Origin: Trissonchulus latispiculum | Lineage: Eukaryota > Nematoda > Enoplea > Enoplida > Ironidae | Direction of reading: 5' to 3' | NCBI GenBank assembly: GCA_030248195.1 | Contig: JASAND010022100.1 | Coordinates: 1 to 64,000, forward strand | DNA length: 64,000 nucleotides | Shown: in pieces, positions 1 to 64,000 of the stretch | Numbering within the stretch: position 1 is the stretch's first letter | How the letters are laid out: each line of letters begins with the position of its first letter | Translations under genes and position numbers: made by a program | The notes under the pieces: model-generated | The model's input: only the letters and a program-made list of their open reading frames with translations | Databases searched by the model: none | Told to the model about the DNA's origin: nothing

Positions 1-3000
1 GTATATCAAATTAGCTGATAGTCTTATCAAAAATGTATATATTATAATGTGTTATTTTTAAAACGTAATGTGACTGACACGTTACTATTAACACAAAAGA
101 ACACGACAATTGCCATGACAATGTTATCTAAACAATCTATAACTAATATCATATGACTCCATACATCTTTTCCGATTTACGCACTTTTTGTTTATAACTA
201 CGTAACTATGTTTCGAATAAAGAAATAGAAATACAACGTCTAATGAAGTCTAGATTTCAGACCTCTTCCTATAAATAAGGATGTAAATGAAATATAAACT
301 TCAGAATAATCCAACATGCCCATTGCTGCTATGCATTCACTCATCACCTGGTAGACTTATCAGCTATAGACTCACTGTAGCGGTATAAATCACCTCATTC
401 TGTTGGATTACGGTTCTTCTTCCGGATTGCGATTCACCATTGCTTGATTAATGCTCAAAAGCAGTAGCGTAATCATACCGTTGTAGGCAATAATCAAAAC
501 AGTGAATCAAACTAACCGTCAAAGCAGAACTTATCACAAGAAAAATAAATGAAAATCATGCTAGCAACAATGACAACAAAGAAACCTTATGGATCATTAG
601 ATTCTTGTGTTGTAGGATACTCGTACGGAAAGTCAATAGTACAAGTAACCGTATTGACACTGAGGTCATAAATAATAGCGACCGACACTACTACATATAG
701 CCGAAGAAACAGATTCAGCAATTAGTCTATTTGTTATCCTCTTAACACAATTAGCTCAAATGTAAATTCTAATTACACCACATTTTTAGATAAGTTTAAC
801 GAATCATTATGCATCGTTACAACGCTCTTGATGTGCTGTATTGAATGGTATAAAGCAGTTTGCAACAGCTTCCAGTTATAAAAATTATCACTTTAAACAT
901 TCACAACTATTAAAAGAAATGCCACGTTGCATAGGTTGTTCTATGGACCTTGTATTGATGACCGCAACAAACTGTCTTACACAAATAAATACAGCATGAA
1001 CACTATTACTACGATGTATGATGCTTTATAGCTGTGTACATGTATTTTAATAATCCTTTCCGTTCAGGATTTTGTGTTGCAGTTATAATGAAAAATATAT
1101 AGCGATTATTCAGTGTATTTATTACTGTGCATTTGTATCAAAGTAGTTGTGTATGCACAGCGTAACATTGGTTTATAAGTATAATATGCAAAAGTTGCAC
1201 GAGCTTTTTCTAATGTTGCATCAGTAGTAGCTAGGTCCGACATTGTTTGATGATTCCAGCCATTTGCGTGACGGAAGCGATCTGGACCTTGTTGTTTTGG
1301 AGCAATTTCACACGGCCGTTTAGGAGAACGCGTTGTTCTTGAGGGAAAATCTTTTGGCGTGCACTTTGAGGCTGATAACTCTCATTTGATAATAATCACT
1401 TTCTTAATAACTAATAAAGTGGACAACGAGAAATTTTAAACCGTATAAAAGAAATGATAAATATAAATTGTTGTTGGTGCGCTACGATAAATCTGCATCT
1501 TAAATCACGTCTTCTTAAGTACATCTGGAGCTAAATCTGAATGCATGGTTCCTTAACAAATGTACCTATACCAAACTTGAGGAGTAAGAATTTCTTTACC
1601 CCACCAAGTCATTGACTTGGCTTCAGTCTCCAAATAAACATACTACATTAATAACATGAAAATGTAGAAGTGTTGCTATACAAATGTATAATTCAGACTT
1701 GGTACCGAAGTCTTCAATAAAATAGTATTCGATATAATTCTGAAAGAATGCATTTACCGTTGACTTTATTTAGGTACCGAGAAAATTTCCTTAACTTTTG
1801 CATTACTGATAAAAAGCCTCACCAGGCAAAGCTGCTACATCGCCATACAGTTTTCATGATTTCGAAACATACCTAAACAGCAACATTGAAACTGGAGACT
1901 ATAACACCGAGCAAAGAAATATCACCGAAGACTTTCAGTTAAAGATGCAAATAGGTGCAGTCAAGAACATTCATGCGACACAGATTCAGAACAAACTATA
2001 ACAGAATCCATTGATTTATGGAACATATCAGTATGCACAAATGAAATTCTTTGATAAATGCTGAATGGAACAACACAAAGAGGCTCCAGGACATCATTGC
2101 TGTTGGCATCAGTATATCATCATCATGATCCAGCTCTCACATAGTACTCAAGATTTCTTTGGACACGGGTTCAAAATTAAATTTGAAGTTCTGATGCGAA
2201 AATAAGCACTGATAATGCAAATGTTTTACATAACAACAGTATGAACATATACATCTGTATTTATGAGCTTAAATATATGATGACATCCATCGATATCATC
2301 GTATTTTTGTGAACGAAGTTTTGTTTCGTAAATTCGTTCGGAAAAAGAAGGTAACCGCACTAGACAACGGCTACCGATTGTGCATTTTGCATATATTAGC
2401 CGAGACGATCACCCCTACCGAGATTCCACAAATATAAAAGTTAATAACAAGTGTTCTTTCTGCGAGAAACCACAGATGTTGGTGATTATCTTTTCACAAA
2501 ACTGAAACTGAAATTTATTATTAAACAAGTTTCTTTGCAATTTCTGCAGAGCTATCGTTGATACTATATTTGTGTCATAAAACACAACTATAATAAGTAT
2601 GATTAGATCAATATAGGATAATCAGAAACAACATCAATTTATTTTTCAGTTATATCTTCGTCGACGGCTACGAGACAATACTAGAACATTTTGATGTACT
2701 GGCTGAAAATGCGAGATGTCAGTCATTTCAACGAGAAAATAGTCTTGGGAAATATTAGCGGTTTTATACGAAAATTTAATTTGGCTGAAACAAATACCGG
2801 ACAGTAACTACAAAAATTCGGCCACGTCAAACTGTAAAAATTTGCATATTAATCCTACACGTGAAATGGTAAAATATTATTGTAGCAAGTGGCGAGATAT
2901 GTATACAGAGATTTGATAAATATATCTCACCAAATATAATATACAAAACTGCCTAGAACAATGGAGATCAAACTAAATTTGCAGAGATATTGTAAATGTC

Positions 3001-3780
3001 TCTGTCCGAAAACAGTACTGCCAATTCTAAAACCAGGAAACTCAAAAAAAAATTACAATGTGAGCACACCACTGTAGGTAACATTTTGTCCCTACTTATA
3101 AAGATCTTACCCAAACCTGTTATGACAAACTAAAGAAAAACTGTACCCTATTGTACACGATATGGTAGATATACTGTAACACCAACCATTAAGATGAAAA
3201 TGTATAAACATAAGTCCTATAAACTGTAGAAAAAACTGTAAATGAAAACAAAAATTGAACGGCAAATCTAAGTGAATCCTCAATAAAGTTATGAGTTTAA
3301 GAAGTTATACAGATAGATCAGGAACTTGTAAGTCGATTGCGTTGAAGACGACGGACAGGTATACTGATTAACCTGCGCTATATGTAAGAAGTTCGTTATG
3401 AGGCAACGGCCATATATTGATTTCCGTACTCCTGTAGATTCGATGCAAGGAATTTATCATAGAAACCGAATGTCGAAGAGTTTCTCATGAGAAGTGGGTT
3501 AGTGTCGATGGGAAAGAAGACATTGGGATGGGAAAAATGAATAAAAAACTACAGTAATTACAAAAACCATTCTAGACGCAGTTATGTGCTGCACCTACGC
3601 ATACACATTTCAATAGATCTGGAAGGATACAAGGTGCCCACATTAAAAAACGAAATAACGGATTGAAATTTTTAAACTTCAAAAAAACACCAATACGAGC
3701 TCAGATCTGGAAAATAAAGACTACAGCGTAAAAACAGAAACCTTCGGTTTGTTTTTGTGTAGATACGAACTAACCTCAAA
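1..3780. other. Unassigned AT-rich non-coding stretch
   Basis: I see no open frame worth reporting, no RNA gene and no clear repeat structure. It could hold introns, distal regulatory DNA or old decayed repeats. Confidence 0.4.
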
Positions 3781-3789
3781 AACAAATAC

Positions 3790-4119
3790 TTAATCACACT
3801 GTGCTACGAGAAATTTTGCACAATCTAACTTTGCCGTAATGAAATGTGACCATGTTGGCTTTGCTACAGCCGTACGTTTTTGACCAAAAGTATGTGAGAC
3901 CCATGTGGAGCGCTCCATGCCAAGTCTGGGAAATGAGACCGAGATCTCTGATTTGTCGGAAATTTTGGAGCTGAAGCCGCCTACAGTAATCTCCGTGCTC
4001 CGCTTGCCGATATCTGGACCAACTTTGTAGTGTGGATTTAACAAGACTAGAATTGGGAATAAGTACGGAAATTCCGTGACTGTGCGGAAAATGACCGGGA
4101 AGCGCAACAAGTATTTCAA
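3790..4119 (-). other. Unrecognised 109-codon open frame
   Basis: This minus-strand frame from an ATG contains a Ser/Arg-rich middle and no signal peptide, membrane segment or domain that I recognise. Splice sites are not evident at its edges. It is longer than expected for chance in AT-rich DNA, but could be transposon-derived or fortuitous. Confidence 0.15.
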
Positions 4120-5687
4120 CTGAAATTATAATAAGTTTTCTGAATATAACAATACCGCAATGGGTAATTTTAAACTGTGTACGTAGTAACGGAAACTCTA
4201 AAGAGATTACTTTAGTTTATGCCTAGTTAGTTGTTAAAAAATTAATTAAACAAAAATATTCTGTATTGTCGTATTCATTTATGTGTCGACGTTTGTATGA
4301 AATTGCTACTCACGGCTTCATCTGATGCATTAATTTGTTGTGCGGCCGATATGGCATTTTCATGCAAACAGGTAACCCAGTGTCATAGCTATGAAAGTCG
4401 TTGATTGTTTTCAAGTGTTTTATTTCGTTGAACTTGCAACTTTAGACCATACTGAAACTGGTAGCGAGCTCTAATTTGAATCGAAAAACAGATTTTAGAC
4501 CCGTGCTCTCGATTTTCTCAAATTTCCGAAATCTGTTTCGATTCCCCAACCTAACATGCAAATCTTTAAATTTGAAAAGTTTCAGTTTTGGTCGACGTCA
4601 AAATGTGCTGTAGCTATTATTATTATTAGTAACTTTGACTGAAACGGAAACCTCGTAATGTGCAGCTTAGAGTTGTGTTGATGATCAGAAATCAAAAAAA
4701 AAATCAAAGTTAATTTTGGATGCTGTTTTTGATTTTTTGATTCAAAATCAAAACCAAACATTATTGAATGTGCAGGTGAATCAAAAAATTCCAGAAATTT
4801 GGCAAATTTAGCACATGCACAAAAAATCAAGAATCAAAATGTTTGCTTCCAAGCGAATCAATGCGTTTTTTTGATTTTTGATTTTGATGCAGCGTCTTCT
4901 TTTCCCAGCTATAATGCCGAGCATGTCATAAGTGTCTTACATGCACTCTTAACGAGCTTCTCATGTTGAATATGTGATTAGCTTTGATATTTCATCCAGT
5001 TCTTATGTATTTTGTACATTTATAAGTTGGTAACCCGTTTAAAATCTTGGAATATTGCTCATCGCCGCAATTTCCGAGTGCTAAATGCGCTGTCCTGCTT
5101 TTTGTTTTCAAGTCATGGTGGATAAGCAGTAATGATTTAAAGGCGATGGTGATTGTTCCATCGACGACCGCTTTTGTATAATTTGCAGCGATATAAGTAT
5201 TATAAGTGATATGGTATGCTATGATCGCTCTGTCAGGGTGTGACTCCGCCCCTTTGCACATTTCCCCCGAAAAACACTACACCATGTTGTGGCATTACGC
5301 CTGCAAAAATTCACCGGTGCTGAAATTTTCCCGGGGAAAATTTTGATCCGCCAAAATAATTATCATTACAGTTAGATTTTAGCTAGTAAATTACATCTAG
5401 ATACATGATGAAGAATAAAATTTCCTGAAAAATCAAAAATGTTGTATGATTAAGTAGGTATAATTGAAATTAAGATTTTTAAATTAATTTAAATCTAATG
5501 TTGAAATTTGCAAGCTTTTCTCGCACCTTTTGCCTAAGGAAATATAAAACCATGACAATTATGAATTCAGCTTTTTTGCTAAATATTCACGGGCCTAAGG
5601 GGGTATACTAAATACACTGATTGAAAATCTCCGTTTGCGCTCAATCGTAGTAATTAACTGGGTTCCTCTCAAAGTAGTTAAGGGGTA
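4120..5687. other. Unassigned stretch with short mirrored motifs
   Basis: AT-rich sequence without a supported gene. Around 4680-4890 there are repeated 'aatcaaaa' and 'tttttgatttt' motifs in both orientations, which suggests an old hairpin-type repeat. The short open frames here look fortuitous. Confidence 0.3.
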
Positions 5688-5873
5688 AATTTTCATGAAT
5701 TTTACTAAAAGCCTCGTTGTTGCAAAAGTTAGGTAGTTTTTGCCACTGTAGTATTAGGTTTGAGTGTAAAATAGGTTAAAGTTTGAAAGAATTCCATGCA
5801 ACGTAGCGTCCTGCGGATCCATGCAAATGTATGGTCTTGAAGATTAAAAATCTGGACATGATGCGTACAACAA

Positions 5874-8446
5874 CAAGAGATTGAAACCGGATCACGTAAT
5901 TTTACGTGACCCGGTGACCCAGCCGATTTTCTGCATCCTGTTGTGACCTGCGACCTATTCTACGGTATTTTTGAAAATTGAGGTTTAAGCCTGGAAAAAC
6001 TTAAAAAACTTATTGGAATGCTAAGACTGAGTGTTTTTTGATCTCTCGACATTTTTGAGATCTAAAATACAGAGGTTGGAGTAAAATTTCTACTTTCACC
6101 TTAAAGTAACATCGGAAAAGTATATTGCGCTTGAATTCAAATCTCAAACTGATTTGGACGATTTCGCATTCGATGTGAAATGAACTACATATATAACTTT
6201 TTGAATCAACCAAATTGGAATATAATATGCTTTGCCAACGTCATCATATCGTCTAATTCAAATCATAAAGCTTAACATTAGCACTTTTAGGGTTTTATAT
6301 TATATACTTTATTTAGATATTTCGATTTAGTTGTATGAGGCCGATTCTGGGTAGGGTCAAATCTCGTCTTGACAACCTTCAAAAATCGATTTGACTCAAA
6401 CTTTTGCAGACTTTTAGCTGTTATCGACGTCAAAAGTAAAACCTCCAAATGTTACAAGCTCAACTCCGTATGTTTAATCGAGTTATAGCAAAATTACGTG
6501 ATTTTCGACTCTGCCACTGAAAGTCGCCGTAGGACTTCACCAATCAACATTGTGCTCAAACCGATAGAAGGATCAGACAGTTCATATCTTAACCATACAG
6601 GCACCATGCTATGGGGCACCTATCCCTGCTTCAGTTTGAGTTTTCGTTGATTCATGGTCCGCAGTCGGCGACGGTCGGGCATACCTAACGCCCTTCAAGC
6701 TCAGTTATCGCATTTCCACATTTTTGACCAAGCAACCTCATATATGCCTTTACAATTTTAAAACATAATTTTATCTATATGCAACCAACGCACATGCCAA
6801 AAATGAGCAAAATCCCAGACCCACTTTTGAGATATGGCCATCCAAAGTTCGAAAAATCATCGATTTTCAGCCAAAACAGCGATTATGGCAACTTTGGCCC
6901 ATCGTAGCCGGTTGGTGGCAACAGCTATTGGCATAATATTTTCCACACGTAAACTAGGTACCATTGGCAACGCTTTGGGTAAGTTTCAGCCAAATCTGAG
7001 AAATTTTTTCGATTTTCCGGCCGCATGTTGGGGGGTTTGAAATATCGAAGAAAATAAAATTTCTCAGATTTGGCTGGAAGTGACCCAAAACGTTGCCAAT
7101 GGTACCTAGTTTATGTGTGGAAAATATTACGCCAATACCTGTTGCCATCAGCCGGCTACGATGGGCCAAAGTTGCCATAATAGCTGTTTTGGCCGAAAAT
7201 CGGTGATTTTTCTAACGTTCAATGGCCATATCTCAAAAATGGGTCGGATTTTGCTCGTTTTTAGTATGTGCGTTGGTTGCATATAGATAAAATATTTATA
7301 AAAATTGTGTGGTACAAAGGCATAATGAGGTCGCTAGGCCAAAAGTGATGGAACAGCCTTTACCGAGCTACTTGAAGGGCTTTAAGGTCTCGACCGTCGC
7401 AAAAACTTGCGGAGACATGAACGCTAGAAAACTTAAACTTGTGATGTGGGCGCCCCAGGTATGGTGCCTGTATGGTTAAGATATGAACTGTCTGACTCTT
7501 CTCTATCGGCCTGAGCATCAATTTGAGCTGATTGGTGAAGTCCTATGAGCGACGTTAGTGGCAGAGTCCGAAAATCACGTGACCTGCTATAACTCGTTCA
7601 AATATACCCGAGTTGAGCTACAATATTTGGAGGTTTTACTTTTACGTCGGGTGGCTACAAGTCCCGAAAGTTTGAGCCAAATCGATTTCTGAAGGATTTG
7701 TCAGGAAGCACAGTGCAGCATCAGTCGAACTTCATCTGAAATCGACTCGTATATATATGGTTGAGGAGTTTTCACTCAGCGGAGATTCTTTGAAATATTC
7801 TTGCTATGGCTAAGATTCGAACAATATATTCGATAAATCCAATCAAACCAAAATTCATTAGTTCCCAAAGACACAAGCCATTACAATTAAAATGCCGAAA
7901 GCAAAACTTCCAGAATCTCTGAGTACCTTGTTTGACTGAGATTGTCCTTTTCACACGACATTTCGAAACACACAGTCTGACCCCTTCCCTCCAAACATAT
8001 TAGCAGCGGCGAAAAAATATCTTAAAGTATTAGAGTTACGGAAAATTATACATCTTAAACTAGAGATCTCAGACTCTCAGGGACCACGCTCCTGGTTTTC
8101 AAATATGTCTTCTAGTTAAGATTCAATCATAGTTTCAAACTATATGTCCCAACCTTGACAGAGACATTACAAATATTATGAGTACACTACAGCGACAAGC
8201 ATTTAAATAGCTACACGATTAGGTTTAATAATATTACTATTGCTAGTTTTGAGTAATGATTGAAGCTTTGAGGTGGTCGAAACTGGTAAAAATTTTGAAA
8301 AATATGCTTTAACATGCAGAAAATTTCCCCCAATCAAAAATACCGGGTCAAGACCGGGTCAGAGCTCTTGACCCGGTGACCCGGTGACCCGGTCCATTTA
8401 GTGACCCGAACTGACCCGGTGACCCGGTGACCCGGTTTCATCTCTG
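5874..8446. mobile_element. Non-autonomous hAT-like DNA transposon (2573 bp)
   Basis: The ends are imperfect inverted repeats. The left begins CAAGAGATTGAAACCGG and the right, read inward, begins CAGAGATGAAACCGG. The flank on the right is GTACACAA (8447-8454) and on the left GTACAACAA (5865-5873), an 8-bp duplication with one extra base. A CAGAG terminus and an 8-bp target duplication are typical of hAT elements. Sub-terminal runs of the unit 'gtgacccg' occur at both ends (5895-5925 and 8345-8436). The empty target site is visible in the paralogous repeat near 9905-9920. No transposase is encoded. A large palindrome (6322-7752) sits inside. Confidence 0.75.
6322..7752. repeat. Large imperfect palindrome nested in the hAT-like element
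   Basis: The left arm (about 6322-7010) and the right arm (about 7050-7752) are reverse complements with moderate divergence. Matching pairs include 'aaaatcgatttgactcaaac' with its partner near 7670-7690, and 'aaatctgagaaatttt' (near 6995) with 'aaaatttctcagattt' (near 7056). The short open frames on both strands here mirror one another and are not genes. Confidence 0.8.
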
Positions 8447-8939
8447 GTACACAAACTTCGTCTCTCCCTGATCGCTATGCGCAAGGCACGGCACCCTAAT
8501 TTTCCAGTAATAGTTCTGATAATAGTGCTTTGATATCGTGTAAACTAATCTCTAGACCATTGTAATTATTTTCTGTGCGTTACAATAAAAGTGCGAAAAA
8601 TTAGGTGTTGTAGGTCCATACGGGTAGAGGTTAACTAACGTCTAATGAGCTGTGCTTTACCAAATGGACCCAACTTTGCTCGAATTAATACTCCAAGTAT
8701 CTGTCTTAACTTAAGTAAAAATGACGTGATTTTCGTTAATCCCTTACTCCCGTTAATCGTTAAGTTAAATAACTTCTGCTTATTCCTGTTTTTCTAACAA
8801 AAACGCTTTTAACCAAAAATTTAGTTTAAAACTGCTGGAAACCTTGAACACTGGACAAGGCACAGAATTATAAACTTGTCAAATCGTCAAAGACGAAAAA
8901 TATAACCTAAACTATTCGCATTACTAAACTGGGCTTATT

Positions 8940-9260
8940 CCAGGTAATCTTTCTTGGGGGGCTCTTTGGGGGCCCCTCTGGGGGCGAGTCATTCTTGGGG
9001 GTGGGGCGAAAATTTGTCTAAAAACATGCTAAAAGTACCGCTATTTTATCGTAATCGCCAGTAAAGTTAGTTTTGAATGCTAAAGTAGCGCTTAAATACG
9101 CAAAAATCTACTAAAAAATCTCCGGCACAGCCGGAAATTGTTTGAAAATTTGGCGTTCTGAGCGATTTTGGCAAAAGTTGGTAACAAACGGGGCACCCAC
9201 TTTTTTTGGGGGGGGGCGCTTTTGGGGGGGAAGGTGTTTATGGGGGGACAACTAGAATAA
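8940..9260. repeat. G-run-rich repeat segment
   Basis: Several runs of six to nine G occur at 8957-9005 and 9211-9245, flanking AT-rich sequence that contains a short hairpin (tccggcacagccgga). The G-run ends resemble those of the TTAA elements in this window, but I cannot define boundaries. Confidence 0.4.
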
Positions 9261-9359
9261 ACCCAGCTAAATCCAATCAAGCTTGGCTGTCATCAGCAAA
9301 AAGGTAGATAAGCAAGTAAACGTTCACTCGCAGTAGCAGTATTGTTGATATAGAATTAC

Positions 9360-9599
9360 CTCCTGTGGATGTAGCTCGGCCAAAAGACTCAGCGATACAC
9401 TGATCGGTATTGAGGTCTGTTTAATAAGATCACTGGTACACGGGATGACATACAGAGATGATTGCATAAAACGTGGATTACAGTTGCCCTGATCGTCGCA
9501 GTAAAAGTCTGTCGTCACTAAGGGTGGATTCTCTGCTCGGGGAAAGCCAGACTGAAACAACCCGCTTCGGGCCTGCCGATTATCTTCAACAACTTGCAC
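9360..9599 (-). CDS. Internal coding exon of an unidentified gene (80 codons)
   Basis: On the minus strand a 240-nt fully open segment is bounded by an acceptor (cttttatag at the 9600-9608 side) and a donor (GAG/gtaattct at 9352-9359). It is in phase 0 at both ends. The predicted peptide contains DFYCDDQGNC and VIPCTSDL, so three cysteines lie in a polar, extracellular-looking context, followed by a hydrophobic stretch (IPISVSLSLLAEL). I do not recognise the family. No partner exons were found nearby, so it may belong to a gene with long introns or be an orphan or pseudogene exon. The amino-acid composition looks coding, unlike neighbouring frames. Confidence 0.5.
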
Positions 9600-9733
9600 C
9601 TATAAAAGTCAAGCTAGGTACCAATACAAAAAAAGTAGAATTTTGTCAAACACACAAGTTTGTAATCAAAAACACCGATTGATTAGTCCTCAGACAACTA
9701 CCAAACCATCAAGTTAATAATAAATAAACTTAA

Positions 9734-11127
9734 GGTGGGGGGCTACGCATTTCAGTAAAAGTTCGATGTTGGAAAAGCTAGCTAGTCTTTTGCCATATAA
9801 TAGTATTAGGTTTAGTGTAACATAGTTTAAAGTTTGAAAGAATTCCATGCAGCGTAGCGTCCTATGGAGCCATCAGAAGTTGGTGTTGTCAGTCCAAAGC
9901 TCGACATGACACATACACTAACTTCGTCTCGCCCTGATCGCTATGAGCAAGGTACAGTACCCAAATTTTCCAGAAATAGTACTGACATATACCGCTTTGA
10001 TATCTTGTAAAATAATCGTTAGATCAATGTATATACTTTTCTGTGCGATACAATCAAAGTGCGAAAAATTGGGTGTTGTAGGTCTATACGGGTGGAGGTT
10101 AACTAACGTCTAATGAGCTGTGGTTTATCAAGGGAGCCCAACTTTGCTCCAATTAATACTCCAAGTATCTGTCTCAACTTATGTAAAAATGACGTGATTT
10201 CGTTAATCCCTGCGTTCGCAATGCTAGATTACATTATTGATATTGTCGCCGTTATTTGGTGCCATTTCGAAGATGTGAGTCAATTACTCCAAAGTGCTGC
10301 GGCAGAATCGGCTGAAACTGCGCATTACAGGCCAGTGAGTGTACCAAGATGTGCAGAAAGCTAGGTAACTAAATCTCGCTCCAATGTTTAGAAATGCTAG
10401 ATTGATTTCTCGAAGTATGGATGACGATCGCTCCAAAAAGCTCTAAGACAGTTGTAAGCGCATACTGAACGAAGCAAGGGTCGCATCGAAAAACGAATTT
10501 CATATTCGCATTCAGCAGGTCAAGTAACCCCTAAAAGCACCTTTTCGGCAAAATCGGAGACAAAAAATTTTTTGACCCCATTTTTACTGCGCAAAGCTAG
10601 CTTTTCATGCCTAAAAATAAGGGTTATTTCTTAACAAAAAGTTTGCTAGCACACAAACCAGAAAACCAAAACCCTCGAAACTCACAGACAGTTTGCCCCT
10701 ATTAGAGCCTAATATTTGGTAAAAGGCTGGGGTAGGCTAGGGGCTATCAATTTTATTAGATCGAAAACGGCGCACGGTCACATCGCAACTTTTTGTCAAA
10801 TTTCAAACTTTGAGCTGTTATAGCTGAAGAAGGAAGCAACGCTCGAAAGCCGGAATACTTTTAATATTTAGTATTAGTAACAGTTAACATTTGTAGCAGA
10901 AAGTTTCAGAATTGGTCAAACCGTTAATCCACCAGAGTTCAGAAAAGCTTTTTCAAAAAACCCGCTTTTCGCCCCAAAATTTCGACTTTGGCGTAGTGCC
11001 AGAATCGATGTGTGTTAGATATAATAATGCCCACTACGGACTATTTAACCTTGATATGTTAGCTAATCATATGCCAAAACGTAGGTTTCTCTGAAGAAGT
11101 TGGGCAAAACCGTTCGTAGCCCCCCCC
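9734..11127. mobile_element. TTAA-flanked G-run inverted-repeat element, copy 2 (full length)
   Basis: TTAA at 9730-9733 and 11128-11131 flank inverted termini. The left starts GGTGGGGGGCTACG and the right, read inward, starts GGGGGGGGCTACG. The element is 1394 bp with no transposase. Its left third matches the split copy at 5692-8750. TTAA target duplication is the hallmark of the piggyBac group, but assignment from the ends alone is an inference. Confidence 0.65.
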
Positions 11128-11711
11128 TTAACTTCAACTAATTATAGTTCAACAAAAGATGTTTGCAAGGCAGCATTCGAGGGTGCTACCAGTTTAGGAG
11201 TCCTCGAGGTCTAGAGACCCCTTTTGCAGTGATAAAAATAGCAAACTTTATATCAAAATCAGCCTTCGACAAGATTAATTACTATTCGAAGAGGAAGTAA
11301 ACATTCACTGCAACACTTTTGGACAAAAATGCGAAAATTTCAACTTCTGGGGTGCTCCGTCCACCAGACCCTCTCTTTGGAAGGTCTCACCTGTCATTTA
11401 CGTACAGTATTCGTCGTGTGTTCTAGGGAATTGAAGACCTAAAGTCAATGTCAATGGCTTCTCATAACAACGAGTTACTGAGCAATACAAATAATCACGT
11501 TAGGATGGAGACCGCAAATAAGCCCATAATGACACAGAAAACCGATACAACTACACACTTAAATAGTTATGGTGTAGGCCAGGAATGCACTTACTAGACA
11601 TTTCTACAAATAGGACTCTGTAAAAAGAAGACAAATAACTACTTTCTTTCTTACTAAATACAATGTACACTTATATGGAAACGCTCCATGCTAACTTCAG
11701 CTTATCTAGTA

Positions 11712-12886
11712 AACTAAAGTCTGACCAAAAATTCTTGGAACCGAAATGTGAGCGGCTGTCCTGAGTTATCATTTGAAGGTAGCCTATACAATGTATATAT
11801 TTTTCGAATCCTCAGGAACCCGAGATTTCGAAAATTCGAAAAAATCCGAAATTCCGGATTTCATTCACGGAAAATTTAAAATTTTTAGTTTTTCGCCAAA
11901 TTTTAATCGCAACCAAAATTTGGTTCACACAGTCGAATAGAGCTGGTCCCGCTACACATTTTTGCTCTTAGAAGCTTTTCACGAAAATGCACCCAATTTC
12001 CGGAATTCCGGGTTTTCTAAATTACCGGATTTTAAAAATTTCATCCAATACCCTCAAGATGGGTATCATTCGAAAGCTCTTATCGAGCTGAACAACTTTT
12101 GTAATAGAACGAACTCGTGAAAATGCACACAATTCCCGGAATTCGAGAAAACCGGATTTTCCGGATTTTAAAAATTTTCTCCAATACCCACAATATGGGT
12201 ATCATTCGAGAGCTCTTGATGAGCTGAACAAATCTTGTAATAGAACCAACTTGCAGAAATGAGCCCAGTTCGCGGAATTCACGAAAAATTTCCAAGCTAG
12301 AGTGAAATCCGAATTTGTGAATTCCGGGATTTAGGTGCATTTTCAGACATTGGTTCTATTACAAGATTTGTTCAGCTCATCAAGAGCTCTCGAATGATAC
12401 CCATATTGTGGGTATTGGAGAAAATTTTTAAAATCCGGAAAATCCGGTTTTCTCGAATTCCCGGAATTGTGTGCATTTTCACGAGTTCGTTCTATTACAA
12501 AAGTTGTTCAGCTCGATAAGAGCTTTCGAATGATACCCATGTTGTGGGTATTGGAGAAAATTTTTAAAATCCGGTAATTTAGAAAACCCGGAATTCCGGA
12601 AATTGGGTGCATTTTCGTGAAAAGCTTCTAAGAGCAAAAATGTGTAGCGGGACCAGCTCTATTCGACTGTGTAAACCAAATTTTGATTGCGATTAAAATT
12701 TGGCGAAAAACTAAAAATTTTAAATTTTCCGTGAATGAAATCCGGAATTTCGGAATTTTTCGGATTTTCGAAATCTCGGGTTCCTGAGGATTCGAAAAAT
12801 ATATACATTGTATAGGCTACCTTCAAATGATAACTCAGGACAGCCGCTCACATTTCGGTTCCAAGAATTTTTGGTCAGACTTTAGT
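11712..12886. repeat. Near-perfect 1175-bp palindrome (foldback element)
   Basis: Arms of about 540 bp (11712-12248 and 12351-12886) are almost identical reverse complements; for example 'gaggattcgaaaaatatata' at the right pairs exactly with the left arm. Each arm holds two tandem copies of a unit of about 130 bp (from about 11985 and about 12116) containing 'gggtatcattcga' and 'gagctgaacaa'. The middle (12249-12350) is itself an imperfect hairpin. There is no coding potential; the open frame at 12080-12340 is a shadow. High arm identity points to recent origin or arm-to-arm conversion. Confidence 0.9.
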
Positions 12887-12889
12887 TCC

Positions 12890-13560
12890 GGGAATTTCCT
12901 GTTCGGCTCTAGTCCAAGTTATCTACAGTAATCTCAGCTAGGCCTAGGTAAAACTAGTTTCTGCAGCATCGTATCTGGGATAGCTCTAATTTGAATTTAC
13001 GAAAACTACAGTTACAATAAGTATGCATATTCCATGACCATGGACTAAATACTGGCCAACAAGAAAACTAACTATTTCAACTGAAACGTTAATCACTTTT
13101 CTTAACGAGAACTGTGTATATCACAATGGATAATTCTGTAATCTGAATATAATACGTAATAACAACCTGTAAACAAATTACGTATTGTATGCTTAATTAA
13201 ATGAATAATAGCAATACAAGAAGAGAAACTATTTCTATTTTTATGCATTCTATTTATGCAACTGTGAAGTGTTTCTAGGGATTATACTGTACATTTGAAT
13301 GCAAATTGTTGGCTCTTATATGTGTTAGGTTTATGTATGAGGGCTTTCATGCCAACATACACAGCACTTGTCGTTCAAAACTTTTGTAGCAATTTTGGAT
13401 TCTATTTTATAAAGTGTGTTATTTGGTGTTGTTACTATGTTGTACATATTAAATAACAGAAAGGTTTAATTGAATGATACAGAAAACTATCAAAATGTGT
13501 ATATCAAAATAACCACAACACAATTGCAACTCAATTTCATTGAAACACTGATAAAAAGTT
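12890..13560. other. Unassigned AT-rich stretch
   Basis: No supported gene, repeat or RNA feature is visible. Confidence 0.35.
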
Positions 13561-13739
13561 TTTACACTTTCTGAAAATTTTTGAAAAAAATTGAAAAAAA
13601 ATGCCATCTTTAGCTCTGGTTATTTATACCAATTAAAAGGTAATATACGCAATTATAAACCACTATCTGGGCTAATTTATGTATATTTTAGCACAAATTT
13701 GTCAATTTTAAAGCCCTATTTTCCCACTTACACTTTACA

Positions 13740-14115
13740 CTTTCCCGGAGTACACGGTTCACGGTACACTTTCTCGGAGTCCCCCTCTCCCAAATTTCGG
13801 ATTTTGGTGGGGTCCTCCGAGCGAAATTTGGACCTTCTATTCCCCCCCCCCCCTCAACCTAAACAGGTGGTACACCTATGTTCATAGCTTTAACAGCGAT
13901 TTCGATTTGGGAAGACGCTCTCTGCTACGGAAGTTTGGCGAGCCCCTTTTTTAGACCCCCCCCCCCCCACGACCATATATATAGTTGGAGGAAGTTTGGG
14001 GGAGGGGAGTAACACCCCCCCCCAGCCATTTTTACAAACCACCCCCAAAAATTTTTGGGAGCCCCCGGCCTCCACCAACTGGGGGGGGGGAGGGGGGAGG
14101 CGCGCCGAAGGCCCA
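13740..14115. repeat. G/C homopolymer-rich, partly self-complementary tract
   Basis: Multiple C runs (13841-13853, 13957-13969, 14011-14021) and G runs (14081-14099) alternate with short unique segments such as the palindromic 'ccatatatata'. Open frames here encode Pro/Gly homopolymer-like sequence on either strand and are not believable proteins. Confidence 0.6.
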
Positions 14116-15340
14116 AAAAATTGGCTAAACATGGGGTATTTTTAGGGTCAAGTTGGGAAAATTCTTTAAAAATGTCGTAATTTTTGTTTTAAAGTGTTCA
14201 TTATTGCGTGAAATACACGTTTTCAAAAGTTTTATGCACTTTCTGACTCAATATCGACCATATTTTAGACATACAAACATGTTAGCAATTAAGTTTTCGA
14301 GTTTAAAACCCCTGTATAATGTGAAAATTACTTTACAAAATGAATGTTTTTTGGCATTAGCAATGGCTGAACTGTAGCCGGACCAATGCACTGATATTTA
14401 GCTATCTACAACGAACACACCATGTAAACAATCGGGTTCATACAATTAAGGACCATAAGCACGTTATGTATGTTGTCACTGAAAACTCTAAACGTATACT
14501 AAGTGTATTTGTTAACGGTAACTACATTTTACTTTTATTACTTATTGTAGTCCTGACCATTTCGATGAAGATGTTGCCCTTAATCTACAACACCGAAGGC
14601 GTATCAGTCCAAAACGAAAACTTTACGTCAGAATATGTTTGGCTTATCATCTTAATGGTGATCTCAGATTTTCAACACTTTCACTCAACAGTACTCTCAG
14701 CGGATGCAATCTTTCTCTTATTGCCACGGTGAAGAAAGAAATTTTAGCTCACCAATCACCTTAATTTTATTATAGTTTAAAACGATTTACTGTATATGTA
14801 CACTTTCCAGTAACATCTTTCTTTGTTAATTAAAGAGTTGTTGTGAACACTTTTATGTTACTACAGATCCTCTGCACCTGTATAGACTTAATTGTCAAAA
14901 TCTATTTTTGTGCTTACCATGTTGTCCATTTAAACTTGTTAATGGCATACTGTCTCTATACACTTTAGAAAACCATTTAGGCTCTTTGATGAAACGTGAT
15001 GTGAACACCTATTACATTTACCTTTACAGAACTTACAATCACAGGTTGTTGTCCTTGTTACAACATTTTCCATTTTTGGCATCATACTTTCCATATTTAC
15101 AGTAACATCTTTGTTGTTTTAATAAAAGACATTTTGTGAACACTTTAATATCAGCACAGGTTGTATTCATTCACCATTAAAAATTTTAAAATCACAATCT
15201 ACTTTCGTTCTTGTCATGTTCTGCATTTTACTGTTATCAAGGAAATCCTTCTCCATTTCAGTTTGTTAATGCCATAATCCCTATGTACACTTTAGAACGA
15301 CATTTTTACTGTTTCATCTAACTTTAGCGTTTTACTGAAC
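14116..15340. other. Unassigned AT-rich stretch with weak internal repetition
   Basis: Phrases such as 'acagtaacatctttctttgtt' near 14806 and 'acagtaacatctttgttgttt' near 15100 recur about 290 bp apart together with 'gtgaacact', indicating a diverged tandem duplication. The open frame at 14466-14732 (hydrophobic, 88 codons) has no supporting splice or family evidence. Confidence 0.35.
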
Positions 15341-15344
15341 TCAC

Positions 15345-16862
15345 TCCATTTACAACGATAACGAATACTACATACCAACATAATACAAAACTGCATCACT
15401 CAATGTACAACAAAATATCGAAACAAAACAATACAAAATTGTAACACAACATGTACAACAAAATATCGCAACAAACAACTCAACCAAAACACCATCTAAA
15501 ACACAATATCAACACCAACAACAAACAACAAATAAAAAAACAAATACAAAACATCAAACAACAAACAACACAGAACAATATCGTCCCGACTGACACCATT
15601 CATCACCATTATAAACATACAACAAAATCAATTATTTAAGAATTACCCTCTTGCTTAGAACCCTGCTGAAACACCAGTTTCACAGGCCTCTCGTTGAATT
15701 CCTCAAGTGTCATTTCTGTACGCCTGGACTCTGCACTCCTACTAGCCTGCTACAAAAACACCCGGCGTTTCACCCTCCTCACTCCATTTACAACTATAAC
15801 AAACACTACAAACCAATATAATACCAAACTACATCACTCCATCCACAACACAATATGACTACTAACAACAACAACAAACCACTATTCAACAAGCTGCTGC
15901 AACTAAACACAAAACCAAACACACAAACAAATACACACCATACTATACAACATACTGATACACATCACTACGTGCACACTACATAACAACCACCCTACAA
16001 CAAAAGTCACTACACATAGACATACTACTACAACAAAAACCCAAACGAACTATACATACCAATTTAATACAAAACTGCATCTGTCAGTGTACAACAAAAA
16101 AACCGCAACTACAACAAAACCCCATCTACAACACAATACCTACAATAACAACAAACAAACAATAAACCCACTCATAGAAAACATCAAACAACAACAAACA
16201 CACAACAATATCTCCACGACTAACGCCATTCAAGACCATTACAAAAATGCAACAAATTCAACCATTTCAGAGTCACCCTCCTGCTAACAACCCTCGTGAA
16301 ACACCTGTTTCACAGGCCTCCCGATGAATTCCTCAATTGTCATTGCCGTAAGCCTCCACTGTGTGCTGCTAGCACCGTGCTACAAAAAACACCCCGCATC
16401 ATTCCATGTACAACAAAATATCAAAACAAAACAGACAACAATATCGCCACGATTAACAACATTCAAGACCGTTACAAAAATACAACAAATTCAACCATTT
16501 TATAGTCACCCTACTGCTTTGTGTGCCGCTAGCAGCCTGCTACAAAAACACCCGGCATCATTCCATGTACAACACAATATCAAAACAAACAACAACAAAA
16601 AACCACTATTCAACAAACTACTACAAATAAACACAAAACCAAATTCACAAACAAATAGATACCATAATATATAGCATACTCATACACACCACTACGTGCA
16701 CAATAGATAACAACCACCCCTACAACAAAAGTCACTATACATAGACATACCACTAAAACATAAACCCAACCTCTTACCCACCTCGCTCCATTTACAACCA
16801 TAACGAACACTACATGCAAATATAATACAAAACTCCATCACTCAATGTACAACAAATCTTTT
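15345..16862. repeat. A+C-rich imperfect higher-order tandem array
   Basis: The plus strand is strikingly poor in G and rich in A and C. A block starting 'ctccatttacaac' and containing 'ataatacaaaactgcatcac' recurs near 15345, 15782, 16050 (partial) and 16787. A second block with 'cctgtttcacaggcctc' and 'tgctacaaaaacacccgg' recurs near 15640, 16268 and 16503. The unit order is scrambled and spacing irregular. Open frames here are low-complexity Asn/Thr/Lys/Gln strings and are not genes. Confidence 0.75.
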
Positions 16863-16898
16863 TTAAAACAAACAAACAAGACAATAACATACCTTCAA

Positions 16899-17223
16899 CA
16901 ATTCATACGCCCATCATGATAGGCATATGAAAACACGAGCGAATATGCACATAGCCATATGAATTAGTATGTTGACGTATGAAAAGCGGCAACCTTTTTT
17001 GAGTGACATATGAAAGTGCAAGCAAAAAACAAATGGGCATATGAATTGCCATATTGACGTATGAAAAGAAGAAACCAAACAGCGATTCCATACGCCCACA
17101 AGCGATTTCATACGCCCACAAATGATGGGCAAATGAAAACTGGAACACAAATCAAATCGCCGTATGAAATCGCTATGGGCATATGAATTATGGACCACTT
17201 TGTACAAATGGGCATATGAATTG
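16899..17223. mobile_element. Small inverted-repeat element packed with CATATGAA-type motifs
   Basis: The ends are inverted copies of CAATTCATA(C/T)GCCC. Between them the motif (G/C)(A/C)(T/C)A(T/C)GAA appears about ten times in both orientations, often as GGGCATATGAA or GACGTATGAAAAG. The overlapping minus-strand open frames are a by-product of the repeats. Confidence 0.6.
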
Positions 17224-18588
17224 CTAGCCGCAAAGTTAAGGCTAATCACAAAACTGTCGAAGTAACTGCTTGTCCGTCAGTATGAGTTATAGTTTAGCTC
17301 ATCTAGTAGTTTCTTTCTGCTACTATTGTAGCTGATGTCATTGGCTCTATGGAAATCCTGAAGTTCAGATCATTGAATATTCCAAAATTTGCGCACTAGT
17401 TAACATCAGTGGACTACATGCCAACTATTTGAACCAACTATGGCATTGCACAACTTGTTAACGAAATGTTTAAGCTCACGACCTTTAAAATGCTGTGAGA
17501 TATCCATGACAACATGTATGACTTTAGGTGTAACATTTTGGAAACACTATCTCTTTGGATCGATTTGAAAAGTGAGTGTAACTTTTGTTATGCTACAGCT
17601 AAGAATGGACAAGATGGCTTAAGCTTTCCTCAGATGCTGTAATTGTGAAGGACCTTTAATTCACCTTGAATTGATATTCAGAAGTTCACTTTACCAAATT
17701 TCAGCATCAGCCTTAATTGGCTAGATTGGCTGGCTTCCAAAAAATAGTATTAGCTAGATTTCGGCCGATAACTTGGTTTCGGTGGCAGAAACAGCACTGT
17801 ATGATTGCAAACTTAAAAAGCGTTTTTATTTCCCTTTATCTTGCTTTGAAATACTTGTTTCGATCAAAAGTTGTAAACAGCAGCTCTCAGAAATTAAGCT
17901 TCATTCACAACCACTAACCCGAAGCTGCCCTTAGCTCTACCATTTTAAATTTGCGCGCTGACTGCTACAATTTGGATACAGTTGCAATGCAACTTCTTAA
18001 TACGACCAAAGGCAACTCTTGACCAATGAAATCGCTTATCTTATAAAATATCGAACCGCTTATTTCGTAAGAGCCGTGTCAGTATAGAATTGACGCTAAT
18101 TAAATGTAGCCTAAACTAATTGTAAAAAACTGTTTCAGTCATCAGTAGCAGAAGTGAGCTTGCAACTCATGTGTTGCTTGTTTTTGTGACATTTAGCGCT
18201 AACTAAAACCTGTGAGCATGCAATAAGAACTTGTGCGAGTTTGCATGTATCTATTTCTTTAATATCGGACAACAGGTTTTGGGAAAGAATTATTAATTTA
18301 AATTTGACCTTGTTTTGAATTTTCCTTGTTAATTCTGCAACAATTTACACTTAATTCCGGATGCTATGTAATTAAGGCTAGGCACATTTCAGGATGGCTA
18401 TATGAAAGGTTGCGAGCAAATTCAGAAGCCTTACAGTTCCACTATTTTTAACATTTTTTAACATTTACATTTCCATAGACTTGTGAAGCATTTATGTGTA
18501 ATGAAGAGTTTCAGAATCCATAATTTGAATCTAATTCAGAACTTTAGAGCTATTTTGCTGTCGTGTGCATTGACAAATAGTAAAGTAA
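17224..18588. other. Unassigned stretch
   Basis: No splice-supported exon or repeat was recognised. Open frames are short and unremarkable. Confidence 0.35.
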
Positions 18589-18589
18589 A

Positions 18590-18905
18590 AAAAGGTAAAG
18601 GTTTACCCCAGGAGATATCTCCGTCCTGTCGCAGGACATGGGGTGCCGGTGCTCATCCCCGGATTCTCAGCCGTAGAGATAGGAGTGCCACCTCACATGA
18701 CGATTGCTTCAATGGAAGGGGGCCGGCCCTTCTACACAGACTCCTGTTACCTTCCCGCCGTAGTGGTACCCATTTACCGACCAGTTAAGGATGGATAGCT
18801 GGGTTGGCAAGAGTCGGGATAGCTTTATCGCCTCCGAGGATCGAACCACCGGCCGTAAGATCGGAAGTTCTGACCAGCGCCTTAGACCACTCGGCCATCC
18901 CGACC
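18590..18905 (-). mobile_element. tRNA-derived SINE
   Basis: On the minus strand the 5' head (18905 down to about 18813) looks like a class II (Leu/Ser-type) tRNA. An A box TGGCCGAGTGGTCTAAGG lies at 18880-18897, a B box GGTTCGATCC at 18838-18847, and GTCGGGAT/ATCCCGAC pairing closes the acceptor. A GC-rich body of about 220 bp follows and ends in an A/T-rich tail near 18590. The internal RNA polymerase III promoter is apparently intact. Body relatives were not identified. Confidence 0.8.
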
Positions 18906-18909
18906 TTTA

Positions 18910-21900
18910 ATTGTAATAATAGTATTGAATGACAGAAATAGTAATGCAAGATCATTAATGCAAAGCCCAGTTGTATATAAGGGCTAAGCCTTGCCGAATC
19001 GTAAATATATGTAAATTGATTTAATTGAACGACAATTCAATAGTATATTCTGAGATACTGCTTCAATTTCAGGTTCAGGACTAGTTTTAAAATAGTTTCG
19101 CATTCAGTTTGAATTTAGGTGTGTAGTCCAAGTAGTTTCTGTTTCCATTTTGCATTTAGTCAATTTTAGGGTTTCTGTTCCAATGCTAGAAATACGTCAC
19201 CAATGTTTTTGCAATAGTTAAAAATATTTGACATGATCGTGAGTTGCACAACAGTACAAGTTAATTAGCTAAATTTTAAGCATAACCGAAATTTATACAC
19301 ATGCGCAATACCACTTTCCTGGATACACAATACGGTAAAGACTGCTATAGTTGCAGAAATACTGAAACTTTCGGACTTATGTCACGTCACCAAAATATTA
19401 CAGGTATAACTTTTGATCTTCTACATACATAAGGCAATTGACCGTGTAAATCTTGGTCAATAACAAGCGAGATTTTATGCAAAAGGTTAAGTTTTTGCTG
19501 GGTGGACATTTTCCGTAACTGTAAACCTGCTGCGCAGCTGAATTATTTATAATAGAGAACTTACTTGCTTACTACAAAAAACAAAGCGTGCAAAACATTG
19601 TCTGAACACGAATAGATAATAACTGCTAATATTGTTGTTAAATAAGTGTTAAACGAGATTAGACGAATTTGATTTCATATTGTGAATTAAGTTTCAACAT
19701 AGATATTAGCTATATATTCTTTTCTGCAACTGTTTCTTGTTTAGAATCTCTGTTGAGCTGATAAATGATTCGAAGCTCAACTATGAGTCATCAATGCTAA
19801 TACCGAATGAATTGTCCGGTATTGAAATTGCCATTATGACACAAGCATACGTATATGCGTAAATATTGCATGAATCAGAAACTTAGATTCTTTGAAAAGA
19901 AAGAAAGATTTCACACCCAAAGCATAATGGCCCTATATTAAAGCACTGCTCACACACATTTATGTAGAAATGCATCTTTATCAAGTAAACTGCGTGTGAG
20001 GGCCCGGGCCGAGCAAACATAAGAGACCTGTTGCGCTGAGGCGCAGCAGGAAAAACCGTTTGAATGCTACACTTCAAATCTTCAGCAAAAGTTTGTTGTA
20101 CCAAATTTGATACAGAGTGAATAATCGCCAGCAAATACTATAATAGCATCATGCCTTTTGCAACTTGCTGTATTTGAACTAGATCCCGTTGAACATCCAA
20201 GTCCAGCCGTCGTCCTAATCCAACCATTAATCAAAGTTATAAACTTATTATTAAGGAAAAGTAGTTTAAGGTTTAAAGTGGCTTCAACTTTGAGCTCCTA
20301 ATTAATCAAATTGTAGGTTAGCTCAGACGTTAGACTAATGCATGCAATTTTAGCATGTCAAGTAAATTCTTAATCCAGTTACTATTGAGGTCATGAAAAC
20401 CATTGTGCAGTCGCTATTTGTACAACAACGGCTAATCTTAATTTCCACATTTCCACTAAGGCTGACAGTTAGAAATGGCTCTGGTTAAGTGACAGTTTCT
20501 TTTTGCCAATGATAGAAAGTCTTCGCAAGTCTTCGGCGCAAGTGCAAAACATAGTTTAAACCTGAAGCAAAAATTTACCGAGTTAATTGAAATTCTGTTT
20601 CCACTTTACATTTAAACAAGGTGTTTGTAGTTGTTTGGTAGAAATTTAATGCGAAGATTTTGGGCAGTGTTAATGATTGTCAATCAGTTTGAAAGAACCG
20701 TAAAACGGAATTTTTTCCGAGAGCAATCACGAATGCCGACCGGCGAAATCGTTAAACATTCTTTCATACATTGTTTCTAAGCATCTAATTCACTTTTACG
20801 TCATTGGAAGCCACAGACTTACGATTCCCTAGATTTAAGCAAGTACCGACAATTTTTTAGTTTTGTAGCACCCTTTAGAAATGTATGGTTAGTGGCTCTA
20901 GCCAGTGACAGAGGAGAAATTCATTTCCTTTAGGTCTGAGGTCTCAGCCAAGTGCCCTTTAAGTCAAACATTAAGGAAACGAAACAACCCTATGCACAGA
21001 CATGCTTCGCGACATGTCACAAAAATTTGGAATGAAGGCCCTAATCAGAAAAAACACCTACAAAATATCAAGAATTGGTCTCTTGAAAGGCGTTCTTCAA
21101 TTATAAAGGCTGGATATAAAAAATCTGTCATGGTCATTTAAACCCAATCTTGTTGTGTTCTCGCTTTTAACTCAACTATTCCTCTTTGACCCTGAGGCCA
21201 GAGAGATCCCAAGATCTTTTTTCCTAGCCAGGGAAGGGAATTACTGTCCCGTACTGTACCCACAGTCCGAGAGGCAATTCCCGTGCAAATGTTGGGGAAT
21301 AAGCGGCCGCTTTCGGCCGCTTCTCAGAGAACACTTCTAATTTTAGAAATTTAAAGCTTTAGTTTTACGCAGCAGAGGTATAAAATGCCGCCAGGTGAAA
21401 GAGAAACTCAAAGCTATTTGGAAACTTTCCGAGACTTTGCAAAATAGAAAATTTTATAGGGAATTCGCATTCGCATAAACAACGAAACTTGCGGCAACAG
21501 TCGCAATTAATTAAATTAAAGGTTTTGAAAGGACGCTTTGCTGAGAAAGCTAGAAATTAAAAGCAAAAGAAATTGTTGTTTCTGGTCTCTGCAAACAACA
21601 GAGGTTATAACAACTGTAGCAATTTATCAGGCAAGTGGTTTGGAAATGGCAACATCAAAGGGAAACGAAGGCGAAAGGAAAGGAAATTCTGCTTCGTGTT
21701 TTGTCTTGGAAACTAAGAATTTAGCATAGCTGCTGACCTGCTGAAACCTAAACTTTACAAAGCTTCGCTACCATTAATTTCATTGCACATATGTATAGTT
21801 GAGTATTTCCATCGTGGCAGTTGATCTTGGCCCCGCACGACTGTATAAAGCTAAGTATGGTAGTGTAGCAATTCTTTTCTACAGTCCAGCCACTATAGAA

Positions 21901-23110
21901 GTTACCTACATCTTCACGATTATATAAGAGTTTATGGAACTGGTAAGTTCTTTACCAATTTACCTTTACAAATTGTTTATCTGGAATTACACTAACACAG
22001 CATACCATCTTTAGCGCTGTTGTGCAGTAGAAAAAGAAGTACTGTAGAATTAAGAAGCACAGAAAACCTTTAATTGAGAACTGAAATAGACTCCAGCTTC
22101 TATATTAGTTTCAGTCGAAATTTTAGCTTTAGCTTCAATCTATCAAACGAAAAATAAAGTTTCAGATTTTCAAGCCAAACTCCAAAGCATCATATCACGT
22201 CGTGTCGTATTCCTTGGGCCGTCGTTCTGTCGTATGGTGGTTCAGTGCCTGAAAGCAACAAGCCTCTAGCCTCATGCATCCGCATTCCTTAGCATTCCGC
22301 ATCAAGCTTCACTCAACACGAATCAAAATTCTACCTACGCTTTGGCTTAGCATAATGTTGGCTGTCTAGATGTATCAATCGAAGCTCAGTTGGGTTGGGC
22401 TTTTCGCAAGGTATCCGTCCCCCTAGTCTGATTTGTTTTTTGTGTTGTTTATTGCGCTATATATACAATTTCTAGTGAGTTTCGCTTATTTTTGGAATTT
22501 GTTAGTCTTATATACTGTATTGAAATTTCTTGATGTGATTCGAATTCGGAGAAAGTAAAGTTCATGCTAAGTTTGCCTTATCCGACTAAGGCGCGTAGGT
22601 TGGGAAGTTTTGGCATTCCACACTGCGAAGTAATTTTGCAATCTTTTGGACAAATTCTATTTATTTATCAGTCCACCTGACACAAACCATACACTATTAT
22701 TCGTGAAGGAGCTTCACCGAACTGTGTCTTCCGTCCTAGTGGCAACTGTACTGGAACTCTAGTTTCGTTCTTCATTAATGAATCACTATTGCTTTTATTT
22801 ATTAATGAATCACAGCAGGTGCGACAACTTTTTAGCTTTTGTTTATTCCTGCATTTGTTTTTTGTATCTATTCTCTGGTTTTGTTGAATCTCGCAAATTC
22901 TGTGTTTATCTGAAACCCCTGATATTTCAATCAGTTGCCATTCAGTTTCAGGCATTGACCAGATTTATCACATTCAAAGATATCCATATTAGCATTTAGC
23001 GGTATCTATTATTTCAAAGTTGACCCATATTTAATAGTACGGTATCGCATACACTAAAAATGCTTAAAGGTTGTTTCTGTAAAAAGGATAATTCAAGAAA
23101 GTTGATTTTT
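18910..23110. other. Unassigned stretch downstream of gene A
   Basis: Mostly AT-rich sequence with no splice-supported exon. Small items: a NotI-type palindrome (agcggccgctttcggccgct) near 21303, and a 95-codon minus frame (22668-22955) whose last 30 codons look more coding-like (ETRVPVQLPLGRKTQFGEAP) and could be a terminal exon. I could not place it in a gene. Confidence 0.3.
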
Positions 23111-23124
23111 GCACGTGTAGTCAA

Positions 23125-23130
23125 TTTATT
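23125..23130 (-). promoter_or_regulatory. Poly(A) signal of gene A
   Basis: AATAAA on the minus strand, about 120 nt after the stop codon. The surrounding sequence (tgttattgctataataaatt) resembles the 3' end of gene C (tgttattgcaataaatcgat), so the 3' UTR is conserved between paralogues. Confidence 0.65.
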
Positions 23131-23247
23131 ATAGCAATAACAGGACCCTAATTTTAAAATATGAGTATGGTTGCATAAATTTGCACGCTTAAATAGGTTC
23201 ATTATTTAAATTTCGATGCTAGACTTCTTTGCTGACGCTTCTCTCTT

Positions 23248-23393
23248 CTACCTTCTTCTTTTGCCTCCGCCATGTCCACCCATTGCTCTTTTCTGGTGTC
23301 TGATTGCTCGCTTACGAGACATTTCTTCATTTCCTTCAGGATTCATAACAGCGGCAGAATCGAAAGCACCGTCAGCCGCAGCAGGTAGTCCAT
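23248..23393 (-). CDS. Gene A terminal coding exon (KR-AIRHQ-KR)
   Basis: The acceptor is tttatctttcaag; coding is 146 nt, entering in phase 1 and ending TAG at 23248-23250. Residues DGAFDSAA near its start align with DGAVNSAA in gene C, and RKRAIRHQKRA aligns with AKRALRHQKRA. Same coding length as the gene C terminal exon. Confidence 0.8.
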
Positions 23394-26300
23394 CTTGAAA
23401 GATAAAATATTAATATTAGCAGCAATTCAAAATTACCAAACGTTTTTCCAAGCAAACTGCCTAATTCCTGTAATGTTTTGATGGGCTCTGTGTAACTCAG
23501 GCGTCCTTCAAAAACATAAAACTTTCCCAGTTACTTGTGCGCTGATGACAATTACTGTATAGTACGTAAACTTAACCAACTTTTTCCTGAAAGTTTGTTT
23601 GTCAGCGTACAATCTTATATTTTTGGAAGAGTCCGTTGATCTGGTTTATCTGTCTTCAGCTAAATACAACCATAAATGCAACAATAATCAGTGATTGATA
23701 CACCGCTAATTTTATCAAAAGTGTGCTATGCTTCTATAATTTACCTGGTTTGTCCATCATTCCTCTATTTCCTACTGGAATCGCACCAGCTACGGGATCA
23801 GCAACTCTGCCAACTGGTATAGGTAAAAGGCCAACTGGTTCATCTTGAATGGAAAAATCATTAGTATTAGTGGTTTGTAAACTTTCCAAACAAACGGCCT
23901 CACTGTTTAACCATACATTAACACGGGGCCCGATTCTGAAAGGGTCTAATCCAGAAAAAGTTCAAACATTTAAAGGAGTTTACCGCAAAATTAGAAAAAA
24001 TGCTAAGTTTCTGAAGTTTAGCTGAAATTTAGTAAAAAGGGAGTCTTTTGGCGGTTTCTAGGAAATTTTTTGGAAATGTGCTAAAAATATGTTCTTTTTC
24101 CTTCTCACCGAGGGTGCCTACCCGTTGTTTGTCGGTCTGAACACCTCCCCATTCCCCCAGGTTATCCTATGGTTGTAATGCTTACTGCGTTGTGGTACTA
24201 TTTGTATGCTCGGCCTATCAATTGGAGACGTGACGTCAACGTTTCCAAATTTATAAGTCTAACCACTGCTTAGAGTAAAAAGTCCATTGACATATTTAAA
24301 TGTGGTTTAACATTTTCCTTTTAATTAGTCTGAAAAAGCGAAAGTTTTTCTGGACATTCTACAAATTAAGAAACAAGTGCAAATCTTCCGGCCTTTTATA
24401 AACTTAACTTTTCGCCAAACATAATAATTTCATTCGATACCTCTATGAAAAAGCTGAATACTCCTTGTGATTGTTAGTAAACTTACTTCATGTAGTAGGT
24501 GCTACTATATATACTCTAAGACCGATGGCTAAAATTGAACATGCTTTGACAAAACTAAATTTTCAGGCATTGGCCCAGCTCAATGGCCTAGAAATTCGAA
24601 TTTGGAAAATAAAAAGGCCTTCAAATTGAAACCTTTGTTTATTCCAGCAGTTTTATGATACAATAATTAATGCTAATTTGATTGCAGCGAACTTCTGCTA
24701 TTTTTAACAGTATACCAATACTGCTCTATAAATGGCCATCGGGTGCTGGATTGGCTTCTCCAAATCCCAGTTTTGACTGTGTTTATACCTGGGACTAACA
24801 TTTTAAGAGAATTTGCCCATACACGGATATTAACGTAATTTACTTTAACTTTGCGCAACTGGAAGTTAATAGTACCGGAAGTTTGTGGTTCTTAACATGC
24901 ATGAGCAGAATCCGTAATTTTTGGAAAAACTACAAATGGCGGTTAATCGTCATATTGCAAAAAACCAACTAAAAATTTCCAACGAGCCTAAACTGCTTCC
25001 TTTTAGAGCAATAATGCTAAACTTTCCGCTACCATATGTGCTTAACCGTTGGCCCAATTTTCCAGTCCACCTTTCTGTGAACCGTTCCGAAGGTTGGGCG
25101 TGTATTGTGTTGTTGTTGTTGTTGTAGTATTGTTGCTCGGGGAAGTTGGAGCCTTATATTGGCTTCATATCACAATAGCCAAAACTGTTGGGTCTTTCCT
25201 GTTTCGGGTTAAGGCTTTATCTCAGTGACTGTGCATGTGGTAGTTTTTTATTATTTCCTTACAATAGCAAAAATATGGCAAAAAATTTTACGAAAGAAAA
25301 CCAAAGTGTAGAACTTACGAGATTTGTCGAATGAATTCAGTCACAGCTGTGTAACTGCTATACAGCTGAGAAATACAGAGATCCTTCTCAGAAAGAAAAC
25401 GTTGAGTTTTATAGCGTAAAGTTATGCGGATGATAAGCTATACTGGAAACGTTCACCAAATGTCAGCTTGATTCATGAACCGAATGCAGTCACTGTGTTC
25501 TCCATCAGCTGTTAACCATGAGACATAGTTTAAAACTTATTAAAGGAAAGAAGTTTATACCTGCTTCACCCACGATTTGTCCAATGGGTTGTACTACTGC
25601 GTTTTCTTCCACAAGATCTAAATCAGAACAGCTCAGAATTTTTACAAGCTTTGTTCAATGGCTAACCTTTGCATCCTTCAAAACGTTATTATTAATTTCA
25701 GCCTACCAAATTAACAATGGTACCTAATGCAAGACCGAATATCCTAATTTTGGTATTTATGTGCTCTTGACAGAGTACGCGTATAGGAGTGTGGGCAACA
25801 CCGCTGTATGCAATGTGAACCGAAGCTAAGTTCTACTGATCATCCTCACAACCCTACTGCTGCATAGTTTTTGGAATAAATGTGTTGTAACGGATCAAGG
25901 TTGGAATGGTCAACCTTTCCGTTGCAGGCGGTTGTAGCTAGGCTAGCTACCCGCTTGGCTTATCATAACATCATCATGTGGGCTGGGACACGTTTGCAAG
26001 TCACGTAGCTCCCCCAACGTGTATGCGTGGGATTGGGTGGGTTCCCCCCCTCGTGACTTTGGGAGCTACGTGATTTGGGGGAAATTCTCACTAGGGGGCG
26101 CTCGTGGGAGGGTCCAACCCATACACTCGCTCCCCTATTCACTTCTGTATTATTCTGTCAACGTGTGCGCTTGCTATTTATCTGCTATTCTCCCCCATTA
26201 CTGTAAATATTACTGTGTGCCTCCCTCAGCTCTCCCCAGAGCTTGGTACGTTGGCTGACCCCCGTCAGCTCCAGTAACTGTAAGTCAGTGTTTATTGTGT

Positions 26301-29211
26301 GTTTGTTTGTGTTTGTTTGAGGGATCATCCCAGTATTATTATTGTATTGTTATTACTTATAACTTGTTGTTTTGTTCCTAATTAAAGTGTATTTAGTTAG
26401 GTTTGAGTCTTTCTGAGCTCCTGCTAGGTAGGTAGTTACATTCTGAGTGAGTGAGAGTGCGAGTCATCTCGCCCTTAGGATCGGACTATTTACTGCGTAT
26501 ATTGTCTGGCGAGGCTGTCCCGACCGTCTCCTGTAGTCGGTCTGTTATCCATCTGTGCCACGGTCTCCGCGTCCGCTACGTCAGGGCGTGGTAACGGTGT
26601 TAGTACGTAGGTTAAACTACTAGCCCCGCTACAGTGTTGTTAACCGCTCGTATCCTAATAACACGGCATCTGCAAATTTTAAGATAGAATGTAAAAGTCT
26701 ATTGGACGCAAAAGTTACTAATCTTTGTCAGAAATTAGAATCAAGGTTGCCTGGGATCGAAGTTATCAACGAGTAAACATGAATTATGTCACAAACCTGG
26801 GTTAACCTTGCTAACTTTAACCCACAAAGATAACCCGGGTTTAGGCGTTGATAACATCGTTTTCCCAGGTGTATGGATAATTTGTAACTCAGATTACAAT
26901 AATAAGCGGGAGGTGACAATCGAGAGACTTCAATGCAGCCTTTGAGAATTCTGTAGTACTGGGCCCTGTTGCATAAAACTTTTAACAGTCTAACAGTCCA
27001 ACAGTCTAACAGTTCAACAGCGTTTTCCGTTGCATAAAACCTAACAGTGTTAAGGGACTGTTAGACTGTTTTTAGCAGTGTTATAACTGTCCTTTTAACA
27101 CTGTTTTAACAGTGTTTGTTGCATAAAACTCAACACTGTTGATATTAGACTGTTAAAAATGGTCTAACAGTCTAACAAACTTTTGACACTGTTAAAACTC
27201 AAATTAAGCTGCTAATTTCAAATAATGTTGATTAGAATGGCTATTTATGGAAAGTTTAAGGCTATGTCTGATTAAAGGAATGCAAGAGCCACAAAATATG
27301 AAATTTGAATTGTCAAAATTGTCCGAATACCAACTTTATTTTTTAAGTAAGGCTTATTGTAGGTTCACCTTTTCTTTACTACTAAGCCGACAAGTAGCAT
27401 TATCACCAAGACTCTGAGTATTACTAAACGAACAAAATAATTACGTCATAAACAGTATCCCTAATTGATATATAAAATATGATTAAGATTCATTTCATTA
27501 ATATTTATAAGAGATTCCATTACATGCACAGAGCCTTAAACAGGCTGATAGGATTCCTATTACTTGATGTGTAGACTGTTAAATGGACTGATAGAATTTC
27601 TATTGTTTGGCGTGTAGACTGTTATTTGGACTGATAAAACACTGTTAAAATTAGCATCTTTTTAACAGTAGGCTAGTTTTATGCAACGCAAAAGTTCAAC
27701 ACTGTTAATATCAGTCTAACAGTTTAACAGTCTAACAGTGTTAGACTGTTAGCTTTTATGCAACAGGGCCCTGACAAAACTACTTAAATATCATGTCATT
27801 TGTGTATCAGAGCTCCTTGTCTCTCATTTAGCAAATAATTGTTTTCAACTCTTTTTCAACGGTCACCAGGCGAACACCTTGGACAGAGCGCATGGATCTG
27901 AGCTCGACCTCACTGTTGACAAAAGGGGAAAGCAGACAGCTTGTTTGGATCAAGGGACAACTCGGCCTAGACCTTAAAAAATGGGAAAATTGGAAAGCGA
28001 GAAGGATGCGGCTCGGATGGACGAGGATAGCCTATTGTTGGGATGGCGGCAACGGCTCTTAGTGGCTCAGCAGGAGTATGCGGCGGAAATGATAACCTGG
28101 GGGCCAGTTTCATAAAATTTTGTCGAGTCGTCGAGTCGAGAAGCTGATTTACGCTGGAAATGTCGGTGACTTGTGATCCTGAAACGCGAGTACTGTTGAA
28201 AAATAGCTGTTAGTTTTCGAGTCGAGTTCTCTAGTCAAATTTAACTCGAGAACTTTTCAATATAAAAATTTTACTCGACAAATTTTTAGAGAATTTTAAA
28301 AGCTTAATATTTCTACCGTGGAACTATTTTGCATTGTCCTACTAATTACCCCGACCAGAAATTAAACTTCAGTGACTACTGTTTAGTTTTTAATTCCAAA
28401 GAAACAATGTAATTCGAGTAATTGGCTACTCGACGACTCGCGGACTCGACAACTTTTATGAAACTGGCCCCTGGTCACTTTAGTCACTGGCGGTGCTCCT
28501 GGGCCACCGATTGGGACCTCTTGGACGTCATCAGGGCAACCCTTTCCGGCGCCTTTCGAATTGCCACCGGGATCAAAATTAGTGATGGTACCAGCGATTC
28601 TGTTACCAGATGGTCGGTTCATACCCATTGGATCCAGTTTCTCCGGACAGGCCAACAGTGCTCAACCAGCACCACAATCCGTGGGTCTAACTGAGAAACT
28701 ATAGATACATTGTCAACCTGGAAAATGCTTGGAACATTGGTTAAACTGCTTTAGCTAGTGTGCTAGTTTTAGTTTGTTTTAATTGCTTCCTACTGTATTT
28801 GAGATTTGTGGTTACATGAATTATGTTATTTTGAACGGGGACGTTCACACTTTCAAAGACGGGAGGTGTAACACTAAATCCAGGCTTTGCTAGTTTTAGT
28901 TTTTGTATTTATTAAAAGATTAGAAAAGAAAATGCAGGAAATGAGGTTCTTGCACTTTTTGTTTCTGGTGGCTGAAGTCACAACATAGGCTGTTGGATTT
29001 CGGGTTTTGTTGTGACTGTCTGTAGCTCGAGTTGAGCAAAGTATGTGACATTAAACCTCTTCTGATTGCCGTGCGCTTGTTCTCTGTTCAGCGAGAATTG
29101 AGCACTACATAAGCTCTTTCTTTTACCGAGTCGTTGCCTCCTCTTACCTTGGGCATGGACAGCAATAGTAAAAAGGACCAGCAATAAAATCGTTAGATGC
29201 TTAAAATGCAT
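23248..29211 (-). CDS. Gene A: secreted cassette-exon prepropeptide (5-6 coding exons)
   Basis: Inferred coding exons, in transcript order: 29211-29148 (signal peptide), 28660-28607, optionally 28552-28508, 25617-25561, 23843-23745 and 23393-23248. The joined frame is 139 aa, or 154 aa with the optional exon. Every intron falls after the first base of a codon (phase 1), so each internal exon (54, 45, 57, 99 nt) can be skipped or added without frame change. The product begins with an obvious signal peptide (MHFKHLTILLLVLFTIAVHA). It continues with Gly/Pro/Val-rich spacers and ends with RKR-AIRHQ-KR-AMGGHGG-GKRRR. Dibasic sites suggest proprotein-convertase processing in the secretory pathway; this is an inference. 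Gene C is a clear paralogue with the same exon order. Function is unknown. Introns contain a solo LTR and several MITEs. Confidence 0.75.
23745..23843 (-). CDS. Gene A cassette exon (99 nt, phase 1-1)
   Basis: The acceptor is tttttccattcaag and the donor G/gtaaattat. It encodes a 33-residue Pro/Val/Gly-rich segment (EPVGLLPIPVGRVADPVAGA, then IPVGNRGMMDKP), with an internal echo of the P(I/V)PVG motif. No counterpart was found in genes B or C. Confidence 0.75.
23911..24172. mobile_element. MITE with CCATA...TATGG ends
   Basis: Termini are CCATACATTAACACGGGG on the left and CCATAGGATAACCTGGGGG read inward on the right. A second member with the same ends lies at 29697-30036. Internal sequence is AT-rich with no coding potential. 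It sits in the intron of gene A between the 57-nt and 99-nt exons. Confidence 0.6.
24180..25550. other. Gene A intronic sequence
   Basis: AT-rich sequence between cassette exons. A short GTT trinucleotide run lies at 25107-25126. I see no further splice-supported exon. Confidence 0.4.
25561..25617 (-). CDS. Gene A cassette exon (57 nt, phase 1-1)
   Basis: The acceptor is ctgttctgatttag and the donor G/gtataaac. It encodes LVEENAVVQPIGQIVGEA, ending in G(E)A-G like the gene C exon at 52951-53010 (VDEA-G), which holds the equivalent position. Confidence 0.75.
25886..26633. mobile_element. Solo LTR (748 bp) with 4-bp target duplication
   Basis: Starts TGTAAC and ends GCTACA, so the termini are the inverted TGTA/TACA expected of an LTR. 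It is flanked by GTGT on both sides (25882-25885 and 26634-26637). A hairpin is formed by tcacgtagctccc (near 25995) and gggagctacgtga (near 26060). No internal retrotransposon sequence adjoins it, so it is probably a product of LTR-LTR recombination. The family (Ty3-like is possible from a 4-bp duplication) is uncertain. Confidence 0.7.
26961..27771. mobile_element. MITE with GGGCCCTGTTGCATAAAA ends (811 bp)
   Basis: Perfect inverted termini GGGCCCTGTTGCATAAAA. The first and last 180 bp are filled with 'taacagtctaacagt'-type repeats in both orientations, so the ends can fold extensively. The centre is unique AT-rich sequence. It lies in an intron of gene A. Confidence 0.8.
28101..28470. mobile_element. 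MITE with GGGCCAGTTTCATAAAA ends (370 bp)
   Basis: Inverted termini begin GGGCCAGTTTCATAAAA and continue with 'gtcgagtcg' motifs. It is flanked by CTGG on both sides (28097-28100 and 28471-28474). The ends resemble those of the 26961-27771 element. It lies only 37 bp beyond the optional gene A exon ending at 28508, so the neighbouring intron was recently altered. Confidence 0.75.
28508..28552 (-). CDS. Possible gene A cassette exon (45 nt, phase 1-1)
   Basis: The acceptor candidate is aattcgaaag and the donor ATCG/gtggcc. It encodes AGKGCPDDVQEVPI. The whole interval 28508-28660 is open in one frame, so retention of the 54-nt intron between this exon and the previous one (giving a 153-nt exon) is equally possible. 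Both splice sites are weaker than those of the other exons. Confidence 0.4.
28607..28660 (-). CDS. Gene A cassette exon (54 nt, phase 1-1)
   Basis: The acceptor is gctggttgag and the donor G/gtaacaga. It encodes LLACPEKLDPMGMNRPS. It has the same length as the gene C exon 54146-54199 and shares the PMG(L/M) core at the same place, so the two are homologous. Confidence 0.7.
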
Positions 29212-29233
29212 TTGTTCAGCTTGAATCGATAAC
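29148..29233 (-). CDS. Gene A signal-peptide exon
   Basis: Acceptor tcgtttgcag/gttatcga and donor G/gtaagagg. The ATG is at 29211-29209 and 21 codons plus one base follow. The N-terminus is basic-polar, then LTILLLVLFTIAV, then a small-residue site (HAQ-G), a typical signal peptide. The same exon with near-identical protein and flanks is in gene B. Confidence 0.85.
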
Positions 29234-29279
29234 CTGCAAACGAGTAAGCACACGACTAGTCCCGGTAAATCTAGCTTAC

Positions 29280-29310
29280 CAAAACAAAATTCATTTTTAT
29301 GTTTAGATTT
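29280..29310 (-). other. Gene A non-coding leader exon 2
   Basis: A 31-nt segment between acceptor aaagagcag and donor TTTTG/gtaagcta, separated from the signal-peptide exon by a 46-nt intron (29234-29279). Gene B has the same arrangement with an intron of exactly 46 nt. It carries an ATG that opens a short upstream frame after splicing. The exon status is inferred. Confidence 0.5.
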
Positions 29311-29696
29311 CTGCTCTTTAGTCCCCCTTGTCTCAAGCCTAAGGGCTGTGGAGACGATATTATTGCATCACAATTTATGTTTGACAATTCGAATGCAGAT
29401 GGCAGTGGATGGTTGACAATGCATTGCTGTCTTTGAGAAATCACTAATCAATTGCCTGTGCAGTCTAAGCAGTGAGCCACTGTAATGCATTGGTTATTCA
29501 CTACGCACATAAGGAGGATCGCATAAAGTATGACAACGCCAGTAATTATCTCTTTCCCTATTTCCAACCTTCCTCTCTTGTTCGGCTGGGACTTCCGGGG
29601 TGGAATCTGTTGTGTGGTGCTATTGAGAAGCTGGGCACATAGCGCTTTACAGACCGATATTCAGCTAAATTGTTAGTAGAACTATTACTGAGCTGA

Positions 29697-30036
29697 CCAT
29701 ACATTAACACGGGGTTCGAATCTGGGTGGTCTACTTCAAACTTCTAACGGGATCTACCCTAAAGATAGCAAACATTGCAAAGTTTTAGCATGCTTGATAA
29801 AAAAATAAAGAAAAATTTAAAGATTTTTAGAAACTCGCTAAATCTACTAAACAATGGTCGGTTTTTGGTAAAAACCGCTGAGGGGGTTACCCTATTTTCC
29901 TTCAGGACGACAGGTCTACCCTTTTCCTTTCAGAACGACAGGTCTACCTTTTTCCATCTAGCTGAGAGAGTCTACCCGTATTTTACAGGTCTGGGAGTCA
30001 GCACCCCACCTCCATTCCCCTCACGTTATCCTATGG
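29697..30036. mobile_element. MITE with CCATA...TATGG ends, second copy
   Basis: Starts CCATACATTAACACGGGG and ends gttatcctatgg, like the copy at 23911-24172, with similar 'cctccattcccc' near the right end. It lies in the first intron of gene A. The plus-strand open frame inside is not a gene. Confidence 0.6.
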
Positions 30037-30170
30037 AACTGATACAACTTGTAATTGAAACATAACCAGCTGATGTTTAGCAAAAAATGGAATTGAATTC
30101 TTGAAGAATAAGTTTTCGACAATATATCTGTCAAGTCCTCAACATTAGTTTATTAAATGAGATAACTTAC

Positions 30171-30205
30171 TCGAATACAAAGTCAATCTTAATACGTTGA
30201 AGTGG
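30171..30205 (-). other. Gene A leader exon 1 (5' UTR)
   Basis: The donor is CGA/gtaagttatc, identical in genes B and C. The 5' edge is set about 25-30 nt below the TATA box and is approximate. The segment resembles the gene B leader (gtatccact-caacgtat). Confidence 0.55.
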
Positions 30206-30228
30206 ATACACGGGCTAAATTGTTCTGT

Positions 30229-30450
30229 CTTTTATATGTTTTAGTGAGCGGGGGCAACGGTGGAATTTGGTCCAATCTGGTGCAGAAGGAATGTTAAGAT
30301 GAATAGGACTGAGTGGGGTGCACTCAGTTTCAGTGAATTCAACTGCATTGTTAGACACTGAAATATTTGCTAACAGATTGCACTCACTCCGACATGAACA
30401 GAATGTATGGTATATTTTTTGTGAATTGTTCGAAACACGTATTCAGAAGC
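30229..30450 (-). promoter_or_regulatory. Gene A core and proximal promoter
   Basis: A TATA box (ATATAAAAG) lies at 30229-30237. Roughly 220 bp upstream of it are conserved with the promoters of genes B (38550-38760) and C (56070-56290), including the 'gggggcaacg', 'gaatgg(g)actg' and 'agacac' blocks. The conservation outside coding DNA suggests shared regulation. Confidence 0.7.
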
Positions 30451-30459
30451 CGACAGCGC

Positions 30460-31150
30460 TTCTTTCAACCTAATACAGAAAATAACTGACTGAATTGTAG
30501 CAGTACATGATAGTTTAATATCACATTTGTAATATGTTATGTCTTGTTATGTTATGTTCAAAAAGTTCAAACTTTACAAAAAGTTTGAACAGATACCATG
30601 GCTGCCATTGGACAACTGCATAGCCGAAAAATACTTCAAGAAAGCTTTCAAGTGCGGGCGCGTGTTAGGTCCGGCTGTAAATTGTTTCAATTAACTGTTC
30701 AGCCCATGCTTGCTGAAGTTGGCCAAGCATGTTGGGAATTAACCATTTGTAATTGAAGTGTGAGTACTTGAATCGCGTGACATTTCTAATAGATGCAAAA
30801 TTGTAATATTCTTACGGCTTATTCAAACTTGCTACGCAGAATGTGCGAAAAACTTGAAATAGTAGTATAACTATTTCACAAAATCGACAATTTAAGAATG
30901 CCATTTCCTTGAGATCATCTAGCAACAGGTATTTCTACGAGTGGAGCACATTTCGTAGAATTATCATATATATGTAATTACATTGAAAAAATCTCTGTTT
31001 TCAATCTTCCATGTTATTCCCATATTCTTAGTCCTGCTTGCTTATTAATTTTGATAAGAGCAAAATTTCCGAAGCATGATGCCACTGTTTTTTAAATGTT
31101 AGCAGGTCTTTCATTGTATCCTCGTTCAATCAGGTATCGCCTTGAGCCGA
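30460..31150. other. Unassigned stretch
   Basis: Intergenic sequence upstream of gene A without a recognised gene or repeat. Confidence 0.35.
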
Positions 31151-31157
31151 AGCATCT

Positions 31158-31575
31158 GGGACCTGTTTTATAAAACTAGGAGCTTAGGAGTCTGGGAGTC
31201 CTAGATAGAAGGACTATGAGTTAGGAGGTGAGAAATTTTTTTATTTCGATTTTAGGAGTTAGGAGCTCCTAAAATTGGGAACTTCTAACTAAGGAGTAAG
31301 CAAAACCTAGCCAGACATGCGCAGGAGGGGAAGTTCTGGTGGAGGGGGGGGGGGTGAACCGGCGGCCAGAGGTCGCCGGAATACCGGACTTCTCCGGTTT
31401 TTTGACCAAAAACCCGGAATAATCCGGATTCCGTGGGGGGATGAGGCCCAGGTCGGGAGGGGGGGGAACCCCCCCCAAACCCCTCAAGCGCATGTATGCT
31501 CCTAGCCCCAACTTGTCCTATAAAACACTCCTAAGAAAAAGCAGTCTCCTAACTCCTAGTTAGGAGCTGAACTAA
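31158..31575. repeat. AGGAG-rich foldback with an inner G/C-run insertion
   Basis: Outer arms carry many 'taggag' and 'ctccta' words in opposing orientation (31166-31300 and 31520-31570), with ttttataaaact and ctataaaacact mirrored. The centre (31310-31500) has G and C runs and inverted 'catgcgca' and 'gcgcatg' words. Both overlapping open frames are artefacts of the runs. Confidence 0.5.
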
Positions 31576-31691
31576 CTTCCATGTTCTTGTACTGTTGTAG
31601 CGGTTGTTCTAAAATTATCGTGAAAGATTGCTAAATATGATGCTGTGCCGGAAAATAATTAAACTACTAAAAGATTATGAAGAATTCTTAA

Positions 31692-32853
31692 GGGGGGGTC
31701 GCTTTTTTGCCGATTTTTCGTCCATCTCCGATTTTGCTCATTTTCACATTTTGTAGTCCCCATGTGTCCACGAAACAAGACAAGAGCGTTTTGCGAAATA
31801 TTGCTTTTATCGTTCTGTACATGCCCTCAAAGGTGACCTCGACATGTGTTAAACATAGGAAAATGAAAAATTTACTCTAAAAAGTTTGTGGCAGAAAACT
31901 TTTTCGCTGTATAAGAGCCAGGGCTCTGAAACCTTTTCAGAACCATTAAGGACATATTGTAGAGTGCAGCTATCTCCTCTGAAGCGATTCTGTTGAGTAT
32001 TGAATTTTTGGCGAATTTTTGAAGACAGAATTTTGGAAAATCGGCCATTTTTGAACCATGAAAAACAGGACCTACGGTACTCTTTTGCTTGTCCTGAACG
32101 ATTGGCAAAAGCTACAGAAGCGGCCAATAGATAGCTGCACTCTACGTATAAAACCACGTCTTATGAAAGTACCCGCATGTTTCTATCATCTACAGTGAGC
32201 TCAAAAAACTTGCCACAAAACAGCAAATTTTGATAAAAAGAATGGCCATTTTTCATAATTTACACATTGTTTTGATATTTCTCACTCATTATGTGGTAAA
32301 AATTCACCAAACTTGGCAGATTACTGTCGCACAATGTGGCCAAAACAAATGCGTCAATATTGAACATGACTGCTGTGGCGGCACCTTTGATCTCTGTAGG
32401 TAAAAATGCCAATTTTAAAATTTTTACAAATATAGACAATTTGGGTATCAATCGATAGCCAATGGAACGAGGAGCAACTTTTCTCATAGAACCATGGGTC
32501 TAAAATGTTGTCTGTGAAAGATAAAAGGAGTTTAATTTATATCACTCAAGCATGCATTATGAACGACTGGATAGCTGGCCTTGAGCCAAGTCTACACTTA
32601 AATATTACACTTGTACTGGCTTTAATTTGGTGTATCGGTGAACCCTGTTTTCGGTCGTGTTTGGTCTCCACCTGGCCTTGCAGGGCTCATCACTGGAATT
32701 TTCAAGTTTTCCGCATTTGAACCTGTATAACTCTGTCACAGATTGATTTCTAACGCTAATATTCTAAGTTATTATTGAGAACATATGGGGGCATATTATG
32801 TGTGAAGATGAGCGAAATCCGTGACTATCGATTGTTGATCAAAGTGACCCCCC
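31692..32853. mobile_element. TTAA-flanked G-run inverted-repeat element (1162 bp)
   Basis: TTAA at 31688-31691 and 32854-32857. Termini are GGGGGGGTCGCTTT on the left and GGGGGGTCACTTT read inward on the right. An internal inverted pair, 'agagtgcagctatc' near 31964 and 'gatagctgcactct' near 32133, makes a hairpin. The first 60 bp match the right end of the 60.5-62.0 kb element in opposite orientation. No transposase. Confidence 0.65.
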
Positions 32854-32859
32854 TTAAAT

Positions 32860-34460
32860 GTTAATATCGTAGGGGTAGAATCACAAACACTAACTGCAAA
32901 AAACGTAAAAAATAATGTAAATAAATAATAGAATAATAATAAATTAGTAGAATGCAAGTAAAGGATGGTCCGCTAACCATGAAGCCCTTTAGTTAGACAG
33001 GACAAAGAGAAGACTGTTCAAATGCATAAATGTAATGTAATGTAGCGTAATGCAGTGCATAAATTCTGGATTTTCGAGTATGCTCCGAACAACATTATTT
33101 GTAATTATCGTTTTACAATTAGTTCTAACGATTTTATCGGTAACTCTGAAGTAATATGATTTGTTTCTGTTTGCGATAAGGTGGTGATTCTGTTTGGAGT
33201 CATCAATTTTGAACCATGATATCTCATTCATTTTTGGAGTTAAGAAACAATTTTTATGCACATCAAAATATAGCAAAGCTTTTTTAATGGATGCATTGGT
33301 GTGCCAGAATTGTTTAATTTCAGATTTCAGAATAAGTGCATTGAGTTTTTGCATTCCGAACTATTGTCGGGGAAATGGGTTTTATGATTCGAGAGCTTTA
33401 TTAATTAGACAGGGGATCCTTTAATCGCTCTCTGCTGTACACAAATTAGCTAGAATATATGCGCACCCCGAATTTTGCGTACTTTTTCCAATTTTGTCAA
33501 GCGAGCATTTTGCGCCCAGTTCATATTTCTGTCCATTTGTCCGTTTCTGTTGTCCGTATGTCTGTTTGTCCGTTTTAAAGCAGATTCATACTGTTGATGT
33601 TTGCTGTTAGCTGCTTATCCGTGTGCTCTTTTATCCGTTTCCACGGTTGATTGATACCTTTTATCTGCCGAATTACTGTTTTCCCTTTTCTTTAAGGGTT
33701 GTCTGTTTGTACTTGGACAAGGTATCATGGTTTCAAACACTTGAAAGATTTTAAGAGAATAAAATTCAAAACCAACAGCATAATGCAAAACCAGAAAGTG
33801 CCAGGTAACTTGAACACAGAAACAACAATCCAGGAATACAGCAAAGTCTATGTAAATTGTGTATTAAAGCAAAATAACAGACACTATCAATAAGGACAAA
33901 CGTGAATGAACAGTCGGACAATCAGCAAAATAAGTATGAACCACATTGTCTTTTTGAAAGCGGAAAATCGGACAACCAGACAAAAGGACAAACTGACAAA
34001 AACACAAACGGACAAAGGAAAAACTGGCTTGAGCTAGAAAACTGCTATCGGAGCAAATTAAAAGGGTCCAGACTTCCGGATATTTTTGTGTAGAATTCTT
34101 CATGGCTTGCATAGTATTCCTCAAAAGATGAAAAAATCCGTTGCAATAGTGCAGAACTCAACGAGATCTTTTATTAAATATAAGAATGTTTATGCAGGGG
34201 TTGATCAACAGTCGGAAAAAGGGAAAATCTTATTAGAACGGAAACGGAAAGGACATGTCGAGATTTTACAATCCATGACGATCCAATTTCAGCCGGTGTG
34301 AGCACTATGCCTTTGGCAGAGTTGTAGAAATTCTTTGAATCTTAACCAAGAATCTGAAATCGGGTTTGAAAAATTGAAAGATTAAAGATTCTTGACAATT
34401 TTAAAATACGTTAAAAATTACTGGAATTGTAAACTGTGAATAAAGTTCTTTGTCTATAAA
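32860..34460. other. Unassigned stretch with a GTCCG-type inverted cluster
   Basis: At 33525-33575 there are repeated 'tgtccgtttgtc' words, and at 33910-34015 the complementary 'ggacaaacggaca' type, so the two form a loose inverted pair about 380 bp apart. Open frames are short and unsupported. Confidence 0.35.
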
Positions 34461-34809
34461 GCTGTGAATAAATTTGTTAAGAAGTCTAAATTTAAGCATT
34501 ATGCTGTTTATAGAATCGAACAAACAAAACAAATAATATTGGAACAAAAATATAGACCACATAAGTGCGAATTCACTAACACTTCCAAACACTTTAGACT
34601 CGGTGAAATTAAATTGGTCTCAGATAGATTTATTAAAAATTACCAAAAATTATTATTTTAAAGTCACTATCGCTAATGGATCATTTTCAGTCATTTTTGT
34701 GAAGATAAACTAAACATACAAGAGCTCATAAATATTTAAGCAGTGTCTAGATACCTTCAGAGACGCCCCTATCAAAATATTGAACATTACATGGATGTTT
34801 TATTTTCAG

Positions 34810-34875
34810 ACCCTGGTAAACGGAAAAAGTCCAGGGATCGGGCTGCTGATTCGTCGTCTCTGTCGGACGAGCCGG
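34810..34875 (+). CDS. Orphan cassette exon (66 nt, phase 1-1)
   Basis: A strong acceptor (gttttattttcag) and donor (G/gtaaccca) bound a 66-nt open segment in phase 1 at both ends, exactly the design of the gene A and C cassettes. It encodes PGKRKKSRDRAADSSSLSDE and one more Pro, with a GKRKK basic cluster. It lies upstream of the gene B promoter on the same strand, so it is not in gene B as modelled; the gene it belongs to was not found. Confidence 0.5.
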
Positions 34876-35423
34876 GTAACCCATACGGTACTGGCAAGGT
34901 GCCAATATTGAATTTATGTAAACTCAAAGTTAACATTATTACACTACGATTCTGCGATTGAAGTGATCACTTTATGAGACCTTCATGTGACAATTTAAAC
35001 CTTCAATTTACTGAATGTTTAGTCTTTACTGAATGTTAAGTCTTTTTAGCTTACTGTCGTCTGCCTCTAATAAATTGTTTATCATGAACTCCTTCGGCGT
35101 TGTCTTATCTATTTTTGAAACTATCAATATGGGATTCAGTAGAAATTTTCTGTTTGTGTTTCACGAAGGTTTCCTCTATTTCGAGTTTTATTTTGTCCTT
35201 TTCGTGTCCTGACTCCTTATTATATGTTTATTTTCACTTTTGTTCGAAATTATAATCCTTCTCTACCAGTTCCTTTGCTACTCCCCTGATCGGGTTATAA
35301 TTTTCCGGGAGCCACGCTCGAGATAATCTGTAACTTCCATTACAAATTCTAATTGCCTTCCCCCTTTTTCACCTCTAACAGCTTGGGGGGCTGTTGGTTG
35401 GTTTCTTCTATTCCCACAGTCGA

Positions 35424-35930
35424 GTTCAATAAATGTCAGAAAACGAGATGCCTCACCTGTGAATTTGCTCATGTGGGTTGAAGCTTCGGCAGCGCGTACA
35501 ATGTTAAACAATACAGCATTTATAACGACAGCAACACTAACGTGCTTAGGCTTATTAGGCTTAGGCTTACTGCCAATCTTGTATATTTGGTCGCTTGTGA
35601 TCGATGTGGTATACAATACGTTGGGGACACTAAAAGGCCATCACAAACTAGATTTGGTGCACACAGAAGGTCTGTGTACAGCAGTGATCACTCTAATAGC
35701 AAATTGGTTAAGTATCATCTGCAAACGAAAATTGCTGTAAACCTATTTTTAAAATTATAGAAAAAATTAGTGATGACGTCCCTGAAACTGATCGCAACCG
35801 TATTAGACTAGAACGGAAAGCTTTCTGGATTAGAGTGCTTAGAACAGAATTCCCATATGGTCTTAATGAACGATTGTCTAAGGAGAATTTTCATAAATCA
35901 GTTTTTCTCAAATTTCAATAAGCTACAAAG
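35424..35930 (+). pseudogene. Penelope-like element C-terminus (GIY-YIG endonuclease) relic
   Basis: A frame-disrupted stretch reads, in order, a cysteine cluster (KCQKTRCLTC), NLVYLVACDRCGIQYVGDTK (the core of the GIY-YIG domain in Penelope-like elements), and a C-terminal block with FWIRVLRTEFPYGLNERL. A short tandem duplication (ttaggcttaggctta, about 35548-35568) shifts the frame, and a stop lies near 35757. The reverse transcriptase part is not found upstream. Assignment rests on the C-x2-C-G-x-Q-Y-V-G and FWI...GLN patterns. Confidence 0.7.
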
Positions 35931-36629
35931 GTTTAGCCGCAAAAAAGGAAATAAAAACGAAAAAGTAAGGGATAAGAAAATCAATCCTGAAACATGTTTC
36001 GATGAAATTGTTTCAAAATCTTAGGCTAATCCTAAACAAACAAGAAAAAATTTGCTACATTACTTACATAATTTAGATAAAAAATCATTAAATAAACTTT
36101 TGGCATTTACGGAAGACAGTTTGTCTAACTTCTGGGGGTTCTTGGAATTGTCCTAGACAGTTTTTGGTGCTTGTCTACCGAATCAGTTTTGGTCAGTTTT
36201 GTCAAAATTAGTTATCTGTTTGTTCTGACAATTCTTACACCTGGTTTTTTTGATAGTTCCAGTAAACGTAGACGACGTGGCCTTGTTTTGAATATTTTTC
36301 TGGTTCTAGGTTAAAGTCGAGGACTGCTCAGGTTCAATGAGCCCGTTAATGTTAAACAAACTGACTGTGAAGTCTGTTACATATGATTCTAGCAGTGGTT
36401 CTGATGTGGTTGAAACATACTTAGAAATTTGGCTGTCTCAGGCGGATCGAGACATGCGGGCAAAAACGGTTAGCACTGGCTTCATACTTGCACATAATTT
36501 TCGACATTGACAACTGACTCTCTCCGGTTCGTCAACATTTGTTTGAAAAAATTGTAAACTTTTATTTTGATTTTCTCATTCAGTTTTGAGTATATACAAT
36601 ATATACAATTATTATGATCCTATTATGAG

Positions 36630-36880
36630 AAAATGGTCGCAACTGGAATATTAGAAATCGAGAAAGAGGCGTCGGTTGAGGGAGCCGTCGGGGACAAAAT
36701 CCCAATAACAGGAATAACAAAGAACCCAGTTTCTTTATGGATGCAAATGGACATCGTTTTTGAGGGCGAAATCAGTCAAACCCAAGGGTTATTTTTAATA
36801 GCAGTTGAACAACTGTCTGACCCTACTTCGCAGTTGGTTCAAGCCTAGCGAATTATTCACCAAGCGGGGAGCATGGCAAA
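36630..36880 (+). pseudogene. Gag-like Arg/Gly/Asn-rich remnant
   Basis: In the frame giving NIRNRERGVG and GSRRGQNPNNRNNKEPSF the sequence is a basic, Asn/Gly-rich nucleocapsid-like tail. The same segment, diverged, lies on the minus strand at 47.86-48.06 kb, and both continue into a DPTSQLV-type stretch. Stops interrupt it. The ATG frame at 36633-36848 is a different frame of the same DNA. Confidence 0.5.
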
Positions 36881-37274
36881 TACAGCTCCTTCGCAGCAAC
36901 TCCCCCAAACCCCAATGAACGTACCTAGAGCATACAAAAACACCAGGTAGGTTCATGTCAGAAAATACCCAATTTTTAGCGGGGATTTCGCACCTTTTTC
37001 GGATGAACAGGTGGTTCATGCAAATCAAGCTTATGCTGTTTTTATCCCTACGCATGCGGATATCATGGTGGGAGAAAGATATGGAAATTCTCAAGGAAAT
37101 TCCCGCAATTTACTTCAGTAACTGCTACTGCTTACAGCCTTAGCTGTACCAGGTTTGCAAAATATTGATATGGGCAGATTGGTAAATGTTTTGACCAACG
37201 CCCGCACCCACATTTAATTCCTCGATCTCCTCAGAATATGACTGGACAGTAGCAAAATGCTTTGATGATCAACT

Positions 37275-37880
37275 GTGCAACCTCTACAATTGCACAAGCA
37301 CATTCAGTGTCACGAAAATTCCGATAAAATACTTATGCAAAGAAAGTGCCCGCGGTTACTCCTACCTAAGGAAGATCCGACTGAACCACCTGCAAACTTT
37401 TTGGAGACACTACCTGAGCCGATTAGAAATGTCTACATTCGAAATTGGGAAAACATAGGACAAAATTCAAACTACTATCTATTCCGCCGGGTATCTATTC
37501 TACCCGCCGGGCCGGGTATCTATTCAACCTACAACTTTCGTTTGGAAAACGCTAGGGAATCTAACCTCAAGAAGCTCCTCTACACAGTTTTCAATGCTCA
37601 ATTCTACTCTATCAAAGTTAATTTCTCGTTTGGTTTCATTCTTAAAAATGTTTTGGACCATGAGTTGGCTTTCTATTATCCTTCAAATAACAACCACTAC
37701 CTAGAAGAACCTAAATTTATTGGAAATAGGGAAGACTTGGATGAACTTAATCCAGAGTTTGATAGGATGGATGTACTGGAGTGGGCCCGGCTGCAGAGTC
37801 CTACCACAAAATGGATGGTTGCAGGGGTTACCAGTATTTGTTTCTTTGTATATAGATTGACTGGGTATACTATGCACTAG
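37275..37880 (+). CDS. Unidentified 201-codon open frame, probably element-derived
   Basis: This is the longest open frame in the window. The open frame starts at a GTG; the first in-frame ATG is at 37335, giving 181 aa. The C-terminal half reads like a real folded protein: NFSFGFILKNV, YYPSNNN, DVLEWARLQSPTTKWMV, then a Phe-rich strand. A short in-frame duplication (cgccgggtatctattc) lies near 37483-37525. I have an impression of similar proteins recurring in invertebrate genomes, but cannot name a family. It follows gag-like sequence on the same strand, so an origin in the same element is plausible. Confidence 0.45.
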   Translation: MQPLQLHKHIQCHENSDKILMQRKCPRLLLPKEDPTEPPANFLETLPEPIRNVYIRNWENIGQNSNYYLFRRVSILPAGPGIYSTYNFRLENARESNLKKLLYTVFNAQFYSIKVNFSFGFILKNVLDHELAFYYPSNNNHYLEEPKFIGNREDLDELNPEFDRMDVLEWARLQSPTTKWMVAGVTSICFFVYRLTGYTMH

Positions 37881-37919
37881 AAAAATTATAAAAATAACAA
37901 CAACATTAGTTGGTGATGG

Positions 37920-38050
37920 ACCGGATTTAGGTAGGCAGATAAGTTAAGTACTTAGGATAGGATTAGATTAGGTAGGTACGTAGGTGAGTATAGGTATGTA
38001 AGTGGTCAGGTACGCAGGAAGTAGGTAGGTAGGAAGTAGTTAGGTAGGTA
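37920..38050 (+). repeat. TAGG-rich simple repeat
   Basis: A purine-rich tract of 'taggtagg' units with interruptions, just after the 201-codon frame. Confidence 0.6.
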
Positions 38051-38540
38051 GGAGTCCGGTAATGGGCCGACGCCGGGTCCCAAGCCCCGGGGGAAGAACA
38101 CAGAGGGACGGAGAAAAACGACTAAGTCAGGAAACATGACCTTGAAAAAACCCGCAAGGGACATCAAAAAATTAAAAGGGTGGAGCCTCCAGGGACGACA
38201 GGTGGTTGGAGCAAGAATTGAAAACTCGAAACCCCAGGGGACAATTTATTTAAAATGACCTTGACGGATTCCCAAGGGGGGACGCGCCCACGGACTTTGC
38301 AATAAACTTTTCCCTCCCGGAGTGCGGCTCGAAACGTGCACACTATACTACTAACGTATGATGTGCCCGAACCTGAAAGATTTCGTCGAGCATTCTTCGG
38401 CTATGCTGTTGTCTAACGACAGCCATGGAATCTATGCAAACTTTCTGTACATTCCAATTTTTGTACATACATAACAAACAAATGTGGCACTAAGCTATAG
38501 CTAAGCTATATATGTAATTCAGTCATTTTCTTTATAGCTT
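38051..38540. other. Unassigned GC-richer stretch
   Basis: More GC-rich than its surroundings to about 38340, with A-rich purine tracts (aaaaaacgac, gagggacggag). It might be the 3' end of an element. No gene seen. Confidence 0.3.
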
Positions 38541-38549
38541 TGTTAGCTT

Positions 38550-38768
38550 CTGAATTTGTGTTTCGAAGCATTCACAAAACATACCAGGCATGTACTCTTA
38601 ATACCAGGATGAGCGCAATTTGTTAGCAAATATTTTAGTGTCTAACAAAGCAGTTGCATTTATTGAAATCCAACTCCTTCCCACTCAAACCTATTCATAT
38701 TAACATACCTTCTGCGCCATATTGGAATAAATTCCACCATTGCCCGCGCTCACTAAAACATATAAAAG
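38550..38768 (+). promoter_or_regulatory. Gene B core and proximal promoter
   Basis: TATAAAAG at 38761-38768. The upstream sequence is the reverse-oriented equivalent of the gene A promoter: 'gtgtctaacaa', 'ctattcatattaacat', 'aaattccaccattgcccgcgctcactaaaacata'-type blocks correspond one to one. Genes A and B are thus divergent, about 8.5 kb apart. Confidence 0.7.
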
Positions 38769-38789
38769 ACAAGAAAATTTAGCCAGTGT

Positions 38790-38823
38790 ATCCACTCCAA
38801 CGTATCCAGATTTTCTTATTCGA
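38790..38823 (+). other. Gene B leader exon 1 (5' UTR)
   Basis: Ends in CGA/gtaagtta, as in genes A and C. The 5' edge is estimated from the TATA box. Confidence 0.55.
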
Positions 38824-39220
38824 GTAAGTTATCCTATTTTACAACCTAATATAACGTATTGGATTGATGTGTAGCGTGTAGTATTCAAGCATGCAATGTT
38901 CTTATTCGCCAAACATCAGGTTGTAATGTTCCAATTAGAAGTTGTATCTGCAGCAGCTCCACACAAGGCAGAATACCCCCACAAGTCGTAACCAAGCAAG
39001 GGAGGAAGATTGGAAATCTGAAACTAGCTAAATTGTAAAGTTAAATTATACTTAATCTGATCCTCCTCTGGCGACTAATAAACAACCAACGCACAACGGA
39101 GGCTTAAAATATTGTTAATCATCCACTGCCATTTTACTGGGAGTTAGTCAAACTGAAATTTTAATACTTAATATCTTCTTCACAATCTTTACGTTTGAGA
39201 TCAGGAGGGTTAAAGAGCAG

Positions 39221-39258
39221 ACATTTAAACATAAAATTTATAAGAATTTTGTGTTTTG
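39221..39258 (+). other. Gene B non-coding leader exon 2
   Basis: Lies between acceptor aaagagcag and donor TTTTG/gtaagttg, followed by a 46-nt intron (39259-39304). It is homologous to the gene A leader exon 2. Inferred. Confidence 0.5.
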
Positions 39259-39304
39259 GTAAGTTGGTTGTATTGGGATTAATAGTGAGACTATTGTGTT
39301 GTAG

Positions 39305-39390
39305 GTTATTGATGCAAGTTGAAGACATGTATTTCAAGCATCTAACGATTTTATTGCTAGTTATTCTTACAATAGCTGTTCATACTCAAG
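39305..39390 (+). CDS. Gene B signal-peptide exon
   Basis: Acceptor attgtgttgtag/gttattga and donor G/gtaagagg. ATG at 39327, 21 codons plus one base. Closely similar to the gene A exon in sequence and exon length (86 nt in both). Confidence 0.8.
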
Positions 39391-42300
39391 GTAAGAGGAC
39401 AAGACTACACGATTAAGCTAGACATTAGCCTAATGAAGAACATAATATGTAAGAAATCAACCATGCACTCTAGATGTTAATAGGGCACGCATATAGGACT
39501 GTAAAAAGACAAAACTGCAACGCACGCCAACGCTGTCTTCTGCTGATAAAACACATATACCTACTGATGCAAAGTCTATGAATATATGTCTTTAATGGCT
39601 AGCTATGACGATTCGGCTCCGTAAATCTTATAGAAGATGTAAATTTGATTGGATACAGCAGTTTCAAATATCCGTCAAAATGTTTGTTTCAAAATGTTTC
39701 AAATAAGAATCAAGATAACCAAGTATTTGCAAATCAGGAGAGACTGAATATGGTCTCTGAAATATACAACTGATGGAAACAGGAAACTAACGTTTAGATA
39801 TAAAGTGGTTTGTTTTCAAGTATTTCTGCTGTTGCTTTCATGTTTTGGTAAGATGACTTCATTTGACAAACATGGCTTAAAAGCTGATCAAAGTTTTATG
39901 CTTTTACAGCTTCACTTTTTTTATTTAATTTGTGGATATATCTTCAAACTTCAAGTTTCTGTAAGTTTTCTGACCAAAACTGTGACTTATGCTTTTTGTC
40001 TTTACGAGAAGTGTAAACGTATCCGCATCCTGGTTGCTGAGCAAAAGCGGCATCATGCTTTGGCAAATGTGCCTCCAGACGCAGAAAAACACTAGATGAA
40101 TGTTTTATGTCTGCATCTAAGGGAATTGATCATCAAAGTTTCGCCAAAAATTTAAAATTTTTTAGCTAACGAAACGAAAGTTTTAATTCTGGCGCAAGCT
40201 ATAAGGCTGTCATTAATTTATACCCTTCAGATTTATTAATAAACTTTTGAGCTTTGAGAACAGCCAAATTTGAGTGTTGTGCAAAGCTGAAATTGGCAGT
40301 TACAACTTTAACTAAATATTTTGAAACCAACAGCAAAATTGAAGCTCCACAGATCATCGTTTCTCACAAGTCAAGACTTACGATGCCAACTGAAATTGGT
40401 TGGCACTCACAAACTTTCAAATTTTTCTGCCACAGAAATCTGAACTTTAGTGAAGTTGCCGTTTTTATTTTACAAATATAACAAATAGAACCACAGCAAT
40501 CAACAAAATGTCAGAATATCTGTTTGCGCACTGTGTCAATTTTCAGTACAATTCTTTCGATTAAAAACACCCAGTTGGGTGCTGTGTTAAAATATAGTGG
40601 TCTGACAACCACAAGCTAAAACAATACATCGTAATATCAAACCTTTTATATTAATCGAAAGCTATAATTGTGCGGAACTTTGACCACATACTGTAATATA
40701 GTGTAAGCGAAAATCGGTTTGATAGAAATACATTAATATTTCCGTACTAACCACAATTATTTTGATTATCATCGTAGATGTGAGCATGCATAATATAAAT
40801 GATCATACACAATGACTCAAAAAGGAAAACACAGCCATTTGAGTTAAAATAACCAACAATTTTCAGCATGTTTCATGTTCGCCGCTTTGCAGTTTTTCGT
40901 CAGGTATACACACTGGAAATTGATTTGTACTCACACAATATCAAATGCTCTAGGGGTTTCAAATAATTTCTGACTGAATTACTGTAGATTAAATTAAATT
41001 AAGTTAAATTAAACTAAATTAAATTATGTTAAGATTCGTCACACGAGGTATGAGCTAGTTCATAGTCCAGAGTTTGGTTTCGGAAAATCGGTACATTTTG
41101 AAACTAATATCATTCCTTCGCTTATACATGTTACGTACCCTATGAGATTTTGTACCGTATAATACGGTACGGCAATTTTCGTACCGTGCTAAACAGTACG
41201 TACCGTGTAATACTGTACATCTTTTTTTCTGTACTGTATTAAGCGGAACGTCTCGTATTATAATGTACGATTAGTTTTTGTTCCGTATTATCAAGGAACT
41301 GAATACTGCCTTTTAAATAATATTAAATAAAGCAAATAATACAAATTTTGCAATTTTGCTACAAAAATAGCGTCTCAAGATGTCGTTTCCGACAAAACCG
41401 TATTTTTGCACTAAAAATTAACTCTCTTCTGTGCATACTGAATCCAAAGCGCTGTTGCGGGACGGTTGCATTTGGAGAAAGCCCCAAGCTATGGATTTTA
41501 AAAAACGTTTTGCAAAAACTTTCGGAAATATCTATCGTATATTTATCGAAATAAAATATTCATAGAATTATAAATTATTCAACTGCCACAATGTGCATGA
41601 CTAAAACATTCTTATTTCTATGGGCAGCCTTTCTATGCCACTCGGATCTTCTAATTCTATTAATTCTATTAAATATTCTGAACATAAAAAGTGAAAATAT
41701 TTGAACTTAACATTTGAAAGTCTACGTTTTTACACAAAAATAACGAAAATACAAACAAAGAAACAATTATTAAGTTATAAAACATTTTTAATTTTATAAG
41801 TGCTTAGATTTGAATGACATTCAAATATTTTCAGACCGTTTTGTCGGAAGCGAAATCTTGAGACAATATTTTTGAAGCAACACTGAAAAATTTGTATCAT
41901 TTGTTTTATTTAATAGTATTTAACAACAGTATACAGTTCTTTGCCAATACGGTACAAAAATTAAATCACCTGCGAGCTATGTCGATTTTGAACAGCCGCC
42001 AAGCCGTCAGCGATGAGAACAATACGCTATATTTACGACACTCATAAAATTAAAAATTTTTAAAACTATAACATTTATTTGTTTGTTTATTTGTATTTTT
42101 GTTATTTTTGTTTAAAAACGTTGACTTTCAAAAGTTAAGTTCAAGCATTTTCACTTTTTATGTTCAGAATATTTAATAGAATTAGAAGTTCAGAGTTTTA
42201 TGTGGCATAGAAATAAGAATTGCAAGAGCAAAAATCGTTTTAGTCTTGCAGATCAGATTCTGTTCTTTGCCAATACGGTAGAAAGACCAAAGTACAATTT

Positions 42301-42652
42301 AATACGGGACGTACGGTTTAATACGGTACAGAAAAAGTTGTACCGTATAACACGGTACGTACCGTTTAATACAGTACGAAAATTGCCGTACCGTATTACA
42401 CGGTACAAAATCTCATACGTACGTAACATGTACATCGCATTTCTTTGCGCAGGTGGTATAGTTGATTCTGTTGCTGCTGCTGGAGGTTCTGTCGGTGGTG
42501 GGGGATCCATCGGCGATAAATTAAGTGGCGGTGGTTCTGTCGGTGGTGGAGGATCCATCGGCGATAAATTAAGTGGCGGCGGTTCTGTCGGTGGTGGTGG
42601 ATCCGCGGGCGATGTAATAAGTGACGATGGTTCTGCTGGTAAAGATAAATGA
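39327..42652 (+). CDS. Gene B: secreted GGGS-repeat protein (2 coding exons)
   Basis: Coding exons 39327-39390 and 42453-42652, joined in phase 1, give 87 aa. An in-frame upstream ATG at 39312 would add five residues. The signal peptide (MYFKHLTILLLVILTIAVHT) is nearly that of gene A. The mature part is Gly/Ser-rich with a 16-residue repeat (GGGSVGGGGSIGDKLS). It ends in GSAGKDK and lacks the dibasic sites found in genes A and C. The start of the last exon (VDSVAAAGGSVGGGG) aligns with VDGAVNSAAGGFVGGG of gene C, so B is a shortened, repeat-expanded paralogue. No cassette exon was found in its 3.1-kb intron. Confidence 0.7.
40030..40225 (-). repeat. Partial copy of the 60.5-62.0 kb element
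   Basis: Contains 'ctgcatctaagggaatt', 'aaaattttttagctaacgaaa' and 'gcaagctataaggctgt', matching 60730-60895. It lies in the gene B intron. Confidence 0.6.
40985..41032 (+). repeat. AAATT-type pentamer microsatellite
   Basis: Imperfect runs of 'attaaattaa' and 'gttaaattaa'. Confidence 0.6.
41126..42431. mobile_element. 1.3-kb composite foldback in the last intron of gene B
   Basis: Outer arms (41126-41340 and about 42265-42431) are inverted copies rich in 'taccgta' and 'tacggtac' words, with identical ends acatgttacgtac. Inner inverted pairs exist too, for example 'tgtcgtttccgacaaaac' (near 41379) with its partner near 41836. Another pair is formed by sequences near 41610-41750 and 42095-42225. 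The element ends 21 nt before the acceptor of the gene B terminal exon. Confidence 0.75.
42453..42652 (+). CDS. Gene B terminal coding exon
   Basis: Acceptor catttctttgcgcag, entry in phase 1, stop TGA at 42650-42652. A 48-bp unit (about 42488-42620) is repeated nearly three times. The mirrored minus-strand Pro-rich frame is a shadow. Confidence 0.75.
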
Positions 42653-43302
42653 ACAGTAGGGTTGAAAAAGGTGCGACAACTGAAGCTTGAAATTGATAGG
42701 AATTGTAATAGTCTAAAGAACAAATATTGACAACTGTATACTTGTTTCTATAACCTATAACAATAGCAAAATTATATATGAAGTAAAACTAATGTGTTTG
42801 CAATGGAAAATTGACTACAGTAGAATTTCCAATTATAGCTGTTTCATTTTTCTTTTTCTTCTTGCAAGATCAAGAAAGTAAGTTGCGGTCCACAAATCGC
42901 CAGAAAACGTCGGAACCTGACGCATGATTCAAACACGCAGCCACGTTAACCTACTGAGCCAGTTCGTATATAACTGGGCAGAAGTTTGCGCGGACGGTGC
43001 GTGGAAATCCGGTGCGTTTTCTGCAAACTGGGTACTCTATGTTTTTATGCGTAATTTGAGACCACAACCTGTCCTTTGAGCGCCTTGGTCGCGGTGCACG
43101 GGCAGAACCCATACCCCTGGTCCCTCCGGGTTATGTCGACGAATGGAGCTCCCAATTGGAGGGCCGACTTTGGGTTGGTGTTTTGCTTACGACCATACTT
43201 CCCCTCCTAATTTGTCCCTACCCTACCCGAGAAGTGCAGTCAGGTTTTTTCTCTGCTGAGTTTGGTAAGCCAGTGTACTGGGCTCGAATTCTGCTCCTCG
43301 CT

Positions 43303-43329
43303 GGTGACATCGAAGAGAATACAGGCCCG
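43303..43329 (+). other. 2A-like peptide motif GDIEENTGP
   Basis: The context LLLAGDIEENTGPVRK matches the D-x-E-x-N-P-G-P consensus except that Thr replaces the first Pro. Such motifs cause ribosomal skipping in some LINEs; the substitution would be expected to impair it. Confidence 0.65.
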
Positions 43330-43450
43330 GTCAGGAAAATCCCAGTCAAATGGCCGTTCCAGGTCTGCACGAAAAATGCAAGGATGAACTGTGCGCAATG
43401 CACTCAGTGTCTTGGATAGGTGCATTTTAGGCCATGCTCTGGTCTCCGGT
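43330..43450 (+). pseudogene. LINE zinc-finger region interrupted by a stop
   Basis: Cysteines in VCTKNARMNCAQCTQCLG, followed after a TAG at about 43418 by VHFRPCSGL. The expected residue at the stop is Trp (TGG to TAG). The Cys spacing fits the PHD-like finger that follows 2A motifs in some LINEs. Confidence 0.55.
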
Positions 43451-43801
43451 CTTTAGCCTCATATTCTTCCAACGGGGTTTGTTCAGCCAGTTCTCAACTA
43501 GCCCCCTCCACAACCCCCTTCTCCATCAACTACTGAGACGCGTGTCCGTAAACCTCCAGTTCCCCCCACCCATCCCAACCGTCCTCCCACATCAGCTACC
43601 ATCGGCGGGCACGACAAACTACAGTCCTCCTCTTCCATCCACAACTGCTGTCGCCCTCTGTATAACGGACTCTAACTCAACCCGTCCCCAGGCTCTGCTG
43701 TCAGGGACAGCAGCACCCACATGCAGCAACAGTCCAGCTCCAACAGCCGCCAACACAACATTACAGAACAGGACTAAAGCTCTGACCGGAGCCAGAAAAG
43801 C

Positions 43802-44518
43802 TTGACCGTCCTCCAGTGGAACGCAGGAGGAATAAACAGGAAGTCCGTGTAGCTAGCTCATGGTCTACTGCGTGAACGGGTAGATGTGGGAATGATACAA
43901 GAAACTCAACTGAAGACAATCTCCATACCTCCCAAGCTCACTGGATATTCGGTGGAAATTATGAACAGGAGAACAGGCAGAGCGCATGGACAGGTGAAAG
44001 GAGGAAGTGTGCTCACACTCATCAGAAACGGTCTCAGCTACTCGAGGATAAATGCACCTCTGGTGCGTGCAACCGACCATTTAGCTGACGCGCTTACCAT
44101 CAAGTTCCACCTTGGTCAGCAATCTCTCACGCTGGTCAACGTCTATGTGCCACCAATCCAGAGACAGAATGAAGAAACCAGAATTCACCGTTTTGATCTG
44201 CACAGTCACCCGGTGGGCCCTAACGTAACGATTTTAGGTGACTTCAACGCACATTCACCGGTCTGGGAACCGAACCGGCCAGGAGATGACGTTGGAGAAT
44301 TGATCGAAGACTTTATGGTCTTATCGGACATGATGGTTCTCAACAGTGGGGAAGTCACGAGATCGCCAGTAACTGCAGCGGAGCGTGGCACGTCTACGGA
44401 TTTGACCATTTACCGCAGCCAAGGTGAATTGCCTCTCCTAGAAGCCGCTGCAAAATATGCTGTCAGATTATCTGCCACTGTTAATCCAGCTGAAGATCCT
44501 ACCCAAACGAACGGATGA
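43802..44518 (+). pseudogene. LINE APE-type endonuclease
   Basis: Reads LTVLQWNAGGINRKS at the start (stop at about 43850), then IQETQL with the catalytic Glu, GGSVLTLIRNGL, LVNVYVPPI, ILGDFNAHSPVWEP and RGTSTDLTIY. These are the ordered motifs of LINE endonucleases. The open part is 43886-44518. Confidence 0.8.
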
Positions 44519-45039
44519 TGCTCCGCGCTATATGCTCCGATAAACCGCGCTCCGAGGTCCTGCTGCAGAAAAGCGGTCTGTAGTGCATATCAGGAACAAT
44601 CAACAGATGCCTACAGAGCTCCCCTGCCATGCCTCAGTTGGCGTCCACAGATCGGTAAAATGGTTCATCAGATGCATCATCTCTGCAGCCAAACGAGCAG
44701 TCCCCAAAGAAAGGTTAATCAGCCGGTACCTTGGTGGTGTCCGGAGGCAGAACAAACAATCCGAAAATGCAAAGAAAATCTCCTTGCGACAAGATGAATC
44801 GAAGATCAGCGGACAGCCTGGATTCAGGCTAAAAGGAAAGCTCTGGATCTGATAAACAGGCTGAAGTAGGAATCTTGGCAAAGATTTGCAGACAAACTCA
44901 GTGTCAGAACAGATCCTATACAGGTTTGGTCTGTATATAATTCACTCAATCGATGGCAAGAAAGGAACTCAATCCAGTGCTGCTATTGAAGAGAATGAAA
45001 GAACCATCAGCAGTAGCAACCGAGGACGGAGGCCTTTTC

Positions 45040-45361
45040 ATTTTGGCCAGGGTATGTACTGACTCGTTGTCCCTTTCCGGTAATCTCAAAGCTGGCTGCC
45101 AATCCGCGAGTAACCCGACGGCCATTATGGAAGCTGCTGGCAGACCTGACGAAATTGGGGTCAGTGGATCTCACGGTTCAGTGGACGCCCAGTCACATCG
45201 ATCCTGCTGGCAACGAAGCAGCTGACACTGCTGCTAAATTTGGAACTGAAATAGAACAGGAAAAAGTGGAGTTGGACTACACCACAGCCAAAACCGCCGC
45301 TAAAAGATATATCCGTGAAGAGTGTATGTGGCTTTGGAAGGGCGACGATACAAATGGATGA
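45040..45361 (+). pseudogene. LINE RNase H remnant
   Basis: VCTDSLS (the TDS active-site strand) is followed by VQWTPSHIDPAGNEAADTAA, the conserved C-terminal RNase H block, in a different frame. The frameshift lies between about 45070 and 45155. Confidence 0.7.
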
Positions 45362-45715
45362 TTTGACAGGAAAAAATCTGTTTCGCTGGAACTAAAATCT
45401 CAGCAGGAAGAAGCGGGTGACTGACTTTCTCACAACAGAGATGTAATGGTCACTCCCTCCTGCTCGCCAAGCAGAGGCACAGGATGCGTATCTTTCCGTC
45501 CCCCGCCAATTACTCCACTGTCGTGCACCAGACGACTGCACTCGGGTTCCGGCCCAGGCTTGACGTCATTTCGAGGTGTCCGTTAGGGTCCTGGCCTATC
45601 TCGGGTTGTGGGCCGAATTTAGTTGGTCCAAGCGCATTGAGCCTGCTCACGACGGTCCTGGAAGATGAAGACGAGAACCACAAACTTTTATTTGAAAAAA
45701 TAACATGTTGATAGG

Positions 45716-45999
45716 ATACTGTCTACTTACAGCACGCTGTAGTCATTTAATTATTTAACATAAAAATATGCAAATTGATTATGCTTAAGTCGAAATTAGC
45801 CCCGGGGGGGGGTCTGGGGAGCTCCAGAAGTTGAAGAATTCTTGCAGTTAAGACTCCTTCTAGGAATTAATTTAGAACATTTACGAGATCAATTGATGAG
45901 GTAAGGTATGTTCCGTTTTGGACAATTTTATATTCCAGTATTCCCTGAATGTATGCGCTTACGGCCACTATTGTATATATGTATATATAATATATATTG
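45716..45999. other. Short unassigned stretch
   Basis: Includes a run of nine Gs in ggggggggg near 45804; no gene. Confidence 0.3.
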
Positions 46000-46060
46000 A
46001 AAATAAGCATAATGTATATATATGTATATGTATATGTATATGCATATGTATGTATATAGC

Positions 46061-46148
<88 letters not shown>

Positions 46149-46160
46149 TTATTTTCAATT
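46000..46160. repeat. (TA)n microsatellite inside an inverted repeat
   Basis: A run of about 45 TA units (46061-46146) preceded by imperfect 'tatatgta' units. The flanks 'ttgaaaataagcata' (about 45997-46011) and 'tatgcttattttcaa' (about 46144-46159) are exact reverse complements. The Tyr/Ile-repeat frames are artefacts. Confidence 0.85.
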
Positions 46161-46489
46161 GCTACAGCCCGATTCATACTTTTTGTGCTTTTGCGCTTCG
46201 TGTTTGTGTCCTTTCCTTTGAGTGCTTTATCCTTAAAGGATGAGTAATACTCACAAGGACGCGTTTTGGACAAAAAGCATGCATATTTATTTTGAAACGT
46301 ATATAATTTCATTTAATTTCATTTCCAAGTGGCAGCGTTCCTTTAAATAATGAAGGCTATAGCAACAATATGCGTTCAACTATGCCCAGATGAAAGCAAA
46401 CACAAGTAAAAACTTAAAATTATGGTAAAAGTGAATACAAATTTGATTCGTCAGGTCAACATTTTGAAAATACTGGCGTAGATAACCGA

Positions 46490-46695
46490 AATCCGGCAAT
46501 ACGAATTCGGTGCATCAGTAGGCCGAATCCGATGCGTCAGTAGGCTGAATCCGGTGCGTCAGTAGGCCAAATGCGATGCGTCAGTAGGCCAACTCTGGTG
46601 TGCTGTTAGATCAAATCTGGTACGTGGTTAGGCCAAATCTGTTGCGTCGGAAAGCCAATTTCGTCGAGTCGGTAGGCCTTATCCGGTGCCTCAGA
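46490..46695 (+). repeat. Minisatellite of about 24 bp, eight or so copies
   Basis: Diverged units of the form 'ccggtgcgtcagtaggccaa' in a row, with decay toward the right end. Confidence 0.7.
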
Positions 46696-46699
46696 TGTG

Positions 46700-47690
46700 T
46701 GCAGACATGTCAAAACTGTTTGGAAACCAATGCGTAAATAAGTCCAATTTGGCTCCGCGTCCAATTCTTCCAGAAAATCATATAGGTATCATCACCAACC
46801 ACCCCGCCCCCGTCCAGTCCCCATTGTCCAGGTGTGAGCCAGTTGCATTGAATAAATGATGCCCAAGTGTTGAACGTGGTGATAGAATTCACATGCTGCA
46901 ACCAGGCCTTCTTTCTGAGCATTCTCCCGTGCAGTATGCAAACGTACACATAACTTAAGTGGTTTTTAGATTTGTTTAGATTTAGTTTTGAAATATTTTC
47001 TAATTCCATTTATCCAGCATTGACTTTCTGATACTGCCTGAACAAACAACAACCTTTTAATGTCGTACTTCCTTTACGTTCAGTCCATTTTGGAAAGTTA
47101 TAGCTGACTTAATGTTGAGTGTTATGAATTGAGCCACGTATCAGTTTGAAGATCGACATCATCTGTGATGTTTGGTATCACTGAAACGTCCCTATTTGCT
47201 GATATTAATTCTAAAATAGGCTTGCATTCAGAAAAGTTAGAACTAATTGCTGGAAGAAGTGACCAAGATTAGTATTCACTTATTGAAAGTAAACATTAAA
47301 ATAGCATGAAGCATTATTCGGTAATTATTCTGACAATTTGCATTCCATTGGAAATGTAGAAAAACCCCTTCCAACGTTCTATTCTGATATTTACCGGAAT
47401 TTACAGGAAAAAGTGGAATCAACGGCTGAGCTAAAACGTTCTGTACATTTTGCTGATGATTCTGCTGTACACTATGGCCATTCTGAGGAGATCGAGGAAA
47501 ACTGGATGGGGAGTTTGGGGCTATTTAAAGCCTGTACCAAAGTACGTATATCCAAAATTTGCACTTCCGATGCAACAAATTTCGGGGAGATTCTGGGAAA
47601 TTTTGAGATCTAGTACCCCGAGTAACATCCGCATGCATAGGTGTAAAAATCGTACAAATCTGATCAGCATTTAAAACCTTTTCCTCCCGA
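46700..47690. other. Unassigned stretch
   Basis: A 91-codon plus frame (47338-47613, alternative start) contains a plausible-looking run (EKVESTAELKRSVHFADDSA) but has no family or splice support; it may be part of the neighbouring retroelement debris. Confidence 0.3.
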
Positions 47691-47710
47691 AAAAGTTTGG
47701 AAAGTCTCTC

Positions 47711-48560
47711 TCAAAAATTTGGGTCTTTTCCGACACTAAATTCACTTGCGGATATTTCTGCGTAATATACGTACTTGGCTTTCCGGGTGCGGATTATACT
47801 GAGGAGGACACCCCCTGAATTTATTGTGCTCCCTGTTTGCTGAAAATTCTGCAAAAAGTTCACCAACTGACTGGTTGGGTCCATCTCCTGTTGGACTGGG
47901 GTGAGGAAATTTACGCCATTTTGACGATTTCTGCGAAAACCCTGACCACTAGGGTCCACAAAAACATTCGCACTTTGATTCCGGTTATTGGAATATCCTC
48001 CTCGACGGTCACCTCGACCACCATGGTTTCCTCGGTTTCCTCTATTACAATATAGGCCAGAATTTTGATTGGAATAGTCAGAAGTATCTTAGTTTCGGCT
48101 ATTATTGTAATTCCCTCCGGAATTACCTCGATATCCAAATCTGCCGATTTGGATTTCCTCTGCCTCTAAATCCAGAATTCTGTTGGCGATTTAGGGCACA
48201 TTGTGGCGATATATGACCAGGATTTCCACACTTATAGCAAATCCTCTGCTCTTCCGATTTTTCATCCGCAGGTTTCCTTCGATTCTGTAGATGCCTGTAC
48301 CGTACCTAAGCCAGTTACCACACCAGAGGCTGAGCTGGTAGAGGGTTTTTCTGAGCGCACTAGCTCACCTTTCGTAGCTTCTTGAACGAAATCCCTCTGA
48401 ACATTTCGTATTTTGACCTTTTTCAGCTAGTCTTCCAATCCCTTAAGTTTCAAATCCATCGGATCAAGTTTTACCGTTTCGTCTAAAGAAACAGTACAAA
48501 TTTTGGCCGTAGATTTCCCATGTTTGACCTTTTCCGGGTTTTCCGTGAAATTTTTATCGT
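47711..48560 (-). pseudogene. Decayed retroelement gag with CCHC zinc knuckle
   Basis: On the minus strand a zinc knuckle CYKCGNPGHISPQC (C-x2-C-x4-H-x4-C) is encoded at 48239-48198. After it comes an Arg/Gly/Asn-rich tail (NSGGNYNNSRN, NRGNRGNHGGRGDRRGG) and a DPTSQLVNFLQNFQQ stretch. Several stops and frameshifts break it. This is the classic gag nucleocapsid layout of LTR retrotransposons; no protease or polymerase is recognised next to it. The 36.6-kb plus-strand segment is a relative of the same region. Confidence 0.7.
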
Positions 48561-48579
48561 GGACATTTGCTGTTGAGAA

Positions 48580-49260
48580 TTGATAAATTATCAGCTATAT
48601 CAAAAAATTCGTCGATTTGGGGGTGGGATGTGCAGAACTAACTCAAAATTAGCCACAAATCCTCCTATAACGACGTTTTGCGTCTAGGATGATCGTTATT
48701 TGAAGATCGTTGAAATTCGATTTTAAGGTCGATTGGGGGGTTTCGAAATTTTATCCTAGAATTTCCGAAACGTCAAAATTTTGGCGATTATAGGTCCCCA
48801 AAACTTATACACGATATGGGGGGTTCCCGAAAAATTATTCAGCAAAAAATTTGCCAATGTTTGACAAAATTTTGCCTTGGGGGGAGGGTTATTGGGGGCG
48901 GTAAAAAGTTTCACCAAATTTCAACGATTTTAGCGAAATTTACGAACGTAATGCTGCAAGTTCAGCTTCTGTTGCTTTCCTCAGTGTTAAGGATTCTCGG
49001 TATCGAGAAACTTCGGCACAGAGGGTTGTGGAATAACCCACAAAAATTTTCCAATTCCAAATATTTTAACAATTTTCTCCCGTCGTGGGGATGGGGGGTG
49101 GGGGGTGGGATCCTACCATAAATCTATCTAAACTTTACTGCAAAATAGGTTACTGGGCTGCCCCAATAACACATTACTGTTTATTTCGCTGTCCCCTAAC
49201 TAAAAATTTCTCGGGGTTGGGGTGGGGGTAAGACAAGTCCCAACGGACTTTCGAAACTTT
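48580..49260. repeat. G-run-rich unclassified repeat debris
   Basis: Several G runs (48818-48823, 48879-48886, 49086-49110, 49216-49228) among sequence with 'aaattttggcgatt' type words. No boundaries or believable frames. Confidence 0.4.
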
Positions 49261-49772
49261 TCAGAGTTGTACCCTACACAATAGGATATTTTTAAAAGTA
49301 CAAAAGTACATTTTCAAACTTAAACAAAAAGTGTTTTAAAAGATTCGCCTTATTTTTGCAATTCTAAAAATGCAAACGTTTTTCGAAGTTTGAGTTTGAG
49401 TTTAAGTTCAAAAATCGTTTTTGAAAAATTGCACGTTGTTCATATCACGTTTTTGAATTCAGCAAACCGGACAGTGGTCCTGTCACGGTCGCTAAATGTT
49501 AACTACCGTTTTACTGTCCGGTAACCAAACCAGTGAGATGGCGAAACGAAAGCAGGTTCTTCTCACGGCCTAATCTAGGGTGCAACTGTATCAAAGAAAT
49601 TAGGTATCCCTAATGCCCTAATAGAAAGACAAAAATACCATCTTATTTAATAAGAACTTACGGACTCTTTAATGGCAAATAAGGAATATAGGCAATAATA
49701 TAAAGAATGGCTCAACAGGCAGACATAAAAACAACTCGTTACTAACAAGACTGATAAAATATGCATATAAGC

Positions 49773-50147
49773 AAGAGTACATAATATAAGAGTGTGCCAC
49801 TAATGTGCCACAATATGTTAGCAGAGCAAAAACTATGCTCTGCTCGCTAACAGCCCACCCGCCCCCGCAAATCAGACCCATCACTTCAGAAAATTTTGAG
49901 CGCTATGTTTGTGTTCTACAGCTCGAAGCAGGCACAAAATTCGCGCACGCACTGCTTGTGTTTTCGAGCTTAAGCACATAAACATAGAGCGAGTGAGCGT
50001 ACCCCCGTTTTGACTAGGTGTTGATTTGCGGGGGGGCACTAGGGTCTGATTGGCGGGGGGGGGTGGGCCGTTAGCGTGCAGAGAATAGTTTTTGCTCTGA
50101 TAACATAGAGCTAGCCTAGTGGCATACTCTTATGATTATGTACTCTT
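49773..50147. repeat. 375-bp foldback element
   Basis: Arms 49773-49880 and about 50035-50147 are inverted copies: 'aagagtacataat' with 'attatgtactctt', and 'gcagagcaaaaactat' with its partner. The interior has a further inverted pair around 'gctcgaagcaggc' and 'tgttttcgagc'. The open frame here is a shadow. Confidence 0.75.
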
Positions 50148-50259
50148 GATATAAGCTGTTGACTATTGGTAAATGGTTGCTGATTGAGCCGATTAGATGG
50201 ATCATTCACTAAAGTTATCAAAGTAATTTAGGTGGATTACAGTTAGTAAAGTTGGTTTT

Positions 50260-51400
50260 TAACGATATGATTGGTCAATGGTCCAGAAGCTCCCGTGGGC
50301 AACTTCAGGTGGATGACAGGTGGATGGCCAACTTGGAGCAATAGCGAGACTTTTCGTGCATCCTTGAAGTTGACCCTGACTACCCACAGCATCTACACAA
50401 CACCCACAATAACTTCCAACTTGCACGGGAGAGAATTAGCATTAGTGAGCAAATGATATCACCATATAGTAAGGAACAAGGAGGGTACATGGGTTGTGCG
50501 AAGTTAGTGCCTAATTTACACAAAAGACTCGTTACATCGTGTACAAGCATACCTTATAGCAATACATAAACCAGGTATTAGTGTTAAGAATGCGCATAGG
50601 AGTAATCTTTGAGGAGGAGGGGTAAATAGAGCCCTACATTGAGTTGAATATGGTTAAGAGGACAGCGTGCGAAAAGTAAGTTTGACAAGATCTTTAAAAC
50701 TAATAAACAATGCGGTATTTGGGAAAACAAAGGAGAATGTCAGTAATCAGAGTTAACAACGTAGAGAAGTTTGAGAAGTTGGTTGCTAATCCTAGGTACA
50801 AGGCGTGCGAAGCATTTTCTGAAGACCTGGTGCCGATGCAGAAACGTACAGTAAAGCTATGCAAACCCGTATATGCAGGATTTACTGTACTTGAACTATC
50901 AAAATACCTCAGGAACAACTTTCACTATAACTACAAGAGACAGAAATTCGGTGATGGGGTTAGCTTACTGTATACAGATGTGGACAGCTTTTGCTACCAT
51001 GTGATAACAACGTGATCAGAAATATGAGAGAGGACATTAACATATTCGACACCAGCAGCTACCCTAAGCATAGCAGCGCTAACAAGACGGTGGTAGACCG
51101 GATAAAGGATGAAGGGTAAGCCAATAAGCGACTTCGTAGGATTAAGGTCAAAGATGTACAGAATCAGGTGCGAAGGTGACAATAAGACAGCAAGAAAGCG
51201 CCTCATGTCAGTCAGATTTCAGGCGAATATTATTACACGGCGTAGGAGTCGGTATATAATGAATAATATTGATAGAAAGGGCTATCAACTAACTACAGTA
51301 CACTGCTGCAAGACAGGATTCAGTGCCTTTGATGACAAACATTACATACTAGACGTTTGTATCAATTCACTTGCATATGGACCTGTATTGATTGATTGAA
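50260..51400 (+). pseudogene. Maverick/Polinton-type DNA polymerase B relic
   Basis: Frame-disrupted stretches carry conserved protein-primed PolB features in order: an EVDPDYP..LH block and a KLVPNLH block near 50370-50520, an NNAVFGKT-type block near 50703-50735, and YTDVDS at 50971-50988. VGLRSKMY follows near 51128. Several stops and shifts separate them, so it is non-functional. No integrase, ATPase or capsid frame is found nearby, and terminal repeats are not visible. An origin from a related virus-like element is equally possible. Confidence 0.75.
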
Positions 51401-52200
51401 ATTACCCTTTAATTCATTAAACACTCTATGCTTATTGAACAAATAAAGATATGTTGGTTTACTGAGCTCCCAATTGTTCATACATATATGTATTAGGATT
51501 TTAAGAAAATTTTTTTTAGATAACCAAGTTTTAGAAAACATTTTAGGAAGTGTGAATTGTTTGTCTACATCCTTCAAGACTGTTTTCGAATAGTTATAGG
51601 TTTATAGAAATTTTTCGAGGCAATTTTGGTTTTGAATTTTTCAACTTTCTCGATATATGGTCACAACACATGGTCGCTGCTCAAACCCTCCAAGTGTTAA
51701 GGTGGTTTGATTAGAAAAGTAGCTAAAATATTCGCAAGGAATATCATAGGTTTGTCATAATACTACTACAAGCTCATCATCTAGTTATTTTAAAATTTTT
51801 GGATATCTTCGAAAAATCCACAACTTCTTATTGAAACATTCTTTGATGGGGTTTTTGAAAACAAAGCCTTAGCGTCCTTTAAAAAGTGAATGCATGGGCT
51901 TAAAAAATTAAGCATAGCATATTCCCTGGAATTATTTAATGATTTTGGTTAGACTACCGGTTTCCACACGGCCCGTTTAAATTACACGGAATATTTTATC
52001 GCTAAGCTTAGCTCATAGAAATTCGCTTCCAATCAGAAATGAAAATTGCTAGTCGATTTATAACCGCTTGCCCCCGGCACACAAAAGTTCAATAACAATG
52101 GACCTTGCAGACTCATAGGTCACTACTGAACTCAGTTCATAAATAGTCAGACCTTGTTACAGCTATGTGGCTAAGATTGCAAAGAAATGTATGATAAAAT
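51401..52200. other. Unassigned stretch between the PolB relic and gene C
   Basis: AT-rich sequence without supported features. Confidence 0.35.
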
Positions 52201-52208
52201 ATAATCGA

Positions 52209-52214
52209 TTTATT
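52209..52214 (-). promoter_or_regulatory. Poly(A) signal of gene C
   Basis: AATAAA on the minus strand about 120 nt after the stop, in a context similar to that of gene A. Confidence 0.65.
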
Positions 52215-52330
52215 GCAATAACATGACAAAGTAACCGCTAAATGAATAGATATTATCACATATATTCGTATGCTTAACTACATTTATTATTCAAATTTTC
52301 TTACTAATTCTTCGCCGACGTTTCTTTAAT

Positions 52331-52476
52331 CTACCGTCTTCTTTTAATTTCTTTCGACGCAGCCGCGGCTCTTTTCTGATGTCGAAGTGCTCTCTTCGCA
52401 AATCCTGCTCCCCCACCAACGAAGCCCCCAGCCGCAGAATTAACAGCACCGTCAACTTGACCTTCGACTGCGCGTG
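52331..52476 (-). CDS. Gene C terminal coding exon (KR-ALRHQ-KR)
   Basis: Acceptor catttctatttag, 146 coding nt, TAG at 52331-52333. VDGAVNSAAGGFVGGG is followed by the processed-looking basic tail. Confidence 0.8.
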
Positions 52477-54796
52477 CTAAATAGAAATGAACACCAATTG
52501 TTTCCAATTTTTAGCACGGTTCTCACAGCAATTCCATGAAAAATTCCTTGATAGCAAATAATTGGTTCAATTGTGTATGTGCATAATCAAAAGTTTTTCA
52601 GCAAATAAAAGTGTGGCAAGCGTCACATTGCAGTTAGTTAGTTAGTTAGTTAGTTAGGTGATTGCCACAAATTAATTCACATTTAGTTTAGCTAAGCTCG
52701 TCTAGGTCTTGCCAAGTTTCTAAAACATACAGTTTACACAGTTCAAGCTTTCTACAGGTTCATTTGAACATGCTACTGATTTGTCGGCAGTAAACATTCC
52801 TGCTTTGATTAACTGTTTATTTTGACCAATAATGCGTAAACGACTGGCTCTTGTGCTATAAGACCAGTATACGAAAACTGTCAAATTGATCAAAACTGTC
52901 AAATAACCCATCCCAGTTGGAACGGTTTATCAGAAGAAAAATCTTTTTACCTGCTTCGTCTACCATCCTTCCAGCTTTTTCGACCATCCCAAGCCCATTC
53001 GCCAATCCGTCTAAAATGACACAATCGAAAACAAGTCTTGCCTGTGAGCAATCCGATGTTTCTTGCAACTTGACTTAATTACTTCAGCCAGCAAACTATT
53101 TCCGTTGAAATTGTAAGAGGCATTAGCAATTGAGAGAATTGATATTGACACGTAGGTACTAGAGAAACGGAACTAGAGGATTTTGTCTGGATTGACTTGA
53201 GGCATAACTTTGAAAATAAAGAGGGACTACGACGCGAAATTGCATGCTACTTTTATAAAGCTGTCAAAATTAACCAATAGAATTCCTTATACGATTCTTT
53301 AGGCGATTAAGAATGTGATTTGAAATTAGTTAAAATTGAACAGCTTTTCAGTGTGCAACTAGTTTCCTGGTTTCGCTAGTTTGGGAATATTAGCACCTAT
53401 CTCAGGTTATCGTATTCGTGTCTGGTTATCGTATGATTGAATTGTATATGCCAAACATATACCTTCTGAATATACCTGCTGACAAGAATTTCGGTACCAG
53501 ACTATGTTTGACTAGCAGTACACTCCGAATTTCAGTCCTCCACTGAATTAAGATTTTTCTGATGTTGTAAGCAAAGACATTTTCAACTTTCTCTCATTCT
53601 TCGATTTTGAGGTGCCCGGGGAACCAAACTTTCAGTGTATGTGTGAAAGAAATGTTAGAACAATTAACCATTAGTGACGCATTTCATCACCTGCAATCCT
53701 GCTGCTGCAGCTGCACTCAATAAGATGCGTTATATTGCGTGAATTGATAAGCGAGGTGTCCCAAACTGTTGGTGACGACTAATTGAAGATTAGACAGGTA
53801 TGGGTAGAAGTAAAGCCGAGCAAGAGGAGTTTATTAGTCAATGTTTATATCGGCGATTAACTTAAGTGTTTACGCAACGCAAATGTTGGATTAGAAAATG
53901 TTGTGAAAGATAATTGATCATACTTGTGCCTCCTAATGCGCTCCCTGCACCATTATCACCGCCCTGTTCACCTAAAAGCATAATGTAGCTGAGTTACAGA
54001 TATTTTTTCTAATAAGTATCCAAATGCCATCTTTACCTCGATATTGCGTATTTTACATGGCGCATAGTGGAGTCATTATGCAGAATCGTCTTCTAAAGTC
54101 CTACTCACAACACGTATTCTCACCTATTATTCAGCTGTTACGCACCTGACTTTGATTTTCCGAGGCCCATAGGTGAACCGCCCTCTCCCATCAATCCTGC
54201 TTCAAACATAAAGACATCGTAAGCAGAACGCTACAAAGGTTAGCCTTAATTTAAGCGGCTTAATTTATTGCTAGCATATTTGTTTTGCATATTTATATTT
54301 TGTAGCATAAGCTGCTACGGTATATGAATCCTAAAATATTGATTTTAAAGTAGTTATGTTCTTGATATCTTGTCCAGTGCACGAATCGGCGGTGTCATCA
54401 AATGCGGTAAATGACGTCTGTAGGTACAAACTACGTATCTGAATACTTTTGTAACTAAGTATTGTTTAAGAGTTAAAGAAGTCTTAGGTTGAGTTTTCAA
54501 ATTGTCGATGGTTTGCAGTAGTAATTTTGGATACTACGCAACACCGGAGCGCTAATGTGCTGTTTCGGCTATGTGGAGCAATTTTCCCAACATTTCAAAA
54601 GTCTTGTCAATCAATTCTTGCGTCAACAACTTGCACTTGCAATAGTAGCAACAAAAAATGAAGCAGAAAATATTTTTGTCATATTACTACAATTTAACTG
54701 CAATAATAGCTGTAATACTACTTTGTTACCTTTAGTGTGGCCAGCAATGGTGAAAGCCAACAACATGAAAACAGTTAAATGGTTGCTGAAATGCAT
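52331..54796 (-). CDS. Gene C: secreted cassette-exon prepropeptide (5 coding exons)
   Basis: Coding exons 54796-54730, 54199-54146, 53971-53924, 53010-52951 and 52476-52331 join into one frame of 124 aa. All four introns are in phase 1 and the internal exons are 54, 48 and 60 nt. The signal peptide is MHFSNHLTVFMLLAFTIAGH. Gly/Ser/Met-rich spacers follow, and the tail has AKR-ALRHQ-KR-AAAASKEI-KRRR. The dibasic cuts would release short peptides including ALRHQ; this is an inference from the motif. Order, phase and two exon lengths agree with gene A, and TATA promoter, leader donor and 3' UTR are also shared. Function is unknown. Confidence 0.8.
52621..52660 (+). repeat. GTTA tetranucleotide run
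   Basis: About six units of 'gtta' (agttagttagttagttagtt) in a gene C intron. Confidence 0.7.
52720..52802 (-). CDS. Possible alternative terminal exon of gene C
   Basis: After acceptor-like ttaatcaaag the sequence enters in phase 1 and reads GMFTADKSVACSNEPVESLN then CVNCMF and stop (83 nt). It would fit onto the upstream phase-1 donor and give a Cys-containing C-terminus with no dibasic site. The polypyrimidine tract is poor. Confidence 0.3.
52951..53010 (-). CDS. Gene C cassette exon (60 nt, phase 1-1)
   Basis: Acceptor gattgtgtcattttag, donor G/gtaaaaag. Encodes GLANGLGMVEKAGRMVDEA. Confidence 0.75.
53015..53915. other. Gene C intronic sequence
   Basis: No further convincing exon. A 'ctgcagcagcaggattgcag' segment near 53701 looks like a broken cassette (it starts like the 54146-54199 exon) but its length does not keep frame. 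Confidence 0.35.
53924..53971 (-). CDS. Gene C cassette exon (48 nt, phase 1-1)
   Basis: Acceptor cattatgcttttag, donor A/gtatgatc. Encodes GEQGGDNGAGSALGGT with the first residue formed across the junction. Confidence 0.7.
54146..54199 (-). CDS. Gene C cassette exon (54 nt, phase 1-1)
   Basis: Acceptor ctttatgtttgaag, donor G/gtgcgtaa. Encodes GLMGEGGSPMGLGKSKS, the counterpart of the gene A exon at 28607-28660. Confidence 0.75.
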
Positions 54797-54823
54797 TTGT
54801 TCAGCTTGTATCGAATCGATAAC
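54730..54823 (-). CDS. Gene C signal-peptide exon
   Basis: Acceptor attctgctacag/gttatcga and donor G/gtaacaaa. ATG at 54796-54794, 22 codons plus one base, one codon longer than in A and B. Confidence 0.8.
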
Positions 54824-54909
54824 CTGTAGCAGAATTGTTAAGCGAATAATTCAGGTAAATTATGTTAGTAAAACATGTCCAAAATTTATTAATAATTTCG
54901 AAATTTAAT

Positions 54910-55990
54910 TTTAAAAACCTTGACATTTTGACACTGAGAGTTATCAAAGCAAATTGTGCAGAGAAGATACTAATTACTTATAGATACCTGTCATCAAGTA
55001 TCTTAGTTTGCCAAACTCGCTGACTGAAATAAAACAGATAGTAGTGAGAATGCCTAGTCTGTCAGTTAAGCCTTAAGTAGAAATTCCTAATTGAGTGAAG
55101 GCTAGAGTTAACACTTTCACTGAAAGTTTGATTTCCCAACATTCCCATTGTCATTCGTTGTCTGATACCCATTTTGGATAGAGTTTTCTCTATGCGGTCA
55201 TCTCTATGCAGTTTTCTCAATGCAAAGTCGTTCAGTTAGTCTCAAAGACAACTGTATTTAGTCAAAACATTTTTGCGTTTTTATCCTGTAACTCTTTCCA
55301 ATCAAGTAAATTGAGCTGGCACTGCTTCGGTGTGTGGAAGAAAATTGTTCTCAAAACCTGCAATAATTTCCATAGCTGGGTTTGGAACTGCAGCTTACTT
55401 TCCAGCTCCCGCGGCTTTGCGCCGGAATGCCATACTCCGAGACGATACGTGCTGTGGTTTCCCAAGAATTTGCTGGCGCAGTTTGAAAATTATTGTCTAA
55501 CTACTAAACGCTTAACCTTAAGTTAAATTTAAGATCCATTCCGTCACTCCATAATGAACAACGGGAATGATCGTGCAAGAAAGAGGTGGAGTGTGGAGTG
55601 GTTGCTTACTAAAATCATTTAGAGCATTGCGCCCCGCGCTGATTAAAAAACACAAAGCTTTAACGCATTGTTATGTTCCTTTCTCCCCCTCTAGACATCA
55701 ATTGTATATGAGGTAAGAAAAGCCGCTTTCGGATAAAGCAATGGACAATCGTTCGTTGTAAGGGCGCGGTTACGGACAAGTCTTCAGTACAAAAGGCATC
55801 GAGTACTTGTAAAGACAATACCTCTATGTTAGCAAGACCCAGTGAGTCCTCAATAACATCACAACTGAACTGACACTACGCACCCCTGGTATAATATATG
55901 GACTGGAGCGCGGCAAAAAAGCAGTAAGCTGAAAATCATGGTTTTCCAATAACGCGAAACTCAGTGGTTTACAGATAGTTATAAAAAATG
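54910..55990. other. Gene C first intron
   Basis: No separate gene is recognised. The plus and minus open frames near 55206-55526 overlap each other and show no family features. Confidence 0.35.
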
Positions 55991-56003
55991 AATGTTAACT
56001 TAC

Positions 56004-56036
56004 TCGGATTTAAAGCCAATCTATGCTCCTTAGAGT
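56004..56036 (-). other. Gene C leader exon 1 (5' UTR)
   Basis: Donor CGA/gtaagttaac as in genes A and B; 5' edge estimated from the TATA box. Confidence 0.55.
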
Positions 56037-56060
56037 GGGTATTCTGATAAAAGAATCATA

Positions 56061-56290
56061 CCTTTTATATGCTTTGACTTGTGGGGGCAACGCTGGTATT
56101 TCATCCAAGATGTTGCAATAGGAATTTCAGTATGAATGGGACTGCGTGGGGCAGAGATTGATTTACACAAATTTAGCTGCATTCTCAGACACAAAAAATT
56201 TGCCTACAGATGTACACTCGCCATGCCACGAGTGTTAGACGGCCTCCGTCTATTAGAAACTCACAAAACCTTTCAAAGCCAATAAAACAA
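56061..56290 (-). promoter_or_regulatory. Gene C core and proximal promoter
   Basis: ATATAAAAGG at 56061-56070, with upstream 'gtgggggcaacgctgg', 'gaatgggactgcgtgggg' and 'cagacac' blocks that match gene A in order and spacing. Confidence 0.7.
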
Positions 56291-56309
56291 AATACCTATC
56301 TGAACTGTA

Positions 56310-57880
56310 GTGACTGAAATTGAAATTAATTACAGTTTATCGTAACACGAGTGCTTTTTTGCGTGGAATATTCTGTATAGGTTTCAAGGACAACATTCCA
56401 CAATATTTGCATATTATGAATTACCCGTTTTCTCTTGTAAGCCGAAATAAATTAATGAAATGTTCTCCAAGTTCATATGTCTACGGCGCACGGCTAATTT
56501 GAGATTTGCAGGGAGCTTCAATCTATAGTCTAAGTTTCCATCATTGTTTGTATAATGATGTTGTATCTAATCAGAGTATTTGAAAATTTCAAATTTTTTT
56601 CAGATCTCACTGGGCCATTGGAAACATAGTTCACAGCCAAAAACGGCTTATCATGTCATTATGTACTTCTCTACCATTGTCACTGAAGTAGAGATTAAGT
56701 ATGATGTATGCCTGATACAAAAGTGTTGTCATCTTGACAAACGTTCAAACAACAATTTTCCTTTTGTATAGTGTCCAAGTCCGGGGCCGGCTACTGCTCA
56801 TTTCATAGTCCCAGTCACAAGTTGACGCTTCCAAACGTAGCATCTCGCCTAGGCGCCATATTTCCACTAGAAGCGTCGACTCGTCCATTTGTAGCATGCC
56901 AGTTTACGCGCATCAACGCACGTCGACGCGACACGTGTATGCGCGCAAGATGATATAGACGTTTGTAGACGCATGTCGGCGCACGTCGACGCGCGTACGT
57001 ACACCTTAAGGCAGCTTAAGTTTTCGCACTCGTCAAATTTGAAATTTCTGGGTCTCTGGAAAGATCTATGGCATGTGTGCCTTTCGCTGGTTTTAGGAAA
57101 TAGATTTTGTTGTGGAGAAATAATCAAAGCATTTTGTCTGGTTTTGCCAATGTTGAGAACCGACCACTTTAGCTAGAAAGGAGCAATCGGGCAACTGAAA
57201 AGGCTCCCCGGAATTTTGGTGCAAAATACACCTGTTAAATTCCAATCCTCCGGCGTGCATAATAAATACTCTGCAATCGATGGAAAATCAATCGGATTTT
57301 CTCCAAAGCCTGCATTTTCAAACATCACACCCAACAGGATAGCAGTTACGTAACAACACTACACGATATTAACATCGGTGAGGTCTTCAAATTGGTGCCC
57401 TTTGTTTTATATTGCTATTATATTTTATATTTTATATAAAATTTGATTTCAGCGAAAGTGACGGATTTCTGACACGACAATAAAAAATTCATAACGTCGC
57501 AGGCTACAGAAGACAAAGAAATGCTTTCACCAACATAAATGCACAGCTCAGTGAGGTCTACTTAGTTATTACTATCAGGTTAAAGGTCTCAGGCAAAAGT
57601 CCTCAGAGAATCAATGAGGTATAGGCCTAATTCAAGGGACTTGGGCTAAGTCTTCAGAACAGCAAAAAGAAAATAGAAAGTTTTTTCGGATAGCAAGCAC
57701 AATGTTTTGACTCAAAAGCACAAAATCCCTGTCACTGCCTGATTCGTTATTGACTAGCTGAACGAACTGGCTACTTCTTTTCGCATTCTGATTCGATGAT
57801 TAGAAAATAGTAAATTGAATTAAAATTCCATCTGCTTTAATACTTAATTCATTTTCGTTTATGTGTTTTCAGTGTCTTTT
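56310..57880. other. Unassigned stretch with a CG-rich palindromic patch
   Basis: At 56905-57000 'gcgcgt', 'cgtcgacg' and 'gtcggcgcacgtcgacgcg' words form a locally GC-rich, CpG-dense, self-complementary patch, unlike the CpG-poor surroundings. No gene recognised. Confidence 0.4.
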
Positions 57881-57888
57881 CATTTAAT

Positions 57889-57894
57889 TTTATT
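57889..57894 (-). promoter_or_regulatory. Poly(A) signal close behind the stop at 57906
   Basis: AATAAA on the minus strand starts 12 nt after the stop codon, supporting a real terminal exon. Confidence 0.55.
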
Positions 57895-57905
57895 CAGTCT
57901 GATAA

Positions 57906-58303
57906 TTAAACTACAGTAAATTTCTTCAGGCCGTTTAAATTATACTCATCATCACCCCAAAGGTCCTGGCGTTGCTAAAACAAGGTTAACATAAAGCTAA
58001 TATGATTAAAACATTAACAGAAACAGCTTATTAAAATTAATTTCAGATATCACAGCTTTCAATAAGTAAAAGTGAAACATGTTGCAATAAAAATTAAAGA
58101 ACTCAAGATTTTGTTTGCAGTTTTGATTTCATTCTGCTGCTGTGCTATACTGCAAGCTCTGCTAGTTGTTTATCTGTGCAGCATTGCTAAAATCAGCAGT
58201 GCTTAATGCTTAAAAGTTTGGGTTTTGCAAGACCATACCGTACTTCTAAACAGTATCTTTTCTCGCAATCGTCGAGCGACATCAGGGTTCACCGGGGTGT
58301 AAT
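57906..58303 (-). CDS. Last two exons of an unidentified minus-strand gene
   Basis: Exon 58303-58239 (acceptor ctaatttgtttcag, donor ACG/gtatggtc) enters in phase 1 and leaves in phase 0. Exon 57974-57906 (acceptor accttgttttag) is entered in phase 0 and stops TAA. The frames agree. Together they encode YTPVNPDVARRLREKILFRS, T, QRQDLWGDDEYNLNGLKKFT and VV. The tail is charged, with no Cys. Upstream exons were not found; the phase-1 entry matches the donors used in the cassette family. Confidence 0.6.
57980..58230. other. Intron between the two terminal exons
   Basis: 264-nt GT-AG intron (57975-58238), AT-rich, no other feature. Confidence 0.5.
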
Positions 58304-58812
58304 CTGAAACAAATTAGTATAAATAAGTTCCTATGTGCATACATATGTCGTGAGTTAAAGTGTTTTATAAAACTATGTGTTCGCAAAAAATTTTGCGTAA
58401 AGCTGTGATCACGAAGAGCTGTTGCGTAAAAACTAGGCTTAAGCAAGGAAATTTGTGCAGTCGTGTTAAATTAAAATTCTGCTATAGAAACGTTTTGAGA
58501 AATTACTGATCTTTCCTTTTAAGTATATTAGAACATAGTTTCAGTCCCTTTGTACTTGCAATTTAAATCAGTTACTGTTTAGTCTTTAGCTAATAGAGTT
58601 TACTTTACAGTTTACACCAAACTTGAAATATATCCGCTCTGCCTTATTTTTGTTTGTTGATTTTGCAAACTTCGTACTACTTCGTCTAAGCGATAAACGG
58701 ATATCCGGCATTTTTAAACCGGATATTATCCAAACATAAAATTATCCGCATAGCCGTATATACAATGCCCATCCCTGATTCAAATTGCATGAACAACCTG
58801 CTAGAAATTAAT

Positions 58813-59118
58813 GTCTGACACAAAAATGTGTGTACAAAATCTGTAAGGCCTCCGATTTTTTTCGTTTTTGTGTCAATCGATGCGTCTTCGGACGGGAAAA
58901 TTTTTCCGAAAGAATGAGCTGAATAGCTTGAACGGTCCGAACAAATTCCCCGAAAAACCGATATTTTAAAATTTTTGAAATTTTAAAAAAATTTAAATTT
59001 TATAAAAATGTTTGTCTCGCTGCAAGGATTCCGAAAATATATGGTTTTATGGAGTTACGACGTATATTGAGTTCACTGGAGGCCTTACAGATTTTGTACA
59101 CACATTTTTGTGTGAGAC
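58813..59118. mobile_element. 306-bp MITE with 41-bp inverted ends
   Basis: The terminal 41 bp (58813-58853 and 59078-59118) are reverse complements with one mismatch; they start GTCT(G/C)ACACAAAAATGTGTG. The interior is AT-rich with short mirrored words. No clear target duplication. Confidence 0.8.
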
Positions 59119-59212
59119 TTTAGTTCTAATGCACTCTATAGAAAACGCGCATCTGTTAAATATTAGCAACCCAGAAAGGTTGAAATTAGTGTAAAATAAA
59201 CTAATCTCAACA

Positions 59213-59286
59213 TCCGGGGACGTGACGCAGGTGGTAAAGCGTTCTACTCTTAATCCAAAACTCAGCGGTTCGATCCCCGCCCTGGA
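59213..59286 (+). tRNA. tRNA-Lys(CTT)-like sequence, probably pseudogene or SINE head
   Basis: Acceptor halves TCCGGGG and CCCTGGA pair, a D-arm GGTGGTAAAGC and B box GGTTCGATCCC are present, and the anticodon loop reads CTCTTAA. The anticodon stem and T stem pair poorly, so a functional tRNA is doubtful. Confidence 0.45.
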
Positions 59287-59654
59287 CACTTTTCTTCACA
59301 TCTTGCAAGCCTGATTTCAACCTTTCTTTCACAGAGCAATTTCTCAAAACCTAAAAACTAATTTTTGACACTATTACGCACATACTTTTGGCTAACCCTA
59401 GTTTTACGCCAGTTCTAACATCTATAATATCTAACATCAAACTTATCAAGCTCAACTACATAAGCATAAAGCAACTTCAGGCTATAAGCAAATACAAACC
59501 AACTTCTCAGCTCATCACTAAAGCACACACCATATTATCATGATTTCTGAATGCTATTTTAACAGGAAGGAAGACTTAGCTCAAGACATGTTCATTGTTC
59601 ATGCTTTAAGTGAAAGTGAATTAGACATTATGGAAAAATTGTAAATAAACTTCC

Positions 59655-59770
59655 TTATGCCATACTTCGCCCCCATCCTTGCCAGCTCGATTGCTGGCCG
59701 CGTTGAGCCTCAGGTCCACCCCGGCCCATCCATGCAGCGGCGGCTCCACTTGGTCCTGGTCTACCTGGTG
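59655..59770 (-). CDS. Terminal exon encoding a Gly/Pro/Trp-rich tail
   Basis: Acceptor tatatttactttatag, phase-1 entry, 116 nt, stop TAA. Reads PGRPGPSGAAAAWMGRGGPE followed by AQRGQQSSWQGWGRSMA. The first part is collagen-like. Its entry phase would fit the cassette-family donors; upstream exons were not found. It could be an alternative terminal exon to the 57.9-58.3 kb pair. Confidence 0.5.
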
Positions 59771-59789
59771 CTATAAAGTAAATATACAC

Positions 59790-59835
59790 GTATATTATAT
59801 TATATTATATATATTATATTATATACATACATGTA
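59790..59835 (+). repeat. TATAT microsatellite
   Basis: Imperfect 'tatattatatt' units next to the 59655-59770 exon, contributing to its upstream pyrimidine-poor region. Confidence 0.6.
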
Positions 59836-59889
59836 TATGCTATAAACGTCCTCTGTCACGTCAAGTAGCACATCACACTCATGCATAAA

Positions 59890-60480
59890 ATGCAGCAAAA
59901 GGAAGTTTCTTATTTTGTATTGTCCCTGAAGAATGCCGTGATATCGATTTTTATTGGAAACGCAACAGTGCAATTTTCACAGCACAGAAGTTAGTTATTT
60001 AGCTTGTTCGGGTGATGTCTTATTTCTTAGAAAACGATAATGTCAACTCTAATTAAAAACAGCTCCAGCACATTTCTTTTTCGCCTTCCACATTGTAACA
60101 ATCACACACTTTCAACCTTGCGAAAAGACTCCGTTAATTATGAGGACAATTATTCAGTATCAGCTGGAAGTCCTACCAAGCAGCCAAAAAGCAATAATTC
60201 TCAACTAAGCGTACTCTGTCCTAAACTGTGTAATACAAACTGGAGTGAGTCGCACCGTAAAAAGAATAGTAGAGCATGTGATTCAACTGAAACGTAGGGA
60301 TCTGGTTCATTAACATAATTATCCTTTAAAAAGGAAAATACAGCAGTAGAGCAAAAGGTTGCGACGAAGCACTGCAGCTTGGGTGAAACTAATAGGAAAC
60401 AGTACAAAAAATCGACTCTCCAGTTCTTTCTTAATATAATCAAGATGCCATCCGTGCTAAAACTGCATAATTCAGTAATT
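59890..60480. other. Unassigned stretch
   Basis: Two overlapping frames on opposite strands (60040-60297 plus, 60201-60443 minus) have no supporting features. Confidence 0.3.
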
Positions 60481-60488
60481 CAGCTTAA

Positions 60489-62031
60489 GGGGGGCGACTA
60501 AACTTTTGCCCCGACTTTGTCCGATTGGCCTACTTTTTGGCGAAGTTATAGAGCATTGGTGTGGTCAAGAAAATACATGGTCGGTGGTTCTTAGCTGCCT
60601 TCCAGCCATGCGCAGCCGTCGGGTTTATGTGCCCGACCCCCCCCCCTTTTTCACAACTACCAACATTATTAATTAAAAATTTCTGCTGGCTGCAACACAC
60701 TAGCTCCAAAGTTGCCATTTGCCAATATGATTTGGCACATGTGCCCCTATCTGCAGAAAAATACTAGACGCCTCTATCTTAACTGCATCTAAGGGAATTA
60801 CTCTTCAAATTTGAAGTTTCGTCAAAAATCTTAAAATTTTTGGCTAACGAAAGGAATATTTTATTACTGGTGCGAGCTATAAGGCTGTAATTTGGCATAA
60901 AAGGAGGCACTATAGGAGTCCTCATTTGTGCCAAATGGCAAGAAATTCTGCAGAGTGAAAAAATTTTTATGCCAGCTTTAATCTTCAAAAATTGCTAAAA
61001 TCGCCTTTTTTGCGCAATGGTACCCCAGAAATCGAAAAATTCAAATTTTTCGAAATTAAAATTTTTTGAAATATTTGAACTCAGCGTGGTCGAAAACACA
61101 CCTACAAACGATTTCAGATCGATTAGTCAAGGTTTGAGACTTCTATGGCTGCAGAAAGCCTCTACACAGGATCCGACAGACTGAAAATGGCGGTTTCGGC
61201 AATTTTTGAAGATTAAAGTTAACTTAAAAATTTTTTCACGCGGTAAAATTTCTTGCCATTTGGCACAAATGGGTACTCCTACAGGGTCTCCTTTTATGCC
61301 AAATTACAGCCTTATAGCTCGCACCAGTAATAAAATATTAGTTTCGTTAGACAAAAATTTTTAAATTTTTGCCGAAACTTCAACTTTGAAGAGTAGTTCC
61401 CTTACTTGCAAATAAGACACAGACTTCTAGTATCTTTCTGCGGATAGGAGCACATGTGCCAAATCACATTGGTGAATGGCAACCTTGCAGCTTGGGGTTT
61501 GCAGCCAGCAGAAATTTTTAATTAATTACAGAGATAACCAGGATCAATTGGTATCGTTCGAAATGTCTTTTTATAAGCTGTGATTTGTAGGAAGTAGAAT
61601 TTTTAATTACGGCTTACAGCTTTCAGAATATTTCTTCAAACTTGCTGACTCCCAATTTTAACATTGCAAAACAGTTACATTTGGCTGTTCGCAAACTTAA
61701 AAAATTAATTAAAAATTTTTGAAGGCCTAAATTAAAATTCTGCTTCCTACAAATCACCCTTCGAGATCGTATATAGGATATAGGATGGACGTTGAAGTGC
61801 TCCATTTTGTTGTTGGCGAGATTTCTCTGGCGCACGGAAAAAATCACCACTTTTTCCGTTTCCTATGTTTAGCACATACTGACATCAACTTTGAGGTGAA
61901 ATTACTCGCTAACCGTAAGAGATCCGACCTGCATTTCAAAAACTCGTTAAAATATACCAATCGGACAACAAAATATGTGAAAATGAGCAAAATCGGAGAT
62001 GGTCGAAAAATCGGCCAAAAATGCCCCCCCC
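60489..62031. mobile_element. G-run inverted-repeat element with inner palindrome
   Basis: Left end TTAAGGGGGGCGACT (from 60485); right end read inward AAAAGGGGGGGGCATTTTTGGCC, which matches the left end of the 31.7-kb element for about 60 bp. Inner arms (about 60665-61005 and 61190-61535) are inverted copies, for example 'cataaaaggaggcactat' with its partner near 61290. The right flank is TTTTAG rather than TTAA, so the target duplication is damaged. No transposase. Confidence 0.6.
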
Positions 62032-62039
62032 TTTTAGCA

Positions 62040-63090
62040 ATTTTGGAATTCTAATGTAGCCTGTCTTGGTGGATACAATTGTCGATTTTGAACGAAGATT
62101 ATTCTAGAATTTCTTTGTATTTGTTATTGTTGTTGTAGATCTCCTTTCCTCCTATATATCTGCTGTTAACCATGACGCTTTCTTACCAGTTGGCTGGCTG
62201 GCTAGTTTGTTGTCGGTAGGTTTTTTCTTTATATACACATATTACGTAGTTTGGTGTTTTTATCAAACGTTACTTTGCCGGTTTTGCTCAGGAAAACCTG
62301 ATTCTTAATGTGAACTATTACACGCGCATGTTGCGGATTCTTGCCCGTTTTTAGGGTTAGTGTACAAGTTTTCAGAATAGTTCACAACTGTCCCCCGGCC
62401 CGCGTCCAGGATTTTGAAAAGAGGGGGGGGTTAATGTTACAATATTCAACGAGGGGGGAGATAAGGGGCGGAGTATTGATTGATTGATAGTATTTTGCAG
62501 TTCGACTTGGATGAATATTTCTGTTCTATGGTTTTTGTTGTAGCATGGTTTTCCCCTCCCTCCCTTCCTATTTCACTCTTCATGGAGCGTGGCACACTCA
62601 GTTGGCTGGCTGCTTATGGTGCCCTATTGATAATATTTGTTGTCGGTATGCTAGTTTGCGACTTTTTTTGCATATTTTTTACAAAATCTTGCTTTGATAT
62701 TATTTTATCTTGTGGAAGCCTGCCAACATCATTGTGCTGAAAATTACTACAATACTGGCATTTATTTAGGGTTTTGAAAGTGAGGCGTGCTTCCCCCCAC
62801 CCCATGGAGGGAAAATTGGGGGAAGCGAGCCCAAGGTATAAATATGCCTAAATTTTCATTAAAAATTAATCAGCGTTTTTAAGGTAAAAACGCAAAAAAT
62901 AGCTGTCTTTAAGCTTAAAATGAACTTCCAAATCCAGTCCAAAAATTAAATAAAAAATGAGAAAATTTTTGAATATTTGTCCTCAAAAACATGCCAGAAA
63001 GTGGGGCCCCCCACCCCAACCCCCACAAAAAAATGCCAGGAATATTTTCTTTTTCTCTTAGCTTTCCTGTTATTTAAGAGGTGTCCACTA
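62040..63090. other. Unassigned stretch with G/C runs
   Basis: G runs near 62426 and 62452 and C runs near 62794 and 63007. The open frame at 62480-62740 is hydrophobic by T-richness only. Confidence 0.3.
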
Positions 63091-63101
63091 TTTTAAGTCG
63101 C

Positions 63102-63488
63102 CTACGTAATTGCTTTTGTCCCATCTTTATTCTCAAAAACTGCCTCCCCTTTAGAGTGAGCCTTTTTAGTACGCAGGAGTAGGGAGACCTCTATCATTGG
63201 CGAGGGAAATTCGCTGAGCCTTCCGCCATCGCTTTTAGCCAGTATATAAGCCAGGAAGGAATCGATCGAATTAGACAGAGCGGACCTCCTATGTTGTCTG
63301 GCCTCATACTTGCCATGGTTCTTTGGCTCAAAATGGCTCCGTTTCCTTCCAGTAGTAATGAAGGAAGTATGTAATAGTTTATGCGATGTCAAAATAAAGA
63401 ACGACGAAGCCATAATGCGGAATAGGCAATCACCAATAACTACAATGCAAACTTTGCACTGCACTTTCCTGGTCGACTTTTCAAACAT
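63102..63488 (-). other. Unrecognised 128-codon open frame
   Basis: The second half (ARQHRRSALSNSIDSFLAYI, then LAKSDGGRLSEFPSPM) reads like coding sequence, with no signal peptide or Cys pattern. No family or splice support; possibly an element remnant. Confidence 0.2.
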
Positions 63489-63489
63489 T

Positions 63490-64000
63490 TTGTTGTTGGG
63501 GCTCTACTGACTTCACTGGTGTTTGAGTATTCAGTCCGTATACAGTACACTAACAGTATATATACTGCAGTACACACGTTATACTTATACGTGTATGTAC
63601 GTATATATCCAGCTATGGACTACCATGCTACCACGAGTACATATTAACTAAGACAGTGGGACACTCTGTTTAGGCTTGCGACATGATCTGCACGATAACG
63701 GTTGACCCACCCACCACTAGTGATGTGTCAGGCACTGATACTGTTTTGGAAGGAGACCTGAAACTGAAATTATTTTAGGCCGCCGATTGAAACTAGTTTC
63801 AGTCTCGTCTCAAAACATGGAGGTTGGAAGGTTTTAAGCCGTCATTTCGTTAATATTTTGCAGTGCTGGCCATGTGATTTCTGAATGCTATAAACGGTAC
63901 TTATCTGAATGAACTGAAACTAATAGTCCGCCTTAAACTAAAACTGAAATTGAAACTATTTTGCGTTCCCGACTGACACTGAAAATAACATCGGTTACTG
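63490..64000. other. Unassigned end of window
   Basis: 'agtatata' and 'tatactg' words near 63540-63610; no gene seen. Confidence 0.3.

What the first reader, a model, noticed from the sequence alone, without database searches (positions are those of the whole stretch)
52331..56070. A mosaic gene family of secreted peptides built from phase-1 cassette exons
Gene C reads as one 124-aa frame from five exons. All four introns are phase 1 and all internal exons are multiples of three, so any subset can be spliced without breaking frame. Gene A repeats the plan with homologous first, second and last exons but different middle exons, and gene B drops the middle entirely. Symmetric cassettes behind a constant signal peptide look like a system for generating diverse secreted peptides, in design reminiscent of micro-exon genes of parasitic flatworms. 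I do not recognise the family.
Basis: partly seen in the sequence, partly recalled or inferred. Interest (0 to 1): 0.9.

Follow-up and report, generated by a model that had tools for sequence, protein, structure and literature searches.

The report
Three-gene mosaic family of secreted peptides
In an unnamed, probably animal genome, three neighbouring genes share a promoter and a secretion-signal exon, and two of them a basic tail, but carry different middle exons, so they probably make fast-diverging secreted peptides; nothing yet shows that they are a splicing machine for diversity.

Summary
The gene structures hold up. Gene C (minus strand) reads as one 123-aa frame (not 124) through five coding exons with four phase-1 introns, plus a TATA box and a 5'UTR exon. 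Gene A shares promoter, UTR exon, signal exon, last-exon tail and 3'UTR with C. Gene B shares about 1 kb with A, promoter to signal-exon donor, then probably ends in a Gly/Ser-rich exon. Later introns do not align between genes. Signal peptide and a KRA[I/L]RHQKRA tail look conserved as protein, on few, partly hand-picked codons. In the 734-Mb assembly the exact promoter pattern occurs 3 times and the tail pattern twice, all on this contig, backward controls 0. Phase-1 introns are the commonest in signal-peptide proteins (PMC1626468, passages), so symmetric exons alone do not indicate alternative splicing. Two published micro-exon-gene criteria are not met. Best reading: a small local family of secreted peptide precursors whose middle exons turn over between fixed 5' and 3' modules. 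Frame-safe skipping is possible (8 of 8 and 4 of 4 exon subsets) but undemonstrated. Function, host and expression are untested.

The parts
55992..56254 (-). Gene C core promoter with TATA box (56062-56071) and 5'UTR exon ending at 56004 (CGA|GTAAGTTA); transcription start not determined
   Evidence: Aligned with A and B; blastn E 3e-16 to A, 7e-15 to B; coordinates; genome-wide pattern hit
54730..54823 (-). Gene C signal-peptide exon; ATG at 54796, 27 nt of 5'UTR before it; phase-1 donor
   Evidence: blastn E 7e-11 to gene A
54146..54196 (-). Gene C internal exon 2 (51 nt, phase 1-1, GLMGEGGSPMGLGKSKS); an acceptor 3 nt upstream (from 54199) would add one Ala
53924..53971 (-). Gene C internal exon 3 (48 nt, phase 1-1, GEQGGDNGAGSALGGT); weak donor
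52951..53010 (-). Gene C internal exon 4 (60 nt, phase 1-1, DGLANGLGMVEKAGRMVDEA)
   Evidence: resembles A exon 2 as protein, p 0.0015 before correction for 28 pairs, but not as DNA
52331..52476 (-). Gene C last coding exon (146 nt) with 21-aa basic tail KRALRHQKRAAAASKEIKRRR and stop; AATAAA starts 42 nt after the stop
30141..30419 (-). Gene A promoter, TATA 30229-30238, 5'UTR exon ending at 30171
29148..29233 (-). Gene A signal-peptide exon, ATG at 29211
25561..25617 (-). Gene A exon 2 (57 nt, phase 1-1, DLVEENAVVQPIGQIVGEA); least certain exon of A
   Evidence: resembles C exon 4 as protein; not recovered by the scans
23745..23843 (-). Gene A exon 3 (99 nt, phase 1-1, DEPVGLLPIPVGRVADPVAGAIPVGNRGMMDKP; the scan prefers an acceptor at 23813, 69 nt); possibly a copy of the 5' part of the last exon
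   Evidence: nhmmer match to the last-exon profile E 0.00068 in the window, 0.0011 in the contig; DNA shuffle p 0.002, protein p 0.053
23248..23393 (-). Gene A last coding exon (146 nt) with 21-aa basic tail KRAIRHQKRAMGGHGGGKRRR and stop
38577..38852 (+). Gene B promoter, TATA 38759-38768, 5'UTR exon ending at 38823
39305..39390 (+). Gene B signal-peptide exon, ATG at 39327
42453..42652 (+). Gene B probable terminal exon: GGIVDSVAAAGG, then 48-nt repeats (about 3.1 copies) coding for Gly/Ser-rich 16-residue units, ends GKDK*
   Evidence: Best-scoring phase-1 terminal exon in B; tandem repeat; link to the C last exon: DNA p 0.001, protein p 0.17, nhmmer E 0.4

Best explanation
A, B and C are a small local family, born by duplication, of genes for secreted, cysteine-free, low-complexity peptide precursors. 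Shown by sequence: all three have the same promoter, 5'UTR exon and signal-peptide exon; A and C also share the end of the last exon, a 21-aa basic tail (net +9); the exons between differ, and one (A exon 3) looks like a copy of part of the last exon. Inferred: because every coding junction is phase 1, exons can be gained, lost or swapped in evolution without breaking the frame, so the middle turns over while expression and secretion stay fixed. Inferred: in A and C, prohormone-convertase-type cleavage at the conserved Lys-Arg pairs frees a short peptide A(I/L)RHQ, or leaves the basic tail as the active part. B has lost (or never had) the tail and makes a Gly/Ser-rich protein. Regulated exon skipping may occur but is not needed to explain the structure.
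For: Shared promoter, UTR exon and signal exon, and in A and C tail and 3'UTR, with later introns not aligning between genes. A vs B similarity stops 9 bases past the signal-exon donor. Signal peptide A-B pS 0.47, pN 0.08 over 21 codons; KRA-x-RHQKRA in A and C pS 0.73, pN 0.04 over 10 codons. Tail 21 aa and +9 in both; the part before it -10 (A) and -2 (C); no Cys in any of the three, no Trp or Tyr after the signal peptide. A exon 3 matches the last-exon profile. Exact promoter pattern 3 times, exact tail pattern twice in 734 Mb, all on this contig, backward controls 0. A conserved signal peptide, variable mature part, KR site, 5'UTR exon and phase-1 intron occur together in mussel myticalins (PMC5577615, passages).
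Against: No RNA or protein evidence. Codon counts are very small; the 10-codon tail stretch was chosen because it looked conserved, and one codon of C was dropped to align the signal peptides (A-C pS 0.63, pN 0.23; B-C 0.70, 0.25). The tail lacks the repeated amidated copies typical of neuropeptide precursors (recalled), and the stretch between the second KR and KRRR differs between A and C. Gene B's 3' end rests on one candidate exon, and no AATAAA was found in the 500 nt after its stop. A exon 2 is weakly supported. The 3'UTR is nearly as similar as the coding tail (74% over 89 nt, about 74 of them beyond the stop, against 83% over 29 nt), so not all constraint is on protein. Homologues in other species could not be sought: the protein database was off.
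Confidence: 0.5

Rival explanations
1. A true alternative-splicing diversity system: symmetric cassettes are combined in the transcript pool to give many secreted variants per gene, working like schistosome micro-exon genes.
For: All 8 C and all 4 A exon subsets stay in frame without internal stops. C exon 3 has a weak donor (0.4 bits) and C exon 4 a weak acceptor (0.9 bits), as skippable exons often do (recalled); C exon 2 has a second acceptor 3 nt away.
Against: Frame compatibility follows from uniform phase 1, which is common in secreted proteins. At most 3 cassettes in C and 2 in A. Three genes in the assembly by the exact promoter pattern. No transcript data.
Confidence: 0.15
2. Cationic antimicrobial precursor: an acidic or near-neutral propiece is cut off at KR to free the +9 tail as a microbe-binding peptide.
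For: Charge split -10/+9 in A and -2/+9 in C; signal peptide conserved while the rest varies, as in myticalins (passages).
Against: Each tail has only two large hydrophobic residues (read from the sequence) and is itself interrupted by a KR site; B has no tail; the charge split in C is slight.
Confidence: 0.15
3. Structural secretion (matrix, mucus, adhesive or mineral-binding protein): Gly-rich disordered stretches with a basic end that binds a polyanion or polymer, expressed in one gland.
For: Gly content after the signal peptide 41% in B and 25% in C; 48-nt repeats in B; shared promoter suggests shared expression.
Against: A is only 15% Gly; a conserved pentapeptide between KR pairs would be unusual for a structural protein; no Tyr or Cys for cross-linking.
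Confidence: 0.2
4. Partly decayed locus: one gene is functional and the others are remnants, so some mosaic differences are degradation, not design.
For: Transposon-derived sequence lies in the same window and introns carry repeats; B has no AATAAA within 500 nt; A exon 2 was not found by the scan.
Against: Frames of A, B and C are open with conserved TATA boxes, donors and signal peptides; pN is well below pS between A and B signal peptides.
Confidence: 0.12

Closest known systems
Micro-exon genes (MEGs) of parasitic flatworms
   Same: Secreted products; symmetric exons; frame-safe exon skipping possible
   Different: Internal exons are 48-99 nt rather than 6-36 bp, at most three, no run of four; no splicing evidence; host not shown to be a flatworm
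Myticalins / modiocalins (mussel linear cationic peptides)
   Same: 5'UTR exon, intron close before the ATG, conserved signal peptide, KR site, phase-1 intron, variable mature region (PMC5577615, passages)
   Different: Myticalins have a basic centre and an anionic C-terminal extension, three exons, and Pro/Arg-rich mature parts; here the basic part is C-terminal and there are extra internal exons; no sequence comparison was run
Casein genes CSN1S1 / CSN1S2
   Same: Non-coding first exon, second exon with the UTR end plus signal peptide, many short exons, exon-skipping variants (PMC12470106, passages)
   Different: Casein junctions are phase 0 and the family is vertebrate (both recalled); no sequence comparison was run
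Shematrin-like shell matrix proteins (recalled only)
   Same: Gly-rich secreted proteins with a basic C-terminus
   Different: Shematrin tails end in Tyr (recalled); no sequence comparison was possible

Membership tests
Micro-exon genes | About 80% of the coding region in symmetric exons of 6-36 bp (PMC5825161) | tested here: not met
   Internal exons 51, 48, 60 nt (C) and 57, 99 nt (A); none of 36 bp or less
Micro-exon genes | At least 7 exons, half or more of them under 70 nt and divisible by 3, with a run of at least 4 (PMC7653826) | tested here: not met
   C has 6 exons including the UTR exon and a run of 3; A has 5 exons and one qualifying exon, or two with the 69-nt version of exon 3
Micro-exon genes | Secreted or surface-exposed product | tested here: inconclusive
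   N-terminal hydrophobic segment, KD13 of 2.3-3.2, and none above 1.3 later; no signal-peptide predictor was available
Micro-exon genes | Protein variation by exon skipping | not testable with these tools
   No RNA data; frame compatibility only
Dibasic-cleaved peptide precursors (neuropeptide or AMP type) | Signal peptide | tested here: inconclusive
   Hydropathy and conservation only
Dibasic-cleaved peptide precursors (neuropeptide or AMP type) | Conserved peptide flanked by KR sites | tested here: met
   KR-A(I/L)RHQ-KR in A and C; absent in B
Dibasic-cleaved peptide precursors (neuropeptide or AMP type) | Cleavage in vivo | not testable with these tools
   Needs peptidomics
Any family in Pfam, NCBIfam or the PDB | Profile or sequence match | tested here: not met
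   Pfam: C has three matches, all below cut-off (best E 0.038), A and B none at E 1; NCBIfam: none for A and C at E 1, B not sent; PDB: none for C at E 1, best for A E 0.76, B not sent
Myticalins | Sequence similarity to myticalin precursors | not tested
   Protein database switched off

The most novel reading that the evidence does not exclude
The cluster is a compact combinatorial secretion locus: constant promoter-plus-signal and constant tail modules frame interchangeable phase-1 cassettes, and the animal makes a mixed pool of secreted peptides by skipping cassettes and, over evolution, by copying exons (part of the last exon into A exon 3) between the fixed ends, with A(I/L)RHQ a previously undescribed signalling peptide.
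Probability: 0.12. Interest if true: 0.65.

Novelty: new member of a known kind. Interest (0 to 1): 0.36.

Why it matters
It is a compact worked example of how a secreted-peptide gene can keep promoter, signal exon and tail while what lies between is replaced, with phase-1 junctions as the enabling feature. The three genes sit on one contig and have diverged enough to tell constrained from free sequence. If splicing or cleavage were shown, it would give a new secreted peptide, A(I/L)RHQ, to test. As it stands it is a three-gene family without known relatives, of unknown host and function.

Tried and rejected
Strict splice-site thresholds recovered only exon 2 in C, only the 69-nt version of exon 3 in A and nothing in B; looser thresholds were chosen afterwards, and phase 2 gives as many candidates in C as phase 1, so the scan is supporting evidence only. 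A micro-exon-gene label was rejected on exon size and number. A membrane-active helix in the tail was set aside for lack of hydrophobic residues (read from the sequence, no computation of a moment). A fourth member upstream of C (57.9-59.8 kb, minus strand) was considered: two phase-1-compatible exons (67% and 47% GC) and a last exon that would be phase 0, but no signal exon in the window and no DNA match to the promoter, signal exon or last exon of A, B or C (E up to 0.5: short, mostly low-complexity matches and a repeat shared with B's intron); not counted.

The other 36.6 kb of the contig holds no further copy by the promoter, signal-exon and last-exon profiles. Viral contigs searched with protein C (19 pattern matches, none confirmed) and genome contigs with protein A (273 pattern matches, none confirmed) gave no relatives, as expected for a eukaryote. 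In the own genome, protein C at E up to 10 gave 7 matches: its five exons and two chance-level places on other contigs (E 1.2 with stops inside, and 7.0). Protein A at E 0.001 gave 3 of its 4 exons and neither B nor C, and the A promoter as DNA gave A and B but not C, so more distant copies can be missed.

Papers: a text search for RHQKR gave one paper, on human Rho kinase, judged unrelated from its listing. The other answered searches listed 12 of 205, 12 of 13 and 3 of 3 papers; by title and start of abstract none described this family; I opened passages of four papers through these searches or by DOI beyond them five in all: PMC5825161, PMC7653826, PMC5577615, PMC12470106, PMC1626468. No structure prediction was made.
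Full report
WHAT IS THERE. The window is the first 64,000 bases of a 100,591-base contig in a 733.8-Mb assembly of 21,732 contigs. Spliced genes and transposon remains (an endonuclease-reverse transcriptase frame at 43853-44518, Pfam E 6.7e-9) mark it as a eukaryote, probably an animal (inference).

The four coding introns are phase 1 and the internal exons are 51, 48 and 60 nt. A 5'UTR exon ends at CGA|GTAAGTTA, 68 bases from the start of the TATA motif, and the next exon starts at 54823, 27 bases before the ATG. So C has six exons.

GENES A AND B. A (minus strand, 30.2-23.2 kb) has four coding exons, 121 aa; its last coding exon is 146 nt, as in C. B (plus strand, 38.8-42.7 kb) has the same promoter, UTR exon and signal exon; its best downstream exon codes for GGIVDSVAAAGG and Gly/Ser-rich repeats, 87 aa in all. 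A and B are divergent; B and C converge.

IS IT MORE THAN CHANCE? A and B align in three pieces, about 1.05 kb in all (spanning 1.5 kb of A and 1.0 kb of B), from upstream of the promoter to 9 bases past the signal-exon donor (E 1e-102, 6e-50, 1e-7). A and C align in promoter plus UTR exon (3e-16), signal exon (7e-11) and tail end plus 3'UTR (9e-10). Those E-values are for one region against another; C against the whole window gives 4e-10, 0.001 and 0.005 for signal exon, last exon and promoter of A. Of 11 introns compared at E 0.01, the only matches between genes are A and B intron 1; A introns 1 and 3 share a repeat. Between the A and B signal peptides pS is 0.47 and pN 0.08 over 21 codons; A-C and B-C, with one codon of C dropped, give 0.63/0.23 and 0.70/0.25; the 10 codons of KRA-x-RHQKRA in A and C, picked because they looked conserved, give 0.73/0.04; seven codons of DGAxxSAA give 0.38/0.13. 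This points to coding constraint on very few sites. The exon scan adds little: strict thresholds found one of three C exons, loose ones all three, and two of them are open in phase 2 as well.

EXON RELATIONSHIPS. Among 28 exon pairs, A-last/C-last is clear (protein p 0.0005 and DNA p 0.001, both the floor of the shuffles). A exon 2/C exon 4 is suggestive as protein (p 0.0015, about 0.04 after correction) but is not among the ten best DNA pairs, whose tenth has p 0.17. A exon 3/A-last (DNA p 0.002, protein 0.053) and C-last/B-last (DNA p 0.001, protein 0.17, in a Gly-rich stretch where composition may mislead) are also only suggestive. A profile of the last exons of A and C picks A exon 3 at E 0.00068 in the window and 0.0011 in the contig. 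So one cassette may have arisen by copying part of the last exon.

GENOME-WIDE COUNT. The exact promoter-to-donor pattern occurs three times in the assembly (A, B, C) and the degenerate KRA-x-RHQKRA pattern twice (A, C); backward-pattern controls are zero. Protein C at E up to 10 finds its own five exons and two chance-level places. Sensitivity is limited: the A promoter as DNA finds A and B but not C, and protein A at E 0.001 finds neither B nor C, nor its own exon 2. Several other searches did not complete.

HOW IT PROBABLY WORKS. Shown: constant 5' module in all three, constant 3' module in A and C, different middles. Inferred: one expression programme, secretion, and an evolutionarily free middle made possible by uniform phase-1 junctions. 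The 21-aa tail carries net +9 in A and C, against -10 and -2 for the part before it; B after its signal peptide is -3. The KR-A(I/L)RHQ-KR unit suggests convertase cleavage (specificity recalled, not tested).

WHY THE DIVERSITY-MACHINE READING IS NOT ESTABLISHED. Every exon subset of C (8 of 8) and A (4 of 4) keeps the frame, but that follows from phase uniformity. In proteins with signal peptides phase-1 introns are the commonest, with an excess near the cleavage site that has been linked to proto-splice sites in Gly codons, or to exon shuffling (PMC1626468, passages). With two or three cassettes and three genes the possible repertoire is small.

COMPARISON. Micro-exon genes are described as having about 80% of the coding region in symmetric exons of 6-36 bp (PMC5825161, passages), and in a tapeworm study were called from at least 7 exons with runs of at least 4 exons under 70 nt (PMC7653826, passages). 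Neither is met. UTR exon, intron close before the ATG, conserved signal peptide, KR site, phase-1 intron and a hypervariable part are reported for mussel myticalins (PMC5577615, passages). Caseins have a non-coding first exon, a signal exon and short exons with skipping variants (PMC12470106, passages). These are likenesses of plan; no sequence relation was tested. Pfam, NCBIfam and PDB gave no credible match for what was sent. The protein database was off.

VERDICT. A real, small family without relatives found here, with a neat mosaic structure; a new member of a known kind. Interest is moderate because function, host and transcripts are unknown.

Noticed in passing
57900-59770, minus strand: Possible separate gene upstream of C: a 67% GC exon coding APGRPGPSGAAAAWMGRGGPEAQRGQQSSWQGWGR, then YTPVNPDVARRLREKILFRST, then QRQDLWGDDEYNLNGLKKFTVV*; last junction would be phase 0, no signal exon in the window.
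   Followed up: partly
23174-23247 and the matching stretch below 52331, minus strand: The 3'UTRs of A and C stay about 74% alike for some 74 nt beyond the stop codon, nearly as conserved as the coding tail; a regulatory element is possible.
   Followed up: no
37269-37880, plus strand: Open frame of 203 codons with no Pfam match at E 1.
   Followed up: no
41120-41300 and 42270-42430, plus strand: Copies of a self-complementary GTACCGTATTACACGGTAC-like repeat; the second group lies just before B's terminal exon.
   Followed up: no
26960-27770 and 28100-28470: Two palindromic elements with ends like GGGCCCTGTTGCATAAAA and GGGGCCAGTTTCATAAAA, MITE-like by eye, inside gene A's long intron 2.
   Followed up: no
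L009:700-4300 (contig 94700-98300): GC-rich stretch (47-50% against about 35-42% in the bins before it) with long Pro/Ser-rich open frames near the contig end.
   Followed up: no
50707-51012, plus strand: Frame that by eye reads like a fragment of a B-family DNA polymerase of a Polinton-type element; no DNA polymerase family is among the five that one search lists for 79 open frames.
   Followed up: no
window, open frames scanned: Three weak Pfam matches (GIY-YIG, P53, WH_Egal; E 0.005-0.007) to single open frames that the output does not name; ten frames re-scanned were not the source.
   Followed up: partly
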